NCBI GenBank assembly: GCA_963555705.1
Contig: OY743180.1
Location: 40,084,129-40,148,128, forward strand
DNA length: 64,000 nt
DNA from: Ligustrum vulgare
Taxonomy: Eukaryota; Streptophyta; Magnoliopsida; Lamiales; Oleaceae
Direction: 5' to 3'
Shown in pieces: positions 1-64,000 of this stretch; position 1 is the first letter of the stretch, and each line of letters starts with the position of its first letter. The notes below the pieces were generated by a model. The model searched no databases and was not told the DNA's origin. It worked only from the letters and a program-made list of their open reading frames with translations. Both the position numbers and the translations under genes were made by a program.

Positions 1-150
1 CTCCAATTTACAGTAAATTTTGCACAAAATTAGGCATATGTACTGATGCAATGAGCCTTTTATACAATATCAAGTACAAATTATTATAAGAACATGCAGC
101 TTCCACTTATAACAGCTATAAAGTATTTTTGGAAGGGCATAAAAAGCAGA
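1..150. repeat. Diverged direct repeat, copy A
   Basis: The first 150 bases resemble 1507-1660: both start CTCCAATTTAC and share in order a TGATGCAATRA block, a TATTAAGTACAAATT-like block, AAGAACATG and a CTTCCA block. The copies are clearly diverged by substitutions and small indels. No coding potential is seen here. It could be an old tandem duplication or two remnants of one mobile element; sequence left of the window would be needed to tell. Confidence 0.5.
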
Positions 151-333
151 ATTGTAGTATGATCCTCAATATGAAACTTTTTAAATAATTTTCGCCTGCC
201 TTAGTTTATTCATTTGTAACTGCTGTTATCTAGTTTTTTATCTCTTCCTTTTGTGGCTTAAACAGAAGCCTTTTTGTCATATCCAACAACAAAATCACAT
301 AAACCATGGAACCACCTAAGATGTCATTACTAG

Positions 334-952
334 CACTGGCGGACACATAGGGAAGTCCTAAAAAATTCAAAAATAAAAAACCAAAAAAGATGCTTTGAAT
401 GGTTGAATAATTGTTTTTTTTAGTTGAATGAAGATAAAGTTTCGACTTTGAATAATTAAAATTTATGCATATTGAATAAATTCTTTTAGATGAAATATAT
501 GTAAAAAATTGTAGCATATACTAAGTAAATATAGCCTTTTTTGGTATCAATTAAAATCTAAATTTTAATTTTAATCAAAGTCAACAATCAATCCCAACCA
601 TAGATTTCATAGGACCCATAACTTTTCAACCACGCATCTCATCAACTTTTATCAAAATCTACGAAAAATCTAATTTTAATCTACACTAAATAGGAATATA
701 ATTGATTGGAATTTGAATATGTTAATTGATTGTTTACTGCGATATAATCTGTCAATTTCTTTTGAATTATAACGTAGATCTTACTGAAAATAATTTAGTA
801 TATTTGTGAGATTGCATATTATTTAGTACATTGTCTTTTGTGAATTTGAATTTTATCATTATTTTCGATCTTTTCCTAAAAAAAAATTTTGGGGCGCGTG
901 AGATCTACCACAAACTGTGCCCCCTGCTACAAAATTTCTGCATCCGTCACTG
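334..952. mobile_element. hAT-like MITE
   Basis: The segment starts CACTGGCGGA and ends TCCGTCACTG, an imperfect terminal inverted repeat. It is flanked by TTACTAG on both sides (327-333 and 953-959), a 7-bp match extendable to 8 bp with one mismatch, as expected for hAT-type target duplication. The 619-bp interior is AT-rich without a transposase. The GGGGCGCG / CCCCCTGC block near the right end is typical of plant MITEs with CAGTGGCGGA termini. Confidence 0.6.
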
Positions 953-2169
953 TTACTAGGTAGATATTATTACGCGCGCCCTCTGTTAATTAGGCCATGA
1001 ATATTTTCAATGTGAAAATGTGGGATTACCGATTTAAAAATTAAAAATTTGAAACCAAGGGCCATCTCAGCTGTTGACGACTTGGAACATGGGGTTTCAA
1101 TTTCAACCCTAATTAGAGTTAACGTGTTAGGAGGAGTAGCCAAATCCTTCAAATCAAGACCATCTCATGTCTATACAGATTTTTATACGCGTTTTCTAAA
1201 CAATTAGTTGCTCAGTCTGACTCTAGATCATTGAGTAATAAAGTTGGTAATAATTTTAGTCTCAACTATTTCTCTTAAAACAATCTAGTAAATCATTTAG
1301 AATTAACCTTTTTTTAAATTACAAAAATCCAGTTCTATCACACTGCTGGGACCATCTGTTTGTCTCTATTGTGTCAAAAGCTATGGTTAATTTTAATCTT
1401 ACAGGATGAAGAAAAACATCAGATGTATAGGTTACATTAAAAGCCTACTTGATTCTTTATAATCAGAAGTGCTGTTGTGGTCCCTTGTCACCTTTAAACT
1501 GTGTAGCTCCAATTTACTATATAAATCTTCATGAGTTAACTAGGCATGGACTGATGCAATAACCATTTTATAAAGTATTAAGTACAAATTTGATAATCTC
1601 AAGAACATGGATCTTCCATTCACAACAATTATAAAAAAAATTTGGAAAATTTCCGCCATCGGCATGCTGAATTTATTGCAATAGTGTAGGAAAGGTATAG
1701 TTCTAGACGGACTTCTGTTTTCTTGCGACTCATGCTACATAATTTAATTTGTTTATTAATGATTGTAAATTTGGAATTCGTATTCTAGAGCGGCAAACTT
1801 AGGTGGGAACTTACGAATAGTAATGGAAGTTACTGTTAGATTCTGTGAAGTTCAAACTTCGAATAATTTGTTCTTCAGATCATTTTCAAGATTTTTTTTT
1901 TTTTTTTTCCTTTTGAATTTGTTATCTTGTAAAAGAAGCTTTAATAATTAGTGTCAAATAAATCAATTAAGATTGGTGCCTGTTCTGCAGTTGTGCAAGA
2001 TAACAATAATATTCCACATATTTTTGAAGTTTTCTTTTCAAAACGCATGGCGCATGAAATGCTTAATGCTAGCCTTCTAAAAAAGTCTATCGATCCATCC
2101 GCACACATCTGTGTTTAAAAATAATTTGTTACCTCAAAAAATAAACAAAATTTATGTTTATAGAAACAT
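953..2169. other. Non-coding stretch
   Basis: AT-rich sequence with no supported gene. It contains the second copy (1507-1660) of the diverged direct repeat found at 1-150 and a poly-T run near 1892-1909. No terminal repeats or conserved protein fragment were recognised. Confidence 0.5.
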
Positions 2170-2600
2170 CATTACAAGAAAAAGGCTTATAGCGACGACA
2201 AATGTCGTCGTTGAAACTAAAAAAGTCTTCACAATTAGCCTATTGCAAGGACAAAGTCGTCGCTAAAAGTCCTTGCAGTAGGTTCGTGTCTGTTGCATTT
2301 TTACGACGACAAACAAGTCCTCGCTCTTGATCTACCCACAACGACGACAAATATCCTCTCTATTGACCTGGTCAACAGAGACGACATATGTCCTCGCTAT
2401 TGACCTAATCAATAGCGACGAAATTTGTTATCGTTATAGATTACATTTGATTTTTTAAAAAAAAGAATAGATAATTTGTTTATAAAAATGACGAAAAATA
2501 TTTTTTTTAATTTAATTAAATTACATAAATACCAATAATTTAAATGAATTAATAATAAAATATCGAATATAACATTAAAATAATTTAAGTCAAAAAAACT

Positions 2601-2790
2601 TTACTAATATCCAAAAAGAGACCCTAAGGATCTTTTAAGTTAGAATTACTTTACAAATACCCAAAAAGAGACCCTAAGGATCATTTAAGTAAGAATTAAT
2701 TTACAAATACCCAAAAAGAGACCCTAAGGATCATTTAAGTCAGAATTACTTTACAAATACTCAAAAAGAGACCTTAAGGATCGCCTAAGA
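2601..2790. repeat. 50-bp tandem repeat, 4 copies
   Basis: The block CCAAAAAGAGACCCTAAGG recurs at 2611, 2661, 2711 and (as TCAAAAAGAGACCTTAAGG) 2761, an exact 50-bp period. It lies inside the CACTA fragment downstream of its subterminal repeats. Confidence 0.85.
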
Positions 2791-2834
2791 ACTCATTTAG
2801 ATCATCCCCTATAGGAGGCTGATCGTCCGCTCGT

Positions 2835-3400
2835 TTATCCTCCACCCGAGGCTAAGGACACATGAAATTCAGGTACGAAGTTGGAGAACTCAGCAAACAT
2901 GGCATTAAAATTATCAATCATTGCTAAAGCTGAGGCTAGCTGAGAACCCAGAGTAGCAACAGTATTCCATAACTCTGCAACCTTGGTGGTAGACTGATCG
3001 AATCTATGTCGAGATGTTGACGTAGCAAATCCTGGAGATTTGGAAACTCCCCTTACTTTTCGACCAATTTCGTGGATATGACCCCTCCGCTCTCCGAGCA
3101 CCTCGCGTATCACGTCGTGCTCGTCGACCACTGGCCTGTTGTGTCTAGGTCTTCTTTTCGGTTAACATTATAGCCTGAATAATTAAATAAGAATAATTAT
3201 ATTAAAAAAAATCAAACATCAAAATAAAATGAATTATTGTTGAAAATTGACAGTTAACTTACGTAATCTCGCTCGGCATCTGGACTAATCCATTCCTCAC
3301 CACTCTCAATCGTTCGAGTGTGCATTGACTTCCATGTATCCATCACGCCTGGCCATTCCTGAGTCACAGGGTCCCTCTAACAAATAGGTGGCACCAATGT
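2835..3400 (-). pseudogene. CACTA-associated plant transposase fragment
   Basis: The minus strand at 2835-3131 encodes 98 aa starting MVDEHDVIREVLGERRGH, which resembles the conserved part of Ptta/En/Spm plant transposase proteins (Transposase_24 type). A second block around 3245-3380 reads EWPGVMDTWKSMHTRT and then GEEWISPDAERDY, followed by a GTAAG donor-like site, which fits an exon upstream on the same strand. Both blocks are small compared with a full protein and no complete transposase (TNP2-like) is present, so this is a remnant. The family assignment is from motif memory. Confidence 0.55.
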
Positions 3401-3457
3401 TAGTTGAAAATGCAAACTCTTGGAAAAAACGCAAACCTTCCTCTGAAATCTGAAAAA

Positions 3458-3632
3458 CACACTCTTCTATGGGATCTGGAACAATCAGATTTGAGGAGAA
3501 AATAAGGAACAACATTAATGAAAAGAAAAAGACGTAAATTTCAGATTAATTCTGATTTACTTCCCCTAACATCTCAATCTCTCATCTCGTCCGGAAGTCT
3601 CCACTCCGATCACCAGCCTTCGCCAATGTAAT

Positions 3633-3691
<59 letters not shown>

Positions 3692-4943
3692 GCATAAATA
3701 CATACATGCATTCATGCTTATACAAATGAATGTGTGTACGTATGTATTGGTATTTTTGTTTGAGCAGTGAATAAATTCTAAATGTTTTTGTCTTTTTGCT
3801 TGTAGTGGCTAAGGGATATTGATTAAAGCAGTTATTAATGTCGCTTGTTTGTATAATTTGCGCATAGTAGTTAATATAATTTTCATCATGTCTGGCCTTG
3901 CTTTAAAAATCGGGACATTTGCATAAATACCCAAAATTTTGGGGTAATTTCTTCCTTCATGTCCAAAATTTTCCAATTTTTTATGATACTTAGAGCTTAA
4001 ATACTTACGATATTTAGAACGTAAATTTGAGTAATGAAAAGAAAATGACGTAAATTTCAGTAAAATTTGCAATGATATATTTCAATTTAAGGAGAAAAAA
4101 GGGTGCATAGTACAATTATCCCTTAAAAATCACGTTTGGCAATATAATTAACTTATTTTTAACACAGATTAACATGTCTATATGGTTAAGTGATTATTTT
4201 GGAGTGAAAAGTGCAGGTTCAATATACCATGGTGATCCGTTATTGCTATTAGTCCTAGGACCTCTTACTGCAATAAAATAAAGCTTCAATTTGCATCCAT
4301 TCTATTTTAAATTTATGTTATCAGTAGCAATGATTTGTGTACAGGGATTTCTGAGAATTGATGAATAATCACATAATGCGGGATTGAAGGATAGCCTAAT
4401 TATCTTTTATGTAGTTACCATGGCATTTTATTAAGATTTTTATCGTTGAGAAATATCTATTTGATGGAAATCCACTACAAGTAACATGAGATGCTTATAT
4501 TTAAATTTTGTCTGTTACTACATTTTATGGAGAATTATCTAGACAAAGTAACACGTGTTTGGAAATAGTTTGGTTTCTGTGATTGCATATTTTATCCGTG
4601 TACTTCTTATTCGTGCCACTGGATGTATTCTTCAAATAGCACATGGTCAGAATTTGAAATCTTTAGGCCTTGACAAAATATTGGCAGACATTGGTAATTT
4701 ATTTATTTTTAGCATTGTTATTGTACTTATACATTTATGATTTTATAATTTTCCATTCTGCATTCTTCCTATAGGAAATTGATGAAGTTATTTTGAAATT
4801 GTTTCTAGAGGTTATCCCATCGGGTGACATTGTTGATCTTGTGTATTTATGGAACCCTTTAACCATATTCACCTGTGTTGGTTTTAATACATAGCCGGTT
4901 GAAAATCTGTTCGTAGTCTTGTCTCTTTATGGAGCATCTGCAG
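3458..4943 (+). pseudogene. PIGU: PIG-U copy 1, exons 1-5 (broken)
   Basis: Aligning with copy 2 (57279-58851) places exon remnants at 3458-3627, 3806-3846, 4217-4277, about 4548-4693 and 4809-4943. Defects relative to copy 2: an internal replacement/deletion in exon 1 removes the first membrane segment and leads to an early TAA near 3535; exon 2 has TGG changed to TGA and lost its 3' part; the exon 3 donor GTAAAG is now ATAAAG; exon 5 has an in-frame TAG where copy 2 has TCG. Exon 4 still reads well (FGNSLVSVIA). PIG-U is an ER subunit of GPI transamidase. Copy 1 cannot encode it from this region. Introns are colinear with copy 2. Confidence 0.85.
3635..3680. repeat. (CT)n microsatellite
   Basis: About 23 uninterrupted CT units directly after the exon 1 donor of PIG-U copy 1, followed by a short CA run. 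Copy 2 has a related CT/TA/CA microsatellite at the same intron position (57472-57560), supporting homology of the two introns. Confidence 0.95.
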
Positions 4944-5220
4944 GTAAAGAAAATTCTTCCACTTTTATTGTCCCCAGTATCATTCATGATTATTGGATTG
5001 AAATTTCATCTTGATTTTTTTCCCAATCACGTCAAAGCTTCTCCAGTTGAAAATTGGATTAGCTGATTATTGACACAAAGCATACTGTTTATTTATTGTT
5101 GAAGTTTGTTTAGTATTCTAAATCTACCATCTACATTATTTCCAATTTGTCTGCTGATCTTCCACAATTCTTATAGTGTTCCACTTATGGAAAATTGGGT
5201 TTAAGGGGAGATTGCTACTT

Positions 5221-7287
5221 CTGAGGTTGAAACTGTAACGAATTGGCCAACACCAGCAAATGTTGGAGATGTGAGGAGTTTTCTTAGATTAGCTTAATAT
5301 TATCGGCAATTCATAGAAGGCTTCTAAAAAATAGCAGGTCTTATGACACAGTTAACCAGGAAGGGAGTTAAGTTTCAGTGGACCGGACAGTGTGAACAAA
5401 GTTTCCAGGAACTAAAGAACATACTTGTATCAACACCAGTGTTGACTATACCAGATGGGTCGGATGGTTTCGTTATTTACAGTGATGCGTCCAAACATGG
5501 ATTGGGTTGTGTATTGAAGTAGAAGGGAAAAGTGATAGCATATGCTTCAAGACAGTTGAAGCCATATGAAAAGCATTAACCGATGCATGATCTAGAGCTT
5601 GCAGCTGTAGTGCATGCTTTAAAGATTTGGAGACACTATCTGTAGGGGATTAAATGTGAGATTTACACCGATCACAAGAGTCTCAAGTATTTTTTCAATC
5701 AAAAGGAACTGAAAATGAGACAACGTCAATGGCTAGAGCTGGTAAAAGATTATGACTGCACCATTCTTTACCACCCGGGTAAAGCAAATAAGGTTGCAGA
5801 TGCTTTGTGCAGGAAGAATGTTGGATAGTTATCAGCTTTGGGTACAACACAAGATCAGTTAATTCGAGATTTTCAGAATTTGAGAATTGAAGTGCTAGCC
5901 CCATCAGTCCAAGGATCTAACAGATTGGCAAATCTTACCGTTAAACCAGATTTGAGGGATCAGATTATGACGACCTAGGAAGGTGATAAATTCTTAGAGA
6001 AGATTAGATCTAAAGTTGGGACTGGAAGGAGATTAGGTCTCAAGATTGCTTCTGATAAAGCACATATGTTCAGAGGGCGTCTCTGTGTGCTGAAAGATTA
6101 ACATATCTGGAAGGAATTTTTTACAAAATCTCATTCAGTAACTTATGCAGGCCACCCAGGTCTGACAAAGATGTATCACAATCTACGCAATAATTTTTGG
6201 TGGAGGAATATGAAAGGTTGTATTACGAGGTTTATCTCTCGATGCATAACCTATCAGCAGGTCAAGGATGAACATTAGAGACCATCAGGATTGTTGAATC
6301 CTTTGGATATACTAGAATGGGAATGGGAGAAAATTTTCATGGATTTTGTTACTGGGTTACCAAAATCAGTGAGAGGAAATGATGTCATTTAGGTTATTGT
6401 TGACCAACTTACAAAGTCAGCTCATTTCCTACCAATCAGAATGACTCTTAATGTGGATCAGTTAGCCCAGTTGTATGTCAGAGAGATTGTTCGACTTCAC
6501 AGAGTACCAGCTTCCATTGTCATAGATAGAGATTCGAGGTTTACTTCTTGATTTTGGAAGAGCTTGCATATTGCAATAGGTACTAAATTAAAATATTGTA
6601 CTGCATAGCATCCCCAGACAGGATGACAGTCTGAATGCACTATTGAGACACTGGAGGACGAGCTTAGAACTTATGTACTAGACTTGAGTGGTAGTTGGGA
6701 GACTCATCTACCATTGGTGTAGTTTGCCTACAATAATAGTTTTCAGGCTTCTATTGTTATGGCACCATATTAAGCACTGTATAGACGACGGTGTTGATCA
6801 CTAGTCTATTGGGATGAGGTTGGTGAGAAGAAATTATTGGAACCAGAATTAATTGAAAGAACAATTGAGGCTATTGAGAAGATTATACTTTGAATGAAGA
6901 CCGCGTAGGATAGATAGAAAAGTTATGCAGATCAGAAAAGGAAAGACTTGGAGAGAATGTATTTTTGAAGGTAGCTCCGATGAAAGACACTTTTCGTTTT
7001 GGGAAAAGAGGGAAGTTAGACCCCATTTTATCGGATCATTTAAGATATTAGAGCAAGTATGGAACGTGACTTATCGTTTGACTTTGCCACCAGAACTTGC
7101 AGCTGTTCATAATGTTTTCCATGTTTCCCTATTAAAAAAGTATGTGCATGATCCTAGTGATGTGATGAATTATCAGTCTATTATGAGCCAGAAAGATTTG
7201 TCTTATGAAGAGACACCGATTTGCATAGTAGAGAGAAAAAACTATGTCTTAAGAAACAAAGAGATTCCTTTAGTCAAAGTCCAGTGA
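5221..7287 (+). pseudogene. Gypsy pol remnant: RNase H, integrase, chromodomain
   Basis: Translation in interrupted frames gives an RT-thumb/RNase H stretch ([38 protein letters not shown]), an integrase core ([33 protein letters not shown]) and a C-terminal block (6925-7287) ending in a chromodomain-like IVERKNYVLRNKEIPL. Order and motifs fit the Del/Tekay-like chromoviruses. Many in-frame stops break it, some explained by one transition (TGG to TAG at the VI-VIVD site, CGA to TGA after RFTS, CAG to TAG before RPSG). The frame stops just after KVQ and the chromodomain end is deleted. Non-functional. Confidence 0.8.
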
Positions 7288-9228
7288 CTGAGAATTTTCT
7301 AGTTAATATTTAATAAATATTTTATTTTATTAAAAATGTGTCCCTATGATTTTATCCATTTTTAAAATTTAAGTACGTCGTCTAGCCATGTTATGTATTT
7401 TTTGAGCCAATAAACATAATTTTTAGCCCATCTCGATTTTAAGTCCAAGAATTCAAAATTTAAACTTAAAACCCAATTCTAATTCAATTTAAATCCCAAT
7501 TTATTTTGTTTTCAAATTTTGAAATATCTGAGGTTATCATTCTGTTAAATTTCAAATTTTGATTTCCAAATTATCTTGGCTAATCTTGAAACTCAACTTT
7601 ATCAACTCCATCATCCACGTTTATCTGATAAGATTACACAGTTCCAATTCAAATCAAAGATAACCCATCCATCATTATATTTCGATTCACGTTCAGAACC
7701 CATTCCTCACTGTAGTAACTCAAATTCTCAGTAAAAACTTCTCTCTCTGGTTACTGATTTGTTTGACAAATTCAATTGCATACATACAACTCATAATACA
7801 TATTTTCACTCCCAAATCAAAGCATCAGAAACTTCACTCGATGCACCATAGCCGAGAACCCAAACCAATCTGCAATTTCATTACTCCCACTCGACCTAAC
7901 AGCCCAGTAGTCACGGCCTCATGCCTCGAATCCACTGCCACGACCACAACACGCAAACCACAACCTGCACCCAACTTCAATCCATCACTGCCATTACTCC
8001 ATTTTCATTGGAGAACACCACCTCAATCCGCAACCAACACCACCGTAACCATCATCATCACCACGTCAAATCCTACACCGAGCCACCGCTCGAAAAATCA
8101 CCACTGGCCATTCAAAACAAAACCCAAAAATTAAACCCAAAGAATCCCATAAACCAAGGAACTCATTCACTTACCTTAACCGAATTTTTAGCAGAAAATC
8201 ACTACTCCACTAGTCGAACCCAACTTCGGTGACCCTCAATTTTAGCACCCAAAATCACCCCTTTGCACACCCACACTGCTCGTCGCCACTTGATGGTGGC
8301 AACTCGCCGGCAAATCACCAGCAGTGGCATCAGATGTGAGGGGCGATTACCGTCGCTACCTCTCTTCTCTTCTCTGATTTGTATTGAATCAGAGAGAGAG
8401 AGAGAATTAATCTTGTTTTTATATTTTGATTTTTGAGAAAATTTCACATTAGTTCCCAACTTTTCGAATGTTTCAATTCGGTCCTTGTGTTTAAATGTTT
8501 TAAATCTTCAACCCTGATTTTTAAAAGTAATTATTTTAGCTCGGTAGTCTTTCTTTTAAAAAATACTCGAGTCGACCCCTTTTAATTCCAAACCTCTTCA
8601 ATATCAACTATCTTAAGTTTCAATTTAATCCCCAAGTTTTAGTTTTGTTTTAAAACTTTAAAATTTCAAAAGACTAATTTAAATTTTATTTTCTTATTGG
8701 CTAGATGAGGCGTACGAAGATTTAAAAGATTGAAATCAATTTTTCCCCCGGGTCAATTTGCCATCGTTAAGTTTAAGGTAGACTCAACTTTATTAATTGG
8801 TTTATATTTTAATTGCATGTAAATGTGTATGTTATGTGACTTCTGTGCATTTATTGCATTAGACAAGACGAGAATATATTTCTTATGAAATATTTGATGT
8901 TATGAAGCATACCATAACTTATATGCGTTTTATTCCATGAGACGAGATGAGACTATGATTTTGTTATGCTTAACATAACTTATATGCTTTAATGTATGAG
9001 ACGAGACTACCCACACCTTATGTTACGAAAGCCCATGATTATGATGATGATGATATCACTATATGATTTGTATGTTTATATGTTCAATTTTGATGTAAAT
9101 TAATTAATTAGCAATGAGTCTACTGAGTATTTTTATGAAATGCTCATTCATTTTTAACAAAATTTGCAGATATCGAAGATGGTAGCGATTGATGGACGAG
9201 ATGTGGCATTAATAATTAAATGATTAGA

Positions 9229-9268
<40 letters not shown>

Positions 9269-9505
9269 TTTGAATATTTATGTTTAGAGATTTATATGAG
9301 ATTGCAAAAAGTTTTTCTTAATTAGAGATTGTTTAATTGTTTGATTTAAACAATTTGGAGAAATTGAATTTTATCAACTTTTGGATTTATTTATTTAAAC
9401 ATTTCCAAATTAGAAATGTTATTATTTCTTCCGCTAAAATATTATTTTAGAATTAAATTAGACAATGACGTATCGAATTGGGTATTTAGAACTCGGGGCG
9501 TTACA
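7286..9505 (+). repeat. 3' LTR of the truncated gypsy element
   Basis: This 2.2-kb LTR lacks its canonical TGTAGC start: it opens with GACTGAGAATTTTC, aligned to CAACCGAGAGTTTTC of the related LTR at 10398, so the pol/LTR junction is a deletion. It carries the family's C-rich segment (7900-8230), a GA repeat (8391-8405) and an (ATT)n run at 9230-9265, and ends TTAGAACTCGGGGCGTTACA at 9505. Its last A plus the following G form the AG before exon 6 of PIG-U copy 1. Confidence 0.75.
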
Positions 9506-9506
9506 G

Positions 9507-9940
9507 GAATAGTACCACTGGGCAGCTTTTGGGTGGGTTATAGCATTCCATTTGTCTCTTTATCCAGTGGTTTTTGTCAAATTGGTATGTTTTCATGAAA
9601 AATATTGTGCATGACAAAAAAAATCCATATAACATTTCTACCTGATATTGGGAATGTTGGTTAACCCATGTCCATCCTGGTCATCCTTTTATTTAGTTAT
9701 TGTCCTAATATGTCGCCAAGAAACTGTTTCTGCAAAGGAATTTACAAAAAATCGGAGCTAAAAGATCAATCAAGAATCATGTGCAACACAGGCCATTGAC
9801 AAATGAACCGGTAGAAGAAGCATTTTTCTGGTGGCGAGTAGTTCTCATCTTTACGTGGGCATCCATATGGATAACCTACATCTTAATTTTGTGTGCGATG
9901 TCTGTAAAAGAGTACGGTGGTCTTCCGAGATATTTGAGAT
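9507..9940 (+). pseudogene. PIGU: PIG-U copy 1, exons 6-7 (broken)
   Basis: Exon 6 (9507-9584) and exon 7 (9680-9940) match copy 2 exons 60133-60209 and 60304-60566. Exon 6 has one extra G (CTGGGCAGC against CTGGCAGC) and shifts frame. Exon 7 has CTG instead of CAG at its acceptor and a frameshift in the middle; its second half still reads NEPVEEAFFWWRVVL and WASIWITYILILC, matching a membrane segment of PIG-U, and YGGLP near the end. The donor region is altered (GATGTGCG against GAGGTATG). Flanking intron sequence stays alignable with copy 2 to about 10086. Confidence 0.85.
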
Positions 9941-10086
9941 GTGCGTTTCTGTATTGTAATACCATTATTTATTTCCTTTCTCACTCCAATATCCATAGCA
10001 TAATAACTGTTTCAAGATTACTCTTCAGTATTTATATACGCTCTACTGATATTTAAAATTAAAATTGTATCAAATTGTTAATTCTA

Positions 10087-10397
10087 ACTAGTATTCCACC
10101 CGTGCGATGCACGGATTTTTATTTTGTGCAATAATAATATTAATATTTTATAAGTAGAACTATATTTAGTTCATATTGAAGGAAAAATATGTAGATGTTT
10201 AAAAAGATTTCAAGGAGAAACTGAATGTTATTTTTTAGAAATTTTTAAAAAACGGAATGAAAAACCGATATAAGATTACAAATTATGGAATACTTCCTTG
10301 AATACTACGTTTGTCGTTGAATTACTTTGATTGTCATCTTTGTCGCAGATCAAAAAATTTAAACCCTTGCGATTTGTATTTCTTGAAACAGCAACGT
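10087..10397. other. Inserted non-coding segment with short hairpin
   Basis: Homology to copy 2 stops near 10087, where TAGTATTCCACCCGTGCGAT begins. Bases 10100-10114 form a perfect hairpin (CCGTGC, loop GAT, GCACGG). This C-CCGTGCGATGCACGG motif is common in plant repetitive DNA, but I cannot assign a class. The rest up to the LTR start at 10398 is AT-rich without coding signal. Confidence 0.4.
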
Positions 10398-12250
10398 TGT
10401 AGCAACCGAGAGTTTTCGTGACTTATTTAAATAAATATTATTTATTTTAAAAATGTGTCGTTATATCTTTGCCCATTTATTTCTAAAGTACGTGTTCGTC
10501 TAGCCATTTAAGTGAAATTAAATTTATTAAAATCTTAGTCCAATTTCAATTCTATTAAAAGCTTCCCATTTGCATTATTTATTCTCAACTCCAAATTTCA
10601 ATTTAGAGAGATTATCCAAATTATTTTGATTTTCAGTCCAAGTATGAAATGAATTTAAATCCAAACTTTTAAGCCTAACTCTTAATTTTATTTTCTTATT
10701 GTCCAATCTCAATTTAATCCAACCAAACCCTCTTGGCCCAATCTAAAAACCCAACCAATTGACAAAATCCCCACTCCACGTTTATTTCAATTTTGAATCC
10801 CCAAAATTTCTCCCCAACTCCCATTGTATATTCAGCACATTTCCTTCTTTCCCCTCACCTTTCACTACACATTGATACTCACAGAGAAATTGCAGCTTCT
10901 TCCCCATATTCTCACAGCGAAATTACAGCTTCATCTCCTCCCATTTTCACACATTCTCTGAGAAATTAAATGACAGACTCTAGATTTCCATAATTCCTTC
11001 CTCAGTCCCTCTCAATTACCAAGATTTACCCTAACCTACCATTTTGAAGACAATCAATACACAGTATATACCTCACTTCACTCACGTAACCAGATAAAAT
11101 CTCAGCAAACTCCAAGCACTAGATGAGTGTCTTCTCCCTAACTGATGCACTGCTTTTCAACGTGAAGCCACTCAAAACCACCCAAAATCTGCCATGGCAC
11201 ATTCATGAACTACACTCCAAAAACCATTGCCTCCAACCACCAACCGAACATACCACGAGCTTCATCCAATCCACCAGTCACCGTCACTGTCCCCATCACC
11301 ACCGCGCACACCACGCATCCAACCCAAACCAAACAAAAATCAAACCACCACTAGCCTGAGCATCAACCATATCACCATAGAGCTCAACCACCATGAGTCG
11401 AACACAACTTCACAACCACCACTTCAATCCATTACTTCAAACCTTAGCAAGATGCCACAATGCACACCATTGTCGAAACCTCAACTTACGACCCGAACAC
11501 CATGACTAAGACATTTTCAATTTCAAAACACCACTTCCACGCAGACCGCCGCCCAACACCCCTTCAAAACCGCCACTTCCACTTCTAAATTTCCCTTAAT
11601 TTTGACACCCAAATCAAAACCAAAGAAACCCAAAACAGAAATTTACTCAAGACTTACCTCGACCACTTTCGACCACACTTATTCTCAGAAAATCCCAACT
11701 CCAAGTCTTGATTTTACACAAGATCGAGCCCCAAAATTAGCTTCCCCATTCACCCATGCAATCGCTGCCATGAGACGGCGACACCACCTCCTCTGGCGAA
11801 TGACGACCGGCAGTCCCAGGGAGAGATAGGTCAATCGCCATCTCTCGATCTCTCTCTTCTCAGTTACTAAATTTGAGAGAGAGAGAGAGAGAGAGATTTG
11901 TTTATATTTTAGTTTATATTTTGACTTTTGAAAATTAATCTTTAAGCCCCAACTTTTGAAAAGTATTTATTTCGGTCCTTGAACCTTTAAAATGTTTTAC
12001 TCAACTCCTACAGTCTTAAGATATTTCATTATGCCCCTACAAGTTTCAAAATACTTCTTGTCAGTCCTTAAATTTTTGAAAAGTTAATTCAATCCCTAAT
12101 TTCAATTATTTGTACAAAGTCCCAAATCTTTACACCTTACCATTTTAGACCAAGTCTTACACTTTTAAATTCCCTAAACTTTATTTTGTCACTTTAAATC
12201 TTCAAATTTCACTTTAAATCTTCAAATGTCAAAAGTACTAAACCAGTTTA
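10398..12250 (+). repeat. Gypsy LTR fragment, left part
   Basis: This starts TGTAGCAACCGAGAG and follows the family LTR pattern (TCGTCTAGCC block, C-rich region at 10850-11600, GA repeat at 11873-11896). It is interrupted at 12250 by the minus-strand element 12251-22010 and continues at 22016. No matching internal region is attached, so it is a solo or truncated LTR. Its TGT start is preceded by AACGT, but a matching right-hand duplication was not found. Confidence 0.65.
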
Positions 12251-14899
12251 TGTAGCGCCCCGAGTTCTAAATACCTGGTTCACCACGTCATCTTCTGGTC
12301 TAAACTTTAAAATAATATTTTAGCGGAAAAAATATCTGAAATTCATTTTTTGGCAACATTAAATAAACTGTAATGGTCGATAAAGTTAAAACATTTATGA
12401 AATAATTCGAAATAATAAATCGAGCCATTAATATTGTAAAACAATTGACAATGTCATAATTTCTCAAATAATTGAAATTCTCAAAATTATCCAATGTTTG
12501 GAAAGTACGGATCATTAAAATAAGATTTTCAACAATTTAACGACTATTGCCACAATCATCCATCACTTGCCACCCTCTCCAAAATCTGCAAATGTTGTTA
12601 AAAATAGACATGAGCATTTCATAGAAATACTCAGTAGACTCATCGCCAATTAATTAATCCACATTATAATTGAACACATAAACGCAGACTCTTTAGAAAT
12701 CATAGGGTCTGGGTTGCTCTTCTCGTGCGTTAAAACACATGGCTTCTCTTTGAAAATCATAGGCCCTTTAAAATCATAGGGTGTGAGTTGCTCTTTCTCG
12801 TGCATTAAAGTACATGGCTTCTCTTTGAAAATCATAGGTCCTTTAAAATCATAAGGTGTGAGTTGCTTTTTCTTCTCGTTCACATAAGGCACATAAGTTA
12901 TGCATAACATCATCATTTATCTTGCAAGACATTCTCTTCTTTCTTTCTCATGCATAAAAGCATATAAGTTATGACAAGCATAACAAAATAAATATTTCAT
13001 AAGAAATATATTCTCATCTCAACATAAATATTTCCGAAGAAAGACATTCTCGTCTCTTTCATAAAAATGACTTTCACATAACTCACATAACATACACATT
13101 CACATGCAATCATAATTTAAATCAATTAATAGGGGCGGGTCTACCTTAAACTTGACGAGTGCAAAGTTGAGCGGGAAACGACTTCAATCCTTTAAATTCT
13201 CCGTACGCTTCATCTAGCCAATTAGAAAAATAAGTTAAATTAGCTTTTTTGAAATTTATAGTTTAAAAATGATAATTTACAATTTGGGGACCGAAATTGA
13301 TGATTTTGAAAGTTGAGGGACTAAAATGAATAATTTGAAAGTTAAGGGACTAAAATGAATATTTTGAAAGTTGGGGGACTAAAATGAATACTTTGAAAGT
13401 TGAGGGATTAAAATGAATACTTTGAAAGTTGAGGGACTAAAATGAATAATTTCAAAACTTGGGTGGAAACTCAAAATGAATATTAAATTGTGGGGATTGA
13501 GATAAGTGATTTTTAAAAATGAAAAGGCTGATTAAAAACCATTTAAAAACTTAAGGACTGAAATTATAAGTTTTAAAACTAAAAGGCTGAAATAAACCAC
13601 TTTAAAAACCCGAGGGACTAAGCTGCAAATTTCAGAAACTCAAAATATAAAATAAATTTTCATTTCTCTCTCTTCACTTGCGTGAAGACAAAGAGAAGTT
13701 GAGAGACGGAGGCGCGGCTTGACGGAAATCCGGTCTTCCAGCCGGCGGTTCCCCAACGACGAGGGGTGCAATAGGCTTGGTTTTTTTTTTTTTTTTTGTG
13801 GATTTGGTGCATTTTGGTGCGAGATCGATGGCTAAAAACAAGGCTGTTGTTTGGTCTTTTCCGGTGAAAATTTTGTGGTTGAGGTAAGAAAATGACTTTC
13901 TTGATTCATGGGTTTTTCTCTTCTTGGTTTTGATTTTGATTTTGGCTTATTTGGTGAGGATTTGGAGGCGACAGTGGACGATGGCAGTTGAAGGTGGCGA
14001 TTTGGGAAAGGGGTGGTGTTCGATGGAGGTTGGGTGCAGGCAGTGGCAGTAGAGGTGATGATGATGATGATGATTGGTGTTGAAGATGGAGGTGAGTTGG
14101 AGGAGGTTGTGGCCGTGTGCGATGGTGATGGTGGTTTGGGTTCTCGATTGAGGTGGTGTTGGCCGTGAATGGTGGTGCTGCAGGTGGGTTTTTTTTGATC
14201 GATTGGATGGTGGTGGCGGCTGTGGGTTGGTCTCGCGGACGGTGGTTAAAGGTGAAGTAGAGATGGAGGTGGTGGTTGTGGTTGTGGTGCGTTGGTGGTG
14301 GCTGTGTTGGGGGCGGAGGTATACTGCATGATGGGGGTGATGGAGATTGGGTTGACTGGCTGTTTGGCTGGTGGTTCTTGGTGTATGCAGGAAAATGGTG
14401 ATTAAGGAGGAAGAAAATGTTACCTTGGCTGAAACGAGGCTGAAATGGATGGAGCTGGGAGGAGGCTGGTCTGAGGTGAGGTGAATGCTGAGGGTTGGAT
14501 TGTGTAGTGTATAAGAGAGTTTGATAGGTATGGTGTATTATTGGATTGATGTGATGGATGGGGGTTGGTGGTGTGAAAACCTAGACAAGCATTGCACGTA
14601 GTTCGAGGAAAATTTGCACTTGAAATCAACTGAGTCGGAAGAATGAAACTGATAAAATGAGATTGATGAAATTTGGAATTTAAAATGATTTAGAAAATAA
14701 TAATTTAAATAAATAAATAAATAAAATAATAAAATTTTGGAAATTCGGAATTTAATTAAAAATCGAACGAACTCGATATTTCTCGACTTTGCTAAACAAT
14801 ACGTCGCGACGTTAACTTAAAAATGGGTGAGATCGCAGCGACACCGTTTTCATGATTTTAAAATAATTATTAAATACGTGAAATTTCTTGGTCACTACA
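12251..14899 (-). repeat. 3' LTR of the 12251-22010 element
   Basis: On the plus strand it runs from TGTAGCGCCCCGAG to TTGGTCACTACA, 2649 bp. It holds a run of GAGGGACTAAAATGAATA-like 27-bp repeats (13300-13450) and a strongly G/T-rich stretch (13970-14400) on the plus strand, that is, C/A-rich in the sense direction. A poly-T run is at 13779-13797, longer than in the sister LTR. Confidence 0.88.
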
Positions 14900-14916
14900 A
14901 CCTTACCCCCTTAGAA
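14900..14916 (-). other. Polypurine tract
   Basis: On the minus strand CTAAGGGGGTAAGGT directly precedes the 3' LTR start TGTAGTGACC, and upstream of it is the AATTTCGAGGACGAAATTAT motif typical of chromovirus 3' ends. It marks plus-strand DNA priming and fixes the element's orientation. Confidence 0.75.
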
Positions 14917-15156
14917 TAATTTCGTCCTCGAAATTAAACTTACTCGATCTATGATTTCTGGATACTTGGTTAGGATCTCATCTTCATTTCCCAAGTAACC
15001 TCATCACTATTATATCTACCCCACTAGACTTTGTCTAAAGGGATCTCTTTACTTCTTAAGACATGGACTTTTCTCTCTACTATGCACATAGGTGCCTCTT
15101 CATAAGTTAAATCTTTCTGAACTGCAAGAGACTGATAATTCACCACATAACTAGGA

Positions 15157-15819
15157 TCATGAACATACTTTCTCAATTGAGAAACATGAAAAAACATTGT
15201 GAACAGCTACAAGTTCTGGTGGCAAAGCCAAACAATAAGCCACATTACCCACTTTCTCTACTATTGCAAATGGTCTGATGAAACGAGACCTTAATTTCCC
15301 TTTCTTGCCAAAACGAAAAGTACCTTTCGTAGGAGTTACTTTCAAGAACACTTTCTCTCTAATCTCAAACATTAAGTCTTTTATTCTTTGATCGGAATAA
15401 CTTTTATGTCTGTCTTGGGAAGCTTTAATCCGTAATCTGATCTTCTCGATAGCCTATATTGTTTTCTCAATTAATTTTGAACCCAATAATTTCCTCTTGT
15501 CAACTTCATCCCACTAGATTGGCGATCGACATCTTCACCCATACAGTGCTTCGTATGATGACATATCAACGGTAGCCCGAAAACCGTCATTGTAGGCAAA
15601 TTCCACCAATGGTAGATGAATCTCCCAACTACCACTCAAGTCTAGCACACAGGCTCTAAGCATATCCTCCAGTGTCTGAATAGTGCGTTCAGATTGCTCG
15701 TCTATCTGGGGATGGTAGGTAGTACTAAAATTTAATTTAGTACCCATTGCCACATGTAAACTCTTCCAAATCTCAAGGGAAAATTCTCGGATCTCTATCT
15801 GAAAAATGGACACTAGCAT
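15157..15819 (-). pseudogene. Gypsy integrase remnant
   Basis: Two minus-strand frames are involved. 15535-15819 (94 aa) holds the distal integrase core with YHPQIDEQSERTIQTLEDML and LPLVEFAYND. 15157-15372 (71 aa) holds the region after it, with FRFGKKGKLRSRFIRPF and LPPELVAVHNVF. They are separated by a frameshifted linker (15373-15534). The core start, RT, protease and gag are missing. Relatives are chromovirus-type gypsy polyproteins; the same landmarks occur in the plus-strand fragment at 6650-7150. Confidence 0.8.
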
Positions 15820-15839
15820 CCATGAAATCGGACAACCTC

Positions 15840-18800
15840 TCTAACATATATCTGCACCTCATACGAAGCTATGCGAAAAGACGCTTGATAGCTATTGTGT
15901 AGAACTCAATCAATCATCCGACATTATTCAACTTATTAACTCATTCATTGACCTTCTATTACAAACCTTTCAAGGATCTATACTGATATCGAATCCACGA
16001 TATAACTATCAATCATTTCAATGCTTAAACTAAAAGTCAAGAAGATTGATCAAGAATAAAATCTTATGATCCAAAATATAGAAACGCGGTATCAAATCCA
16101 AAACATTGAGTACAAAACCCAAACTTGGCAGAATCTTTCTGAAAGGATTTACAAATGAAATCATTTCTAAACTCGACTGAAATTTCCTTTTCAAAATTGA
16201 AGAAATTCAAACTTAAATCCTTTAGTCCATAATTTTAAATCATGCATCAAGTACTTGATATCACATACTCATTCTAGTCAAGGACTAATGTACTAACTTA
16301 AAGTATCATCATAAGGATCAGATATCATATTCTCAACTTGAGAAACCTCACTAACTTCCCATTCTGAAGTTCAAGATTCAACTTTCCCTGTTCTCCCAAA
16401 ACTTCAATTCATGTCATACTTTGAACAATACTCTGATTAAGTCTATCACCATTGAATAAGACTTCTGCGAACCATATAGGATTCCTCATCAAATTTACTT
16501 AACCCAAAGATACAATTCCATTATAAGTAAAAGTCACACAAGTGATCATCTTAGGTTTTCCATTATTGTAGCAAAATACTTTACTCACATCAAAAGTACA
16601 ACCGATAATAAGTAATCGAAACTGGATCACCAAAATTTTATATAAACCCATATACTATGACTCAAAATGAAAATTCTCAATTATAGGTAATATTTCACCA
16701 CAATTCAATAAACCATCAAGATAAGATCAATTGACTCAATATATTCACACAATTCTTCACGGGATAACCGTAACATCTATTAACCGTCTAGTCATCATAT
16801 CTTGTAGTAATCATTGTAACATGTCACTAATCATCGTATCATGTGTCGCTTATCATTGTATCATATGATCTCGACATAAACATCTCAATCTCTCTAAGAT
16901 TACATATAATAACCATCATATCTATCACATGAACCTTTTACGTAAATATGATCACTAAGATTATATATCAATCTCCCAAACTCAATAACCTTGGATTCTA
17001 CCGTTGTCACTCTTTCTGCACACTACTCCATAATAAGTCATCACTGTGAAGTCTGATCCCCATTTTCCACAAATTCTATCCACAAGGACAATTGCATAAA
17101 AGTTCGTTTCTTATTTCGAACCGAGATACCGTTAGTAACAATTTCCGAAATTTCAAGGTATGATCTTATCATAAACTTTTCTCCGATCAAATGCATCACT
17201 TCTGCAACACTTGTACAAATTTAGGACCTGATAAAATTTCTTTCATCAATTTCATCCAACAATTTCTCTCATGATCTTCTAATCTCATAAATGAAACTTA
17301 ATATACATCAGTGGATCATTCACATTACGAGGAAACCCTGATTCATTTTCCATGATTAAGACCCATATTTCTTTGAATTCCACTTAGAACCAAATACAGC
17401 ATAACTTATTCATGGATGGTCAACTTATTTCATAATCTCAATACATCATCACCTTCAGTTCTCATCATCACATTATTCCTTAAAATCATCTATTGTACCT
17501 TTTATATACAAATGACCTTATGACAGTCATCATTATCTCACATAATCTCAAACATTCAATCATATGTGCCCAATTTCTCACTATGAATAAATGGTTACTC
17601 CTTTAAGGCATCTCACTATAAAATATTTTCAATATCTCTCATTCATGATAACTGACTATTCCAAATAATCATATTACATGTAAATAACCAAATCTTTAAC
17701 ACATCATCTATCGATCAACTTCCAAAATAAATCAACAGTGTTATCGCATACCATCATAGTTTATAATATTCTACAATATAAGTGATCATTCCTTACTAAT
17801 GATCAATTTGTTCCCAAGAATAATTAGGATTCTTCCCAATAATGCCATAATATTTATCTTCACTCATCGTTCAAAATATAACTTGACATTTCCCAATGTA
17901 TGCATCAAGTCATCACATAATTTCATGTATACCTTGATATCCCAGTAGTTGTATACATCATCTTGTTTTTGAAATAGTGAAACAAGGAGAGCATTTCAAT
18001 GTAACTATATCCATTACAAAAATGATTATACTTCGAAGAAGTCAAAATATCATAAGAGTCATTATCCCTTTTTATCATTTACTAAATCTTGCTTGCGGTG
18101 TAAATGATCTTGCAAGTCTAACCTCGATTCCCTTAGTAGGTTGTTCTACCATACCATGCTCTTAACTCAAAATGATAAAATTCTGGGCAGAGTCTTCCTT
18201 GTAATTTGGACTTATCCAACCTGTAGGTATACTTCACAACCAACAATAACAACCTGTAGTTATACTCCACATCTGACCACCACGATTTAAATATTGACAA
18301 CAATTCCAACAAACTTCAATACCACAAAAATATCCCAGAAAATCAATTCATCATTCCTCAACATAACAATTTCAAATCATAGTTTCCAATATCACAATAT
18401 CACTTCCTTCAATACATAAATTGGCTCAAATGACCACTCATTAGTCATACTTATAAATATATGACACAAATCATAATCCCAAAATTTCTTAATTACAAGA
18501 CCAAACAACATTATAAATTTCTCTCAAAATAGAGGAATAATTCACTTACTCAGGCACAATATCAAGTCCTTAATTCCCAATAATTAAGAACCAAATCTTT
18601 AAATCTCTAATTTCATAATTCTTCTCATAAAAGTCTCAATAAAATCATATTACTCATAATCTCAACATCTCATCACAACTTCATAAAACTAGTTTGCCAT
18701 TTTTCGTTAATTTACTGCAAATGTTGACAACAAGTGACAAATGAATTTTCTCACAGTTGCTCTAAAATCACTAGCCATGGCCTCATAACGCGTGGTACAG

Positions 18801-19320
18801 TTGTCGATGCTGTGGTCATGTATCTTTACATGAAGTGTTGGTCTAAACGATAAACATTCTGAAAATATTGTCTAATCCTTTCTGTTGACTTCTCGTAAAT
18901 GGTGCCATGTCTAAAATCAATTATGTAAAGTCCAGCTAGGGTTCATCATTTCTAAGTTCGAGGACAAAAATTATTATAAAATCATTCTTAAATCATTTTA
19001 TTCCCATTATGCTCAACACTCGTTTTCTTTCTTTTCTTTTCTTTCTGATTTGGATACGGTTTCTCGTTATACTCCAAAACTCATTTCTTTCTTTCTTTCT
19101 TATTTGGATACAATCTCTTTCTCTTTCTCTTCATTCTTTCTCATAAATCATTAAAATAAGTATCTGAAATACTGAAATAATGTAAAACATCATAAACTTC
19201 TTTACCTCGGAGTTGGTGGGACGAATGATGGCAGTGGCAATCTTCATCAATAATAATTAAATAGTGTAAAATGATTCTTGAAATTTCTTTTTGAAAATTT
19301 GCCAGTCTACAGAAACGCAG
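15840..19320 (-). other. Non-coding interior of the nested LTR element
   Basis: About 3.5 kb of AT-rich sequence with no protein fragment I can recognise; all open frames are short. The part at about 18040-18970 is, in reverse complement, clearly similar to 48165-48770 inside the LOG-carrying element (shared landmarks GAGTTAAGAGCAT, GATTTAGTARATGATAA, TTTCTGTTGACTTCTC and TTAGACATGGC on one strand or the other). The two elements thus share a non-coding backbone. A CTTT-rich stretch lies at 19020-19140. Confidence 0.6.
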
Positions 19321-19323
19321 ACT

Positions 19324-19336
19324 GGCTCTGATACCA
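19324..19336 (-). other. Primer binding site (tRNA-Met)
   Basis: On the minus strand TGGTATCAGAGCC lies three bases after the end of the 5' LTR. This matches the complement of the 3' end of plant initiator tRNA-Met, used by most Ty3/gypsy chromoviruses and Copia elements. Confidence 0.88.
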
Positions 19337-19339
19337 AGC

Positions 19340-22010
19340 TGTAGCGCCTCGAGTTCTAAATACCCGGTTCACCACGTCATCTTCTGGTCTAAACTTTAAA
19401 ATAATATTTTAGCGGAAGAAATATCTGAAATTCATTTTTTGGCAACATTAAATAAACTGTAATAGTCGATAAAGTTAAAACATTTATGAAACAATTCGAA
19501 ATAATAAATCGAGCCATTAATATTGTAAGACAATTGACAATGTCATAATTTCTCAAATAATTGAAATTCTTAAAATTATCCAATATTTGGAAAGTACGGA
19601 TCATTAAAATAAGATTTTCAACCATTTAACGACTATTGCCACAATCATCCATCACTTGCCACCCTCTCCGAAATCTGCAAATGTTGTTAAAAATAGACAT
19701 GAGCATTTCATAGAAATACTCAGTAGACTCATCGCCAATTAATTAATTCACATTATAATTGAACACATAAACGCAGACTATTTAGAAATCATAGGGTGTG
19801 GGTTGCTCTTCTCGTGCGTTAAAACACATGGCTTCTCTTTGAAAATCATAGGCCCTTTAAAATCATAGGGTGTGAGTTGCTCTTTCTCGTGCATTAAAGT
19901 ACATGGCTTCTCTTTGAAAATCATAGGTCCTTTAAAATCATAAGGTGTGAGTTGCTTTTTCTTCTCGTTCACATAAGGCACATAAGTTATGCATAACATC
20001 ATCATTTATCTTGCAAGACATTCTCTTCTTTCTTTCTCATGCATAAAAGCATATAAGTTATGACAAGCATAACAAAATAAATATTTCATAAGAAATATAT
20101 TCTCATCTCAACATAAATATTTCCGAAGAAAGACATTCTCGTCTCTTTCATAAAAATGACTTTCACATAACTCACATAACATACACATTCACATGCAATC
20201 ATAATTTAAATCAATTAACAGGGGCGAGTCTACCTTAAACTTGACGAGTGCAAAGTTGAGCGGAAAACGACTTCAATCCTTTAAATTCTCCGTACGCTTC
20301 GTCTAGCCAATTAGAAAAATAAGTTAAATTAGCCTTTTTGAAATTTATAGTTTAAAAATGATAATTTACAATTCGGGGACCGAAATTGATGATTTTGAAA
20401 GTTCAGGGACTAAAATGAATAATTTGAAAGTTAAGGGACTAAAATGAATATTTTGAAAGTTGGGGGACTAAAATGAATATTTTGAAAGTTGAGGGATTAA
20501 AATGAATACTTTGAAAGTTGAGGGACTAAAATGAATAATTTGAAAGTTAAGGACTAAAATGAATATTTTCAAAACTTGGGTGGAAACTCAAAATGAATAT
20601 TAAATTGTGGGGATTGAGATAAGTGATTTTTAAAAATGAAAAGGCTGAATAAAAACCATTTAAAAACTTAAGGACTGAAATTATAAGTTTTAAAACTAAA
20701 AGGCTAAAATAAACCACTTTAAAAACCCGAGGGACTAAGCTGCAAATTTCAGAAACTCAAAATATAAAATAAATTTTCATTTCTCTCTCTTCACTTGCGT
20801 GAAGACAGAGAGAAGTTTAGAGACGGAGGTGCGGCTTGACGGAAATCCGGTCTTCCAGCCGGCGGTTCACCGGCGTAGGGTGCGGCCAACGGCGAGGGGT
20901 GCAATAGGCTAGGTTTTTTTTTGTGGATTTGGTGCATTTTGGTGCGAGATCGATGGCTAAAAACGAGGCTGTTGTTTGGTGTTTTTCGGTGAAAATTTTG
21001 TGGTTGAGGTAAGAAAATGACTTTCTTGATTCATGGGTTTTTCTTTTCTTTGTTTTGATTTTGATTTTGGCTTATTTGGTGAGGATTTGGAGGTGACAGT
21101 GGAGGATGTCCGTTGATGGTGGCGATTTGGGAAAGGGGTGGTGTTCGATGGAGGTTGGGTGCAGGCGGTGGCGGTAGAGGTGATGATGATGATTGGTGTT
21201 GAAGATGGAGGTGAGTTGGAGGAGGTTGTGGCCGTGTGTGATGGTGATGGTGGTTTGGGTTCTCGATTGAGGTGGTGTTGGCCGTGAATGGTGGTGTTTC
21301 AGGTAGGTTGTGTTCGATTGATTGGATGGTGGTGGCGGCTATGGGTTGGTCTCGCAGACGGTGGTTCAAGGTGAAGTAGAGGTGGAGGTGGTGGTTGTGG
21401 TGCGTTGGTGGTGGCTGCGTTGGGGGCGGAGGTATACTGCAGTGATGGGGGTGATGGAGATTGGGTTGACTGGCTGTTTGGCTGGTGGTTCTTGGTGTAT
21501 GCAGGAAAATGGTGATGAAGGAGGAAGAAAATTTTACCTTGGCTGAAACGAGGCTAAAATGGATGGAGCTGGGAGGAGGCTGGTCTGAGGTGAGGTGAAT
21601 GCTGAGGGTTGGATTGTGTAGTGTATAAGAGAGTTTGATAGGTATGGTGTATTATTGGATTGATGTGATGGATGGGGGTTGGTGGTGTGAAAACCTAGAC
21701 AAGCATTGCACGTAGTTCGAGGAAAATTTGCACTCGAAATCAACTGAGTCGGAAGAATGAAACTGATAAAATGAGATTGATGAAATTTGGAATTTAAAAT
21801 GATTTAGAAAATAATAATTTAAATAAATAAATAAAATAATAAAATTTTGGAAATTCGGAATTTAATTAAAAATCGAACGAACTCGATATTTCTCGACTTT
21901 GCTAGACGAATACGTCGCGACGTTAACTTAAAAATAGGTGAGATCGCAACGACACCGTTTTCATGATTTTAAATTAATTATTAAATACGTGAAATTTCTT
22001 GGTCACTACA
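19340..22010 (-). repeat. 5' LTR of the 12251-22010 element
   Basis: 2671 bp, from TGTAGCGCCTCGAG to TTGGTCACTACA on the plus strand. Compared with the 3' LTR it has an added repeat unit near 20545 and a shorter poly-T run. It is followed by the GTTTA target duplication and then by the interrupted older LTR. Confidence 0.88.
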
Positions 22011-22015
22011 GTTTA

Positions 22016-22270
22016 ATTTTTCTTTTAGTTAGACGAAACGTTCGGAGATTTAAAGAATTGACGAGACATTTTCACTCTACTTTTCAAACTTGTGAATTAA
22101 GGTAGACTCGCCCCCACTAATGAGTTTAAATTATAATTGCATGTATTATGGGAATTTTATGTGATTTAAATACTTTGATTCATGAGACAAGACAAGAATA
22201 TCTTTTATGAGATAAAAAATCAGAATGTGGTTATTCATGACTTAAATGCTTTAATGCATGAGATCAAATA
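22016..22270 (+). repeat. Gypsy LTR fragment, right part
   Basis: Continues the LTR begun at 10398: TTAGTTAGACGAAACGTTCG, GGTAGACTCGCCCC and TTATAATTGCATGT align in order with 40455-40580 of the solo LTR. Similarity fades near 22270 and the terminal GGGGCGTTACA is absent. 22271-22406 is AT-rich sequence without recognisable content. Confidence 0.6.
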
Positions 22271-22406
22271 GTCAAAATAGTCAAAATATTAATTTGTGAA
22301 ATAGTTATATATACTATCTGTCATCATTGGCTTTTTAAAGTCCCTAAAAACTTTCTTTGAACTGTATTTAACCAAAGTAATTAACAATTAAACTAAATAT
22401 AATCTC

Positions 22407-25144
22407 TGATAACGCTCCGCAAGTGCACGGTTCGCGCAAATAATAAAGTGGATGTGAGTCCAAGTATCGATCCCACATAGATTGTTTTAAATCGTATTTT
22501 TAGACTACTACCTTAACCGGAACAAGAAAAGCTTAGGATTTAGGAATTTTGATTTTGTAAAACAAATTAAAAATTAAACTAAAGAAAATAAGAAAATTTG
22601 ATTTTTTAAAACGATGAGATGAATTTGTTAGAATTATAAATCCACATTAATCATATCAACCATGTATTTGACTTAAACATTTAATAACAAGGTATGAGTA
22701 TTGAAAATCCCAGTTCCTATATTTATTTATGTCCCCTTTCGAGCAATGCATAAACACCTTTTCCTACAAGAGACGAGCCTATATTTCTATGACCAATCCA
22801 AACATGTAGAAAAGCATTAACGAATTATGAACACTTTTAAGGATAACACGAAGCATAGGGGTATATTTCTATCCTCTATCGGACTTCACGGCAATTAATC
22901 AAGGTCTAATAAATTTCTACTCTTTCGAACATAGAAATCTATCACAAACATCAATAATTATGCGTCCACAATCATAGATGATAATAACAACATAATTAAT
23001 TGCATCAATCTCATAAATCGCATAATATAAACATAAAGTCAAAACATGGAATCAATAAATTAATGCTTCATCACAATTCTAACAATTAAAACCTAGTATA
23101 AATACATGATCGAAAATAAATCACAAGAAGTATGAAAAGATGTCACCCCGTTCATATTCTTGATCCTTGTTCTTCAATCTTGAATTTGGCCTTCAATTAG
23201 GGGTAGACAAAATAACCGAACCAGACCAGACCAAACCAGAACCAAACCAAACCAAGCGGTTTGGTTCGGTTCTACATAAAAAAAATAATGGTTTGGTTCT
23301 TAGAATCAAGAACCATTCGGTTTTGGTTCTGGTTCCGGTTCTCTTTCCAGAACCAGAACCAAGAACCAAACTATATATATATATTTTACAAATTAGTGGA
23401 TATTCATCTCACCAAAAAATTAAAATCTAAAATTATAAATGTGAAATGTACAAAAATGTTATTTAACATACATTTTATCTCATTTCATATTAAACAAAGA
23501 TTTTAAATCATAAATCTAAATTCTAATTCTAATTCATTTTTCTTCTTTTCAATTATAAATACGCATTCACACTGCTTTACTTACACTCCTATAACAAAAC
23601 AATCGTTGCACTCCTTAGTTACCATCGACGACAATGATGTTTATTTTTTAAAATTTATGTATATATAAACCTCGACCCAATTCATCAATTCTCAAGAGTT
23701 AATCCAAACTCAAATTGCAAATTCCATCCCTAACTCACGTGGCACCATGGTAGAATGAGACTCAGAACTTCATCGTAATCTGTAACTATAAGTCTAAACT
23801 TCCTTTATGTTCGATTCTCTAAATTTCAACAGGTCGACGAGCTTCCTTCAGACTAGTTTCTTCTTCTTTGACTTAGAATAACATGTTACTTTTTCTAAAT
23901 CTTTGTTTTATTAACTAAAAATTTCATTTTCTATTTAGTAATGATGTAGATGGATTCTAATGAAGAAGCGGATATGAACATGTTTTAATTTACATTTATC
24001 ATTTAAAAATTCAAGTAATGGTCTCAGAACCAAACCAGAACCGAGCGGTTTGGTTCCGGTTTGGTTCCATATCATTGAAAAAACCAATTGGTTCCATTAG
24101 TAAAAAACCATCAGTTTACGGTTTGGTTTGGTTCTTCTAGAACCAGAACCAAACCGAACCACGTCCACCCCTACCTTCAATGGATCCCCTCGCAGTTGGA
24201 CAGCGTTTTGGCATGAATTTCACAAGTTGGGAACCCCTAATCTCGTGCCCCAAGTCTCTTATTTATAGATGTTCATGAAGTCTAGATCAAAAATATGAGA
24301 ATTTGGCAAAAATCCGCGCAAAAAACCCAGTTGCGGCCCAGTCGGGACTACCGTGCGACCGCACTGTAGGAATTCTTGCGGTCGCAGCCTCGAAAAGCCA
24401 ACCTTCAGTCGCCATTTTTTCAAGCCGTGCGACCGCACACTTTTTCAACCGTGCGGCAGCGCGATTAAACCGGCAGCAACAATTTTCTTCTTTGAATTTC
24501 AGCAATTTGGTCATCATCCTTTTATTGCACAATATTTAGTATTTTGATCATATATTTCTATTCCCTTATCCAATTGAGGTGATTCAAAATCCTTTAGAAA
24601 GATAACTTAAAGGACTATAATTATTTTTGAAATATGACTTTCCCAATTCAAACGTTTACTACCCCGAAATTAGCTTTCAAATCTGACTAAAAATCTGCCC
24701 GAAAATCTTGTGTGATTGGAATGAATTTATGGTAATATTCTTATCATATTTCATTCTCTTTTGACTTTTAATTGCATCCAATTGACTCCTAGAAATCTTA
24801 TCGTATCATGGTCTGGATCAACAATTGAGTATTTGAAACTTGGTCCTTCTTCATTTAATTTGTATACTTTAGTCCTTGAACTTCTAATTTCTTCAAATTT
24901 GGTTCATTCTTTGACTTTTCTTCCAATTGACCATTTGATTTACTTCATCAACTCTTGGTTTTCACACTTTAGCTCATTTATCATCCAAAGGACTTGTTTT
25001 TACTTCATTTTCCTTTGTTTTCTTGACTTTGGGATTTTTCCTGAAATACAAACAATACTAACTAAATAGATAGCAAATATTCTTAAACAAATACATAAAA
25101 TCCTACTTTTAGGATGGAAATAAGTGTATAAAATACACTTATCA
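22407..25144. repeat. Probable solo LTR with a hAT-like element inside
   Basis: It starts TGATAACGCTCCGCAAGTGC and ends AAATACACTTATCA, typical LTR termini of a plant retroelement group with the GTGCACGG...ATCGATCCCACA leader. Flanks are ATCTC and ATCTG, a 5-bp duplication with one mismatch. Without the 976-bp insertion (plus its 8-bp duplication) the LTR is about 1.75 kb. No internal region or second LTR is nearby, so it probably formed by LTR recombination. Orientation was not determined. Confidence 0.6.
23198..24173. mobile_element. Non-autonomous hAT-like element, 976 bp
   Basis: Exact 8-bp target duplications CCTTCAAT flank it (23190-23197 and 24174-24181). The termini are TAGGGGTAGAC and, at the right, GTCCACCCCTA, inverted with one mismatch. 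Subterminal regions hold many AACCAAACC / GGTTTGGTT units on opposite strands, so the ends can form long stems. No transposase is encoded; short open frames inside are AT-rich chance frames. Confidence 0.82.
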
Positions 25145-25432
25145 ATCTGAATTCATAGGTATTTATAAAAAAGTATTTACAAAATTACAACAATATATAA
25201 AAAGTAATAAACATATCTTAAAATTTTTTGGGAAGATAAGTGTATATATCTTTAAGTATAAGTGTACAATATAATGGATTGATGGCTGTAGATTCCAAAT
25301 CACCATCTGTAAAAATATCGATTTCATTTTTTTTATTTTATCACACCTATCAAAATATTTTCAAGGCAAATGGCTAAAATATGCTTCAATTGGTTGTACC
25401 ATAGAAAATATTTTCTATGTCAAATTTTCCAA
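25145..25432. other. Non-coding stretch
   Basis: AT-rich intron sequence of PIG-U copy 1 between the solo LTR and the hAT fragment. Nothing was recognised. Confidence 0.5.
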
Positions 25433-25660
25433 TCAAATATCAAACAAATACAAAATGTGGAAAATATTTTTCATGATGTGATATTTTCTAGGAAAAAGTA
25501 AGGCAATCAACCTCATCTTAATAACACTTTTAACTGAAAATGCACTTTCCGTAATTACTGTTGAAACTGGAACAGTTAAGACAAGACGAATCAATTTATC
25601 AACAAGATTATAGCTCACTGATTCTCTCGTCAATGCAAATAGTTGGCACACCACACACCT
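25433..25660 (-). pseudogene. hAT transposase dimerisation-domain remnant
   Basis: The minus-strand frame contains LVDKLIRLVLTVPVSTVITE followed by SAFSVKSVIKMRL, which fits the C-terminal dimerisation region of hAT transposases and TTF-type zinc-finger proteins (pattern LxLPVSTxxxERxFSxxKxxKxRL). Only this end is present. A related copy lies at 62440-62690 in intron 7 of PIG-U copy 2, so it was in the intron before the gene duplicated. Confidence 0.6.
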
Positions 25661-26081
25661 CAGGAAGTGTTGTCAAATTTTCAAATTAAGAGTTATGCTG
25701 AAACTTAAATCAATCAAACACATTAAACTTCCAGTTCCCCAGGAATTCAATTCCCTAGAATTCGTTTTTTTCACCCAAATTTCACCCTTGCTATCAAACG
25801 GACCCTTATAAGAAATTACCACTCTAGTCCCTAACATCTATCAGATACTATTTTTAGTACAATAATAGAATAACTATACATATTTCAACACTCCCCTTAA
25901 GTTGGTGCGTAGATATCACACATCCCCCAACTTGGATATAAATGTATAGATATCATGTCTGCTAGTTGATTTGCACACTTAATATGTGGAATCTCTATAT
26001 TCTAGGAATCGAGATTGTCTTTGATGTAGTTTCTATCAAGCTTAACGTGCTTTGTTCCATCATGCTATACTGGATTGTTGG

Positions 26082-28255
26082 CTATTTCAATAGTTGTAGT
26101 GTTGTCAAAAGAGTAACAGGTTTGCTTGGACCAAAACCAAGTTCACTAAGAAGAATCTTCAATCGCGTAAGCTCAGTAATTGCATGATGCAAAGCACTAT
26201 ATTCTGTCTCCGCACTAGATAGTGAAACAACATTTTGTTTCTTACGTCTCCAAGTAACAAGATTTCCCCCAACAAATGAAACATATCCCGGCGTAAATTT
26301 GCTGTCCAATCTCGATCTAGAAAAATCAAAATCCGTGTAATTCACAATATCTAGACGGTCCCTTTAAGAGTATAAAATGCCCTTGCTGGGAGAGGACTTC
26401 AAATATGCCAAAATATGGATAACTGCATTCATGTGCTGATCACTTGGATTATGTATGAACTGGCTCACAACACTCACCGCATATGACAAATCTAGACTTA
26501 TGTAAGTCAAATTGATCTATTTCCCTACCAATCGCTGAAATCTCTCTTTGTTGGTAGGAGTTTGATCAGGATAGATAGATAGATAGATAGACAGACCATG
26601 ATTCACCTCAATAGGTATATCTATAGGAGCACAAGCCGATATACCAGTTTCAGCTAAAAGATCAAGAACATACTTACGTTGTGAAAGAACAAGTCTTTGC
26701 TTGGATCTTGATACCTCAATACCCAAGAAATACTTTAGAGCACCCAAGTCTTTCATTTCAAACCCCCTTGTCAGATGAATTTGAAGAATTTTAATTTTAC
26801 CAGGGTTACTACCAGTAACAATCATGTCACCTACATACACAATGAATAGGGTAACAGCATGACCGTTTCTTTTATGAAATAAAGTATGATAAGCTAAAGT
26901 CTGTTTAAAACCATACCTCTTCATCGAGAAACTAAACCTTCCAAACCACGCCTTGGTGATTGTTTTAATCCATATAGAGCCTTCTTTAATTTACATACCT
27001 TACCCCCTGGAGGAGTAAACCTGGTGGTGGATCCATGTACGCTTCTTCTATCAGATCGCCATGGAGAAATGCATTTTTTACATCAAATTGTCTCAATGGC
27101 CAGTCCGGATTGACTGCTAATGACAATATGACTCTAAGTGTGTTAATCTTTGCTACATGATCAAAAGTCTCCTGATAATCAATCCAATAGGTTCGTGAGT
27201 AACTTTGGCAACCAATCTCACATTTGCACCTCACAGTATTTTTTCCTGGTGGTAAAGAGACCATCTCCCAAGTAGAGTTCTTTTGGAGAGCATTCATTTC
27301 TTCTACCATAGCAGATTTCCACTTTGTTGTGGTGTGTAAGCACAAATTGTCTGGTGGAAAATGCCGTGATTCGCGAAGTTGGCAAGGGTTTGTTTCACAA
27401 ACTGACGACCGTTGTCAGAATAAAAACCTTAACATGAGTATGAAATTGTATCTCAACCGTTTTTAAGAATTGAGGAATAAAATGCACGACGTCACCTTTG
27501 GATTTTAGCAAATATACCCAACAGATTCTAGTTCAGTCATTTTTTTAACCATATCTAGTACAGTCATCAATAAAAGAAACAAAATATTTTTTACCACAGG
27601 CAGATTGAGTAGAAAAAGAGCCCCAAACATCAGTATGAACCCAAGCAAAAGGTATTTAGACTGATTTTAAAAGGTACACGATGATTTTTGGCTAAAATAT
27701 ATTGTTTACATCGCATATTATAATTAGGAATATTCTGGAACAAATTTGGAAACAAGTGTTTTAAATAAAATAAAAAAAAGAGATGTCCTAAACGACAATG
27801 CCACAAGAGGATCACGTCTCTAGGAGAAAGTCTATTAACTACTTAGAGGTCAGCACCAGCCTTTTATTGCAACTTACGACACAATGAGAAGGTGAGAAGG
27901 TTACAGAACAATTTAGATTTTTTGTAATTTGACTGATGGATAATAGATTGGTAGACAATGTAGGTGCAAGTAAGACAGAAGACAGGGATAAAGTAGGTGA
28001 AAATGAAACATTTTCAACCTCAGTAATTTGGACAGGAGTTCCATTAGCCACCTGGACAGACTGAATAGGTGAAGTAGTCAAAGAACCAAGTGTAGAATGA
28101 TTGCAAGTAAAATGATCAGTAGCTCCAGAATCGAAAACCCAAGAGTCAGATATAGTTGAAATGGATGCTAAACTAAAAATACATTTCCCATGTGACAATC
28201 GAGAAACATGAGATGTCTCGTGAATTAATGGCGGCAAAACCATGTTCTCAGTCAT
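26082..28255 (-). pseudogene. Copia pol remnant
   Basis: Minus-strand blocks, in order: protease at 27839-28255 with SWVFDSGATDHFT (active-site DSGA); GAG-pre-integrase finger at 27630-27815 with LWHCRLGH; RT at 26986-27345 with WPLRQFDVKNAFLHGDL; RT palm at 26517-26924 with IVYVGDMIVTGSN, where the catalytic YVDD is YVGD; RNase H end at 26082-26345 with KKQNVVSLSSAETEY. Most of the integrase core is lost. A (TAGA)n run interrupts the RT end near 26570-26592. Frameshifts and the lost catalytic Asp mean it is inactive. Confidence 0.82.
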
Positions 28256-28770
28256 TTTTCAATAGCTAATGGATTATATAACCTTAATAATCAATACCCA
28301 CAAATTTCACAGATGCTGAAAAAATGCACAATACAACCTGAGCCAACAAGAGTAGCAAATTTCACCTTAAATGTCATAAATCTAATAGTAATAAAATCTA
28401 GAATTATCATTCATTCCACAAAAGGTAACATGTAACATTCTATCAAAAACGATAAAACTAGTTCATCTGAGAAGCACAAGGCACAAAGTAGACCTTTCAA
28501 TCGGTAAAAAAAATAAAAAAAATAAAAATAAAAAAGGGAAATAGCCACAAATTAACTGGGAAGAAAACAAGTCAATTGGGACGAGAACAATTTAGCTATC
28601 TTACAGAAGAATAGCCCAGAGAGAGGTGCCTGAAGTAGACTGAAGCTTGAACGGAAGGAATGACCAACTGGAGTTGCTGACAATATCGCGCAGGGAGAAA
28701 AAATGGCAAGTTTGAGCACGGTTTCTAGGTTCGCACAGGGAAAATGTAGGGAGAAAATGAAGACATTAGG

Positions 28771-29785
28771 CTGCGTTCTCTTTATGTTTCAATTTTCTAT
28801 TTTCATTTTCGAAAATGTTTTCTCTTTGTTATTTCTAAAACTATTCTCGAAAATGAAATGCTGGAAAACACGTTCTGTTTGGATTTTTTTTCAGAAAACT
28901 ATTTTGCCCTTGTTTGATTCTCATTAAAAGTGAGGTCCACAATATTTGACTTTTTAACTAAATCTTAATCATCCATTCCACTAAATATTACTATTCATTT
29001 GAAAAAATCTCTTTTTAAATAATACGAAACACACACTTTGTACACTTGTAATTATATTACATGTGATTATATATATATAGACACAGACACACATTCAACA
29101 TTCATACATATATGATATACACAATATAAATGAAATAGAGATGTCATATTTGATTATGCCAAAAAAGTTCAAAAATCCATACATTCATCAATGATGCCCT
29201 AATTTTTTACAATACAAAAATAAAAAAGAAATGTTTAATAATTGAGCACATGATACATCATAAGAAAGATTATTGAATTTGGAGTTTGACGCAAAAAACG
29301 GAGTGCAATTTGAAGTTGTAGATCAAAAGTTATATATGTTTGAAGACAATGACCTATAAAGCAAATACGGGAAAGACTAAATTGAAAGAAAAGTAAAATT
29401 TGCGGACTAATGTGCAAGAAAATCTAAAGTTTAAGGATCTAATTTGCAAATAAATTAGGGTATTTTCGAAAGAAATTTCAAATTTTGAGGATTAAAATGA
29501 CAAATTTTGAAAACCGGGGACCGATAATGTAATTAAAATGACAAATTTTGACCAATTTCAGATTTTTTAGGATTTTATTTTATTTTTTAAAAAGGAAAAC
29601 GCGGAAAGCGGGAAAACGCGTTTTCCTTTTTTTTAGTTCAAATGAATGGAAAACGTGAATTCCGCGTTTTCTATTTCCTTTACAAATTTGGAAAACGTTT
29701 TCGAAATTTTTTCTCGAAAACGGCGCAAGAGAACACGTTTTCCGAGCTTTCGGAAAACGACTGGAAAGCGCCAAAGAGAACGCAT
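28771..29785. mobile_element. 1-kb TIR element (hAT-like, no transposase)
   Basis: Terminal inverted repeats CTGCGTTCTCTTT (28771-28783) and AAAGAGAACGCAT (29773-29785) match at 12 of 13 positions. The flanks carry a direct CATTAGG (28764-28770 and 29786-29792); with the preceding base this is 7 of 8, near the 8 bp of hAT. The ends are rich in TTTTCGAAAAC motifs in both orientations. It inserted in the decayed Copia. Confidence 0.75.
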
Positions 29786-29928
29786 CATTAGGTTTCCACC
29801 TTAAAGCCTAGTCGCCGCCACCTAGGTAGGTCGTCGTGAGTGTCGGCAGTGCTTGACTGGGCTGGGGAAAGGGGGAAAGGAAGGAGAAAAGGACTGATTG
29901 CTAGGGAATTACCCTAGCTCTGATACCA

Positions 29929-30077
29929 TGTTGATATTAAGGGGAAATAACTTTTTTCCATTTCTTAATTGGTAAGTATATACAATAGATATTACAAGAA
30001 ATTACCACTCTAGTCCCTAACATTTATTAGATATACTATTTTTGGTACAAAATAGAATAACTATGCATATTTCAACA
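29929..30077 (-). repeat. 5' LTR of the minus-strand Copia
   Basis: 149 bp between TGTTGATATTAAGGGG and CATATTTCAACA on the plus strand, with the inverted TGTTGA/TCAACA ends usual for Copia. A piece of a similar LTR (CCATTTCTTAATTGGGAAGT) also occurs near 63478. Confidence 0.8.
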
Positions 30078-30297
30078 CTTCCCTAGAGGATCATACGCCT
30101 TATACATATCACTAGATATTTGCCTAATTCTTTTGTTGCATTCAGCTGCATTTTATGATACTTGAGTGCATATGCCATGCTTAATAACTAAATGTAGGAT
30201 AAATTTCCAAGAATTTTCCCATTCCATTGTTCTGTATAGTCCATCTAGAGCGAGTAAGAATGTGTTGCTTCATATGTTGCCATCACTCCTATTGCAG

Positions 30298-32193
30298 GAC
30301 CTATGGATTTATTCTCACCGTGAAAGATTTATCTCCAAATATAGGCATCTTATGGTTAGTATCAAATAATTTATTGTCCAATGTTCATTAAATGTAGATT
30401 TATTTGCCTCTGTTCAATTAAATTAAGTTCTATAAAATATTCATCAACTTCATTGCAAGTACTTTTTTTTTTCCAAAAGTCTTCGATTTTTCAGGAATTT
30501 TTTTCCAATAGTTTTCTATGCAAACATCCTCTTCATGACATTGCCATTAGCCATACGGCTAAACCACTGGCCTTGTTTTCTTGCTTTTGTTTACTTGACA
30601 ATCTCTTCAATGCTTAAATATTATCCTTCGGTGAGTTCTCATCTATCTCTAATCCCATCATGTGTTGTTTTCTATTGTTGTTCCATAGTTCTTATCTTGA
30701 CACTCATTTAGTTTCTTAAGTTCCTAGCATACAAGGATGTAACAAAAAATGATTTAATGTCGTTGTTGCAACATATTGATCTGTTTAAATAGAACAATAA
30801 CGTGAAAGGGGGAGTGGAGGCGTGGAGTCCATGACAATTCATTTTTATTCTCTCCATTTTTTGTTGCGATGGGATGAATGAGATAGAATTTGCTTATAAA
30901 TCTTTCTTCATTTATTTTCATTTTTTATTTTTTTTGTTGCAAAAAGACCTTCTAAGCTTTTAATTAGTAAGGTCTTTAAGCCTTCTTAGCAACCCATGAA
31001 TTTACAGATTTGATTTCTTATTAATTGGAGGAGAGAGTCATTTGGATTATCGAAACTAGCTTAAAGGATATGCAAGGACTTGGTATTACAAATTGTAGCA
31101 TGAAATGGGTGATTTCCTCTAATAGGAAGCTGACAATGGAATAGTGAAGCTCTTTGGAATTTAGAACTCTTGATTTCATGCCCTGTTTGCTTAGTAAAGA
31201 AGAGAAATATGGACAATACTTATATTTGAGCTAGTGTTGTAATTGGAACATATTTTAATTTTACTTTGATCATTATTAATTATTTCAACTCAAAATGATT
31301 GACTCCTCAAAGAAGTTTTGGTATGAAATTGTTTCGCATATGATTCCTCTGTTTGAGCTTCATTATTAAAGAACTCATTTTTTTTGCCAAACTTATTTTC
31401 ATTCACATTTTACCAATAAAAAAAATTGCATGTATATCCAAATTTTTCCTACTTTTAATCACACTTTCTCAAAAACATCACTTGTGTAAGACATTTTTCG
31501 GTGAAAAATGGGGCTCAAACAAAGGCAATATATTTATCAAGTACAATTATTTCATGTAAATTTACTTTTTTTTCAAGGGTGTGTGGAGGGAAAATTATCT
31601 AGATTTCCTCCTGAGGGCTTGAGGCTATGCTGGTAGCTCATCTTGGATTGTAGAAATCCCTTGACTCACTTTGAAATTTTTTCTTGGTATACAAAAATTT
31701 TGATTGACTTGGAATTTTGTATCTCAAATAATTCTAGCTCATTAATTATTTGCCCCAATAATCAGGTTGGGGACTTAGCTCCATACTTAGGTTTGATGGC
31801 ACTTTTGTTAATGAGTTAGTAGGTAATTTTGCTGCTTCATTTTATTTTATATTTTTAGTATGTTACTACAATGTTATTATGCCCTTTCCCAAATGAAGGA
31901 TCTGATATCTTATAAATTATTTGTTATGCAAAAATGCAATTTTTGTTCTTCCTCTTTTGTGGATATGTGGGAGTATCGCTTCTCAGCCCTGTGATGCACA
32001 ACCTATGGATATGGAGGGTATGGTTGTAACAATTATGCATACATATGTATGGGCTTTCTTCCGAAGTTATGTATAATACATAATGTAGATGATAATATTC
32101 CTTCCTAGATATCTTAACTCAAATGGAATTTTGAAGGGTGTTGGGAATGCCAACTTCTACTATTCAACTTCAATGGCATATGCTTGCTTTCAA
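30298..32193 (+). pseudogene. PIGU: PIG-U copy 1, exons 8-12 (damaged)
   Basis: Five exons continue the PIG-U order: exon 8 at 30298-30354 (TYGFILTVKDLSPNIGIL); exon 9 at 30459-30630 (RFFRNFFPIVFYANILFM, then CFLAFVYLTISSMLKYYPS); exon 10 at 31766-31822 (VGDLAPYLGL); exon 11 about 31932-32017 (FLFFLFCGYVGVSLLSPVMH, NLWIWR); exon 12 at 32137-32193 (NANFYYSTSMAYACFQ). Exon 8 begins in the phase left by exon 7 of copy 2. Damage: exon 9 and exon 11 lack the expected AG acceptor (GCAA instead), and exon 10 has lost one base in CTTTTG, giving an early TAG, plus a Trp-to-Met change. These exons are less decayed than exons 1-7. Confidence 0.85.
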
Positions 32194-32220
32194 GTTTCTT
32201 TCTTTTCAAATATTCTTTTT

Positions 32221-32393
32221 TATTAGAATATTATTCTTACCATGTATAGATTAGCATAGAATCAGGGATTGGTTCCATATATCCCTATATTGTATAGATT
32301 GATTTATTTCCTTATATTGTTGTAATTCTATCTATATATAGAGATCAAACCCAAAGTTTGGGATTATCGAGCAAACTACCTAGCACATTCACA
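32221..32393 (+). repeat. 5' LTR of young Copia
   Basis: 173 bp, followed at once by the primer site. It differs from the 3' LTR at two sites (CATAGAATC against CATATAATC; TTGGTTCC against TTGATTCC). Confidence 0.95.
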
Positions 32394-32406
32394 TGGTATC
32401 AGAGCC
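32394..32406 (+). other. Primer binding site (tRNA-Met)
   Basis: TGGTATCAGAGCC directly after the 5' LTR, complementary to the 3' end of initiator tRNA-Met. Confidence 0.93.
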
Positions 32407-32848
32407 ATACCCGTTTTCTGTGAGTTGCTAGAAGTTTTTGTTGGCATCGGCTAAGGACTCTTCCTTAGCGGCACAACCGAGTTCTGGACTTCACCGATTG
32501 CTCCTGGTCTAGGTCACGATCGACGCTGCTCTTTGTCCTTCTTGGTCTAGGTCACGATCACGCCCCTCTTCAGCGCGATCTCTTCAGCAGTGCTTTTCCT
32601 TGGTTCGTTGCTGCGCATCTCAGTCGTGTGCCTCAGAATTTTTGAAGTTCTCGCTCCTCCTGCTTTCTTCCAGTTCCAGCGAGTTCGTCTGCTTCTCTCT
32701 TGGCCGTGGTCTGTGCGGTAATTTGTGTTTGGTCGTGGGTCGTGTGATTTCTTTTTGCATATAACTCGATACTCATTTTATTTGCAAAGTAAATTTGTGT
32801 GGGGAATCTGAAATTGGTGATATTGAGTTCGTATTTCTCGACTTTATC

Positions 32849-33592
32849 ATGTCAAGTGAGCAAAATACTTCAATTTGTGTTCGCTTTAATGGAAAAAACT
32901 ATTCGTCATGGGCATTTCATTTTCAATTATTAATTGAAGGTAAAGGCGACTTGTGGGGACATATTGATGGGACTATTCCACCTCCCGACCCCGAGAGGGA
33001 AAATGAAAAATATCTTGCTTGGAAAACCAAAGATTCCCGGCTTATGGCTAGGATTCTTGGGTCTGTTGATGCTCAGATTATTCTTAATCTCATGCCATAT
33101 AAAACAGCTCATACTATGTGGGAATATTTGAAGAAAATCTATACTCAAAATAATAATGCTAGGCGACTTCAATTGGAGTTTGAATTGGACACATTCTCTC
33201 AGGATTCTCGCACTATTGAAGAGTACTATTCTGGCTTTTCTAATCTTTGGACTGAGTATACAGATATTGTATATACTTCTGTTCCAGCTGCAAGTTTGGA
33301 GGTTGTCCAAGCTGTGCATGAAGTAACTAAAAGAGATCAATTTCTCATGAAATTGCGACCTGACTTTGAATCTATTCGATCCAGCCTCATGCACCGAGAC
33401 CCTCTTCCCAGTTTGGATGGTTGTTTGGGTGAGTTGCTAACGGAGGAACAACGACTTATTACTCATACATCGCTGGAACATCTACAGAGTCAGACTGCTC
33501 CAGTTTCTGTTGCGTATGCTGCTCAAGGAAAATCTAAAACTCGTGATATTCTAGTGTGCAGTGTTACCGCTGTAAGGGTTTCGGTCATATAG
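32849..33592 (+). pseudogene. Copia gag
   Basis: The frame opens further upstream at 32795, but MSSEQNTSICVRFNGKNYSS at 32849 is the more likely start because it begins the conserved gag N-terminus. The body has the Copia capsid-type region (WAFHFQLLIEGK, AHTMWEYLKKIY, FLMKLRPDF). Around 33554 one base is missing compared with the family pattern, so the frame runs out at 33592 just before the zinc knuckle, which continues in the -1 frame (QCYRCKGFGH from 33559). Copia gag and pol are normally in one frame, so this is probably a lesion rather than programmed frameshifting. Confidence 0.88.
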
Positions 33593-34535
33593 CTTCACAA
33601 TGTCCCAGAAAAGTTTGCAATTATTGTAAGAAGCCTGGACACATTCTCAAAGAGCGTCCTACTCGTCCTCCACGCAAACATGAAACAAGTTATGTTGCTT
33701 CAGCTTCTAGTTCAGCTCAACACATTGTTGCCCCTCAAGTTCCAACCTCTTCCAGTTCTTCCCCTGCCTCAATCACTCCTGAAATGATCCAACAAATGAT
33801 TATCTCTGCTTTATCAGCCTTGGGACTCTCAGGTAATAAAAAATCTACTTCTTCTCCTTGGTTGTTAGACTCAGGTGCTTCTAACCATATGACTCATGAT
33901 CCTAGATTACTTAGTAAAGTTAGACCGTATACTGGCTTTCTTCAAATACACACTGCTAATGGTAACACCCTTCCTATCACAGTCGTAGGTGATATTTCAC
34001 CAGACTTGCCAAATGTGCTAGTCTCCCCTCAATTATCTTCCAATCTTATCTCAGTTGGTCAACTTGTTGATAACAATTGTACTGTGTCTTTTTCTTCTTC
34101 TGGTTGTCTTGTGCAGGATCAGGTGTCAGGACGGACGATAGTGAAGGGGTCTAAGGACGGGCGTCTCTTTCCCATTTCTGTTTTACCGAAGCCTATTTTA
34201 TCTTTTCCTCTAGTTTGTAATTCTGCTACTTTTGATGTTCTTGCTTGGCATAAGAAATTGGGACATCCCAATTCTCATGTGTTACAACAATTGTTGAATT
34301 CTGGTTTCCTTGGTAATAAAAGTTCGACTTCGTTTTCATCTAATTCTCTTGAATGTGCTTCATGTAAACTTGCTAAGAGTAAAATATTACCGTTTCCTTC
34401 TCATGGTTCACATGCTTTGCATCTTTTTGATATTGTTCATAGTGATGTATGGGGTCTCGCACCTGTTATTTCGCATGCTCATTATAAATACTTTGTTACC
34501 TTTATTGATGACCATAGTAGATTCACTTGGGTTTT
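33559..34535 (+). pseudogene. Copia zinc knuckle, protease, integrase N-part
   Basis: The first zinc knuckle is intact (CYRCKGFGHIASQC, CX2CX4HX4C). The second has Arg in place of its last Cys (CNYCKKPGHILKER). The aspartic protease motif is WLLDSGASNHM. Then come the GAG-pre-integrase HHCC finger (AWHKKLGHPN, CASCKLAKS) and the start of the integrase core with the first catalytic Asp (IVHSDVWG) and FVTFIDDHSRFTW. An extra T in the run at 34532-34535 shifts the frame, which otherwise ends at 34557. Confidence 0.9.
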
Positions 34536-34735
34536 ACTTTCTCCGTGCAAAAAGTGAAGTGTTTACAGTTTTTCTGACTTTTCTTGCTCTCATTGATACT
34601 CAATTCTTGTCCTCCATTAAGATCTTACGCTCTGATTCAGGTGGCGAATATATGTCTATTGCATTCCAATCCTTTTTACAAACCAAATGAATTATCTCAC
34701 AACGATCATGTCCCTCTACCCCACAACAAAATGGG
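34536..34735 (+). pseudogene. Copia integrase middle part with nonsense codon
   Basis: After the inserted T, the frame of gag is regained: FLRAKSEVFTVF, then ILRSDSGGEYMS with the second catalytic Asp, up to TGA at 34688-34690. The same frame continues past the TGA into CPSTPQQNGVVERKNRH, which bears the third catalytic residue (the Glu of VVERKN). A single G-to-T change (GGA to TGA) explains the stop. Confidence 0.88.
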
Positions 34736-36945
34736 GTGGTTGAACGAAAAAATCGCCATCTTCTTGACATGGTTAGAACTCTTTTAATTGAGTCTTTCGT
34801 TCCTTCTCGTTTTTGGTGTGAAGCTCTATCTATAACTGTTCATCTAATAAATAGATTGCCAACTCCAGTTCTTGGTAATGTTTCTCCATTTTATAAATTG
34901 TTTGGTCATCATCCCACATATTCTCATCTCCGTCCTTTTGGGTGTGTTTGTTTTGATCATCTGCCACCTCATGAAAGGACAAAACTCACCCCACAATCTG
35001 TCAAGTGTGCTTTTTTAGGATATGCTGCAACTCAAAAAGGATATATTTGTTATGATTCTAATGCACAACGCCTCCGGATCTCTCGTAACGTTATTTTCTT
35101 TGAAAAACAATTTTTCTTTACTTCAGAGCCTACTGCTCTCTCTCCTATGTTTTCTGTGTTGCCTGACTTTACTGCAGAATCTTCCCGATACAAACCTGGT
35201 CTAGTTTACACCCGTCGGCATGTTCCTTCTGAGCCTCTTCTTCAGACGTCAGTCCTGCCAGGTCTTCACAATCCTTCTCCGGAGACATCAGATCCTGTCG
35301 CAGTTGCTACTCCTCCCCTGCCCATATTGCGCCGTAGTTCTCGTATCACTCGCCCTCCAGATAGGTTTGTTACTTCTTCCCATAGCTCTTTGTCAGCTAC
35401 CCTTAACTCTATTTCGATCCCTTCTTCCTATAGACAGGCTATGGAACAAGAGTGTTGGCAAAATGCGATGAATGCTGAACTTAAGGCACTTACAGCAAAT
35501 CAGACATGGGATGTTGTTCCATGCCCCTCAAATGTAAAACCCATTGGCAGTAAATGGGTGTACTCGGTCAAACTTCATTCTGATGGTTCTCTTGAGCGCT
35601 ATAAGGCTCGATTGGTGGCCTTAGGAAATCGTCAGGAATATGGGATTGACTATGATGACACATTTGCTCCCGTTGCTAAGATGACCACCGTTCGTCTCTT
35701 ATTGTCAATTTCCGCTTCTCAGTTTTGGCCATTACATCAGATGGATGTAAAAAATGCATTCTTACATGGAGATCTGAAAGAAGATATTTATATGAAGCTT
35801 CCCTCTGGTATGCCCCTTCCCTCTGCTGACTCTGTGTGTAAATTAAAACGTTCTTTATATGGTCTCAAACAGGCTCCTCGGGCATGGTTTGACAAGTTTC
35901 GCGGCACCCTCTTGGCATTCTCATTCATTCAGAGTCAATATGATGCATCTCTCTTCTTTCACATAACCTCAAATGGTATTGTTTTTTTGTTGGTATATGT
36001 TGATGATATTATTGTCTCTGGGTCTGATCTCGCCCTTATTCAGAAGCTTCAAGAACACCTTCACTCAATTTTTCATATGAAGGATCTTGGTCATCTCACT
36101 TACTTTCTTGGTTTGGAGGTTCGGACTACACCTCATGGTATCTTCTTGAATCAACATAAGTATGCTCAGGATTTGATTCAGTTGGCCGCTCTATCTGATG
36201 CTTCTTCTGTTGATACCCCGTTAGAAATGAATGTTAAATATCACAAGGATGAAGGGGATATTATTCCAGATCCTACCTTGTATCGAAAGTTGGTAGGAAG
36301 TCTTATTTATCTCACCATCACGCGTCCGGACATTTCCTTCGTTGTTCATATTGTCAGCAAATTTATGGACGCTCCTCATCATCTTCACATGACCGCTGTC
36401 CGTCGCATTATTCGCTACCTCATTGGGACTCCTCATCGCGGGTTGATCTTTCCTAAGGTGACTCCTCTTCAGCTTACTGCTTATAGTGATGCTGACTGGG
36501 CTGGTTGTCCCGATTCTCGTCGCTCTACCACTGGGTGGTGTATTTTCCTTGGAGATGCTCTTATTTCTTGGAAGTGTAAGAAACAAGATAGTGTTTCTAA
36601 GTCCTCTACCGAGGTAGAATACCGGGCTATGTCTGCTGCATGTTCTGAAATTGTGTGGTTACGTGGTCTTCTTACTGAACTTGGGTTTCCCCAGTTGAAT
36701 CCTACGCCTCTCCATGGAGATAACACTAGTGCTATTCAGATTGCTGCCAATCCTGTGTACCATGAGCGCACCAAACATATTGAGGTGGTTGTCATTACAT
36801 TAGAGATGCCTATGATTCTAAAGTTATCACTCTTCCCCATGTCTCTACTGATCAACAAACTGTTGATATCTTCACCAAATCTCTATCACGTCTTCGTCAT
36901 AACTTTCTCGTCAGCAAATTGATGCTTGTGGACTCCCCAGCATAA
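34736..36945 (+). pseudogene. Copia integrase end, reverse transcriptase, RNase H
   Basis: A 728-aa open frame. It has the integrase C-terminal region (MVRTLLIESFVPSRFWCEAL; FGCVCFDHLPPHERTKL), then RT with GSKWVYSVKLHSDGS, RLVALGNRQEYGIDYDDTF, MDVKNAFLHGDLKEDIYM, GLKQAPRAW and the catalytic LLVYVDDIIVSG, and RNase H with YSDADWAGCPDSRRSTTGW and KSSTEVEYRAM. All key RT residues are present. Near 36788 one base is missing after HTKHIEV-type sequence (HERTKHIEV), so the last 50 or so codons are out of frame; in the correct frame they reach TAA at 36943-36945. Confidence 0.92.
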
Positions 36946-36949
36946 ATTT

Positions 36950-36962
36950 GAGGGGGGGGGGG
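36950..36962 (+). other. Polypurine tract
   Basis: GAGGGGGGGGGGG immediately before the 3' LTR, the primer for plus-strand DNA synthesis. Confidence 0.9.
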
Positions 36963-37135
36963 TATTAGAATATTATTCTTACCATGTATAGATTAGCATA
37001 TAATCAGGGATTGATTCCATATATCCCTATATTGTATAGATTGATTTATTTCCTTATATTGTTGTAATTCTATCTATATATAGAGATCAAACCCAAAGTT
37101 TGGGATTATCGAGCAAACTACCTAGCACATTCACA
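36963..37135 (+). repeat. 3' LTR of young Copia
   Basis: 173 bp, two differences from the 5' LTR; followed by CTTTT. Confidence 0.95.
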
Positions 37136-37140
37136 CTTTT

Positions 37141-38517
37141 ATTATTAACCTATTATTATATGAATCTGTATCTTTATTTCAACCTTCAAAGAAATATGTT
37201 GACGCTCTTATTATTTCCTCGTTAGCCCATCTTATGGAAAATATTGTGTTTATCCTGTGGACAGTGAGAAATAGTTCATATAATTTTATTTTTATATTTA
37301 ACCTCTTTCTTTGCTTGGAAAAACTGTTTACTACTTTCATAAACCAATTCTCAATAGTGGTTGGCTTATTGAAATGGCCTTCTTGTTTGATATGTTATAG
37401 TTAAGATTCTATAATATTGAACTCATTCAAAATCTTCAAATGTCGCTATTTCTTTGTTTCATTCTACCCGCAGGACTATTCATTGGATATTACTGTTTTA
37501 ACTTTTAAGCATAAACAGTATCTTGCAAATGATATAAATATCTTATTATTGTGTGTTTGATGGTAAGGATGGAAAGGGAAAATAAAAACAATTTACATGG
37601 AATTCATTTTCCTATCCCACCTACAAGGGATTCAAAATCCACAAAATCATGAAGAATAGCTCCTTTTGAACTAGCATGGAAATCAAATTACATGAAAAAT
37701 TTTGCAATCAAACAACCAAAGTGTAATTTTTCCTAGATAACATTTTATTTTTTATCTTTTCAATGGCAATCAAATGGACCCTTATTAGCAATTGTGCTTT
37801 CCAATAAAAAAGTCAAAACTTGTTTTTGAGCAACCTTTTCTTACCTTTTGTTTTCAAACATTTGGCTGGATACATTTTATTTGGACTTATGTGTAATATT
37901 ATTTTATTGGTAAATATGTGATTGAAAAGAAAAGAGAAAAATGAGTTAAAAATTTAATGGGGCCAAACAGGGGCTTAGAAGGTAATGCTTACCTTACTAT
38001 CAAAATAAGTAAACTTTTTAAATCTAATTCTTTGTATTATAAGCAAACTTTCTTAAGCTTAACAAAACATGCTTTGTACTATTTAGAATCTTAAGCTTTA
38101 AAATTCACTTTTTACTCATGTTATTTAGCCCTTGTTTGATGCTCATTATTAAGAGAGAGTGATTTTTTAAATAATTATTTTTGTAGAGAATACATGGTTG
38201 AAATGTACGAAAATTTTTGGATTTACGTACGGAATAGTTTATTGTATGAATGTGTGATTGAAAATGAGTATGGAAAAAAGAGTTGATTTAAAAGGGAATC
38301 AAACAAAGGCTTAATATAATTGTTTAGCCTTCGTTCGGAAACTGTTCTAACAGTTGGAGATGGTGTATTTGTGTTTTCTATGTAAAATTTATGTTTAAAA
38401 AGTGGGTTTAAAAAATGTATGTGGTTAAAAAGTGGTTTTGGAAAACGTGTTTATTATAATAGTTGTTATAACGCCAGTTCTCGAATGGAGACTCGCTTGA
38501 TTTCTGTTTGCTTGCAG
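37141..38517. other. Intron 12 remainder of PIG-U copy 1
   Basis: AT-rich intron sequence. A GTTTAAAAAGTGGGTTTAAA / TGTGGTTAAAAAGTGG motif cluster at 38390-38445 resembles 61085-61200 in intron 7 of copy 2. No gene was recognised. Confidence 0.5.
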
Positions 38518-38601
38518 ATTATATTGGTGGTTGAGAGCGTTAGTGCCATGCCTAATCACGATAGAAAGATCATAAAATTATGTACAAATAAGGAGGGTTG
38601 A
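38518..38601 (+). pseudogene. PIGU: PIG-U copy 1, last exon
   Basis: After a good acceptor (TTTCTGTTTGCTTGCAG), the exon reads IILVVESVSAMPNHDRKIIK and ends at TGA (38599-38601). VVESVSAM-NHDR is the conserved C-terminus of plant PIG-U. This exon alone looks undamaged, apart from Pro where Leu is usual, and it joins exon 12 in phase 0. The Copia insertion separates it from exon 12 by 6.3 kb. Confidence 0.85.
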
Positions 38602-38640
38602 AGTGCCTACGGCTTTCTAATGATAAAAAAAAAAAAAAAT

Positions 38641-41345
38641 TGTAGCGACCAAGAATTTTCACGCATTTAAATACTTATTTTAAATTATGGAAAATCGTGC
38701 CGCTGCGATCTCACCCATTTTTAAGTTAACGCCGCAACGTATTCGTATAGTCAAGTCGAGAAATGTAAAGTCAATTCGATTTTAATTAAATTCCGAATTT
38801 CTAAAATTTTATTATTTTATTTATTTATTTAAAATATTATTTTCAAAATCATTTTAAATCCCAAAATTACGTCAATCTCATTTTATCAGTTTCATTCTTC
38901 TGATCCAGTTGAATTTGCGCACGATTTTCCTCGAATTACGTGCAATGCTTGTCTAGGTTTTCACACCACCAACCCCCATCCATCACATCAGTCCACTACC
39001 ATGCCATACCTAACTCTATATCACTTTCCCTTCCCAAACCCAACTCTCAGAATCCTCACACCACCCAAAACCGTCCCAGTGCAAGCTCCATTACAGGTTC
39101 CTCCCAGCTCCATCTCAAGCTCCATTGCAGCCTCTTCACGAAGCCATTGCAGCTGCCTCATTCCAGCAACCCCAAGCTCGTCATCACCACCTCAATCACC
39201 ACTGTCCAACCGCACCCAACTCAACTCTGATTCCACCATCATCATCAATGAATCCCCAGCAAACCTCCACCAAGAACCACCATTTCCACAACCCAGCCAG
39301 TCGACCCACCTGCAGCAACACCATTCCACAACCAACATCTCCCTCTCTGCTCCACCTCAAGCCTCATTTCCAGCAACCAGTTCAACTCCATTGCAGCCTC
39401 CTCCTAGCTCCATTGCAGCCTCTTCCCAGCATCTCCATTCACAGTCCAGTAAGGTAAGAACAGCCCTCAACCAACTCATCGCACAACCCGCACATCACCA
39501 CTGCTCAGCAACAACCTAGCAACCATCACCACCATCTTCACTATGGAGTAGCCACCACTCCACAGGCACGGCCAACCTCCAGCAAAACCAAGCCATTTCA
39601 GGTTCCTCAAATCTAAACCCATCATCAACAACCACCTCGACCAAGCATCATCTTCACCACTCAAACTGTCACCTCCATCATCACCACCTCAACCCCCCCA
39701 ACACCATCACTAACCGGCCAACCCAACTCCACTGTCCATTTCGTTTCTCCCCGTTCTTGACCTCCAAATCGAACCCAAAGAAAACCCATGAATCAAGAAG
39801 TTCAATTTCTTACCTTAATTTCTGGAAAATCACGAACCAAGCCTCGTTTTTTGCCTCGATCGCGCACCCAAACTCGCACCTAGATCCCAAAATCTGCCCC
39901 TTTTCCATGCCCACTGCTTGCCACCGCACTGCGCGGCGTTTCGCCGGCGAAAGCGCTGGCTGGAGATCGGCGCGCAGCGGGGCGCGATTGGACGTCGCGT
40001 CCTCCCTTTCTCTCTCTCGTCTCTGTACCGAAAATGGGAGAGAGAGAGAATGGACTTTTGTTTTTATATTTTGATTTTCTGAAATTATAGCTTGGTCCCC
40101 AAGTTTTAAAATGTTTCAAATCAGTCATGTTAGTTTTTAAACAATCAATTCAGTCCCTTAAGTTTTTAAATGATTTTTAATCAGCCCTTTCATTTTTAAA
40201 ATCAATTATTTCAAGCCCTATAGTTTAATATTCGTTTTGAGCTTCAACACAACTTTTGAAAATTTATATTTTAGTCTCTCAAGTTTGAAAATTTACATTT
40301 TAGTCTCTCAAGTTTGAAAAGTATTCATTTTATTCCCTCAACTTTCAAATTACTCATTTTAGTCCTTCAACTTTCAAATCATCAATTTCAGTCCCCAAAT
40401 TGTAATTTATCATTTTAAATTATAAATTTCAAAAGACTAATTTAACTTATTTTCTAATTGGTTAGACGACGCGTACGGAGTTTTAAAGGATTGAAGTCAT
40501 TTTCCTCTCGACTTTACACTCGTTGAATTTAAGGTAGACTCGCTCCTATTAATTGATTTAAATTATGATTGCATGTGAATGTGTATGTTATGTGACTTAT
40601 GTGAAATTCATTTTTATGAAAAGGAACGAGAATGTATTTTTTCGGAAATATTTATATTGTTATGCTTGTCATAACTTATATGCTTTTATGCATGAGAAAG
40701 AAAGAATAGAATATCTTGCAAGATAAATGATGATGTTATCCATAACTTATGTGCCTTATGTGCACGAGAAGAAAGAAGTCATGTGCTTTAATGCACGAGA
40801 AAGAGCAACCCACACCCTGTGATTTCTAAAGAGCCTATGATTTTAAAAAAGAAGCCATGTGCTTTAACGCACGAGAAGAGCAACCCACACCCTATGATTT
40901 CTAAAGAGCCTGCATTTATGTGATCAATCATATTGTAGATTAATTAATTGGCGATAAGTCTACTGAGTATTTCTATGAAATACTCATGTCTTTTTTAACA
41001 ACATTTGCAGATTTCGGAGAGGGTGGCAAGTGATGGATGATTGTGGCAATAGTCGCTAAATGGTTGAAAATCTTATTTTAATGATTCGTATTTCCAAACA
41101 TTGGATAATTTTGGAGAATTTCAATTATTTGAGAAATTATGACATTGTCAATTGTTTTACAATATTAATGGCTCGATTTATTATTTCGAATTGTTTCATA
41201 AAGTTTTACTCTTTATCGACCATTACAGTTTATTTAATGTTGCCAAAAATGAATTTCAGTTATTTTCTTCCGCTAAAATATTATTTTAAAATTTAGACCA
41301 GAAGATGACGTGGTGAACCAGATATTTAGAACTCGGGGCGTTACA
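38641..41345 (+). repeat. Solo LTR of the gypsy family
   Basis: 2705 bp, from TGTAGCGACCAAGAATTTTC to CTCGGGGCGTTACA, with exact AAAAT target duplications (38636-38640 and 41346-41350). No second LTR or interior follows, so it is a solo LTR left by recombination. It is about 40 bp after the PIG-U copy 1 stop codon. It has the family's C-rich segment (38960-39740) and GA repeat, and a run of TTTTAGTCYYTCAAGTTTGA-like repeats (40265-40400). Confidence 0.9.
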
Positions 41346-41350
41346 AAAAT

Positions 41351-42299
41351 GATTTTTTGCGAGTATCAAGTATTTCTTGCACTTTCTCTGGCCCCGTGCT
41401 ATTAGGACAACTCATTGCACGATGGACTACTGGAACTCTGTTGGCTATAGGTATCTGCATATCTTTTCTGGTTGTACCTATACCTGTATTCATGCTATTT
41501 TCCAGTCATCGATATGAGTTTCATGACCTTGTTTTGGGTTGTGATTTTCACGATCATTTCATATTATTCTTGTATTGAGCTAAATGGATTTGATGTTCTT
41601 TTTTTGATTGCAAGTTTAATTGCAAGAAAGACTAGTTGAGATTAAAACTTGTATAAAACATATCAGTTAAAATAATACTTGTCAACCGCATTGTGATAGA
41701 AACAAAGGATGAAACGTTCAAATTAGATTGTGCGAAGTTATGTATTAAATTCTTACTTGTTAACTGCATTGTGATTGAAATAAAGTAACATAGAAACCAC
41801 TCTTCCGAGCGCTTGTTTTCACAAAAGGAGCCATATCTCAGATTTCAGTGAACAATAAGCACGCTCTCCAGACTTTAGTATACCTGAGATTTTCACATAG
41901 TACTTCGCTTTAACTTTTGCTTCGTGTAAAAAAGTTTTTCTTAAAAAGTTACTTTAATTTTTTTTTTGTAAACTAATTTTTAAAAGCACTTTCTACTCAT
42001 AAGTGCTTTTGGAGGAAATAACACTTGATCAGCTTTTTCTGAAAGCTCCTTTAATTGGTCGAAAGACTCGTAACACTTTAACTTGGTAAACTGTAGCTTT
42101 TTAGTCTGAAATTAGCTTTCGAATGTTCAAAAGTCAGTCCAAACAAACCTTTTATGGGGTTGAACTCAAAGCACGTACAATCTATGTACCGACATGTGAT
42201 TTGTTTGGTAAGACAGTATATACATATATGTTAAAGAAGAAAAAGAAATTCAAAATCTTGTCCACTGTATTACAAAACATGCACTTAAAATATCAAGCG
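41351..42299. other. Non-coding stretch downstream of PIG-U copy 1
   Basis: No gene is supported. 41351-41450 contains an open stretch (SGPVLLGQLIARWTTGTLLA) ending at a GT site, which could be a stray exon, but I do not recognise it and no partner exon was found. Confidence 0.35.
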
Positions 42300-43130
42300 A
42301 GGAAAAGGATGCCTTAGACCTTGTTCTTTTTGCTGTTTTGAGATTGTTTTCTGTTTTATTTTCGAAAAACTTAAAACATGTTCGCTTTATCATTTTCGAA
42401 AACGTATTTTGAAAAACAAAAAAAAATTGTACACAAAACGTGTATTTCAACAAAAAAATGTTCAAAACGCGAAAAACGCGTTTTTGGAATTTTTTTTTTT
42501 TTTAACTTAGTTTGGAACTAAGCTTAAAATAAAGTTTTTTTTTTTTTTTTTAGAATTATCCTAACTTGGAACTAAGCCTAAATAAATTATTATTATTATT
42601 TTTTAGAATTATCCTAACTTGGAACTAAACCTAGAATAAAGTTTTATTGAATTCAATATCAACATTACAAAAAAAAGAAAATTAAGTAAGAATTCTTGTT
42701 GTTATATTTCAAAAAATGCCTTGATAAATGGACTCTGGTGGTTTTGAAAGAACTTGCATTTTCTGAATTTTAATAGAATCGGAGCTTCCTTAAATCCCAA
42801 ACCTGACCAAGTTGTGTTAATATAGACTCTTAGTACTCACATTAGTGTGTTGTAGGTAACCATATTTTCAGTGTATTGTGAAAGGAAATTTGAGTTTGAG
42901 TCGTAGTATTCTTTGCAAGTAAATTAATTAAAATTATTTTAAGTAGTATTCTACAAAATTTCAAACAAAATGTGTTTTTCAGTTTTTCATTTTCAAAAAC
43001 AGTTTTCAGAAATGACAAACCAAACGCGTTTTCAGTAAATTTGAAAACAAAAATAAAAACAGGAAATATAAAATATTTTCGAAAATGAAAATACAAAATA
43101 AAATACAAACAGAATGCCACATTAATTGTT
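42300..43130. mobile_element. Possible TIR element related to the one at 28771
   Basis: Left side CTTGTTCTTTTTGCTGTTTT and right side, reversed, GGCATTCTGTTTGTATTTTA are weakly inverted, and both ends have TTTTCGAAAA motifs as in the 28771-29785 element. An internal AACTTGGAACTAARCCTARA unit is repeated three times (42505-42640). No clear target duplication was found, so boundaries are approximate. Confidence 0.35.
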
Positions 43131-44029
43131 CATGTAACTCGTAAGCATATGTTCGTGATCATTATCTACCCAGAAGACAATCTACTACAGCTGATCATCT
43201 ATATGTCCTTTAAATTTGTTCGCAATGACTCAATTATGGTAACACTATTTGGTTTATAAATTTGTTTATTTATGATTATGAGGTAAAAAGTAGTAGTTAA
43301 AAATTGAAGAGAGAAAAATATGAGGTTATAAAGTGATTTGAGAAATTGTATGATTTATGAATTGATTTATATATAAATAAAAAAAAGGCACATTTACCAA
43401 ACAATGTTCCCAATTTTTCTTTCTCAAATTTCACTCAATACCATTGACGAACTCAAAGCTCAAAAATTCAACGATGGATCAAAATTCTTTCTCAAATTTC
43501 ACTCAATACATTATACTACAAAAATAAACAAACAAAAAACTGGGCATTGTCAAATCAATTTCGACGGAAAGTGAGGTAATATTTGGATTTTTTTCTTTTT
43601 TTCTGATAAAACTAAGCATCCCAAATTGATTGGACCCTCTTTGCAATTCCATATCCATATCCATGCCCATTAACTCATTCATGAAGAATAGGAATGCTAA
43701 GATCGTTTATACTGCTGCGTATGATAATAATTAAATTAAAAAATCAAAATTTTTACACATCCAAATATGTGCATTTTAATTTGGGTTATTTACACAAATA
43801 TTCTTATTTCTGGACCACTTATAAAAATACATTCTAGAAAGGAAAAAAATACATAAGTACAAACCTAAAACTATCAATTTTTAAAACTAACAAACTTAGG
43901 AATTTCTTTTAAAAAATCAGGTGTTAATTAATAATTAATAAATATAATATTGTATAATATAAAAATAACTATCAATTATGTATTATATTAAAATTACTAT
44001 AATATTTAAATAAAAAAGCTCATCAAACA
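43131..44029. other. Non-coding AT-rich stretch
   Basis: No coding or repeat signal apart from a repeated TTTCTCAAATTTCACTCAAT (43422 and 43489 regions). Confidence 0.5.
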
Positions 44030-45063
44030 ACATGTGTCCGTCCATCCCAAATCACACCCGACCCCACCCTACCCCATCGAACTCCAACCCAAAAATGATT
44101 TTTTTCCTTCTACTTTTTGACATCCCACCCACCTCACCCCCACCCCGACACCACCCTACCCACTCACCCTACCACCCCCGCAAAAATAAGGGTTTGTCTA
44201 TCTCTCTCTCGATCTCGATGTTTTCCCAACCGACACTGCCACCCTATGCCACCTCACCCATAAAGTGACAAATTGATCCCACAAAATCACAAATCACAAT
44301 TACAAATTTAATCGCAAATTTCACCATAATCCCACCCCATCGCACCCCACTCCACCGAACTTCAACTCACACACAAAGTCATATTTGATCATACAAAGTC
44401 ACAATTACAAATTTAATTGCAAAATTTACCTCACCCCACCCCACCCCACCCCACCTGACATGTAAATTCATAGCTGGTCATATAAAGTCACAGGTCAAAA
44501 TTACAAATTTAGTTGCAAAACCCCACCCTTCCCCACCTCACCCTAAAGTCACAACTGGTCATACAAAGTCACAATGCGGTCACACAAAGTCGTAATTAGG
44601 TCACACGAGATCACAATCACTCAGAAATGATTTTTTTCTCTATATTTCCCCACCTATCCCACCCCACCCCGTTCCATCCCATCCCCACCCAGACCCAAAA
44701 TGATGTTTTCCTCTATGTTTTCCCACCCTCATCTCATCCAACTAGCAAAGTCACAATTGGTCACACAAAGTTACAAGTCACAAATCACAATTGCAAATTT
44801 CACTGTAACCCCATCCAACTCTACCACATGCAAAGTCATATTTGGTTACTCAAAGTCACAATTAGTCACACAAGGTCACAATTCGGTTAAAATTACAAAT
44901 TTAGTTGCAAAACCCCACCCACCAACACCAACACCAATCCTAAACTCTCGATCATAAGGAGTTCACAGTTAGTCACATAAGGTCACAGTTAGGTTACAAT
45001 TGGTCACACAAAGTCACAATTATGCCACAATTACAAATTTAGTTACAAAATTCACCCTCACCC
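44030..45063. repeat. Degenerate CACAAAGTCACAATT / CCCCACCCC repeat tract, left part
   Basis: Irregular tandem units of the form ACAAAGTCACAATTNGGTCA, ACAATTACAAATTTAGTTGC and CCCCACCCCACC recur about every 80-130 bp. The same units resume at 53583 after the LTR element, which split the tract. Open frames here are low-complexity and not genes. The tract may be a decayed satellite or minisatellite. Confidence 0.7.
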
Positions 45064-45369
45064 TGTAGCGACCAAGAATTTTTACGCGATTAATAATTAT
45101 TTTAATAGAAAATCGTGTCGCTACTATTTCACCCATTTTTATTGAGTTAACGCAGCGACGTATTCGTATAGCCAAGTCAAGAAATAATCGAGATCGTTCG
45201 ATTTTAAATTAAATTCCGAATTTCTAAAAATATCTCCATTCTCTTGATTTAAAGTATATTAAGTCCAAATACTTAATTCAATGTTATCCCAATATTTATT
45301 TATACAAAAATTACTTTTATTATTTAAATTAAGAAAATATATGCAAGCATGAGAGGTTCCATTATATGT

Positions 45370-45915
45370 AATCATGAAGAGCATAATATTTGTATAAAAA
45401 ATGGAAAAGTATATGAATGATTTATATACTCCATTATTTATAATCATGAAGAGCATAATATTTGTATAAATATGGAAAAGTATATGAATGATTTATATAC
45501 TCCATTATATATAATCATGAAGAGCATAATATTTGTATAAATATGGAAAAGTATATGAATGATTTATATACTCCATTATATATAATCATGAAGAGCATAA
45601 TATTTGTATAAATATGAAAAAGTATATGAATGATTGATAAGACTCCATTATATGTAATCATGAAGAGCATAATATTTGTATAAAAAATGGAAAAGTATAT
45701 GAATGATTTATATACTCCATTATATGTAATCATGAAGAGCATAATATTTGTATAAAAAATGGAAAAGTATATGAATGATTTATATACTCCATTATATATA
45801 ATCATGAAGAGCATAATATTTGTATAAATATGGAAAAATATATGAATGATTGATAGACTCCATTATATATAATCATGAAGAGCATATTATTTGTATAAAT
45901 ATGGAAAAGTATATG
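45370..45915. repeat. 71-72-bp tandem array in the 5' LTR, 8 copies
   Basis: AATCATGAAGAGCATAATAT recurs at 45370, 45442, 45513, 45584, 45656, 45728, 45800 and 45871. Units vary slightly in TATAAAAAATGG against TATAAATATGG. The array is in the upstream (U3) part of the LTR, where promoter and enhancer repeats usually lie. It is repeated in the 3' LTR at 51824-52369. Confidence 0.92.
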
Positions 45916-46008
45916 AATGGTGCTTTACTTTAAGAAAAGGATGTGTTAAAATTAATAGAATTGAATGATTATGTTTACAATATGCCAACTTTATACATCT
46001 ATTTAAAC

Positions 46009-46020
46009 CCATCTCTTTTA
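46009..46020 (+). promoter_or_regulatory. Candidate TATA box of the LTR
   Basis: CTATTTAAACCC lies between the two LTR arrays, followed by a pyrimidine/ACAC-rich stretch typical of plant LTR transcription starts. Transcription from here would place the 49-bp array in the transcribed leader. The 3' LTR has the same sequence at 52463-52474. Confidence 0.4.
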
Positions 46021-46146
46021 CACACAACTCTACACATATACACTTATTTCCAATCTCTTGACAAAATCCACAAGTAAGAGAAATTCAAGGTGGTCAAGAA
46101 AGTTTTGGTTCGTTTACTACTACACTTCATTTTAATCTTTTAAAAG

Positions 46147-46600
46147 GTAAGTATATCTTATGTTTTTATGTAAAGTAAGTATGTTTTTATGAAATGTAAG
46201 TATATCTTATGTTTTTATGTAAAGTAAGTATGTTTTTATGAAATGTAAGTATATCTTATGTTTTTATGTAAAGTAAGTATGTTTTTATGAAATGTAAGTA
46301 TATCTTATGTTTTTATGTAAAGTAAGTATGTTTTTATGAAATGTAAGTATATCTTATGTTTTTATGTAAAGTAAGTATGTTTTTATGAAATGTAAGTATA
46401 TCTTATGTTTTTATGTAAAGTAAGTATGTTTTTATGTAAAGTAAGTATATCTTATGTTTTTATGTAAAGTAAGTATGTTTTTATGAAATGTAAATATATC
46501 TTATGTTTTTATGTAAAGTAAGTATGTTTTTATGAAATGTAAATATACCTTATGTTTTTAAGAAAAGTAAGTATGTTTTTATGAAAAGTAAAATACCTTA
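46147..46600 (+). repeat. 49-bp tandem array with 16 GTAAGTAT motifs, 5' LTR
   Basis: Each unit holds two copies of GTAAGTAT, one before ATCTTATG and one before GTTTTTATG. I count 16 exact copies plus three degenerate ones at the downstream end (GTAAATAT twice and GTAAAATA). The octamer is the perfect complement of the U1 snRNA 5' end and a strong plant splice donor. The first copy is preceded by AAAAG, giving AAG|GTAAGTAT. The array is repeated at 52601-53054. Confidence 0.92.
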
Positions 46601-47130
46601 TGTTTTTAACGAAAATGTTTGGATCATTGCTATGAAATAAATCTCACAAGATTGCTATGGGTCCCATATGATATGTTTATGATTATGCTAAGGGTACCGG
46701 AGTTTAGTAGCGCTACACATAAGAATTCTTGCCATTTAAGTTCGGTAAAATTCTTGTGTCTCCCTATATTTATGAGTATTTCGATCCTATCCTATGTTAT
46801 GATGAAAATGATCCATATGCTTTCAAAAGAAAATTTATGCTTGGTATACTTACTGGGATTTTATAAATCTCACTCCACGATATTTACCATTTTCAGATAA
46901 TTGAAGGTTCGAGGCGGTCAACATGGAAGTGACAAAAGTGGTTAAGATTGATGAGATAATTATGTTGAACTTTATGTAAGAAGATTATGTTCTATTTTTA
47001 TTCACAAATAAAATTATGGGATTCTAAATTATTCTTTTGAATAATTTTACATTACTATTTAAGTCTCGATAATATGATATGAGTCACTTTTAGTGGCACT
47101 CGAATGGTCGAGAATTCGGGTCGTCACAGT

Positions 47131-47141
47131 TGGTATCAGAG
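47131..47141 (+). other. Primer binding site (tRNA-Met)
   Basis: TGGTATCAGAG two bases after the 5' LTR; the match to the tRNA-Met complement ends after these 11 bases (next ACAAG). Confidence 0.85.
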
Positions 47142-47344
47142 ACAAGAGTTTTAAAAACGATTCTGTAGATTTTTGAAATTTTATTTCTTAAAAAAAAAAA
47201 AAAAAATACTATTCACGTGAACAGTAAAACGACGTGCTATTCATGATGAACAGTGAACGAAATCACTATTCATTTAAAAAAAAAAAATTTGAATTTTCAC
47301 ATGTCAAGTATGGTTATGATTTTGAAAAGTATGATGAAATTTGA

Positions 47345-47640
47345 TGTGCGAATTTCAAGGACAAAATTCATTTTAAGCAAGGGAGTTTGTAATGTCCTGA
47401 AAATTTTATGGAATATAATTAGTTAGTGATATGATGTTTATATTGATGTCTTTGATAAATTTCTAGAAGTTCGGGGATTAAAGGAAAATAAGATTTGACG
47501 ATAAATTTTTATTTGGGTTAATTAGGCCCAATCTTATGTAAAGATGTGAAATGATTAATAATAATTTTTTTTAAAATATTTTAACTCATCACTCTACTAT
47601 GTCACTCTCCACATATTGACTCCTCGAACCAGGTATGTTA
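47345..47640 (+). other. Second LTR-start-like segment inside the element
   Basis: AATTTCAAGGACAAAATTCA followed by TTTTAAGCAAGGGAG and TGTAATGTCCTGAAAATTTT repeats the layout of a chromovirus 3' end (AGGACGAAATT motif, polypurine tract, LTR start TGT). It suggests that a piece of another element's 3' end is embedded in the interior, so the interior is a mosaic. No matching LTR end was found. Confidence 0.45.
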
Positions 47641-47935
47641 TATGCTTTGCAAGTCATTTACGATTTTATTAAGACATGTTAAGTATGAAATATTCATATG
47701 TTATGAATCTTTAAGTGAAATATACATGTTGAGTATGATATGAATTGATAGAAGCCTAAATTTTAATTTATTCATTTTAATGTAGAATCATGAGACATAG
47801 AGGATATTGATATGAATTTTGGTTCATATTAAGCTTAGTAAGATTGACTCAATTAGAAATTAAGTTGGGTTGTAACTTTGGCCCAAAATATATGGAATAA
47901 TATATTAAACAAACAAAATTGATAATGAATTGTAC

Positions 47936-48120
47936 AATAATTTATCCCTTTATCACTACCTTTGTGTAAAAGCAAGGGAAAAACTGTGGATGGTTATTAG
48001 TACTTCCTCTTCAAGTTTCAATTTTCGGTTCAATAATTTATCCCTTTATCACTACCTTTGCTTAAAAGCAAGGAAAAACTGTGGATGATTATTGGTACCA
48101 CTCTTCAAGTTTCAATTTTG
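47936..48120. repeat. About 95-bp tandem duplication
   Basis: CAATAATTTATCCCTTTATC, then ACTACCTTTG, AAAAGCAAGG, AAAACTGTGGATG and TCTTCAAGTTTCAATTTT occur twice in the same order (first copy from about 47936, second from about 48032), with a few substitutions. Confidence 0.85.
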
Positions 48121-48849
48121 AAAAAAAAAAAAAAAAATATATGATTTACGAATGATTTTCGAAATAATCTTTGTCGTCAAGTTTAGAAATGATGAGCCCT
48201 AAATGGACTTTGCATAATTGATTTTAGACATGGCACTAAGTATGAGAAGTCAACAGAAAGGACTAGATAATATTTTCGAATTATTCATCGTTTAGATTAA
48301 ACGAGAAATAGAAAGTCAGTTTTATGAAGTTATGATGAGATGTTGAGATTATAAGTGATATGATTTTATTGAGATTTTTATGAGAAGAATTATGAAGTTG
48401 GAGATTTAAAGTTTAGGCTCTTAATTATTGAGAAATAAGGACTTGATATGGTGATATTAGAAATTATGATTTGAAATTTCTATGTTGAGGAATTATGAAT
48501 TGATTTTCTGGAATATTTATGATGATATTGAAGTTTGATGAAATTGTGATCAAATGTACAATTAGTTATTATTGTGAGTTATGAAGTATGCTTACGATTT
48601 GGATAAGTCCAAATTTCAAAGGAAAACTCTGCCTAGAATTTTATCGTTTGGAGTTAAGAGCATAGTATGGTATGCAATCACTAAGAGAATTGAAGTTAGA
48701 CATACAAGTTCATTTACATCACAAACGAGATTTAGTAGATGATAACAGAGATATTATTATTTTCTCATAAGGAGAACACACAAGAGTCACCCTAGAAAGG
48801 AAATACATGAAAACACGCAAAAGCAAAAGAAAGCAACATGGGAAATTCC

Positions 48850-49080
48850 TCAAATTGAGAGATGTGTTTCCGGAGTAGCCGTATCCTACCACCTCTGACC
48901 TTTTGAGGAAATAAAGAAACCTTCAAAAAGGTGTGTTTCGAGAGTAAGAATACTCCGTAATCTACCACCTGGAACCTTTGAGGTACACACAAGATTTAAA
49001 CATTAAGGAAAATCCTAGGAAATTAGAGGGGTGTCTCGAGAGTAAGAATACTCCGTACTCTACCCCCACCTATTCTAAGA
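48850..49080 (-). repeat. Three hairpin-forming repeats after the LOG frame
   Basis: Related segments lie at about 48860-48900, 48926-48972 and 49026-49073. The last two share CGAGAGTAAGAATACTCCGTA; the first is more diverged. Each is bounded by arms that can pair: AGAGATG with CACCTCT, AGGTG with CACCT, and AGGGGTG with CCCCACCT. The arm sequences differ but pairing is kept, which suggests selection on structure. On the minus strand they follow the LOG stop codon, where a 3' UTR would be. Not one of the RNA families I know. Confidence 0.6.
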
Positions 49081-49081
49081 T

Positions 49082-49759
49082 TCATAAAGTTAAGTTTACA
49101 TTAACCGGACTCCATTTTCGCTTGATTCCCCTTCCTTGCGACCAATCTATCTTAACCCCTGCTGGATCTTGTATTGAGATATATGACTGCAGCTTATCCA
49201 GTAGTTCATCAATAGTAGGAGCAGAAATAAGAAGCCTTCTGGAAAATGGAGAGATGAATCCCTGTTCCACAGCATAATCAAGAAAGGTTAACAAGCCATC
49301 AAAGAAATTGTTAACATTCAAAAGCCCAATAGGCTTAGTATGGAGATCTAGTTGAGCCCATGAGGTAATGTTAAAGATTTCTTCTAAGGTACCAAAACCT
49401 CCGGGCAAGGCTATAAAGGCATCAGAACCATATAGCATACAAGTTATGCGTTCATGGATGGATAAGGTTTGAACTTCATGCCCTCGTGTTTTTCCTGCAA
49501 CATCTACCAAAGGGACAGGTATGACACCGATTACTTTTGATTTCTCTGCAAGAGCAGATTGGGAAACACAACCCATTAGACCACTGCTACCACCCCCATA
49601 CACAAGAGTGATACCTTTTTCCCCCAGTTTCTTTCCAAGATCTACGGCCGCTTCTAGATAACTGAAGCCTTTCCCCACTTTTGATCCACAAAATACACAA
49701 ATAGTTTTGATCTGTCGAAGTTTTGGTGCTTCCGTCTTTGATAGTATAGAAGAGAAAAC
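49082..49759 (-). CDS. LOG-like (lysine-decarboxylase-family) protein, no introns
   Basis: LOG enzymes release active cytokinin bases from their riboside monophosphates. The frame is open from after TAA at 49760-49762 to TGA at 49082-49084. It has the N-terminal ICVFCGS block (49682-49702), the VYGGGSSGLMG block, the signature PGGFGTLEE (92-100 counting from GTG 49678) and the conserved end GLLNVNNFFDGLLTFLD. Arg of the usual MHxRK motif is present (IHERIT) but Lys is not. Plant LOG genes have several introns; none is here, which suggests capture from an mRNA. No in-frame ATG precedes ICVFCGS, so the start is lost, non-AUG, or supplied by splicing. It resembles the divergent plant LOG-like branch more than LOG1-LOG7. 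Confidence 0.82.
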   Translation of the reverse strand, partial: VFSSILSKTEAPKLRQIKTICVFCGSKVGKGFSYLEAAVDLGKKLGEKGITLVYGGGSSGLMGCVSQSALAEKSKVIGVIPVPLVDVAGKTRGHEVQTLSIHERITCMLYGSDAFIALPGGFGTLEEIFNITSWAQLDLHTKPIGLLNVNNFFDGLLTFLDYAVEQGFISPFSRRLLISAPTIDELLDKLQSYISIQDPAGVKIDWSQGRGIKRKWSPVNVNLTL

Positions 49760-50045
49760 TTACCAAGAAGATGTGATTTTGGGATGCCTGAACTATGAAA
49801 TATGTTTGGCTATTTAAAGCCGGAAAAATTTACTGTTTTTGATTGATTCTGAAAAAGTAAAGATTTACTTTTGACAAAATCAGCCTACTTTTGACTATTT
49901 TATCAAAGCTTTCATCTTTCGGTGATTTATTTTCCAGCTTTATCAAACCTCGAGAAAGGAAAATATATTTTTACCAACCTTTATCAAAACGCGTGAAAGG
50001 AAACAGAAGAATATTTTAAATATGTATCAAGAGATTTACCTTATA

Positions 50046-50591
50046 TCAATGCTGATTTGCCACAACCTCATTGTGTAAAACAGACTGGCAGATAGGATCT
50101 TTTGCAGTTATATTTTTGAGACTATAATGATTTTTGTCTTCGTTAAACTGAGCGTATAAGGAGAGAAGTTCACGTTGCACATAACCACTTGGGTGCGTCT
50201 CAAGAGTCAGTCGAATATCATCCAAAGACTCCTTACTCAGTCCACCCTTTATGAATTTGATTTTATCATCCCGATTAGTAGAAGAATATCCTACTGTTTT
50301 GCAACGAGTATCACAGTTCCAACGAGCACATTTGTAGCAACCATTCAGCCTTTTTGCTCTTCGTTTCTTTGCGAAGGTGCTTTTGCCTAAACCAGGCATG
50401 TGCTTTGGAAATGTCATAGGTAATTCACCAGATAATCGAACTTTTGCTTCGATCAACCAGCGAACATCTTCTGGAATACCATGAGCCATCAGCAACCTCA
50501 ACCTTTCGAGCCTAATTCGATAAATTTTTCTCAGATCATTCATAGGAAGATTGGAATAATACTTGCGAATGTTTGAAAGGATGATATCCAT
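50046..50591 (-). CDS. Viral-type nucleic-acid-binding protein (basic + Cys4 finger)
   Basis: An intact 181-aa frame from ATG (50589-50591) to TGA. Residues 70-97 read GKSTFAKKRRAKRLNGCYKC then ARWNCDTRC: a Gly-Lys-Ser, a basic stretch and Cys at 85, 88, 93 and 97. This layout is the hallmark of the small cysteine-rich RNA-binding proteins encoded at the 3' end of carla-, viti- and trichovirus genomes (Betaflexiviridae). Residues 1-60 are helical-looking with many Arg/Leu; the region after 110 (DDKIKFIKGG) also fits that group loosely. TTTAAATAG and TATACC lie 30-50 bases upstream. It is in the same orientation as the LOG-like frame, 290 bp upstream of it. A host protein with a convergent finger is the alternative. 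Confidence 0.6.
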   Translation of the reverse strand: MDIILSNIRKYYSNLPMNDLRKIYRIRLERLRLLMAHGIPEDVRWLIEAKVRLSGELPMTFPKHMPGLGKSTFAKKRRAKRLNGCYKCARWNCDTRCKTVGYSSTNRDDKIKFIKGGLSKESLDDIRLTLETHPSGYVQRELLSLYAQFNEDKNHYSLKNITAKDPICQSVLHNEVVANQH

Positions 50592-51319
50592 TTTTGATGG
50601 ATCTAACCTCTTCCCAACATGATCTATTTAAAGGTATAAAGGAACTAAGTGGATCCATCTGATATTGATTCCAGCAAGAAAGCGCGGAATAGAATAATGA
50701 AAAGAAGAGACAAGAATTAATGCGCTGTTTAATTTTATCGATAAAGGAAGATTTGATGATAAGATTTTGAGATACAGAATATTTTCTTGGATTTGGTACT
50801 GATATTTTAGGTATAATAATAAGTAATTAAGGTATGGTGTGATGATACGTGAATACGTGAAAGTGAAATAAGGACCGTATCGAATCAGAATTCATAAGTA
50901 TGTACAAGTGAAAGAAATACCTTGCGGGAAATGTTGTGACAATTAAGTGAAGAATTTTAGTTATTTGGGAGCTAATTATTTATTTGAATTTTGCAGAACG
51001 TTTTGGTTACAAATATGGGAAAAGATAAGCTGATGATATTATGTTGATTGATGAATAATATGTTTGGATATATTACATAGGGAATATTCAGGTAACCATT
51101 TTATTTACTTTGGGACATTTGGTGATAAGAAGAAATGACTAATTATTATGGTATGATATGTTAGTAAAGATTTATTGAAATTTTAGAGATATTAATACGA
51201 ATATTTGAGGTCACATGATACGATGATAAGTGACAGGTTACATGAGTACTACAAGACATGATGAAATATCACATACGATTGGGAATTTTCCTTTTGAGTC
51301 AGAATTTATGAGTAGACAC

Positions 51320-51470
51320 ATATGTCTATTATTGATAGAAAAGTCCATGTTTTTAAGAAAAACAAAGATATGCATTTAATCAAAGTCCAGTGGGTTAAAT
51401 ATAGTAGCAATGATACTACCTAAGAGAAGAAGAGAAGAGATTCTGATTAAGTGTTCAGAAATCATAAGAT
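51320..51470 (+). pseudogene. Chromodomain scrap of a gypsy polyprotein
   Basis: The plus strand reads SIIDRKVHVFKKNKDMHLIK then VQWVKYSSNDTT and a TAA. It parallels the chromodomain start IVERKNYVLRNKEIPLVKVQ of the element at 5221-9505. It lies just before the AATTTCGAGGACGAAATTAT motif and polypurine tract, the normal place for the end of pol. It shows that the gene-carrying element derives from a chromovirus by internal replacement. Confidence 0.65.
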
Positions 51471-51500
51471 CAAGTAAGTTTAATTTCGAGGACGAAATTA

Positions 51501-51517
51501 TTTTAAGAGGGTAAGTT
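51501..51517 (+). other. Polypurine tract
   Basis: TTTTAAGAGGGTAAGTT directly before the 3' LTR start TGTAGCGACC. Confidence 0.7.
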
Positions 51518-51823
51518 TGTAGCGACCAAGAATTTTTACGCGATTAATAATTATTTTAATAGAAAATCGTGTCGCTACTATTTCACCCATTTTTATTGAG
51601 TTAACGCAGCGACGTATTCGTATAGCCAAGTCAAGAAATAATCGAGATCGTTCGATTTTAAATTAAATTCCGAATTTCTAAAAATATCTCCATTCTCTTG
51701 ATTTAAAGTATATTAAGTCCAAATACTTAATTCAATGTTATCCCAATATTTATTTATACAAAAATTACTTTTATTATTTAAATTAAGAAAATATATGCAA
51801 GCATGAGAGGTTCCATTATATGT

Positions 51824-52369
51824 AATCATGAAGAGCATAATATTTGTATAAAAAATGGAAAAGTATATGAATGATTTATATACTCCATTATTTATAATCA
51901 TGAAGAGCATAATATTTGTATAAATATGGAAAAGTATATGAATGATTTATATACTCCATTATATATAATCATGAAGAGCATAATATTTGTATAAATATGG
52001 AAAAGTATATGAATGATTTATATACTCCATTATATATAATCATGAAGAGCATAATATTTGTATAAATATGAAAAAGTATATGAATGATTGATAAGACTCC
52101 ATTATATGTAATCATGAAGAGCATAATATTTGTATAAAAAATGGAAAAGTATATGAATGATTTATATACTCCATTATATGTAATCATGAAGAGCATAATA
52201 TTTGTATAAAAAATGGAAAAGTATATGAATGATTTATATACTCCATTATATATAATCATGAAGAGCATAATATTTGTATAAATATGGAAAAATATATGAA
52301 TGATTGATAGACTCCATTATATATAATCATGAAGAGCATATTATTTGTATAAATATGGAAAAGTATATG
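51824..52369. repeat. 71-72-bp tandem array in the 3' LTR
   Basis: Same eight-unit array as 45370-45915. Confidence 0.92.
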
Positions 52370-52600
52370 AATGGTGCTTTACTTTAAGAAAAGGATGTGT
52401 TAAAATTAATAGAATTGAATGATTATGTTTACAATATGCCAACTTTATACATCTATTTAAACCCATCTCTTTTACACACAACTCTACACATATACACTTA
52501 TTTCCAATCTCTTGACAAAATCCACAAGTAAGAGAAATTCAAGGTGGTCAAGAAAGTTTTGGTTCGTTTACTACTACACTTCATTTTAATCTTTTAAAAG

Positions 52601-53054
52601 GTAAGTATATCTTATGTTTTTATGTAAAGTAAGTATGTTTTTATGAAATGTAAGTATATCTTATGTTTTTATGTAAAGTAAGTATGTTTTTATGAAATGT
52701 AAGTATATCTTATGTTTTTATGTAAAGTAAGTATGTTTTTATGAAATGTAAGTATATCTTATGTTTTTATGTAAAGTAAGTATGTTTTTATGAAATGTAA
52801 GTATATCTTATGTTTTTATGTAAAGTAAGTATGTTTTTATGAAATGTAAGTATATCTTATGTTTTTATGTAAAGTAAGTATGTTTTTATGTAAAGTAAGT
52901 ATATCTTATGTTTTTATGTAAAGTAAGTATGTTTTTATGAAATGTAAATATATCTTATGTTTTTATGTAAAGTAAGTATGTTTTTATGAAATGTAAATAT
53001 ACCTTATGTTTTTAAGAAAAGTAAGTATGTTTTTATGAAAAGTAAAATACCTTA
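52601..53054 (+). repeat. 49-bp GTAAGTAT array, 3' LTR
   Basis: Same array as 46147-46600, with the same unit order and degenerate end. Confidence 0.92.
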
Positions 53055-53587
53055 TGTTTTTAACGAAAATGTTTGGATCATTGCTATGAAATAAATCTCA
53101 CAAGATTGCTATGGGTCCCATATGATATGTTTATGATTATGCTAAGGGTACCGGAGTTTAGTAGCGCTACACATAAGAATTCTTGCCATTTAAGTTCGGT
53201 AAAATTCTTGTGTCTCCCTATATTTATGAGTATTTCGATCCTATCCTATGTTATGATGAAAATGATCCATATGCTTTCAAAAGAAAATTTATGCTTGGTA
53301 TACTTACTGGGATTTTATAAATCTCACTCCACGATATTTACCATTTTCAGATAATTGAAGGTTCGAGGCGGTCAACATGGAAGTGACAAAAGTGGTTAAG
53401 ATTGATGAGATAATTATGTTGAACTTTATGTAAGAAGATTATGTTCTATTTTTATTCACAAATAAAATTATGGGATTCTAAATTATTCTTTTGAATAATT
53501 TTACATTACTATTTAAGTCTCGATAATATGATATGAGTCACTTTTAGTGGCACTCGAATGGTCGAGAATTCGGGTCGTCACACACCC

Positions 53588-53830
53588 ACCCCACCCCACC
53601 TCACCCCACATGTAAAGTCACACAAAGTCACAATTCGATCACAATTACAAATTTAGTTGCAAAAGTCGCCCCTCCCCACTTCACCCCTCATGCAAAGTCA
53701 CAGCTTGTCACACAAAGTTATAGATGGTCACACACGATCACAATTTGGTCACAATTACAAATTAGTTGCAAAACCCCATACGTCCTCGTCCAATGATCAC
53801 ACAAAGTCATAGATGGACACAATTTCTAAT
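53588..53830. repeat. Degenerate CACAAAGTCACAATT tract, right part
   Basis: Continues the tract of 44030-45063 with the units CACAAAGTCACAATTCGATC, ACAATTACAAATTTAGTTGC and CCCCACCTCACCCC. 53831-54084 is ordinary AT-rich sequence with nothing recognised. Confidence 0.65.
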
Positions 53831-54084
53831 ATAATTAATCATGATCATTCATAGTTGGTCATATATTATTTATTTATTGGTCACAACTTACTCGTTTTCT
53901 TGGTCTCGGTTAGTCAAATTTTTTTGTCACAATTATCTAATAATTTGTCATATTTCGTCTCGTCATAAGTCGCACAAAACAAGTTAGGTCGGCCCAAAAA
54001 AGAAACTAGTTAGGCCCAATTGCAACCCGACCCAAACCAATAAAACCAATAGTAGAAAACCTCCGGGACTTGATGCAAATCACT

Positions 54085-55352
54085 AGGGCTGAACAAAAAA
54101 ATCGGTAAACAGTAAACCGAATCGAAAACTTTGGTTCGATTCCACGTAGATCCGCCAATATTTTAAAACCAAACCATTTCAAAATGGTTTGATTTATATT
54201 TCAAAATTTAAAAACCATTTAAACCAAATCAAACCGCTAATTTTTTAATTAAAAATTAATTTTTATTCATTTAAGTTTAGAGTTTTTCCACCAAAAAAAA
54301 CTCAAATTTATCTAATGAATAAAATTTTTCCTAGTTTTAAAAAAAAGTTCTCGTCTAATGCCCAACAACAAAATCTCATTAACCTATAACTGATACACCC
54401 TTTAACAGTATATTCCAACCCTAAAAGTCTTTTTAATTGAAATCCAAAACTAAAACGTTTCAACTTCCTAATTCAATTAGTCATTTTCTATTTTCATTCG
54501 CCTTCTTTGCTTCTCCTTTTAACTTCTAAGTTCCTCTCCATTAATGTCAATTAAATTCTTAGAACAATAGACATGGACGATACGTGTACTTCCAATTTCT
54601 TCCTATATTTGATTTTATTTTGGATAATTAGGAAAGATTTTTCGATCGATATCAAAAAGTTCAAATCAGGGTAAGAATTTGAATATTACATGTTTAAATT
54701 TCTTTGCAAGCAATATCATTCAATTATTTTATTTTTTAGAATTTATTCATTGTTGAATTTTGAAATCTGGACAACAAAGTTAAGACCAACAAGAAGAGAG
54801 CAAAGGTAAAATATAATTATTATAAAAAATTGTATAAGTATCATATTAAAAATTTCGTGATTAGCACTTTATGGAATCATATCACACATCTACGCAAGAA
54901 GCATCCTTATATGATTACAGACAAAATGTAAAAAAGAATGACGATCTATTATATATCTAAGACTAGTGATTTTTCTAAAAATCTTGGTGACGATGACCTG
55001 CCATGTTTGTTCGAAAAGAAATTATGGAACAAATATAGTGCAATTACAATTATTTTTTCAACTTCATATTTTTATTTCGAATTGGAAATAAATATGAATG
55101 AATTTAATATCTAACATTATTAATTCACGTATTAACTTATTTTATCTTTATATTAAAATATATGAATTAATTTAATATCTAAAATATATTATGTCGATAA
55201 GAAAAAATCATGAATTAAAATCGAATCAATCAGCGAAAAATGATTTGGTTTAATTTGTAAAATGAATTGATTTTGTTTGATTTGAAAAATTATCGGATCA
55301 CAATGATTTGATTTGAAAATATTTTAAAAACTGCTCGACAAAGTTCACCCCT
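54085..55352. mobile_element. Possible decayed hAT-like element
   Basis: AGGGCTGAAC at the left and GTTCACCCCT at the right are inverted with one mismatch. Both subterminal regions have inverted AAACCGAA/AAACCAAATC and TTTGGTTTAA/TTTGATTTG units, as in the 23198 element. No convincing target duplication was found and no transposase is readable. Confidence 0.4.
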
Positions 55353-57278
55353 GCGAATGGCGTTCTAGTTGTAGACAAGACTGAGAATCGAAGTGTCGAC
55401 ATTTCTCTTTCCCCAAACCCTCCTTCTCGCCCAAACCTTCCCCTGCACCGCCGCCCGCCTCCTGCCCTCCGGCCTCTACACACACTTGACAATCACTGCG
55501 TCTGCGTATCTGCGATTCTTGAGGCCTGGAGGTTGCCGACTCGCCGGTAAAATTCTTTCTTCTCTAACATCGAGACTTCGAGGTTATTTTTCAGATCGAT
55601 TCAAGTCTCAAGATGCTTTTTATGTTTACATCTCCCATTCAGTTTTCTCATTATTTGTGCTCTGTAGATTTTGGGTATCGTTGCAACCTTCGTAAAAGGA
55701 TGTTCATATGCTTACAATACATTTCATTTCATTTTGCACATCCTCATTGAGTCATTGTTGTGACTTAAGATTTTATTTGTGTCGGGTAGACACAAATTTC
55801 AAAAATTTTGGAAGGCTTGCTGAAAAATAGGTAGTGGGATTATCTTTAAAAAATTGAAACTTGCACTAATTTGATAGTTAAACCGAAGTCCATTATTGTT
55901 TGGGGCTTTTTTAGAAATAATAAGTCACACCCAAACATGCTCCTTTCTGTGTGATTTTTCAACATATCAAGTATCAGAATTTCATGAGAATAGAACCAAA
56001 AGTATGCTAAATATTGAGTTAATAAATTCAAGGTCTGTCAAGATATTTACTATAGAACAAATTGATAAATGAAATTGACTCTTAGTTTTTTTTAGTACAT
56101 GTGTTAGCTTGTATTTAAATTTTGGACTTTAACCTCATTCTCATATAGTCAAATTTGTATTGCAGGTTAGGGATAAGTATCTTAATTCTTCAATGCGTTG
56201 AGATTGATCAGTTGATTGCGATTTTGCAAGGTTAGTGAGAATGTGATTTTGAGATTTGAATTTGATTTTAGAATGCGAGTGATAATATCAGCTAATGGAT
56301 TTGGTCTTATTCAGTTTTCAGATTATATAATTTATATTATTCTATTTGATTTAGAGAATGTCATTTGATATTGATATTTAGAATGTGATTTTGAAATTTG
56401 AATTTGAGAATGTGAGTTATAATGTTAGATAATATGTTTTGGACTTGGTCAATTTTGGATTATGTGGTTTAGATATTAAATTATCTGATTTTGAGAATGT
56501 GATATAGATTATAAATTTATGATTTAGAATCTACTTTATAGAATGTGATGTAGATTATTAATTTATAAATTAGCTCGGCTCAGGCCCAAAAACTCACAGG
56601 TCCCCCCCCCCAAAGAAAAATTTAAAATCTAGCTGGGCCCAATATAAAATTTTGAATTCGCTGTGTCATCATCATGTATAAATTTCAGATTTTAGAATTT
56701 TGTTAGATTTCAAATTTTAAATGTGCATTATAGATTTGGGTAATGCATATATGTATGTATAAGTTATAGATAGATTTAAGATTTCTGAAATCATGAGGGT
56801 TATGATATTGGTTAATTGTTGGTATGGTATTTGAAGTTATATAATGGTTATTTTCAAATTTGGGATTTGTAAGAATTTAGAGTATCTTGATTTAACTTTT
56901 AGTTGAGATTCAAAATAAATGATTAATTTCAGATTTATGAATGGTTAGATTTGTTAATTGAATATTTTGTAAAGTTTAAGCTTAAGTTACATACTATAAT
57001 TTGAAATTGAGTATATTGATAAGTAATGAATTTCCCAAGTTTGCATTGAAATTGACCTCTTATTTCGAATATGATATTATATGTGTTTGACATCACTTAA
57101 GGACACATTTGAAATAAAATTGTGAGCCACATAGAAATCTTAACCTCGTTTAAGAGTTTAGAACGTGTTTGTGAATTGAAAGTTATACTTTATTGATGAA
57201 TGGAAAATTAGGACATTTAGTATAGTGGGAGCAATCGTTGATCTATAAGGAAACCCGGATCGTTACACACACTCTTCT
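55353..57278. other. Non-coding stretch upstream of PIG-U copy 2
   Basis: 55390-55560 is more GC-rich with a GGTAAAATTC donor-like site after GACTCGCCG and could be the leader exon of a gene, but no protein family is recognised in its 100-aa open frame. 55700-57265 is AT-rich with many GAATTTGAGAATGTGA-like repeats (56230-56560). It ends ACCCGGATCGTTACA, which looks like the 3' terminus of a gypsy LTR abutting the PIG-U leader; its start was not found. Confidence 0.4.
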
Positions 57279-57471
57279 ATGGGATCTGGAACTATCAGAA
57301 TGGAGGAGAAAACAAGGAACAACATTAATGAAAAGAAGTTAGGGTTTTGGAAATGGGCAATTGCTTCCATAGTATTCAGATTAATTCTGATTTACTTCCC
57401 CCAAAATCTCAAACTCTCATCTCGTCCGGAAGTCTCGACTCCGGTCACCAGCATCCGCCGACGTAATTACC

Positions 57472-57524
<53 letters not shown>

Positions 57525-60500
57525 CATACATATATGCGCGCACACACACACACACACATATACATAAATGTGTGCATGTATTTGCATCTTTGTTTGTGCA
57601 GTACATGAATTCTAAATGTTTTTGTGTTTTTGCTTGTAGTGGCGGAGGGATACTGGTTAAAGCAGTTATCAACGTCGCCTTATGCTGGTTTGTATAATTT
57701 GCATATAGTAGTTAATACGATTTTCATCATGTCTGGCCTTGCTTTAAAAAACTTGGGACATTTGCATAAACACCCAAAATTTTGGGGTAATTTCTTCCTT
57801 CTGGAAAGTATCCAAAATTTTCCAATTTTTTATGATACTTACAGCCTAAATACTTATGAAGAGCGTAAATTTGAGCAATGAAAAAAAATGATGTAGATTT
57901 CAGTAAAATTTTGCGAGCGATATATTTCAGTTCAAGGAGAAAAATGGTGCATCGTGCAATTATCCCTTAAAAATCACGTATGGCAATATAATTAACTTAA
58001 AACGTAATTTTCACTTTTTTTTTAACATAGAATAGATAAACAAGTCTATATGGTTAAGTGATTATTTTGGAGTGAAAAGTGCAGGTTCAATGTACCATGG
58101 ATCGCCGTTATTGCTATCAGTTTTGGGTCCTCTTACTGCAATAAAGTAAAGCTTCAATTAGCGTCCTTTCTGTTTTAAATTTATGTTATCAGCAGCAATG
58201 ATTTGTGTACAAGGAGTTCTGAGAATTGATGAATAATCACATAATGCAGGATTGAAGGGCAGCCTAATAATCTTTTATGCAGGTACCATGGCATTTTATT
58301 AAGATTTTTAATGTCTTTCTTTTTTCTCTTTGTTTTTATGCAGATTATCGTTGGGAAATACCTATTTGTTGGAAATCCTCCAGTAGTATCATGAGATGTT
58401 TATATATAAATTTTGTTTGTTATTACATTTTTTGGAGAATTATCTAGACAAAGTATCAACACATGTTTGGAAATAGTTTGGTTTCTGTGATTGCAGATTT
58501 AATCTGTGCACTTCTTATTCGTGCCATTGGACGTATTCTTCAAACAACACATGGTCAGAATTTGAAATCTTTAGGCCTTGACAAAATATTGACAGACATT
58601 GGTAATTTATTTATTTTTAGCATTGTTATTGCGCCTGTTCATTTATGATTTTATGATTTTCCATTCTGCATTCTTCCTATAGGAAACTGATGAAGTTATT
58701 TTGCAATTGTTTCTAGAGGTTATCCCATCTGGTGACATTGCTGCTCTTGTGTATTTATGGAACCCTTTCACCATATTCACCTGTGTTGGTTTTAACACAT
58801 CGCCCATTGAAAATTTGTTCGTAGTCTTGTCTCTTTATGGAGCATCTGCAGGTAAAGAAAATTCTTCCGCTTATGTTGTCCCTGGTATCACTCACAATAA
58901 TTGGACTGGAATGTATCTTGATTTTTTTCCCAATCACTTCAAAGCTTCTCCAGTTGCAAACTGGATCTGCTGATTATTGACACAAAGCATCAAGTTTATT
59001 TATTTTTGAAGTTTGTTTAGAATTCTAAATCTACTATATACAGTATTTCCAATTTGTCTACTGATCTTCAACAATTCTTATAATGTTCCACTTATGGAAA
59101 ACTGGGTTTAAGGGGGCCACCTTGCTACTTAACTCATGAGCATGAGAAAGATTACGTCAAAGTCATATATGAATCCATTTAGTAAGTCACATGACCTATG
59201 ATTCTTTCGCTTAATCTATCCAATTGTTCACCTTATGGGGAACACTGACGGTTGAATGTTACACACAACCTACTTTAGTGGAAATGTCTACTACGTGTAC
59301 TGTAGCCTTGTCATCATAATTCATAATTATTAATTAGGGAATCTATCCAATTGAATCCTTATGGGGAGCAATGACCATTGAATGTTACACACAACCTACT
59401 TGAGTGGAAATGTCTACTATGTGTGCTGTAGCCTTGTCATCATAATTCATAATCAGGGTTAGGAGAGTTGGAAAGTAAGTTTATTATTGAATTGCCTTGC
59501 AAATGATTTCATCTTCCATCAAGAGGTATATTTAGTCTTTGAACTCCTAGAAAGTAGAATAGGAACAATTTAAACGAAACAGTTTTTACAGTTTTAAAAC
59601 TTGTTGAATCCGAAGGTTTTAGGTATTATATGTAGTGCCCATGAGCTGCATATGAAGTAATCTCCTATTGCCATGTCTACTTATCACCAATCTATTTGAA
59701 CCGAGTAAGACTTGAGGGGGAGATGCCGTTTAGAGGGAATTGCTTGAATGATATTTTAGGTAAGCATTTCATGTTTTCCCCTTGTATGCTATCTTATATA
59801 TCGCGTGCTCAATGAAACCAATGTACTACATCTTTGCAAACGATTTAATATTATGTCTTGTGATGATATTATTGAATATATATGAACTTCAGTGAAATTT
59901 TAATACCATAATTGAGGTTCATAGCCTGTATTTGCTTTCTCAGGAATGACTTTGATAGGTCATTTTCTCAAATATTTGATAAGCATCATTTCCATTTATT
60001 TCCAGGTCTAACAAATTTCCATGTAAAAATTATTGACCAGAGTCGTATAATCATAGGATAATGACACATTGAATCATTATCTATCACGGCTAATTTTATG
60101 TGCAACCCAGTCATTTGATTCTGATGACGCAGGAATAGTACCACTGGCAGCTTTTGGGTGGGTTATAGCATCCCATTTGTCTCTTTATCCAGTGGTTTTG
60201 GTCATTCCGGTATGTTTTCATCAAAAATATTGTGCATAACAAAAAAAGCCGTACAACATTTCTACCTGATATTGGGAATGTTGATTAACCCATGTCCATT
60301 CAGGTGATCCTTTTATTAGGTTATTGTCCTGATATGCCCCCAAGAAAACTGTTTCTGCAAAGGGATTCACAAAAAACTGGAGCTGAAAGATCAACCAAGA
60401 ATCATGTCCAACACCGGTCATTGACAAATGAACCAGCAGAAGAAGCATTTCTGTGGTGGCGAGTAGTTCTCTTCTTTACGTGGGCATCCATATGGATAAC

Positions 60501-60566
60501 CTACGTCTTAATTTTGTGTGCGATATCGGTAAAAGACTACGGTGGTCTTCCAGAGATGTTTGAGAG
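57279..60566 (+). CDS. PIGU: PIG-U copy 2, exons 1-7 (gene continues past the window)
   Basis: PIG-U is the multi-pass ER membrane subunit of GPI transamidase (yeast Gab1), which attaches GPI anchors to proteins. Exons: 57279 (or ATG 57300)-57462; 57640-57687; 58085-58145; about 58448/58477-58601; 58717-58851; 60133-60209; 60304-60566. Key blocks: FWKWAIASIVFRLILIYFP, LAEGYWLKQLSTSPYAG, SMYHGSPLLLSVLGPLT, SGDIAALVYLWNPFTIFTCV, VPLAAFGWVIASHLSLYP, LLLGYCPDMPPRKLFLQ, YGGLPEMFER. Phases agree at every junction if exon 4 begins at 58477; 58448 would keep more of the family pattern but needs a non-GT donor for exon 3. No stop or frameshift was seen. Exons 8-13 lie beyond 64000. The 5' start has two in-frame ATGs seven codons apart; the downstream one has the more usual start MEEKTRNN. 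Confidence 0.88.
57472..57560. repeat. CT / TA / CA microsatellite
   Basis: (CT)n, then (TA)n, then (CA)n, in intron 1 of PIG-U copy 2, at the same place as the (CT)n of copy 1. Confidence 0.95.
59213..59453. repeat. About 125-bp tandem duplication in intron 5 of PIG-U copy 2
   Basis: AATCTATCCAATTG, ACACACAACCTACTT, GTGGAAATGTCTACTA and GCCTTGTCATCATAATTCAT occur in the same order from 59213 and again from 59340, with few differences. The region is missing from copy 1, where the gypsy element lies. Confidence 0.88.
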
Positions 60567-60844
60567 GTATGTTTCTATATTGTAATACCATTATTTATTT
60601 CCTTTGCCACTCCAATATCCATAGCATAATAACTGTTCAAGATTACTCTTCAGTATTTATATGCACTATTTATATGCACTCTACTGATATTTAAAATTAT
60701 AAAATTATATCAAATTGAAGTCTTGATGCTTTTCCTTGCCATCCAGTTAGCTAAAGAACTCATTTCATGTTATATTGTAATATCAAGATATGAAAATCAT
60801 TGCATATATGCTTATTTAAATTGTTAATTCTAATGTATACTTAT

Positions 60845-61340
60845 TAGTGTTCTAAAAAGCGTGAAATGTGGAGTCCAAGAGTCAAACTTTTTACGCTTAA
60901 AGCGGGAGTAGGTGTTGAAAAGCGTTTTTCATTCCTACATACTAGATTTAACTTTACACATACTTTAACTCGTTAAAAAAAAAAATGAAGCATGCTTTTT
61001 CGCACCTAGGGCTTGGGCGCGCGTTTAAATGTGATTTATTCATGCTTTATAGATTAAAAAATTCTGGACGATTTTGCCTCTGTTTGTTAAGTTTTTTTTG
61101 TTTAAAAACATGTTCTTTTATGTTTTCTAGGTAAGATATGTGGTTAAAAATTAGAGAGAAAATATGTGTGGTTAAAAAGTGGTTTGGAAAATTGTGTAAA
61201 AAAAACATGTTTAAAAACATGTTTCTCTTGGTTTGCCAAACAGATGCTTTTCACTCTTTTGGCCAAATTGATGCTTGGCAAGTGCGCATCATGCCTAGAG
61301 CGAACGTTGGCACGCATTTTTCGCGCGTTTTAAAACACTG
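60845..61340. mobile_element. hAT-like MITE in intron 7 of PIG-U copy 2
   Basis: The left end TAGTGTTCTAAAAAGCGTG and the right end, reversed, CAGTGTTTTAAAACGCGCG are a good inverted repeat. Flanks ATACTTAT and GTACTTAC match at 6 of 8 bases. The element is absent from the aligned intron of copy 1, so it inserted after the duplication or was lost there. Confidence 0.55.
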
Positions 61341-61918
61341 GTACTTACCTCCCTTAACAAGTAAAACAAACTAGGTGATTGTAATTTGTAAGTATGTATT
61401 GTTAACGTGAAAATTTCACATCAACTTTTCAAACACAATCTCAATTATCCATTCTTAGTCAAACTTACAGTTTTTGACTTTTCAAACATTTTTAAACCAC
61501 ATATCCATTAAAAAAAAAACCCACATAAACCAAAACTTTTCACGTTACCAAGCAGGCTCTTAATTTTACTTTACAGGAATAGTTAGGTGATTCTGAATGG
61601 CAATACTCAATTCATTGCTCTTGTATTTAGAGACAGAGCCTCCTTATGTATGGCTCATGGAAAAATTGGCAAAGGAAGAAATTTATGACCCATTTTCAAT
61701 CTAATTAATTTTTTACAACGTAAAAAATTGATGGCACCCTTCCATTCATTTTTGGAATTCTTGAGATGAGAAATTGCGGTTAGGTGCAAAAAAATTTAAG
61801 GAATGGAGCTGAAGAGTGATGTGAAGATGAATATGGAGTATTGAGTTGAGTATGGATTTTAGTTGTCTTGCAGCTTGGATTTGAGAAGGTTGTGTGCCAG
61901 TGTGTGGAGGCTCTATTA

Positions 61919-62100
61919 AGGATTGAAATTAACTAGAAGCTGCTTGAAGAGATTATGATCATATGTTATTGTTGATGCTTTGAAGGTTATTATTCGTTTG
62001 TACACTTATTTATTTTCGTAAAGATTAAATGAAATTTGTGTTTGAATTTTTTTATTGTTCATTTCAAGGATTGAAATTAACTAGAAGCTACTTGAAGACA
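61919..62100. repeat. 31-bp direct repeat
   Basis: GGATTGAAATTAACTAGAAG followed by CTGCTTGAAGA (61919) or CTACTTGAAGA (62069), one mismatch over 31 bases, 150 bp apart. Confidence 0.8.
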
Positions 62101-62439
62101 GGGACAAAGCTAGGATTTATTTGTTGCGACGGAAAAAAATGTGGTGAGGGGGAGGTCCTCCATTTTTTTTTTGATCCAAAAGAATTGAATTCGAGAATTT
62201 TGAGTACCAAAATAGGCAAGTTAGATTCATAGATCAAAAAGACAAAATCAATTTGTCTATACATATACATTCTGCAAATCTATGTGTCTAACGCTATATA
62301 ATTTGAAAATAAGTATGAAAAGTAGACGGACATCAAAAAGACAAGCAAACCGCCTATCTATATGACAAATGATAGAGATGTCTTTGGCATCTTAAATTGG
62401 TCCCTCCTTGTCGTTGTCTCTTCAAATTCATCAATAAGA

Positions 62440-62690
62440 TAAACTACTAGAAAAGTCTCAACAATCTCCTTTTCAATATACAAAAGCATGGTACTGGACA
62501 AAAACCATCTTCTATTTTGTTTTGCAAACTCGTCTTAATAACACATATCTGAAAATGCACGTTCCTTAATTACTGTTGAAACTGGAAGAGTTAAGACGAA
62601 TCAATCTATCAACAAGATTACAACTCACCGATTCTCTAGTCAATGCAAATAGTTGGCACACTGCATACGTCGGGAAGTATTGTCAAATTT
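62440..62690 (-). pseudogene. hAT transposase C-terminal remnant
   Basis: The minus strand reads LTLPVSTVIKERAFSDM, a stop, then FLSSTMLLYIEKEIVETF, matching the hAT dimerisation region and its extension. It is the same fragment as 25433-25660 and shares flanking bases with it, marking homologous positions in intron 7 of the two PIG-U copies. Confidence 0.65.
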
Positions 62691-62699
62691 TTAAACTTC

Positions 62700-64000
62700 C
62701 TTGGTGGTTATAGTGGTGGTTTTGGGTTTCCTAAGGAGTGTTCTCTGCCCATTTGAAAGTAGTGCTACCTATTGGGGTTTTTGGCAGATTTTTGAGCCTT
62801 CATTCTAAGCCATTCGGCTGATTATCATTGTGCATCGAAGTGAGTTGATAGTTACACTTAATGAATTCATTATAATGAATTGAAATTTGAGTCGTATAGT
62901 GTTTCTAGTTAAGCCCCAGTTTGGTACCAATTAAAAACTCCTTTTCAATATAAACGAATATAAACTTCAAGATATCAACAACAACATATGATCATAATCT
63001 CTCTACAAGCAGAGACAAAGCTAGAGGGTGATTGATTGTTTTATTAGGTTATTTGATTTACTAATAACATGAGTAGATCATAGTTGATAGCATTATTCGT
63101 AATGACAACTATTGAGGAAGCATTTGTAGCATTAGAACTTGTTAAGATGGTCATACAACAAAATAGATGAATGAACCATTATATTTAACGAGATCTTATT
63201 GAAAAATAGATTTAGACTAAGTGATCAAAAATAGTTTTTTTTTGTAAATTCTCGTCGAGACAATTTTAAAAGGTAATATTGTTGCGTATATCCTTTTGAC
63301 ACATCATCAATGTTATCTAGATTTTGGCCCACCCCAAACTTGATTCTATCCCTTCTTGTATTTATATTTCTGCCATTTAGAATGTTATGTGTTTATTTTT
63401 AGTTCAGGGGCTCATCTCTTAGGGCATGTTTTTCTTGTACACTTCTTGTCGACATTATGGAGAGAACTTTTTTTCCATTTCTTAATTGGGAAGTATATAC
63501 AAGAGATAGTGTTTGATACCCATATTTGCTTAGGAAGTAGGACATTTTCCACTTACATCTTTTTGTTGTTGTTTGATTGACAAGTTTTGCCTTGGAATTG
63601 TTTTCCTAATTTTGTTGGAAGTTGTACAATTCCTTGTTATGGCAAATGGATTCTTAGCTAATAGGTTATAATTGGTTTCCACCTTTATACGGCAAACCAT
63701 AAAAGCCTCGTTTGATCATTTTTGTTGTTATTAAGTGACTTATTTTTCTCAGAAATTAACATTATTATCAACTACAAATGTGAAAAATAAAAATAAAAAA
63801 TAAAAAAAATTGTTTAAAATAGCTAAATTTTGTTTTATTTGCAATGAAAAATAAAATAATTTCAAACAACAAAAGTTGAAAAATTCCCCAATTTTTCCAC
63901 CTAGAAAATAAAAAATTAAACCAATCATACCCATTAAATTTTCAATTCCCTGGAATTCAATTCCCTATAAATCGTTTTCTTTCCTCCCAAATTTCACTCG
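62700..64000. other. Intron 7 of PIG-U copy 2, to the window end
   Basis: No exon was found. The last 70 bases (CCCTGGAATTCAATTCCCTA and CCCAAATTTCAC) match 25735-25790 in copy 1. There, once the Copia element is removed, exon 8 lies only about 0.3 kb downstream. Confidence 0.6.
63466..63510. repeat. Copia LTR scrap
   Basis: TTTTTTTCCATTTCTTAATTGGGAAGTATATACAAGAGATA-like sequence (63468-63508) matches 29949-29990 of the 149-bp LTR at 29929-30077. Only this piece is present. Confidence 0.6.

Follow-up and report, generated by a model that had tools for sequence, protein, structure and literature searches.

The locus discussed here lies in a window of 64,000 nucleotides (the whole stretch of Ligustrum vulgare DNA that was analysed) and raises the question of how a young LTR element devoid of gag-pol came to carry, in antisense, two genes: one for a predicted enzyme of the LONELY GUY (LOG) type and one for a flexivirus-type nucleic-acid-binding protein (NABP). 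Extra ORFs are common in plant retrotransposons and their roles are mostly unknown. In this case each product can be assigned to a named family whose activities are measurable, which makes the function of such genes testable.

The stretch 45064-53582 is a complete LTR element. Its 5′ LTR (45064..47128, plus strand, TGTAGCGACC...GTCGTCACA) contains minisatellites detected by TRF, with a 71-bp unit at 45358-45919 and a 49-bp unit at 46143-46608. A preliminary description had reported equal LTRs of 2065 bp without a difference, and the full alignment bears this out: the 5′ LTR and the 3′ LTR (51518..53582, plus strand) are identical at 2065 of 2065 bases with zero gaps, so that there is no divergence between them. 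The exact CACCC duplications can be read directly at 45059..45063 on the left and 53583..53587 on the right, as can the primer-binding site (47131..47144, plus strand), which we take to be of the tRNA-iMet type, and the polypurine tract (51505..51515, plus strand) just before the 3′ LTR. Gag-pol frames are absent, hence this is not an autonomous LTR retrotransposon. Besides NABP and LOG, the interior offers stop-to-stop frames of 109 aa at most, and a frame scan of the interior revealed no third gene of any kind. The earlier statement that reverse transcriptase, integrase and gag are lacking is thus correct for frames, but a decayed remnant of the 3′ end of pol persists at 51307..51390 (plus strand; found by tblastn at E 0.001, the query being window frame 6898-7287), which is the single match under E 0.1 when three pol pieces are compared with the element. 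Rfam gave zero matches in the window.

The interior flanks and the beginning of the LTR are shared with a related element B of the same window (12247..22010, minus strand; TSD TAAAC, LTRs ~95% identical), in which remnants of integrase persist but the cassette is absent. Element B has the same kind of primer-binding site, as do 20 family stretches fetched from the host genome, and its interior ends in a context similar to the polypurine tract described above. The 5′ internal stretch at 48141..48753 (plus strand) is homologous to positions 18996-18063 of element B (minus strand) at 70-85% identity. It is followed by the antisense NABP-LOG cassette (48754..51143, minus strand), which is without counterpart in element B and has a GC content of 36% vs. 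27-29% in the adjoining interior. The cassette therefore comprises 2390 bp rather than the roughly 2.1 kb given before. A frame of another window element, D, matches PF24626 SH3_Tf2-1 (E 2.1e-16). A scan of three window frames, which may end before the chromo domain, gave no match to it, and the 101-aa frame of element B matched no Pfam family. By homology, the element is a relative of B and D, both of which bear pol sequence, and appears to be a derivative of Ty3/gypsy chromoviruses; the labels chromovirus, Tekay-like and Athila-like draw in part on motifs that we presume to be diagnostic. Since element B has integrase remnants and lacks the cassette, pol has been lost in the lineage of the 45064-53582 element.

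The NABP gene (50046..50591, minus strand) has an ATG and encodes 181 aa followed by a stop. Its product matches Viral_NABP PF05515 (E 1e-8; 35.9 bits, cut-off 23) and Carla_C4 PF01623 (E 2.5e-5; 24.6 bits, cut-off 20.9), and each of these families is matched by 21 of 22 NABPs at E <=0.01. Relatives of the protein, usually 181-182 aa long, keep both length and cysteines, with the spacing C-x2-C-x4-C-x3-C found in 105 of the 120 listed. In a structure-library search, named flexivirus proteins account for 19 of the best 21 matches, all of them weak (E >=0.039, TM by query length <=0.23). The model used (pLDDT 70.8, pTM 0.38) was treated with caution, and an earlier one built from 22 sequences (pLDDT 53) was set aside. 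Neither single-sequence nor alignment queries found an NABP match in the viral contig set, and the rest of the window holds no NABP or LOG remnant better than E 4. The viral relatives are silencing suppressors and pathogenicity factors, according to the accessible parts of PMC12172455 and PMC3689765.

The second antisense frame (49082..49735, minus strand; 217 codons plus stop) is, by its predicted product, a LOG enzyme: it matches PF03641 (E 1.4e-33) and Arabidopsis 2a33 (E 2.9e-58) and contains the PGGxGTxxE motif characteristic of LOG phosphoribohydrolases. The claim that both frames are intact turned out to be half true. NABP is complete; LOG is open but lacks an ATG at the conserved start position, hence it is not translatable from an ATG there in the window copy. 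At their C-terminus, LOG relatives carry a basic patch together with a repression-like tail of the LxLxL kind. The TATA-like sequence CTTTAAATAG lies as an exact match 84 nt upstream of the LOG start position (49810..49819, minus strand; in 18 of 20 fetched copies) and again 42 nt upstream of the NABP start (50624..50633, minus strand; in 19 of 20). These are its 2 exact matches in 64 kb vs. 0.33 expected, at least 2 being found in 3 of 100 shuffles, with a pattern chosen post hoc. The boxes keep a constant place in the fetched copies, which are near-identical and not independent.

A search of the host genome (1.385 Gb) for the cassette yielded at least 150 copies of NABP that are 98-100% identical to it, with 148 of the 150 scored being free of internal stops, and at least 150 LOG copies, the window included, all 150 scored being given as 100%. 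The larger numbers of first-look candidates (8835 and 9409) precede any such scoring and should not be read as copy counts. The family thus spreads a LOG gene together with an RNA-binding-protein gene, as had been suggested. The fetched NABP stretches, 9951 bp each, contain a full NABP and LOG sequence in 20 of 20 cases and a full LOG with ATG in 19. The cassette is consequently not confined to the window, although the stretches were selected via NABP and so give no measure of the share of cassette-free copies. The third objection foreseen in the preliminary description, gag-pol in place of the cassette in other copies, applies only to the related element B with its integrase remnants. Both LTRs could be delimited in 16 of the 20, with interiors of 4374-4496 bp. 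Their target duplications, all different, measure 5 bp in 14 copies and 4 bp in one, and one copy has none. The LTR pairs differ by 3-22 substitutions, which corresponds to 0.06-0.40 My at 1.3e-8 per site and year (L018, with two possible LTR starts, has doubtful figures), in keeping with the very young age proposed for the window element. This is a multi-copy transposable-element family whose copies are dispersed with their own target duplications, and there is hardly any doubt about either structure or family status. As the family has spread without gag-pol of its own, it was presumably mobilised by proteins from elsewhere, as the preliminary description held.

The state of the genes was followed in 40 fetched copies hand-picked from the 150 best NABP matches, a choice that favours intact NABP and includes both stop-bearing copies, so that the fractions are not those of a random sample. 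An ATG stands at the conserved LOG start in 39 of 40 readable copies, 33 of the 39 having a full frame. Two more copies, on C15, align from LOG residue 1 and may share the start state of the window copy. The cassette is less diverse than its flanks, which might have pointed to a selective sweep; this idea was dropped, as the signal faded without three odd copies, the variants are mostly singletons, and the copies had been chosen by NABP itself.

Relatives of the two genes occur together in other settings as well. At nine diverged places in the host genome (L050-L058), NABP is followed by LOG on one strand in 9 of 9 cases, with NABP stops in 3 and a broken LOG in 2. At a host-genome place covered by L060/L055, integrase, NABP and LOG are all in sense; this integrase is of another Ty3/gypsy type and contains a stop in L060. 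No integrase was found within 1.5 kb at 8 of the 9. In the contig L001, integrase (rve, H2C2) is followed by NABP in sense, the latter scoring 19.8 bits with PF01623, below the cut-off of 20.9. Neither the L001 nor the L060/L055 integrase has a chromodomain match, and in both the genes stand in sense behind it, in line with an Athila-like carrier. We consider another retroelement to be the probable source of the pair, rather than fresh transduction, an estimate lowered somewhat because integrase stands beside only 1 of the 9 pairs.

With somewhat better than even confidence, the best reading appears to be an accessory module, combining silencing suppression and cytokinin activation, in a trans-mobilised element. 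The pair would have arisen as accessory genes behind pol, in the env position, of a second, Athila-like type of element, and would have entered a chromovirus-type element in reverse, e.g., by recombination or template switching. The cassette would be transcribed from its own promoters; NABP might act like its viral relatives in RNA-silencing suppression or gene regulation, and LOG might release active cytokinin and so favour dividing cells, from which the germ line is within reach of retroelements. The element RNA would be packaged and integrated by the gag-pol proteins of an autonomous relative. The accessory function as such is possible, at somewhat less than even confidence. More tentative still, and on balance doubtful, is the wider idea that NABP-LOG is a conserved two-gene module with which plant retroelements manipulate their hosts, pairing a silencing-suppressor-type protein, from a family known otherwise from RNA viruses, with a cytokinin-activating enzyme. 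Distant Ty3/gypsy lineages would exchange this module, and here a gag-pol-less parasite of such elements would have kept it, providing the accessory functions while others supply the replication machinery.

The most serious competitor, to which we give appreciable though minority credence, is that the cassette is inert cargo, picked up accidentally by a non-autonomous element and amplified only because the element was, its frames looking intact because the burst is young. Within the burst, the ratio of synonymous to nonsynonymous changes is 8:15 for NABP (39 copies, p 0.33) and 13:20 for LOG (30 in-frame copies, p 0.11). No significant synonymous excess or other selection on the proteins is detectable there, so the genes may be passengers in this family; among 41 copies, 6 LOG frames are broken, one LOG start is unreadable and 2 NABPs contain a stop, and the window LOG lacks its ATG. 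Such a history is at odds with the comparison between element lineages, in which the window and L001 NABPs agree at 112 of 171 positions, with dN/dS of 0.17-0.33 by three methods. Their 65% identity exceeds all of 1000 neutral draws (mean 47%, maximum 54%), a clear sequence-level indication of long-term constraint on NABP. The order kept at the nine diverged places, the retained length and cysteines of NABP relatives and the constant TATA-like boxes, in copies that are not independent, also count against it.

Independent capture of two genes, a host LOG taken up as mRNA and a flexivirus gene that had been endogenised, the transduction of foreign genes favoured by the preliminary description, now seems improbable. 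It would suit a plant-type enzyme in a single uninterrupted frame and an NABP from families described from viruses. It is largely refuted by the same-order pair at L050-L058, one with integrase in sense; NABP alone behind integrase in L001 also speaks against it. Among the protein records, P0013/P0142 (8723 bp) and P0012/P0275 (4511 bp) have equally sized longest contigs; as linked NABP-LOG pairs they are suggestive only. Moreover, the window LOG and the ordinary plant LOGs sampled belong to separate clades in a tree of 86 of 121 rows of best matches to it (quick method, SH-aLRT only, midpoint root); 5 rows >260 aa were left out, and 30 were removed by hand as truncated or as near-duplicates, mostly Reevesia.

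It is similarly improbable that RNA and not protein matters, an antisense cassette transcript regulating the sense transcript via double-stranded RNA. A role of this kind has been proposed for antisense transcripts of such ORFs in the accessible part of PMC7264820, yet it leaves unexplained both the conservation of NABP between lineages and the sense pair at L060/L055. The idea that the locus is a relic of an endogenised virus bearing both genes, with LTRs on either side by chance, has next to no likelihood in spite of the virus-like NABP, being refuted by the multi-copy LTR structure, the 5-bp duplications of the copies' own and the lack of a third gene.

The finding links plant RNA-virus accessory genes with retroelements, in either direction. 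The host genome holds well over a hundred identical predicted frames of a cytokinin-activating enzyme on mobile DNA. Our literature search found no report of NABP in plant retroelements, nor of the NABP-LOG pair.

LARD elements have intact LTRs, a primer site and a purine tract, lack gag-pol and are presumably trans-mobilised; they are described as non-coding, whereas the present element, alike in its architecture, carries two genes. Two Athila-like elements similar to LOGL4 were reportedly noted by Steinbauerova et al. in 2011. LOG in Gypsy elements is indeed already published: PMC9289625 lists elements with a LOG/YgdH domain in Citrus sinensis and C. clementina and, with the filter off, in Populus trichocarpa. 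Like the present one, these are LOG genes inside Ty3/gypsy, possibly of the same LOG lineage, but the accessible text names neither an NABP partner nor an antisense copy in a gag-pol-less family, both of which occur here. NABP in this setting and the pair are without found precedent. Sunflower Tekay elements, as far as the available part of PMC11728184 goes, are likewise of chromovirus type and have a conserved extra protein, whose structure suggested a role in RNA-silencing modulation. It is a different protein in a different, 5′ position, gag-pol is kept, and that part mentions neither a viral NABP nor a LOG.

The NABP shares PF05515/PF01623 and a basic motif followed by a cysteine zinc-finger-like motif with the NABPs or cysteine-rich proteins of carlaviruses, vitiviruses and mandariviruses. 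Those are viral, whereas this one, usually of 181-182 aa, resides on DNA elements, and its C-x2-C-x4-C-x3-C spacing differs from the C-X2-C-X9-C-X4-C given for Potato virus H in the portion of PMC3689765 consulted. Close architectural parallels are Grande, RIRE2, Retand and PvRetro13, plant Ty3/gypsy elements with antisense extra ORFs in the interior, conserved over many copies (PMC7264820; for Retand, PMC11963269; both in part). According to the former, antisense extra ORFs are relatively frequent, so calling this orientation unusual was too strong. Some Retand elements are also non-autonomous, and for Retand the accessible text of PMC11963269 further reports similarity to TRP28 and some chromosome-protein domains. 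In all these elements the ORFs come after pol and before the 3′ LTR, whereas here pol is gone; and, in the part of PMC7264820 available, their products have no clear protein similarity save an SMC domain in PvRetro13, whereas those of the present element belong to a viral and an enzyme family.

The element at 45064-53582, an LTR retrotransposon, is built as the preliminary description had stated. Full alignment of its LTRs (45064-47128 and 51518-53582), which had been given as equal at 2065 bp, shows them to be identical at 2065 bases. CACCC duplications are present at both ends, and both the primer site downstream of the 5′ LTR, presumably of the tRNA-iMet type, and the purine tract upstream of the 3′ LTR were located. 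The very young age proposed for the element also stands. Because the LTRs show no difference at 2065 sites, the insertion dates to at most ~56,000 years ago (95% bound, substitution rate 1.3e-8 per site and year), a bound that would be void in the case of LTR-LTR conversion or assembly error. The LTR holds minisatellites of 71 bp (45358-45919) and 49 bp (46143-46608).

The interior carries the two long, open antisense frames that had been noted earlier. The first (50046-50591, 181 aa) encodes a flexivirus-type nucleic-acid-binding protein (NABP) and matches Viral_NABP and Carla_C4. The second (49082-49759) belongs by family match to the LONELY GUY-type (LOG) cytokinin-activating enzymes, with Arabidopsis 2a33 as the nearest PDB entry, and lacks an ATG where its relatives begin. 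The TATA-like CTTTAAATAG occurs twice in 64 kb, once upstream of each cassette gene; 0.33 occurrences are expected and at least two were seen in 3 of 100 shuffles, the pattern having been picked after being seen. Right downstream of LOG, at 48878-49067, a ~40-bp motif is present three times, twice in closely similar form (90%) and once further diverged; it perhaps belongs to the LOG 3′ end.

The ancestry of the element can be read from two other elements of the window. Element B, which runs on the minus strand from 22010 to 12247 (target site duplication TAAAC, LTRs ~95% identical), has 48141-48753 and 51144-51757 in common with it, stretches that comprise the two interior flanks and the beginning of the LTR; sequence comparison gave no counterpart in B for 48754-51143. 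B contains integrase remnants: its stretch 15786-15262 matches the integrase of L001, a contig discussed below (24%, E 6.8e-10), and B also matches the integrase end of fragment D, whose frame 6898-7287 has an SH3_Tf2-1 match. The 101-aa frame of B alone matched no Pfam family. The element itself retains a pol-end trace at 51307-51390 (E 0.001). The flanks shared with B, its integrase remnants and this trace mark the element as a Ty3/gypsy derivative that has lost gag-pol, the cassette occupying the gap. By the shared B stretches, the SH3_Tf2-1 match in D and the pol-end trace, it would be of chromovirus type; no chromodomain match was obtained in the frames examined.

The window holds further repeats. 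An LTR-like stretch related to B lies at 38640-41345. The young-looking stretch 32221-37135, which we take from its frames to be a Ty1/copia-like element, has 173-bp repeats 98.8% identical and stop-to-stop frames of 275, 336 and 743 aa. Long direct repeats of 83-88% (3457-5220 with 57267-59130; 9504-10077 with 60130-60717) have most of the window between them and may mark a large, older element since split by nested insertions.

The host genome contains at least 150 NABP copies, 98-100% identical among the matches listed and 148 of 150 without an internal stop, and at least 150 LOG copies (window included), each given as 100% among the matches listed. Since 145 of the 150 listed LOG copies fall on four contigs, C1-C4 (325 of 1385 Mb), the true number exceeds 150; extrapolation assuming an even spread gives perhaps ~600. 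Twenty stretches of 9951 bp around NABP, hand-picked from the 150 listed copies on many contigs, all contain a complete NABP, and 19 a full-length LOG with ATG (frame-shifted in the other). The LTR pair could be delimited in all but four; these 16 copies show 3-22 substitutions (0.06-0.40 My) and target duplications of 5 bp (14 copies), 4 bp (one) or none (one). LTR length in the fetched copies ranges from 1583 bp (L018, doubtful) to 2488 bp, perhaps owing to the 71- and 49-bp arrays. With 20 more cassettes added by hand, both stop-bearing copies among them, and the window, NABP is complete in 39 of 41, while LOG is complete in 34, broken in six and unreadable in one, with an ATG in 39 of the 40 readable cassettes.

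NABP copies are often lined up at intervals of mostly 6.4-7 kb, with 5.3 and 8.0 kb as the noted extremes, a pattern suggestive of tandem arrays. Regular rows of 3-5 units ~6.4-6.7 kb apart are seen, for example, at G000:C23:10311325-10338627, C22:1306460-1326777 and C23:8036804-8050126, and such rows are probably LTR-interior-LTR-interior arrays. At G000:C19:38444684-38445220 (L059), an NABP 93% like that of the window has an interior end that joins the LTR differently, and no LOG was found in its 3.5 kb stretch; this locus is a rearranged or older family member.

A scan of GTDB contigs revealed a sole NABP relative, L001 (DAIEQH010000041.1, 3330 bp), with an integrase frame (104-1591) that matches rve and H2C2 but neither a chromodomain nor SH3_Tf2-1, and with NABP (1799-2344) in sense with this frame. 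The contig is filed in a Candidatus Nomurabacteria (bacterial) bin, which is probably contaminated, because the content of the contig points to plant retrotransposon DNA. As a query against the host genome, the L001 NABP found a large group, 66-67% identical and carrying an open frame of 195 codons, that may be a second subfamily, and ten copies at 70-73%. Nine of the latter (L050-L058) all have NABP then LOG on one strand, with a stop in NABP in three and a broken LOG in two; only L055 has integrase in the 1.5 kb upstream of NABP. Jointly, L060 and L055 present an L001-type integrase (65% and 56%, one stop), NABP and LOG, all in sense. Given this in-sense pair, seen in one place, and the antisense pair replacing pol in the window family, related NABP-LOG pairs therefore occupy two settings in one plant.

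The window and L001 NABPs share 112 of 171 residues, with dN/dS of 0.17-0.33 by three methods; this 65% identity compares with at most 54% in 1000 neutral draws. No significant selection was detected among the near-identical burst copies. NABP has thus been retained over long times, but the burst by itself is no proof of use.

Among 393 candidates, 345 NABP relatives were found at E up to 0.01. The 120 listed include named ones from Orobanche, Populus, Xanthoceras and Acer; 63 of them are 181-182 aa long and 105 keep C-x2-C-x4-C-x3-C. The Orobanche gracilis gene model P0019 fuses NABP and a partial LOG in one protein, and two NABP/LOG record pairs have longest contigs of equal size (8723 and 4511 bp), which makes a shared contig a candidate only. 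An LxLxL-like C-terminal tail occurs in 57 of 120 listed LOG relatives. A tree of 86 rows places the window LOG within a 47-row group (SH-aLRT 99) separate from 39 ordinary plant LOGs; by a scripted rule, the tail is present in 37 of the former and none of the latter.

Each viral family is matched by 21 of 22 NABPs. A structure-library search with the NABP model gave 39 matches, none below E 0.001; the best 21 comprise 19 named flexivirus proteins, many labelled silencing suppressor or nucleic-acid binding, and two nameless ones. PMC12172455 and PMC3689765 link flexivirus NABP-type proteins to silencing suppression and stronger pathogenicity, with zinc-finger and basic motifs being important.

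The cassette would most likely be expressed as two separate short mRNAs started from the two TATA-like boxes. NABP would dampen silencing or alter transcription, LOG would raise active cytokinin, and an autonomous relative would supply gag-pol.

In 2011, Steinbauerova reportedly described LOG in Gypsy elements. The literature searched, which covers few subscription papers and includes PMC6317226, PMC13317346 and PMC3136472, yielded neither an NABP in a plant retroelement nor the NABP-LOG pair. LOG inside Gypsy elements (PMC9289625, section 12) and antisense extra ORFs (PMC7264820, PMC11963269) are already published, and a silencing role has been proposed for a Tekay extra ORF (PMC11728184).
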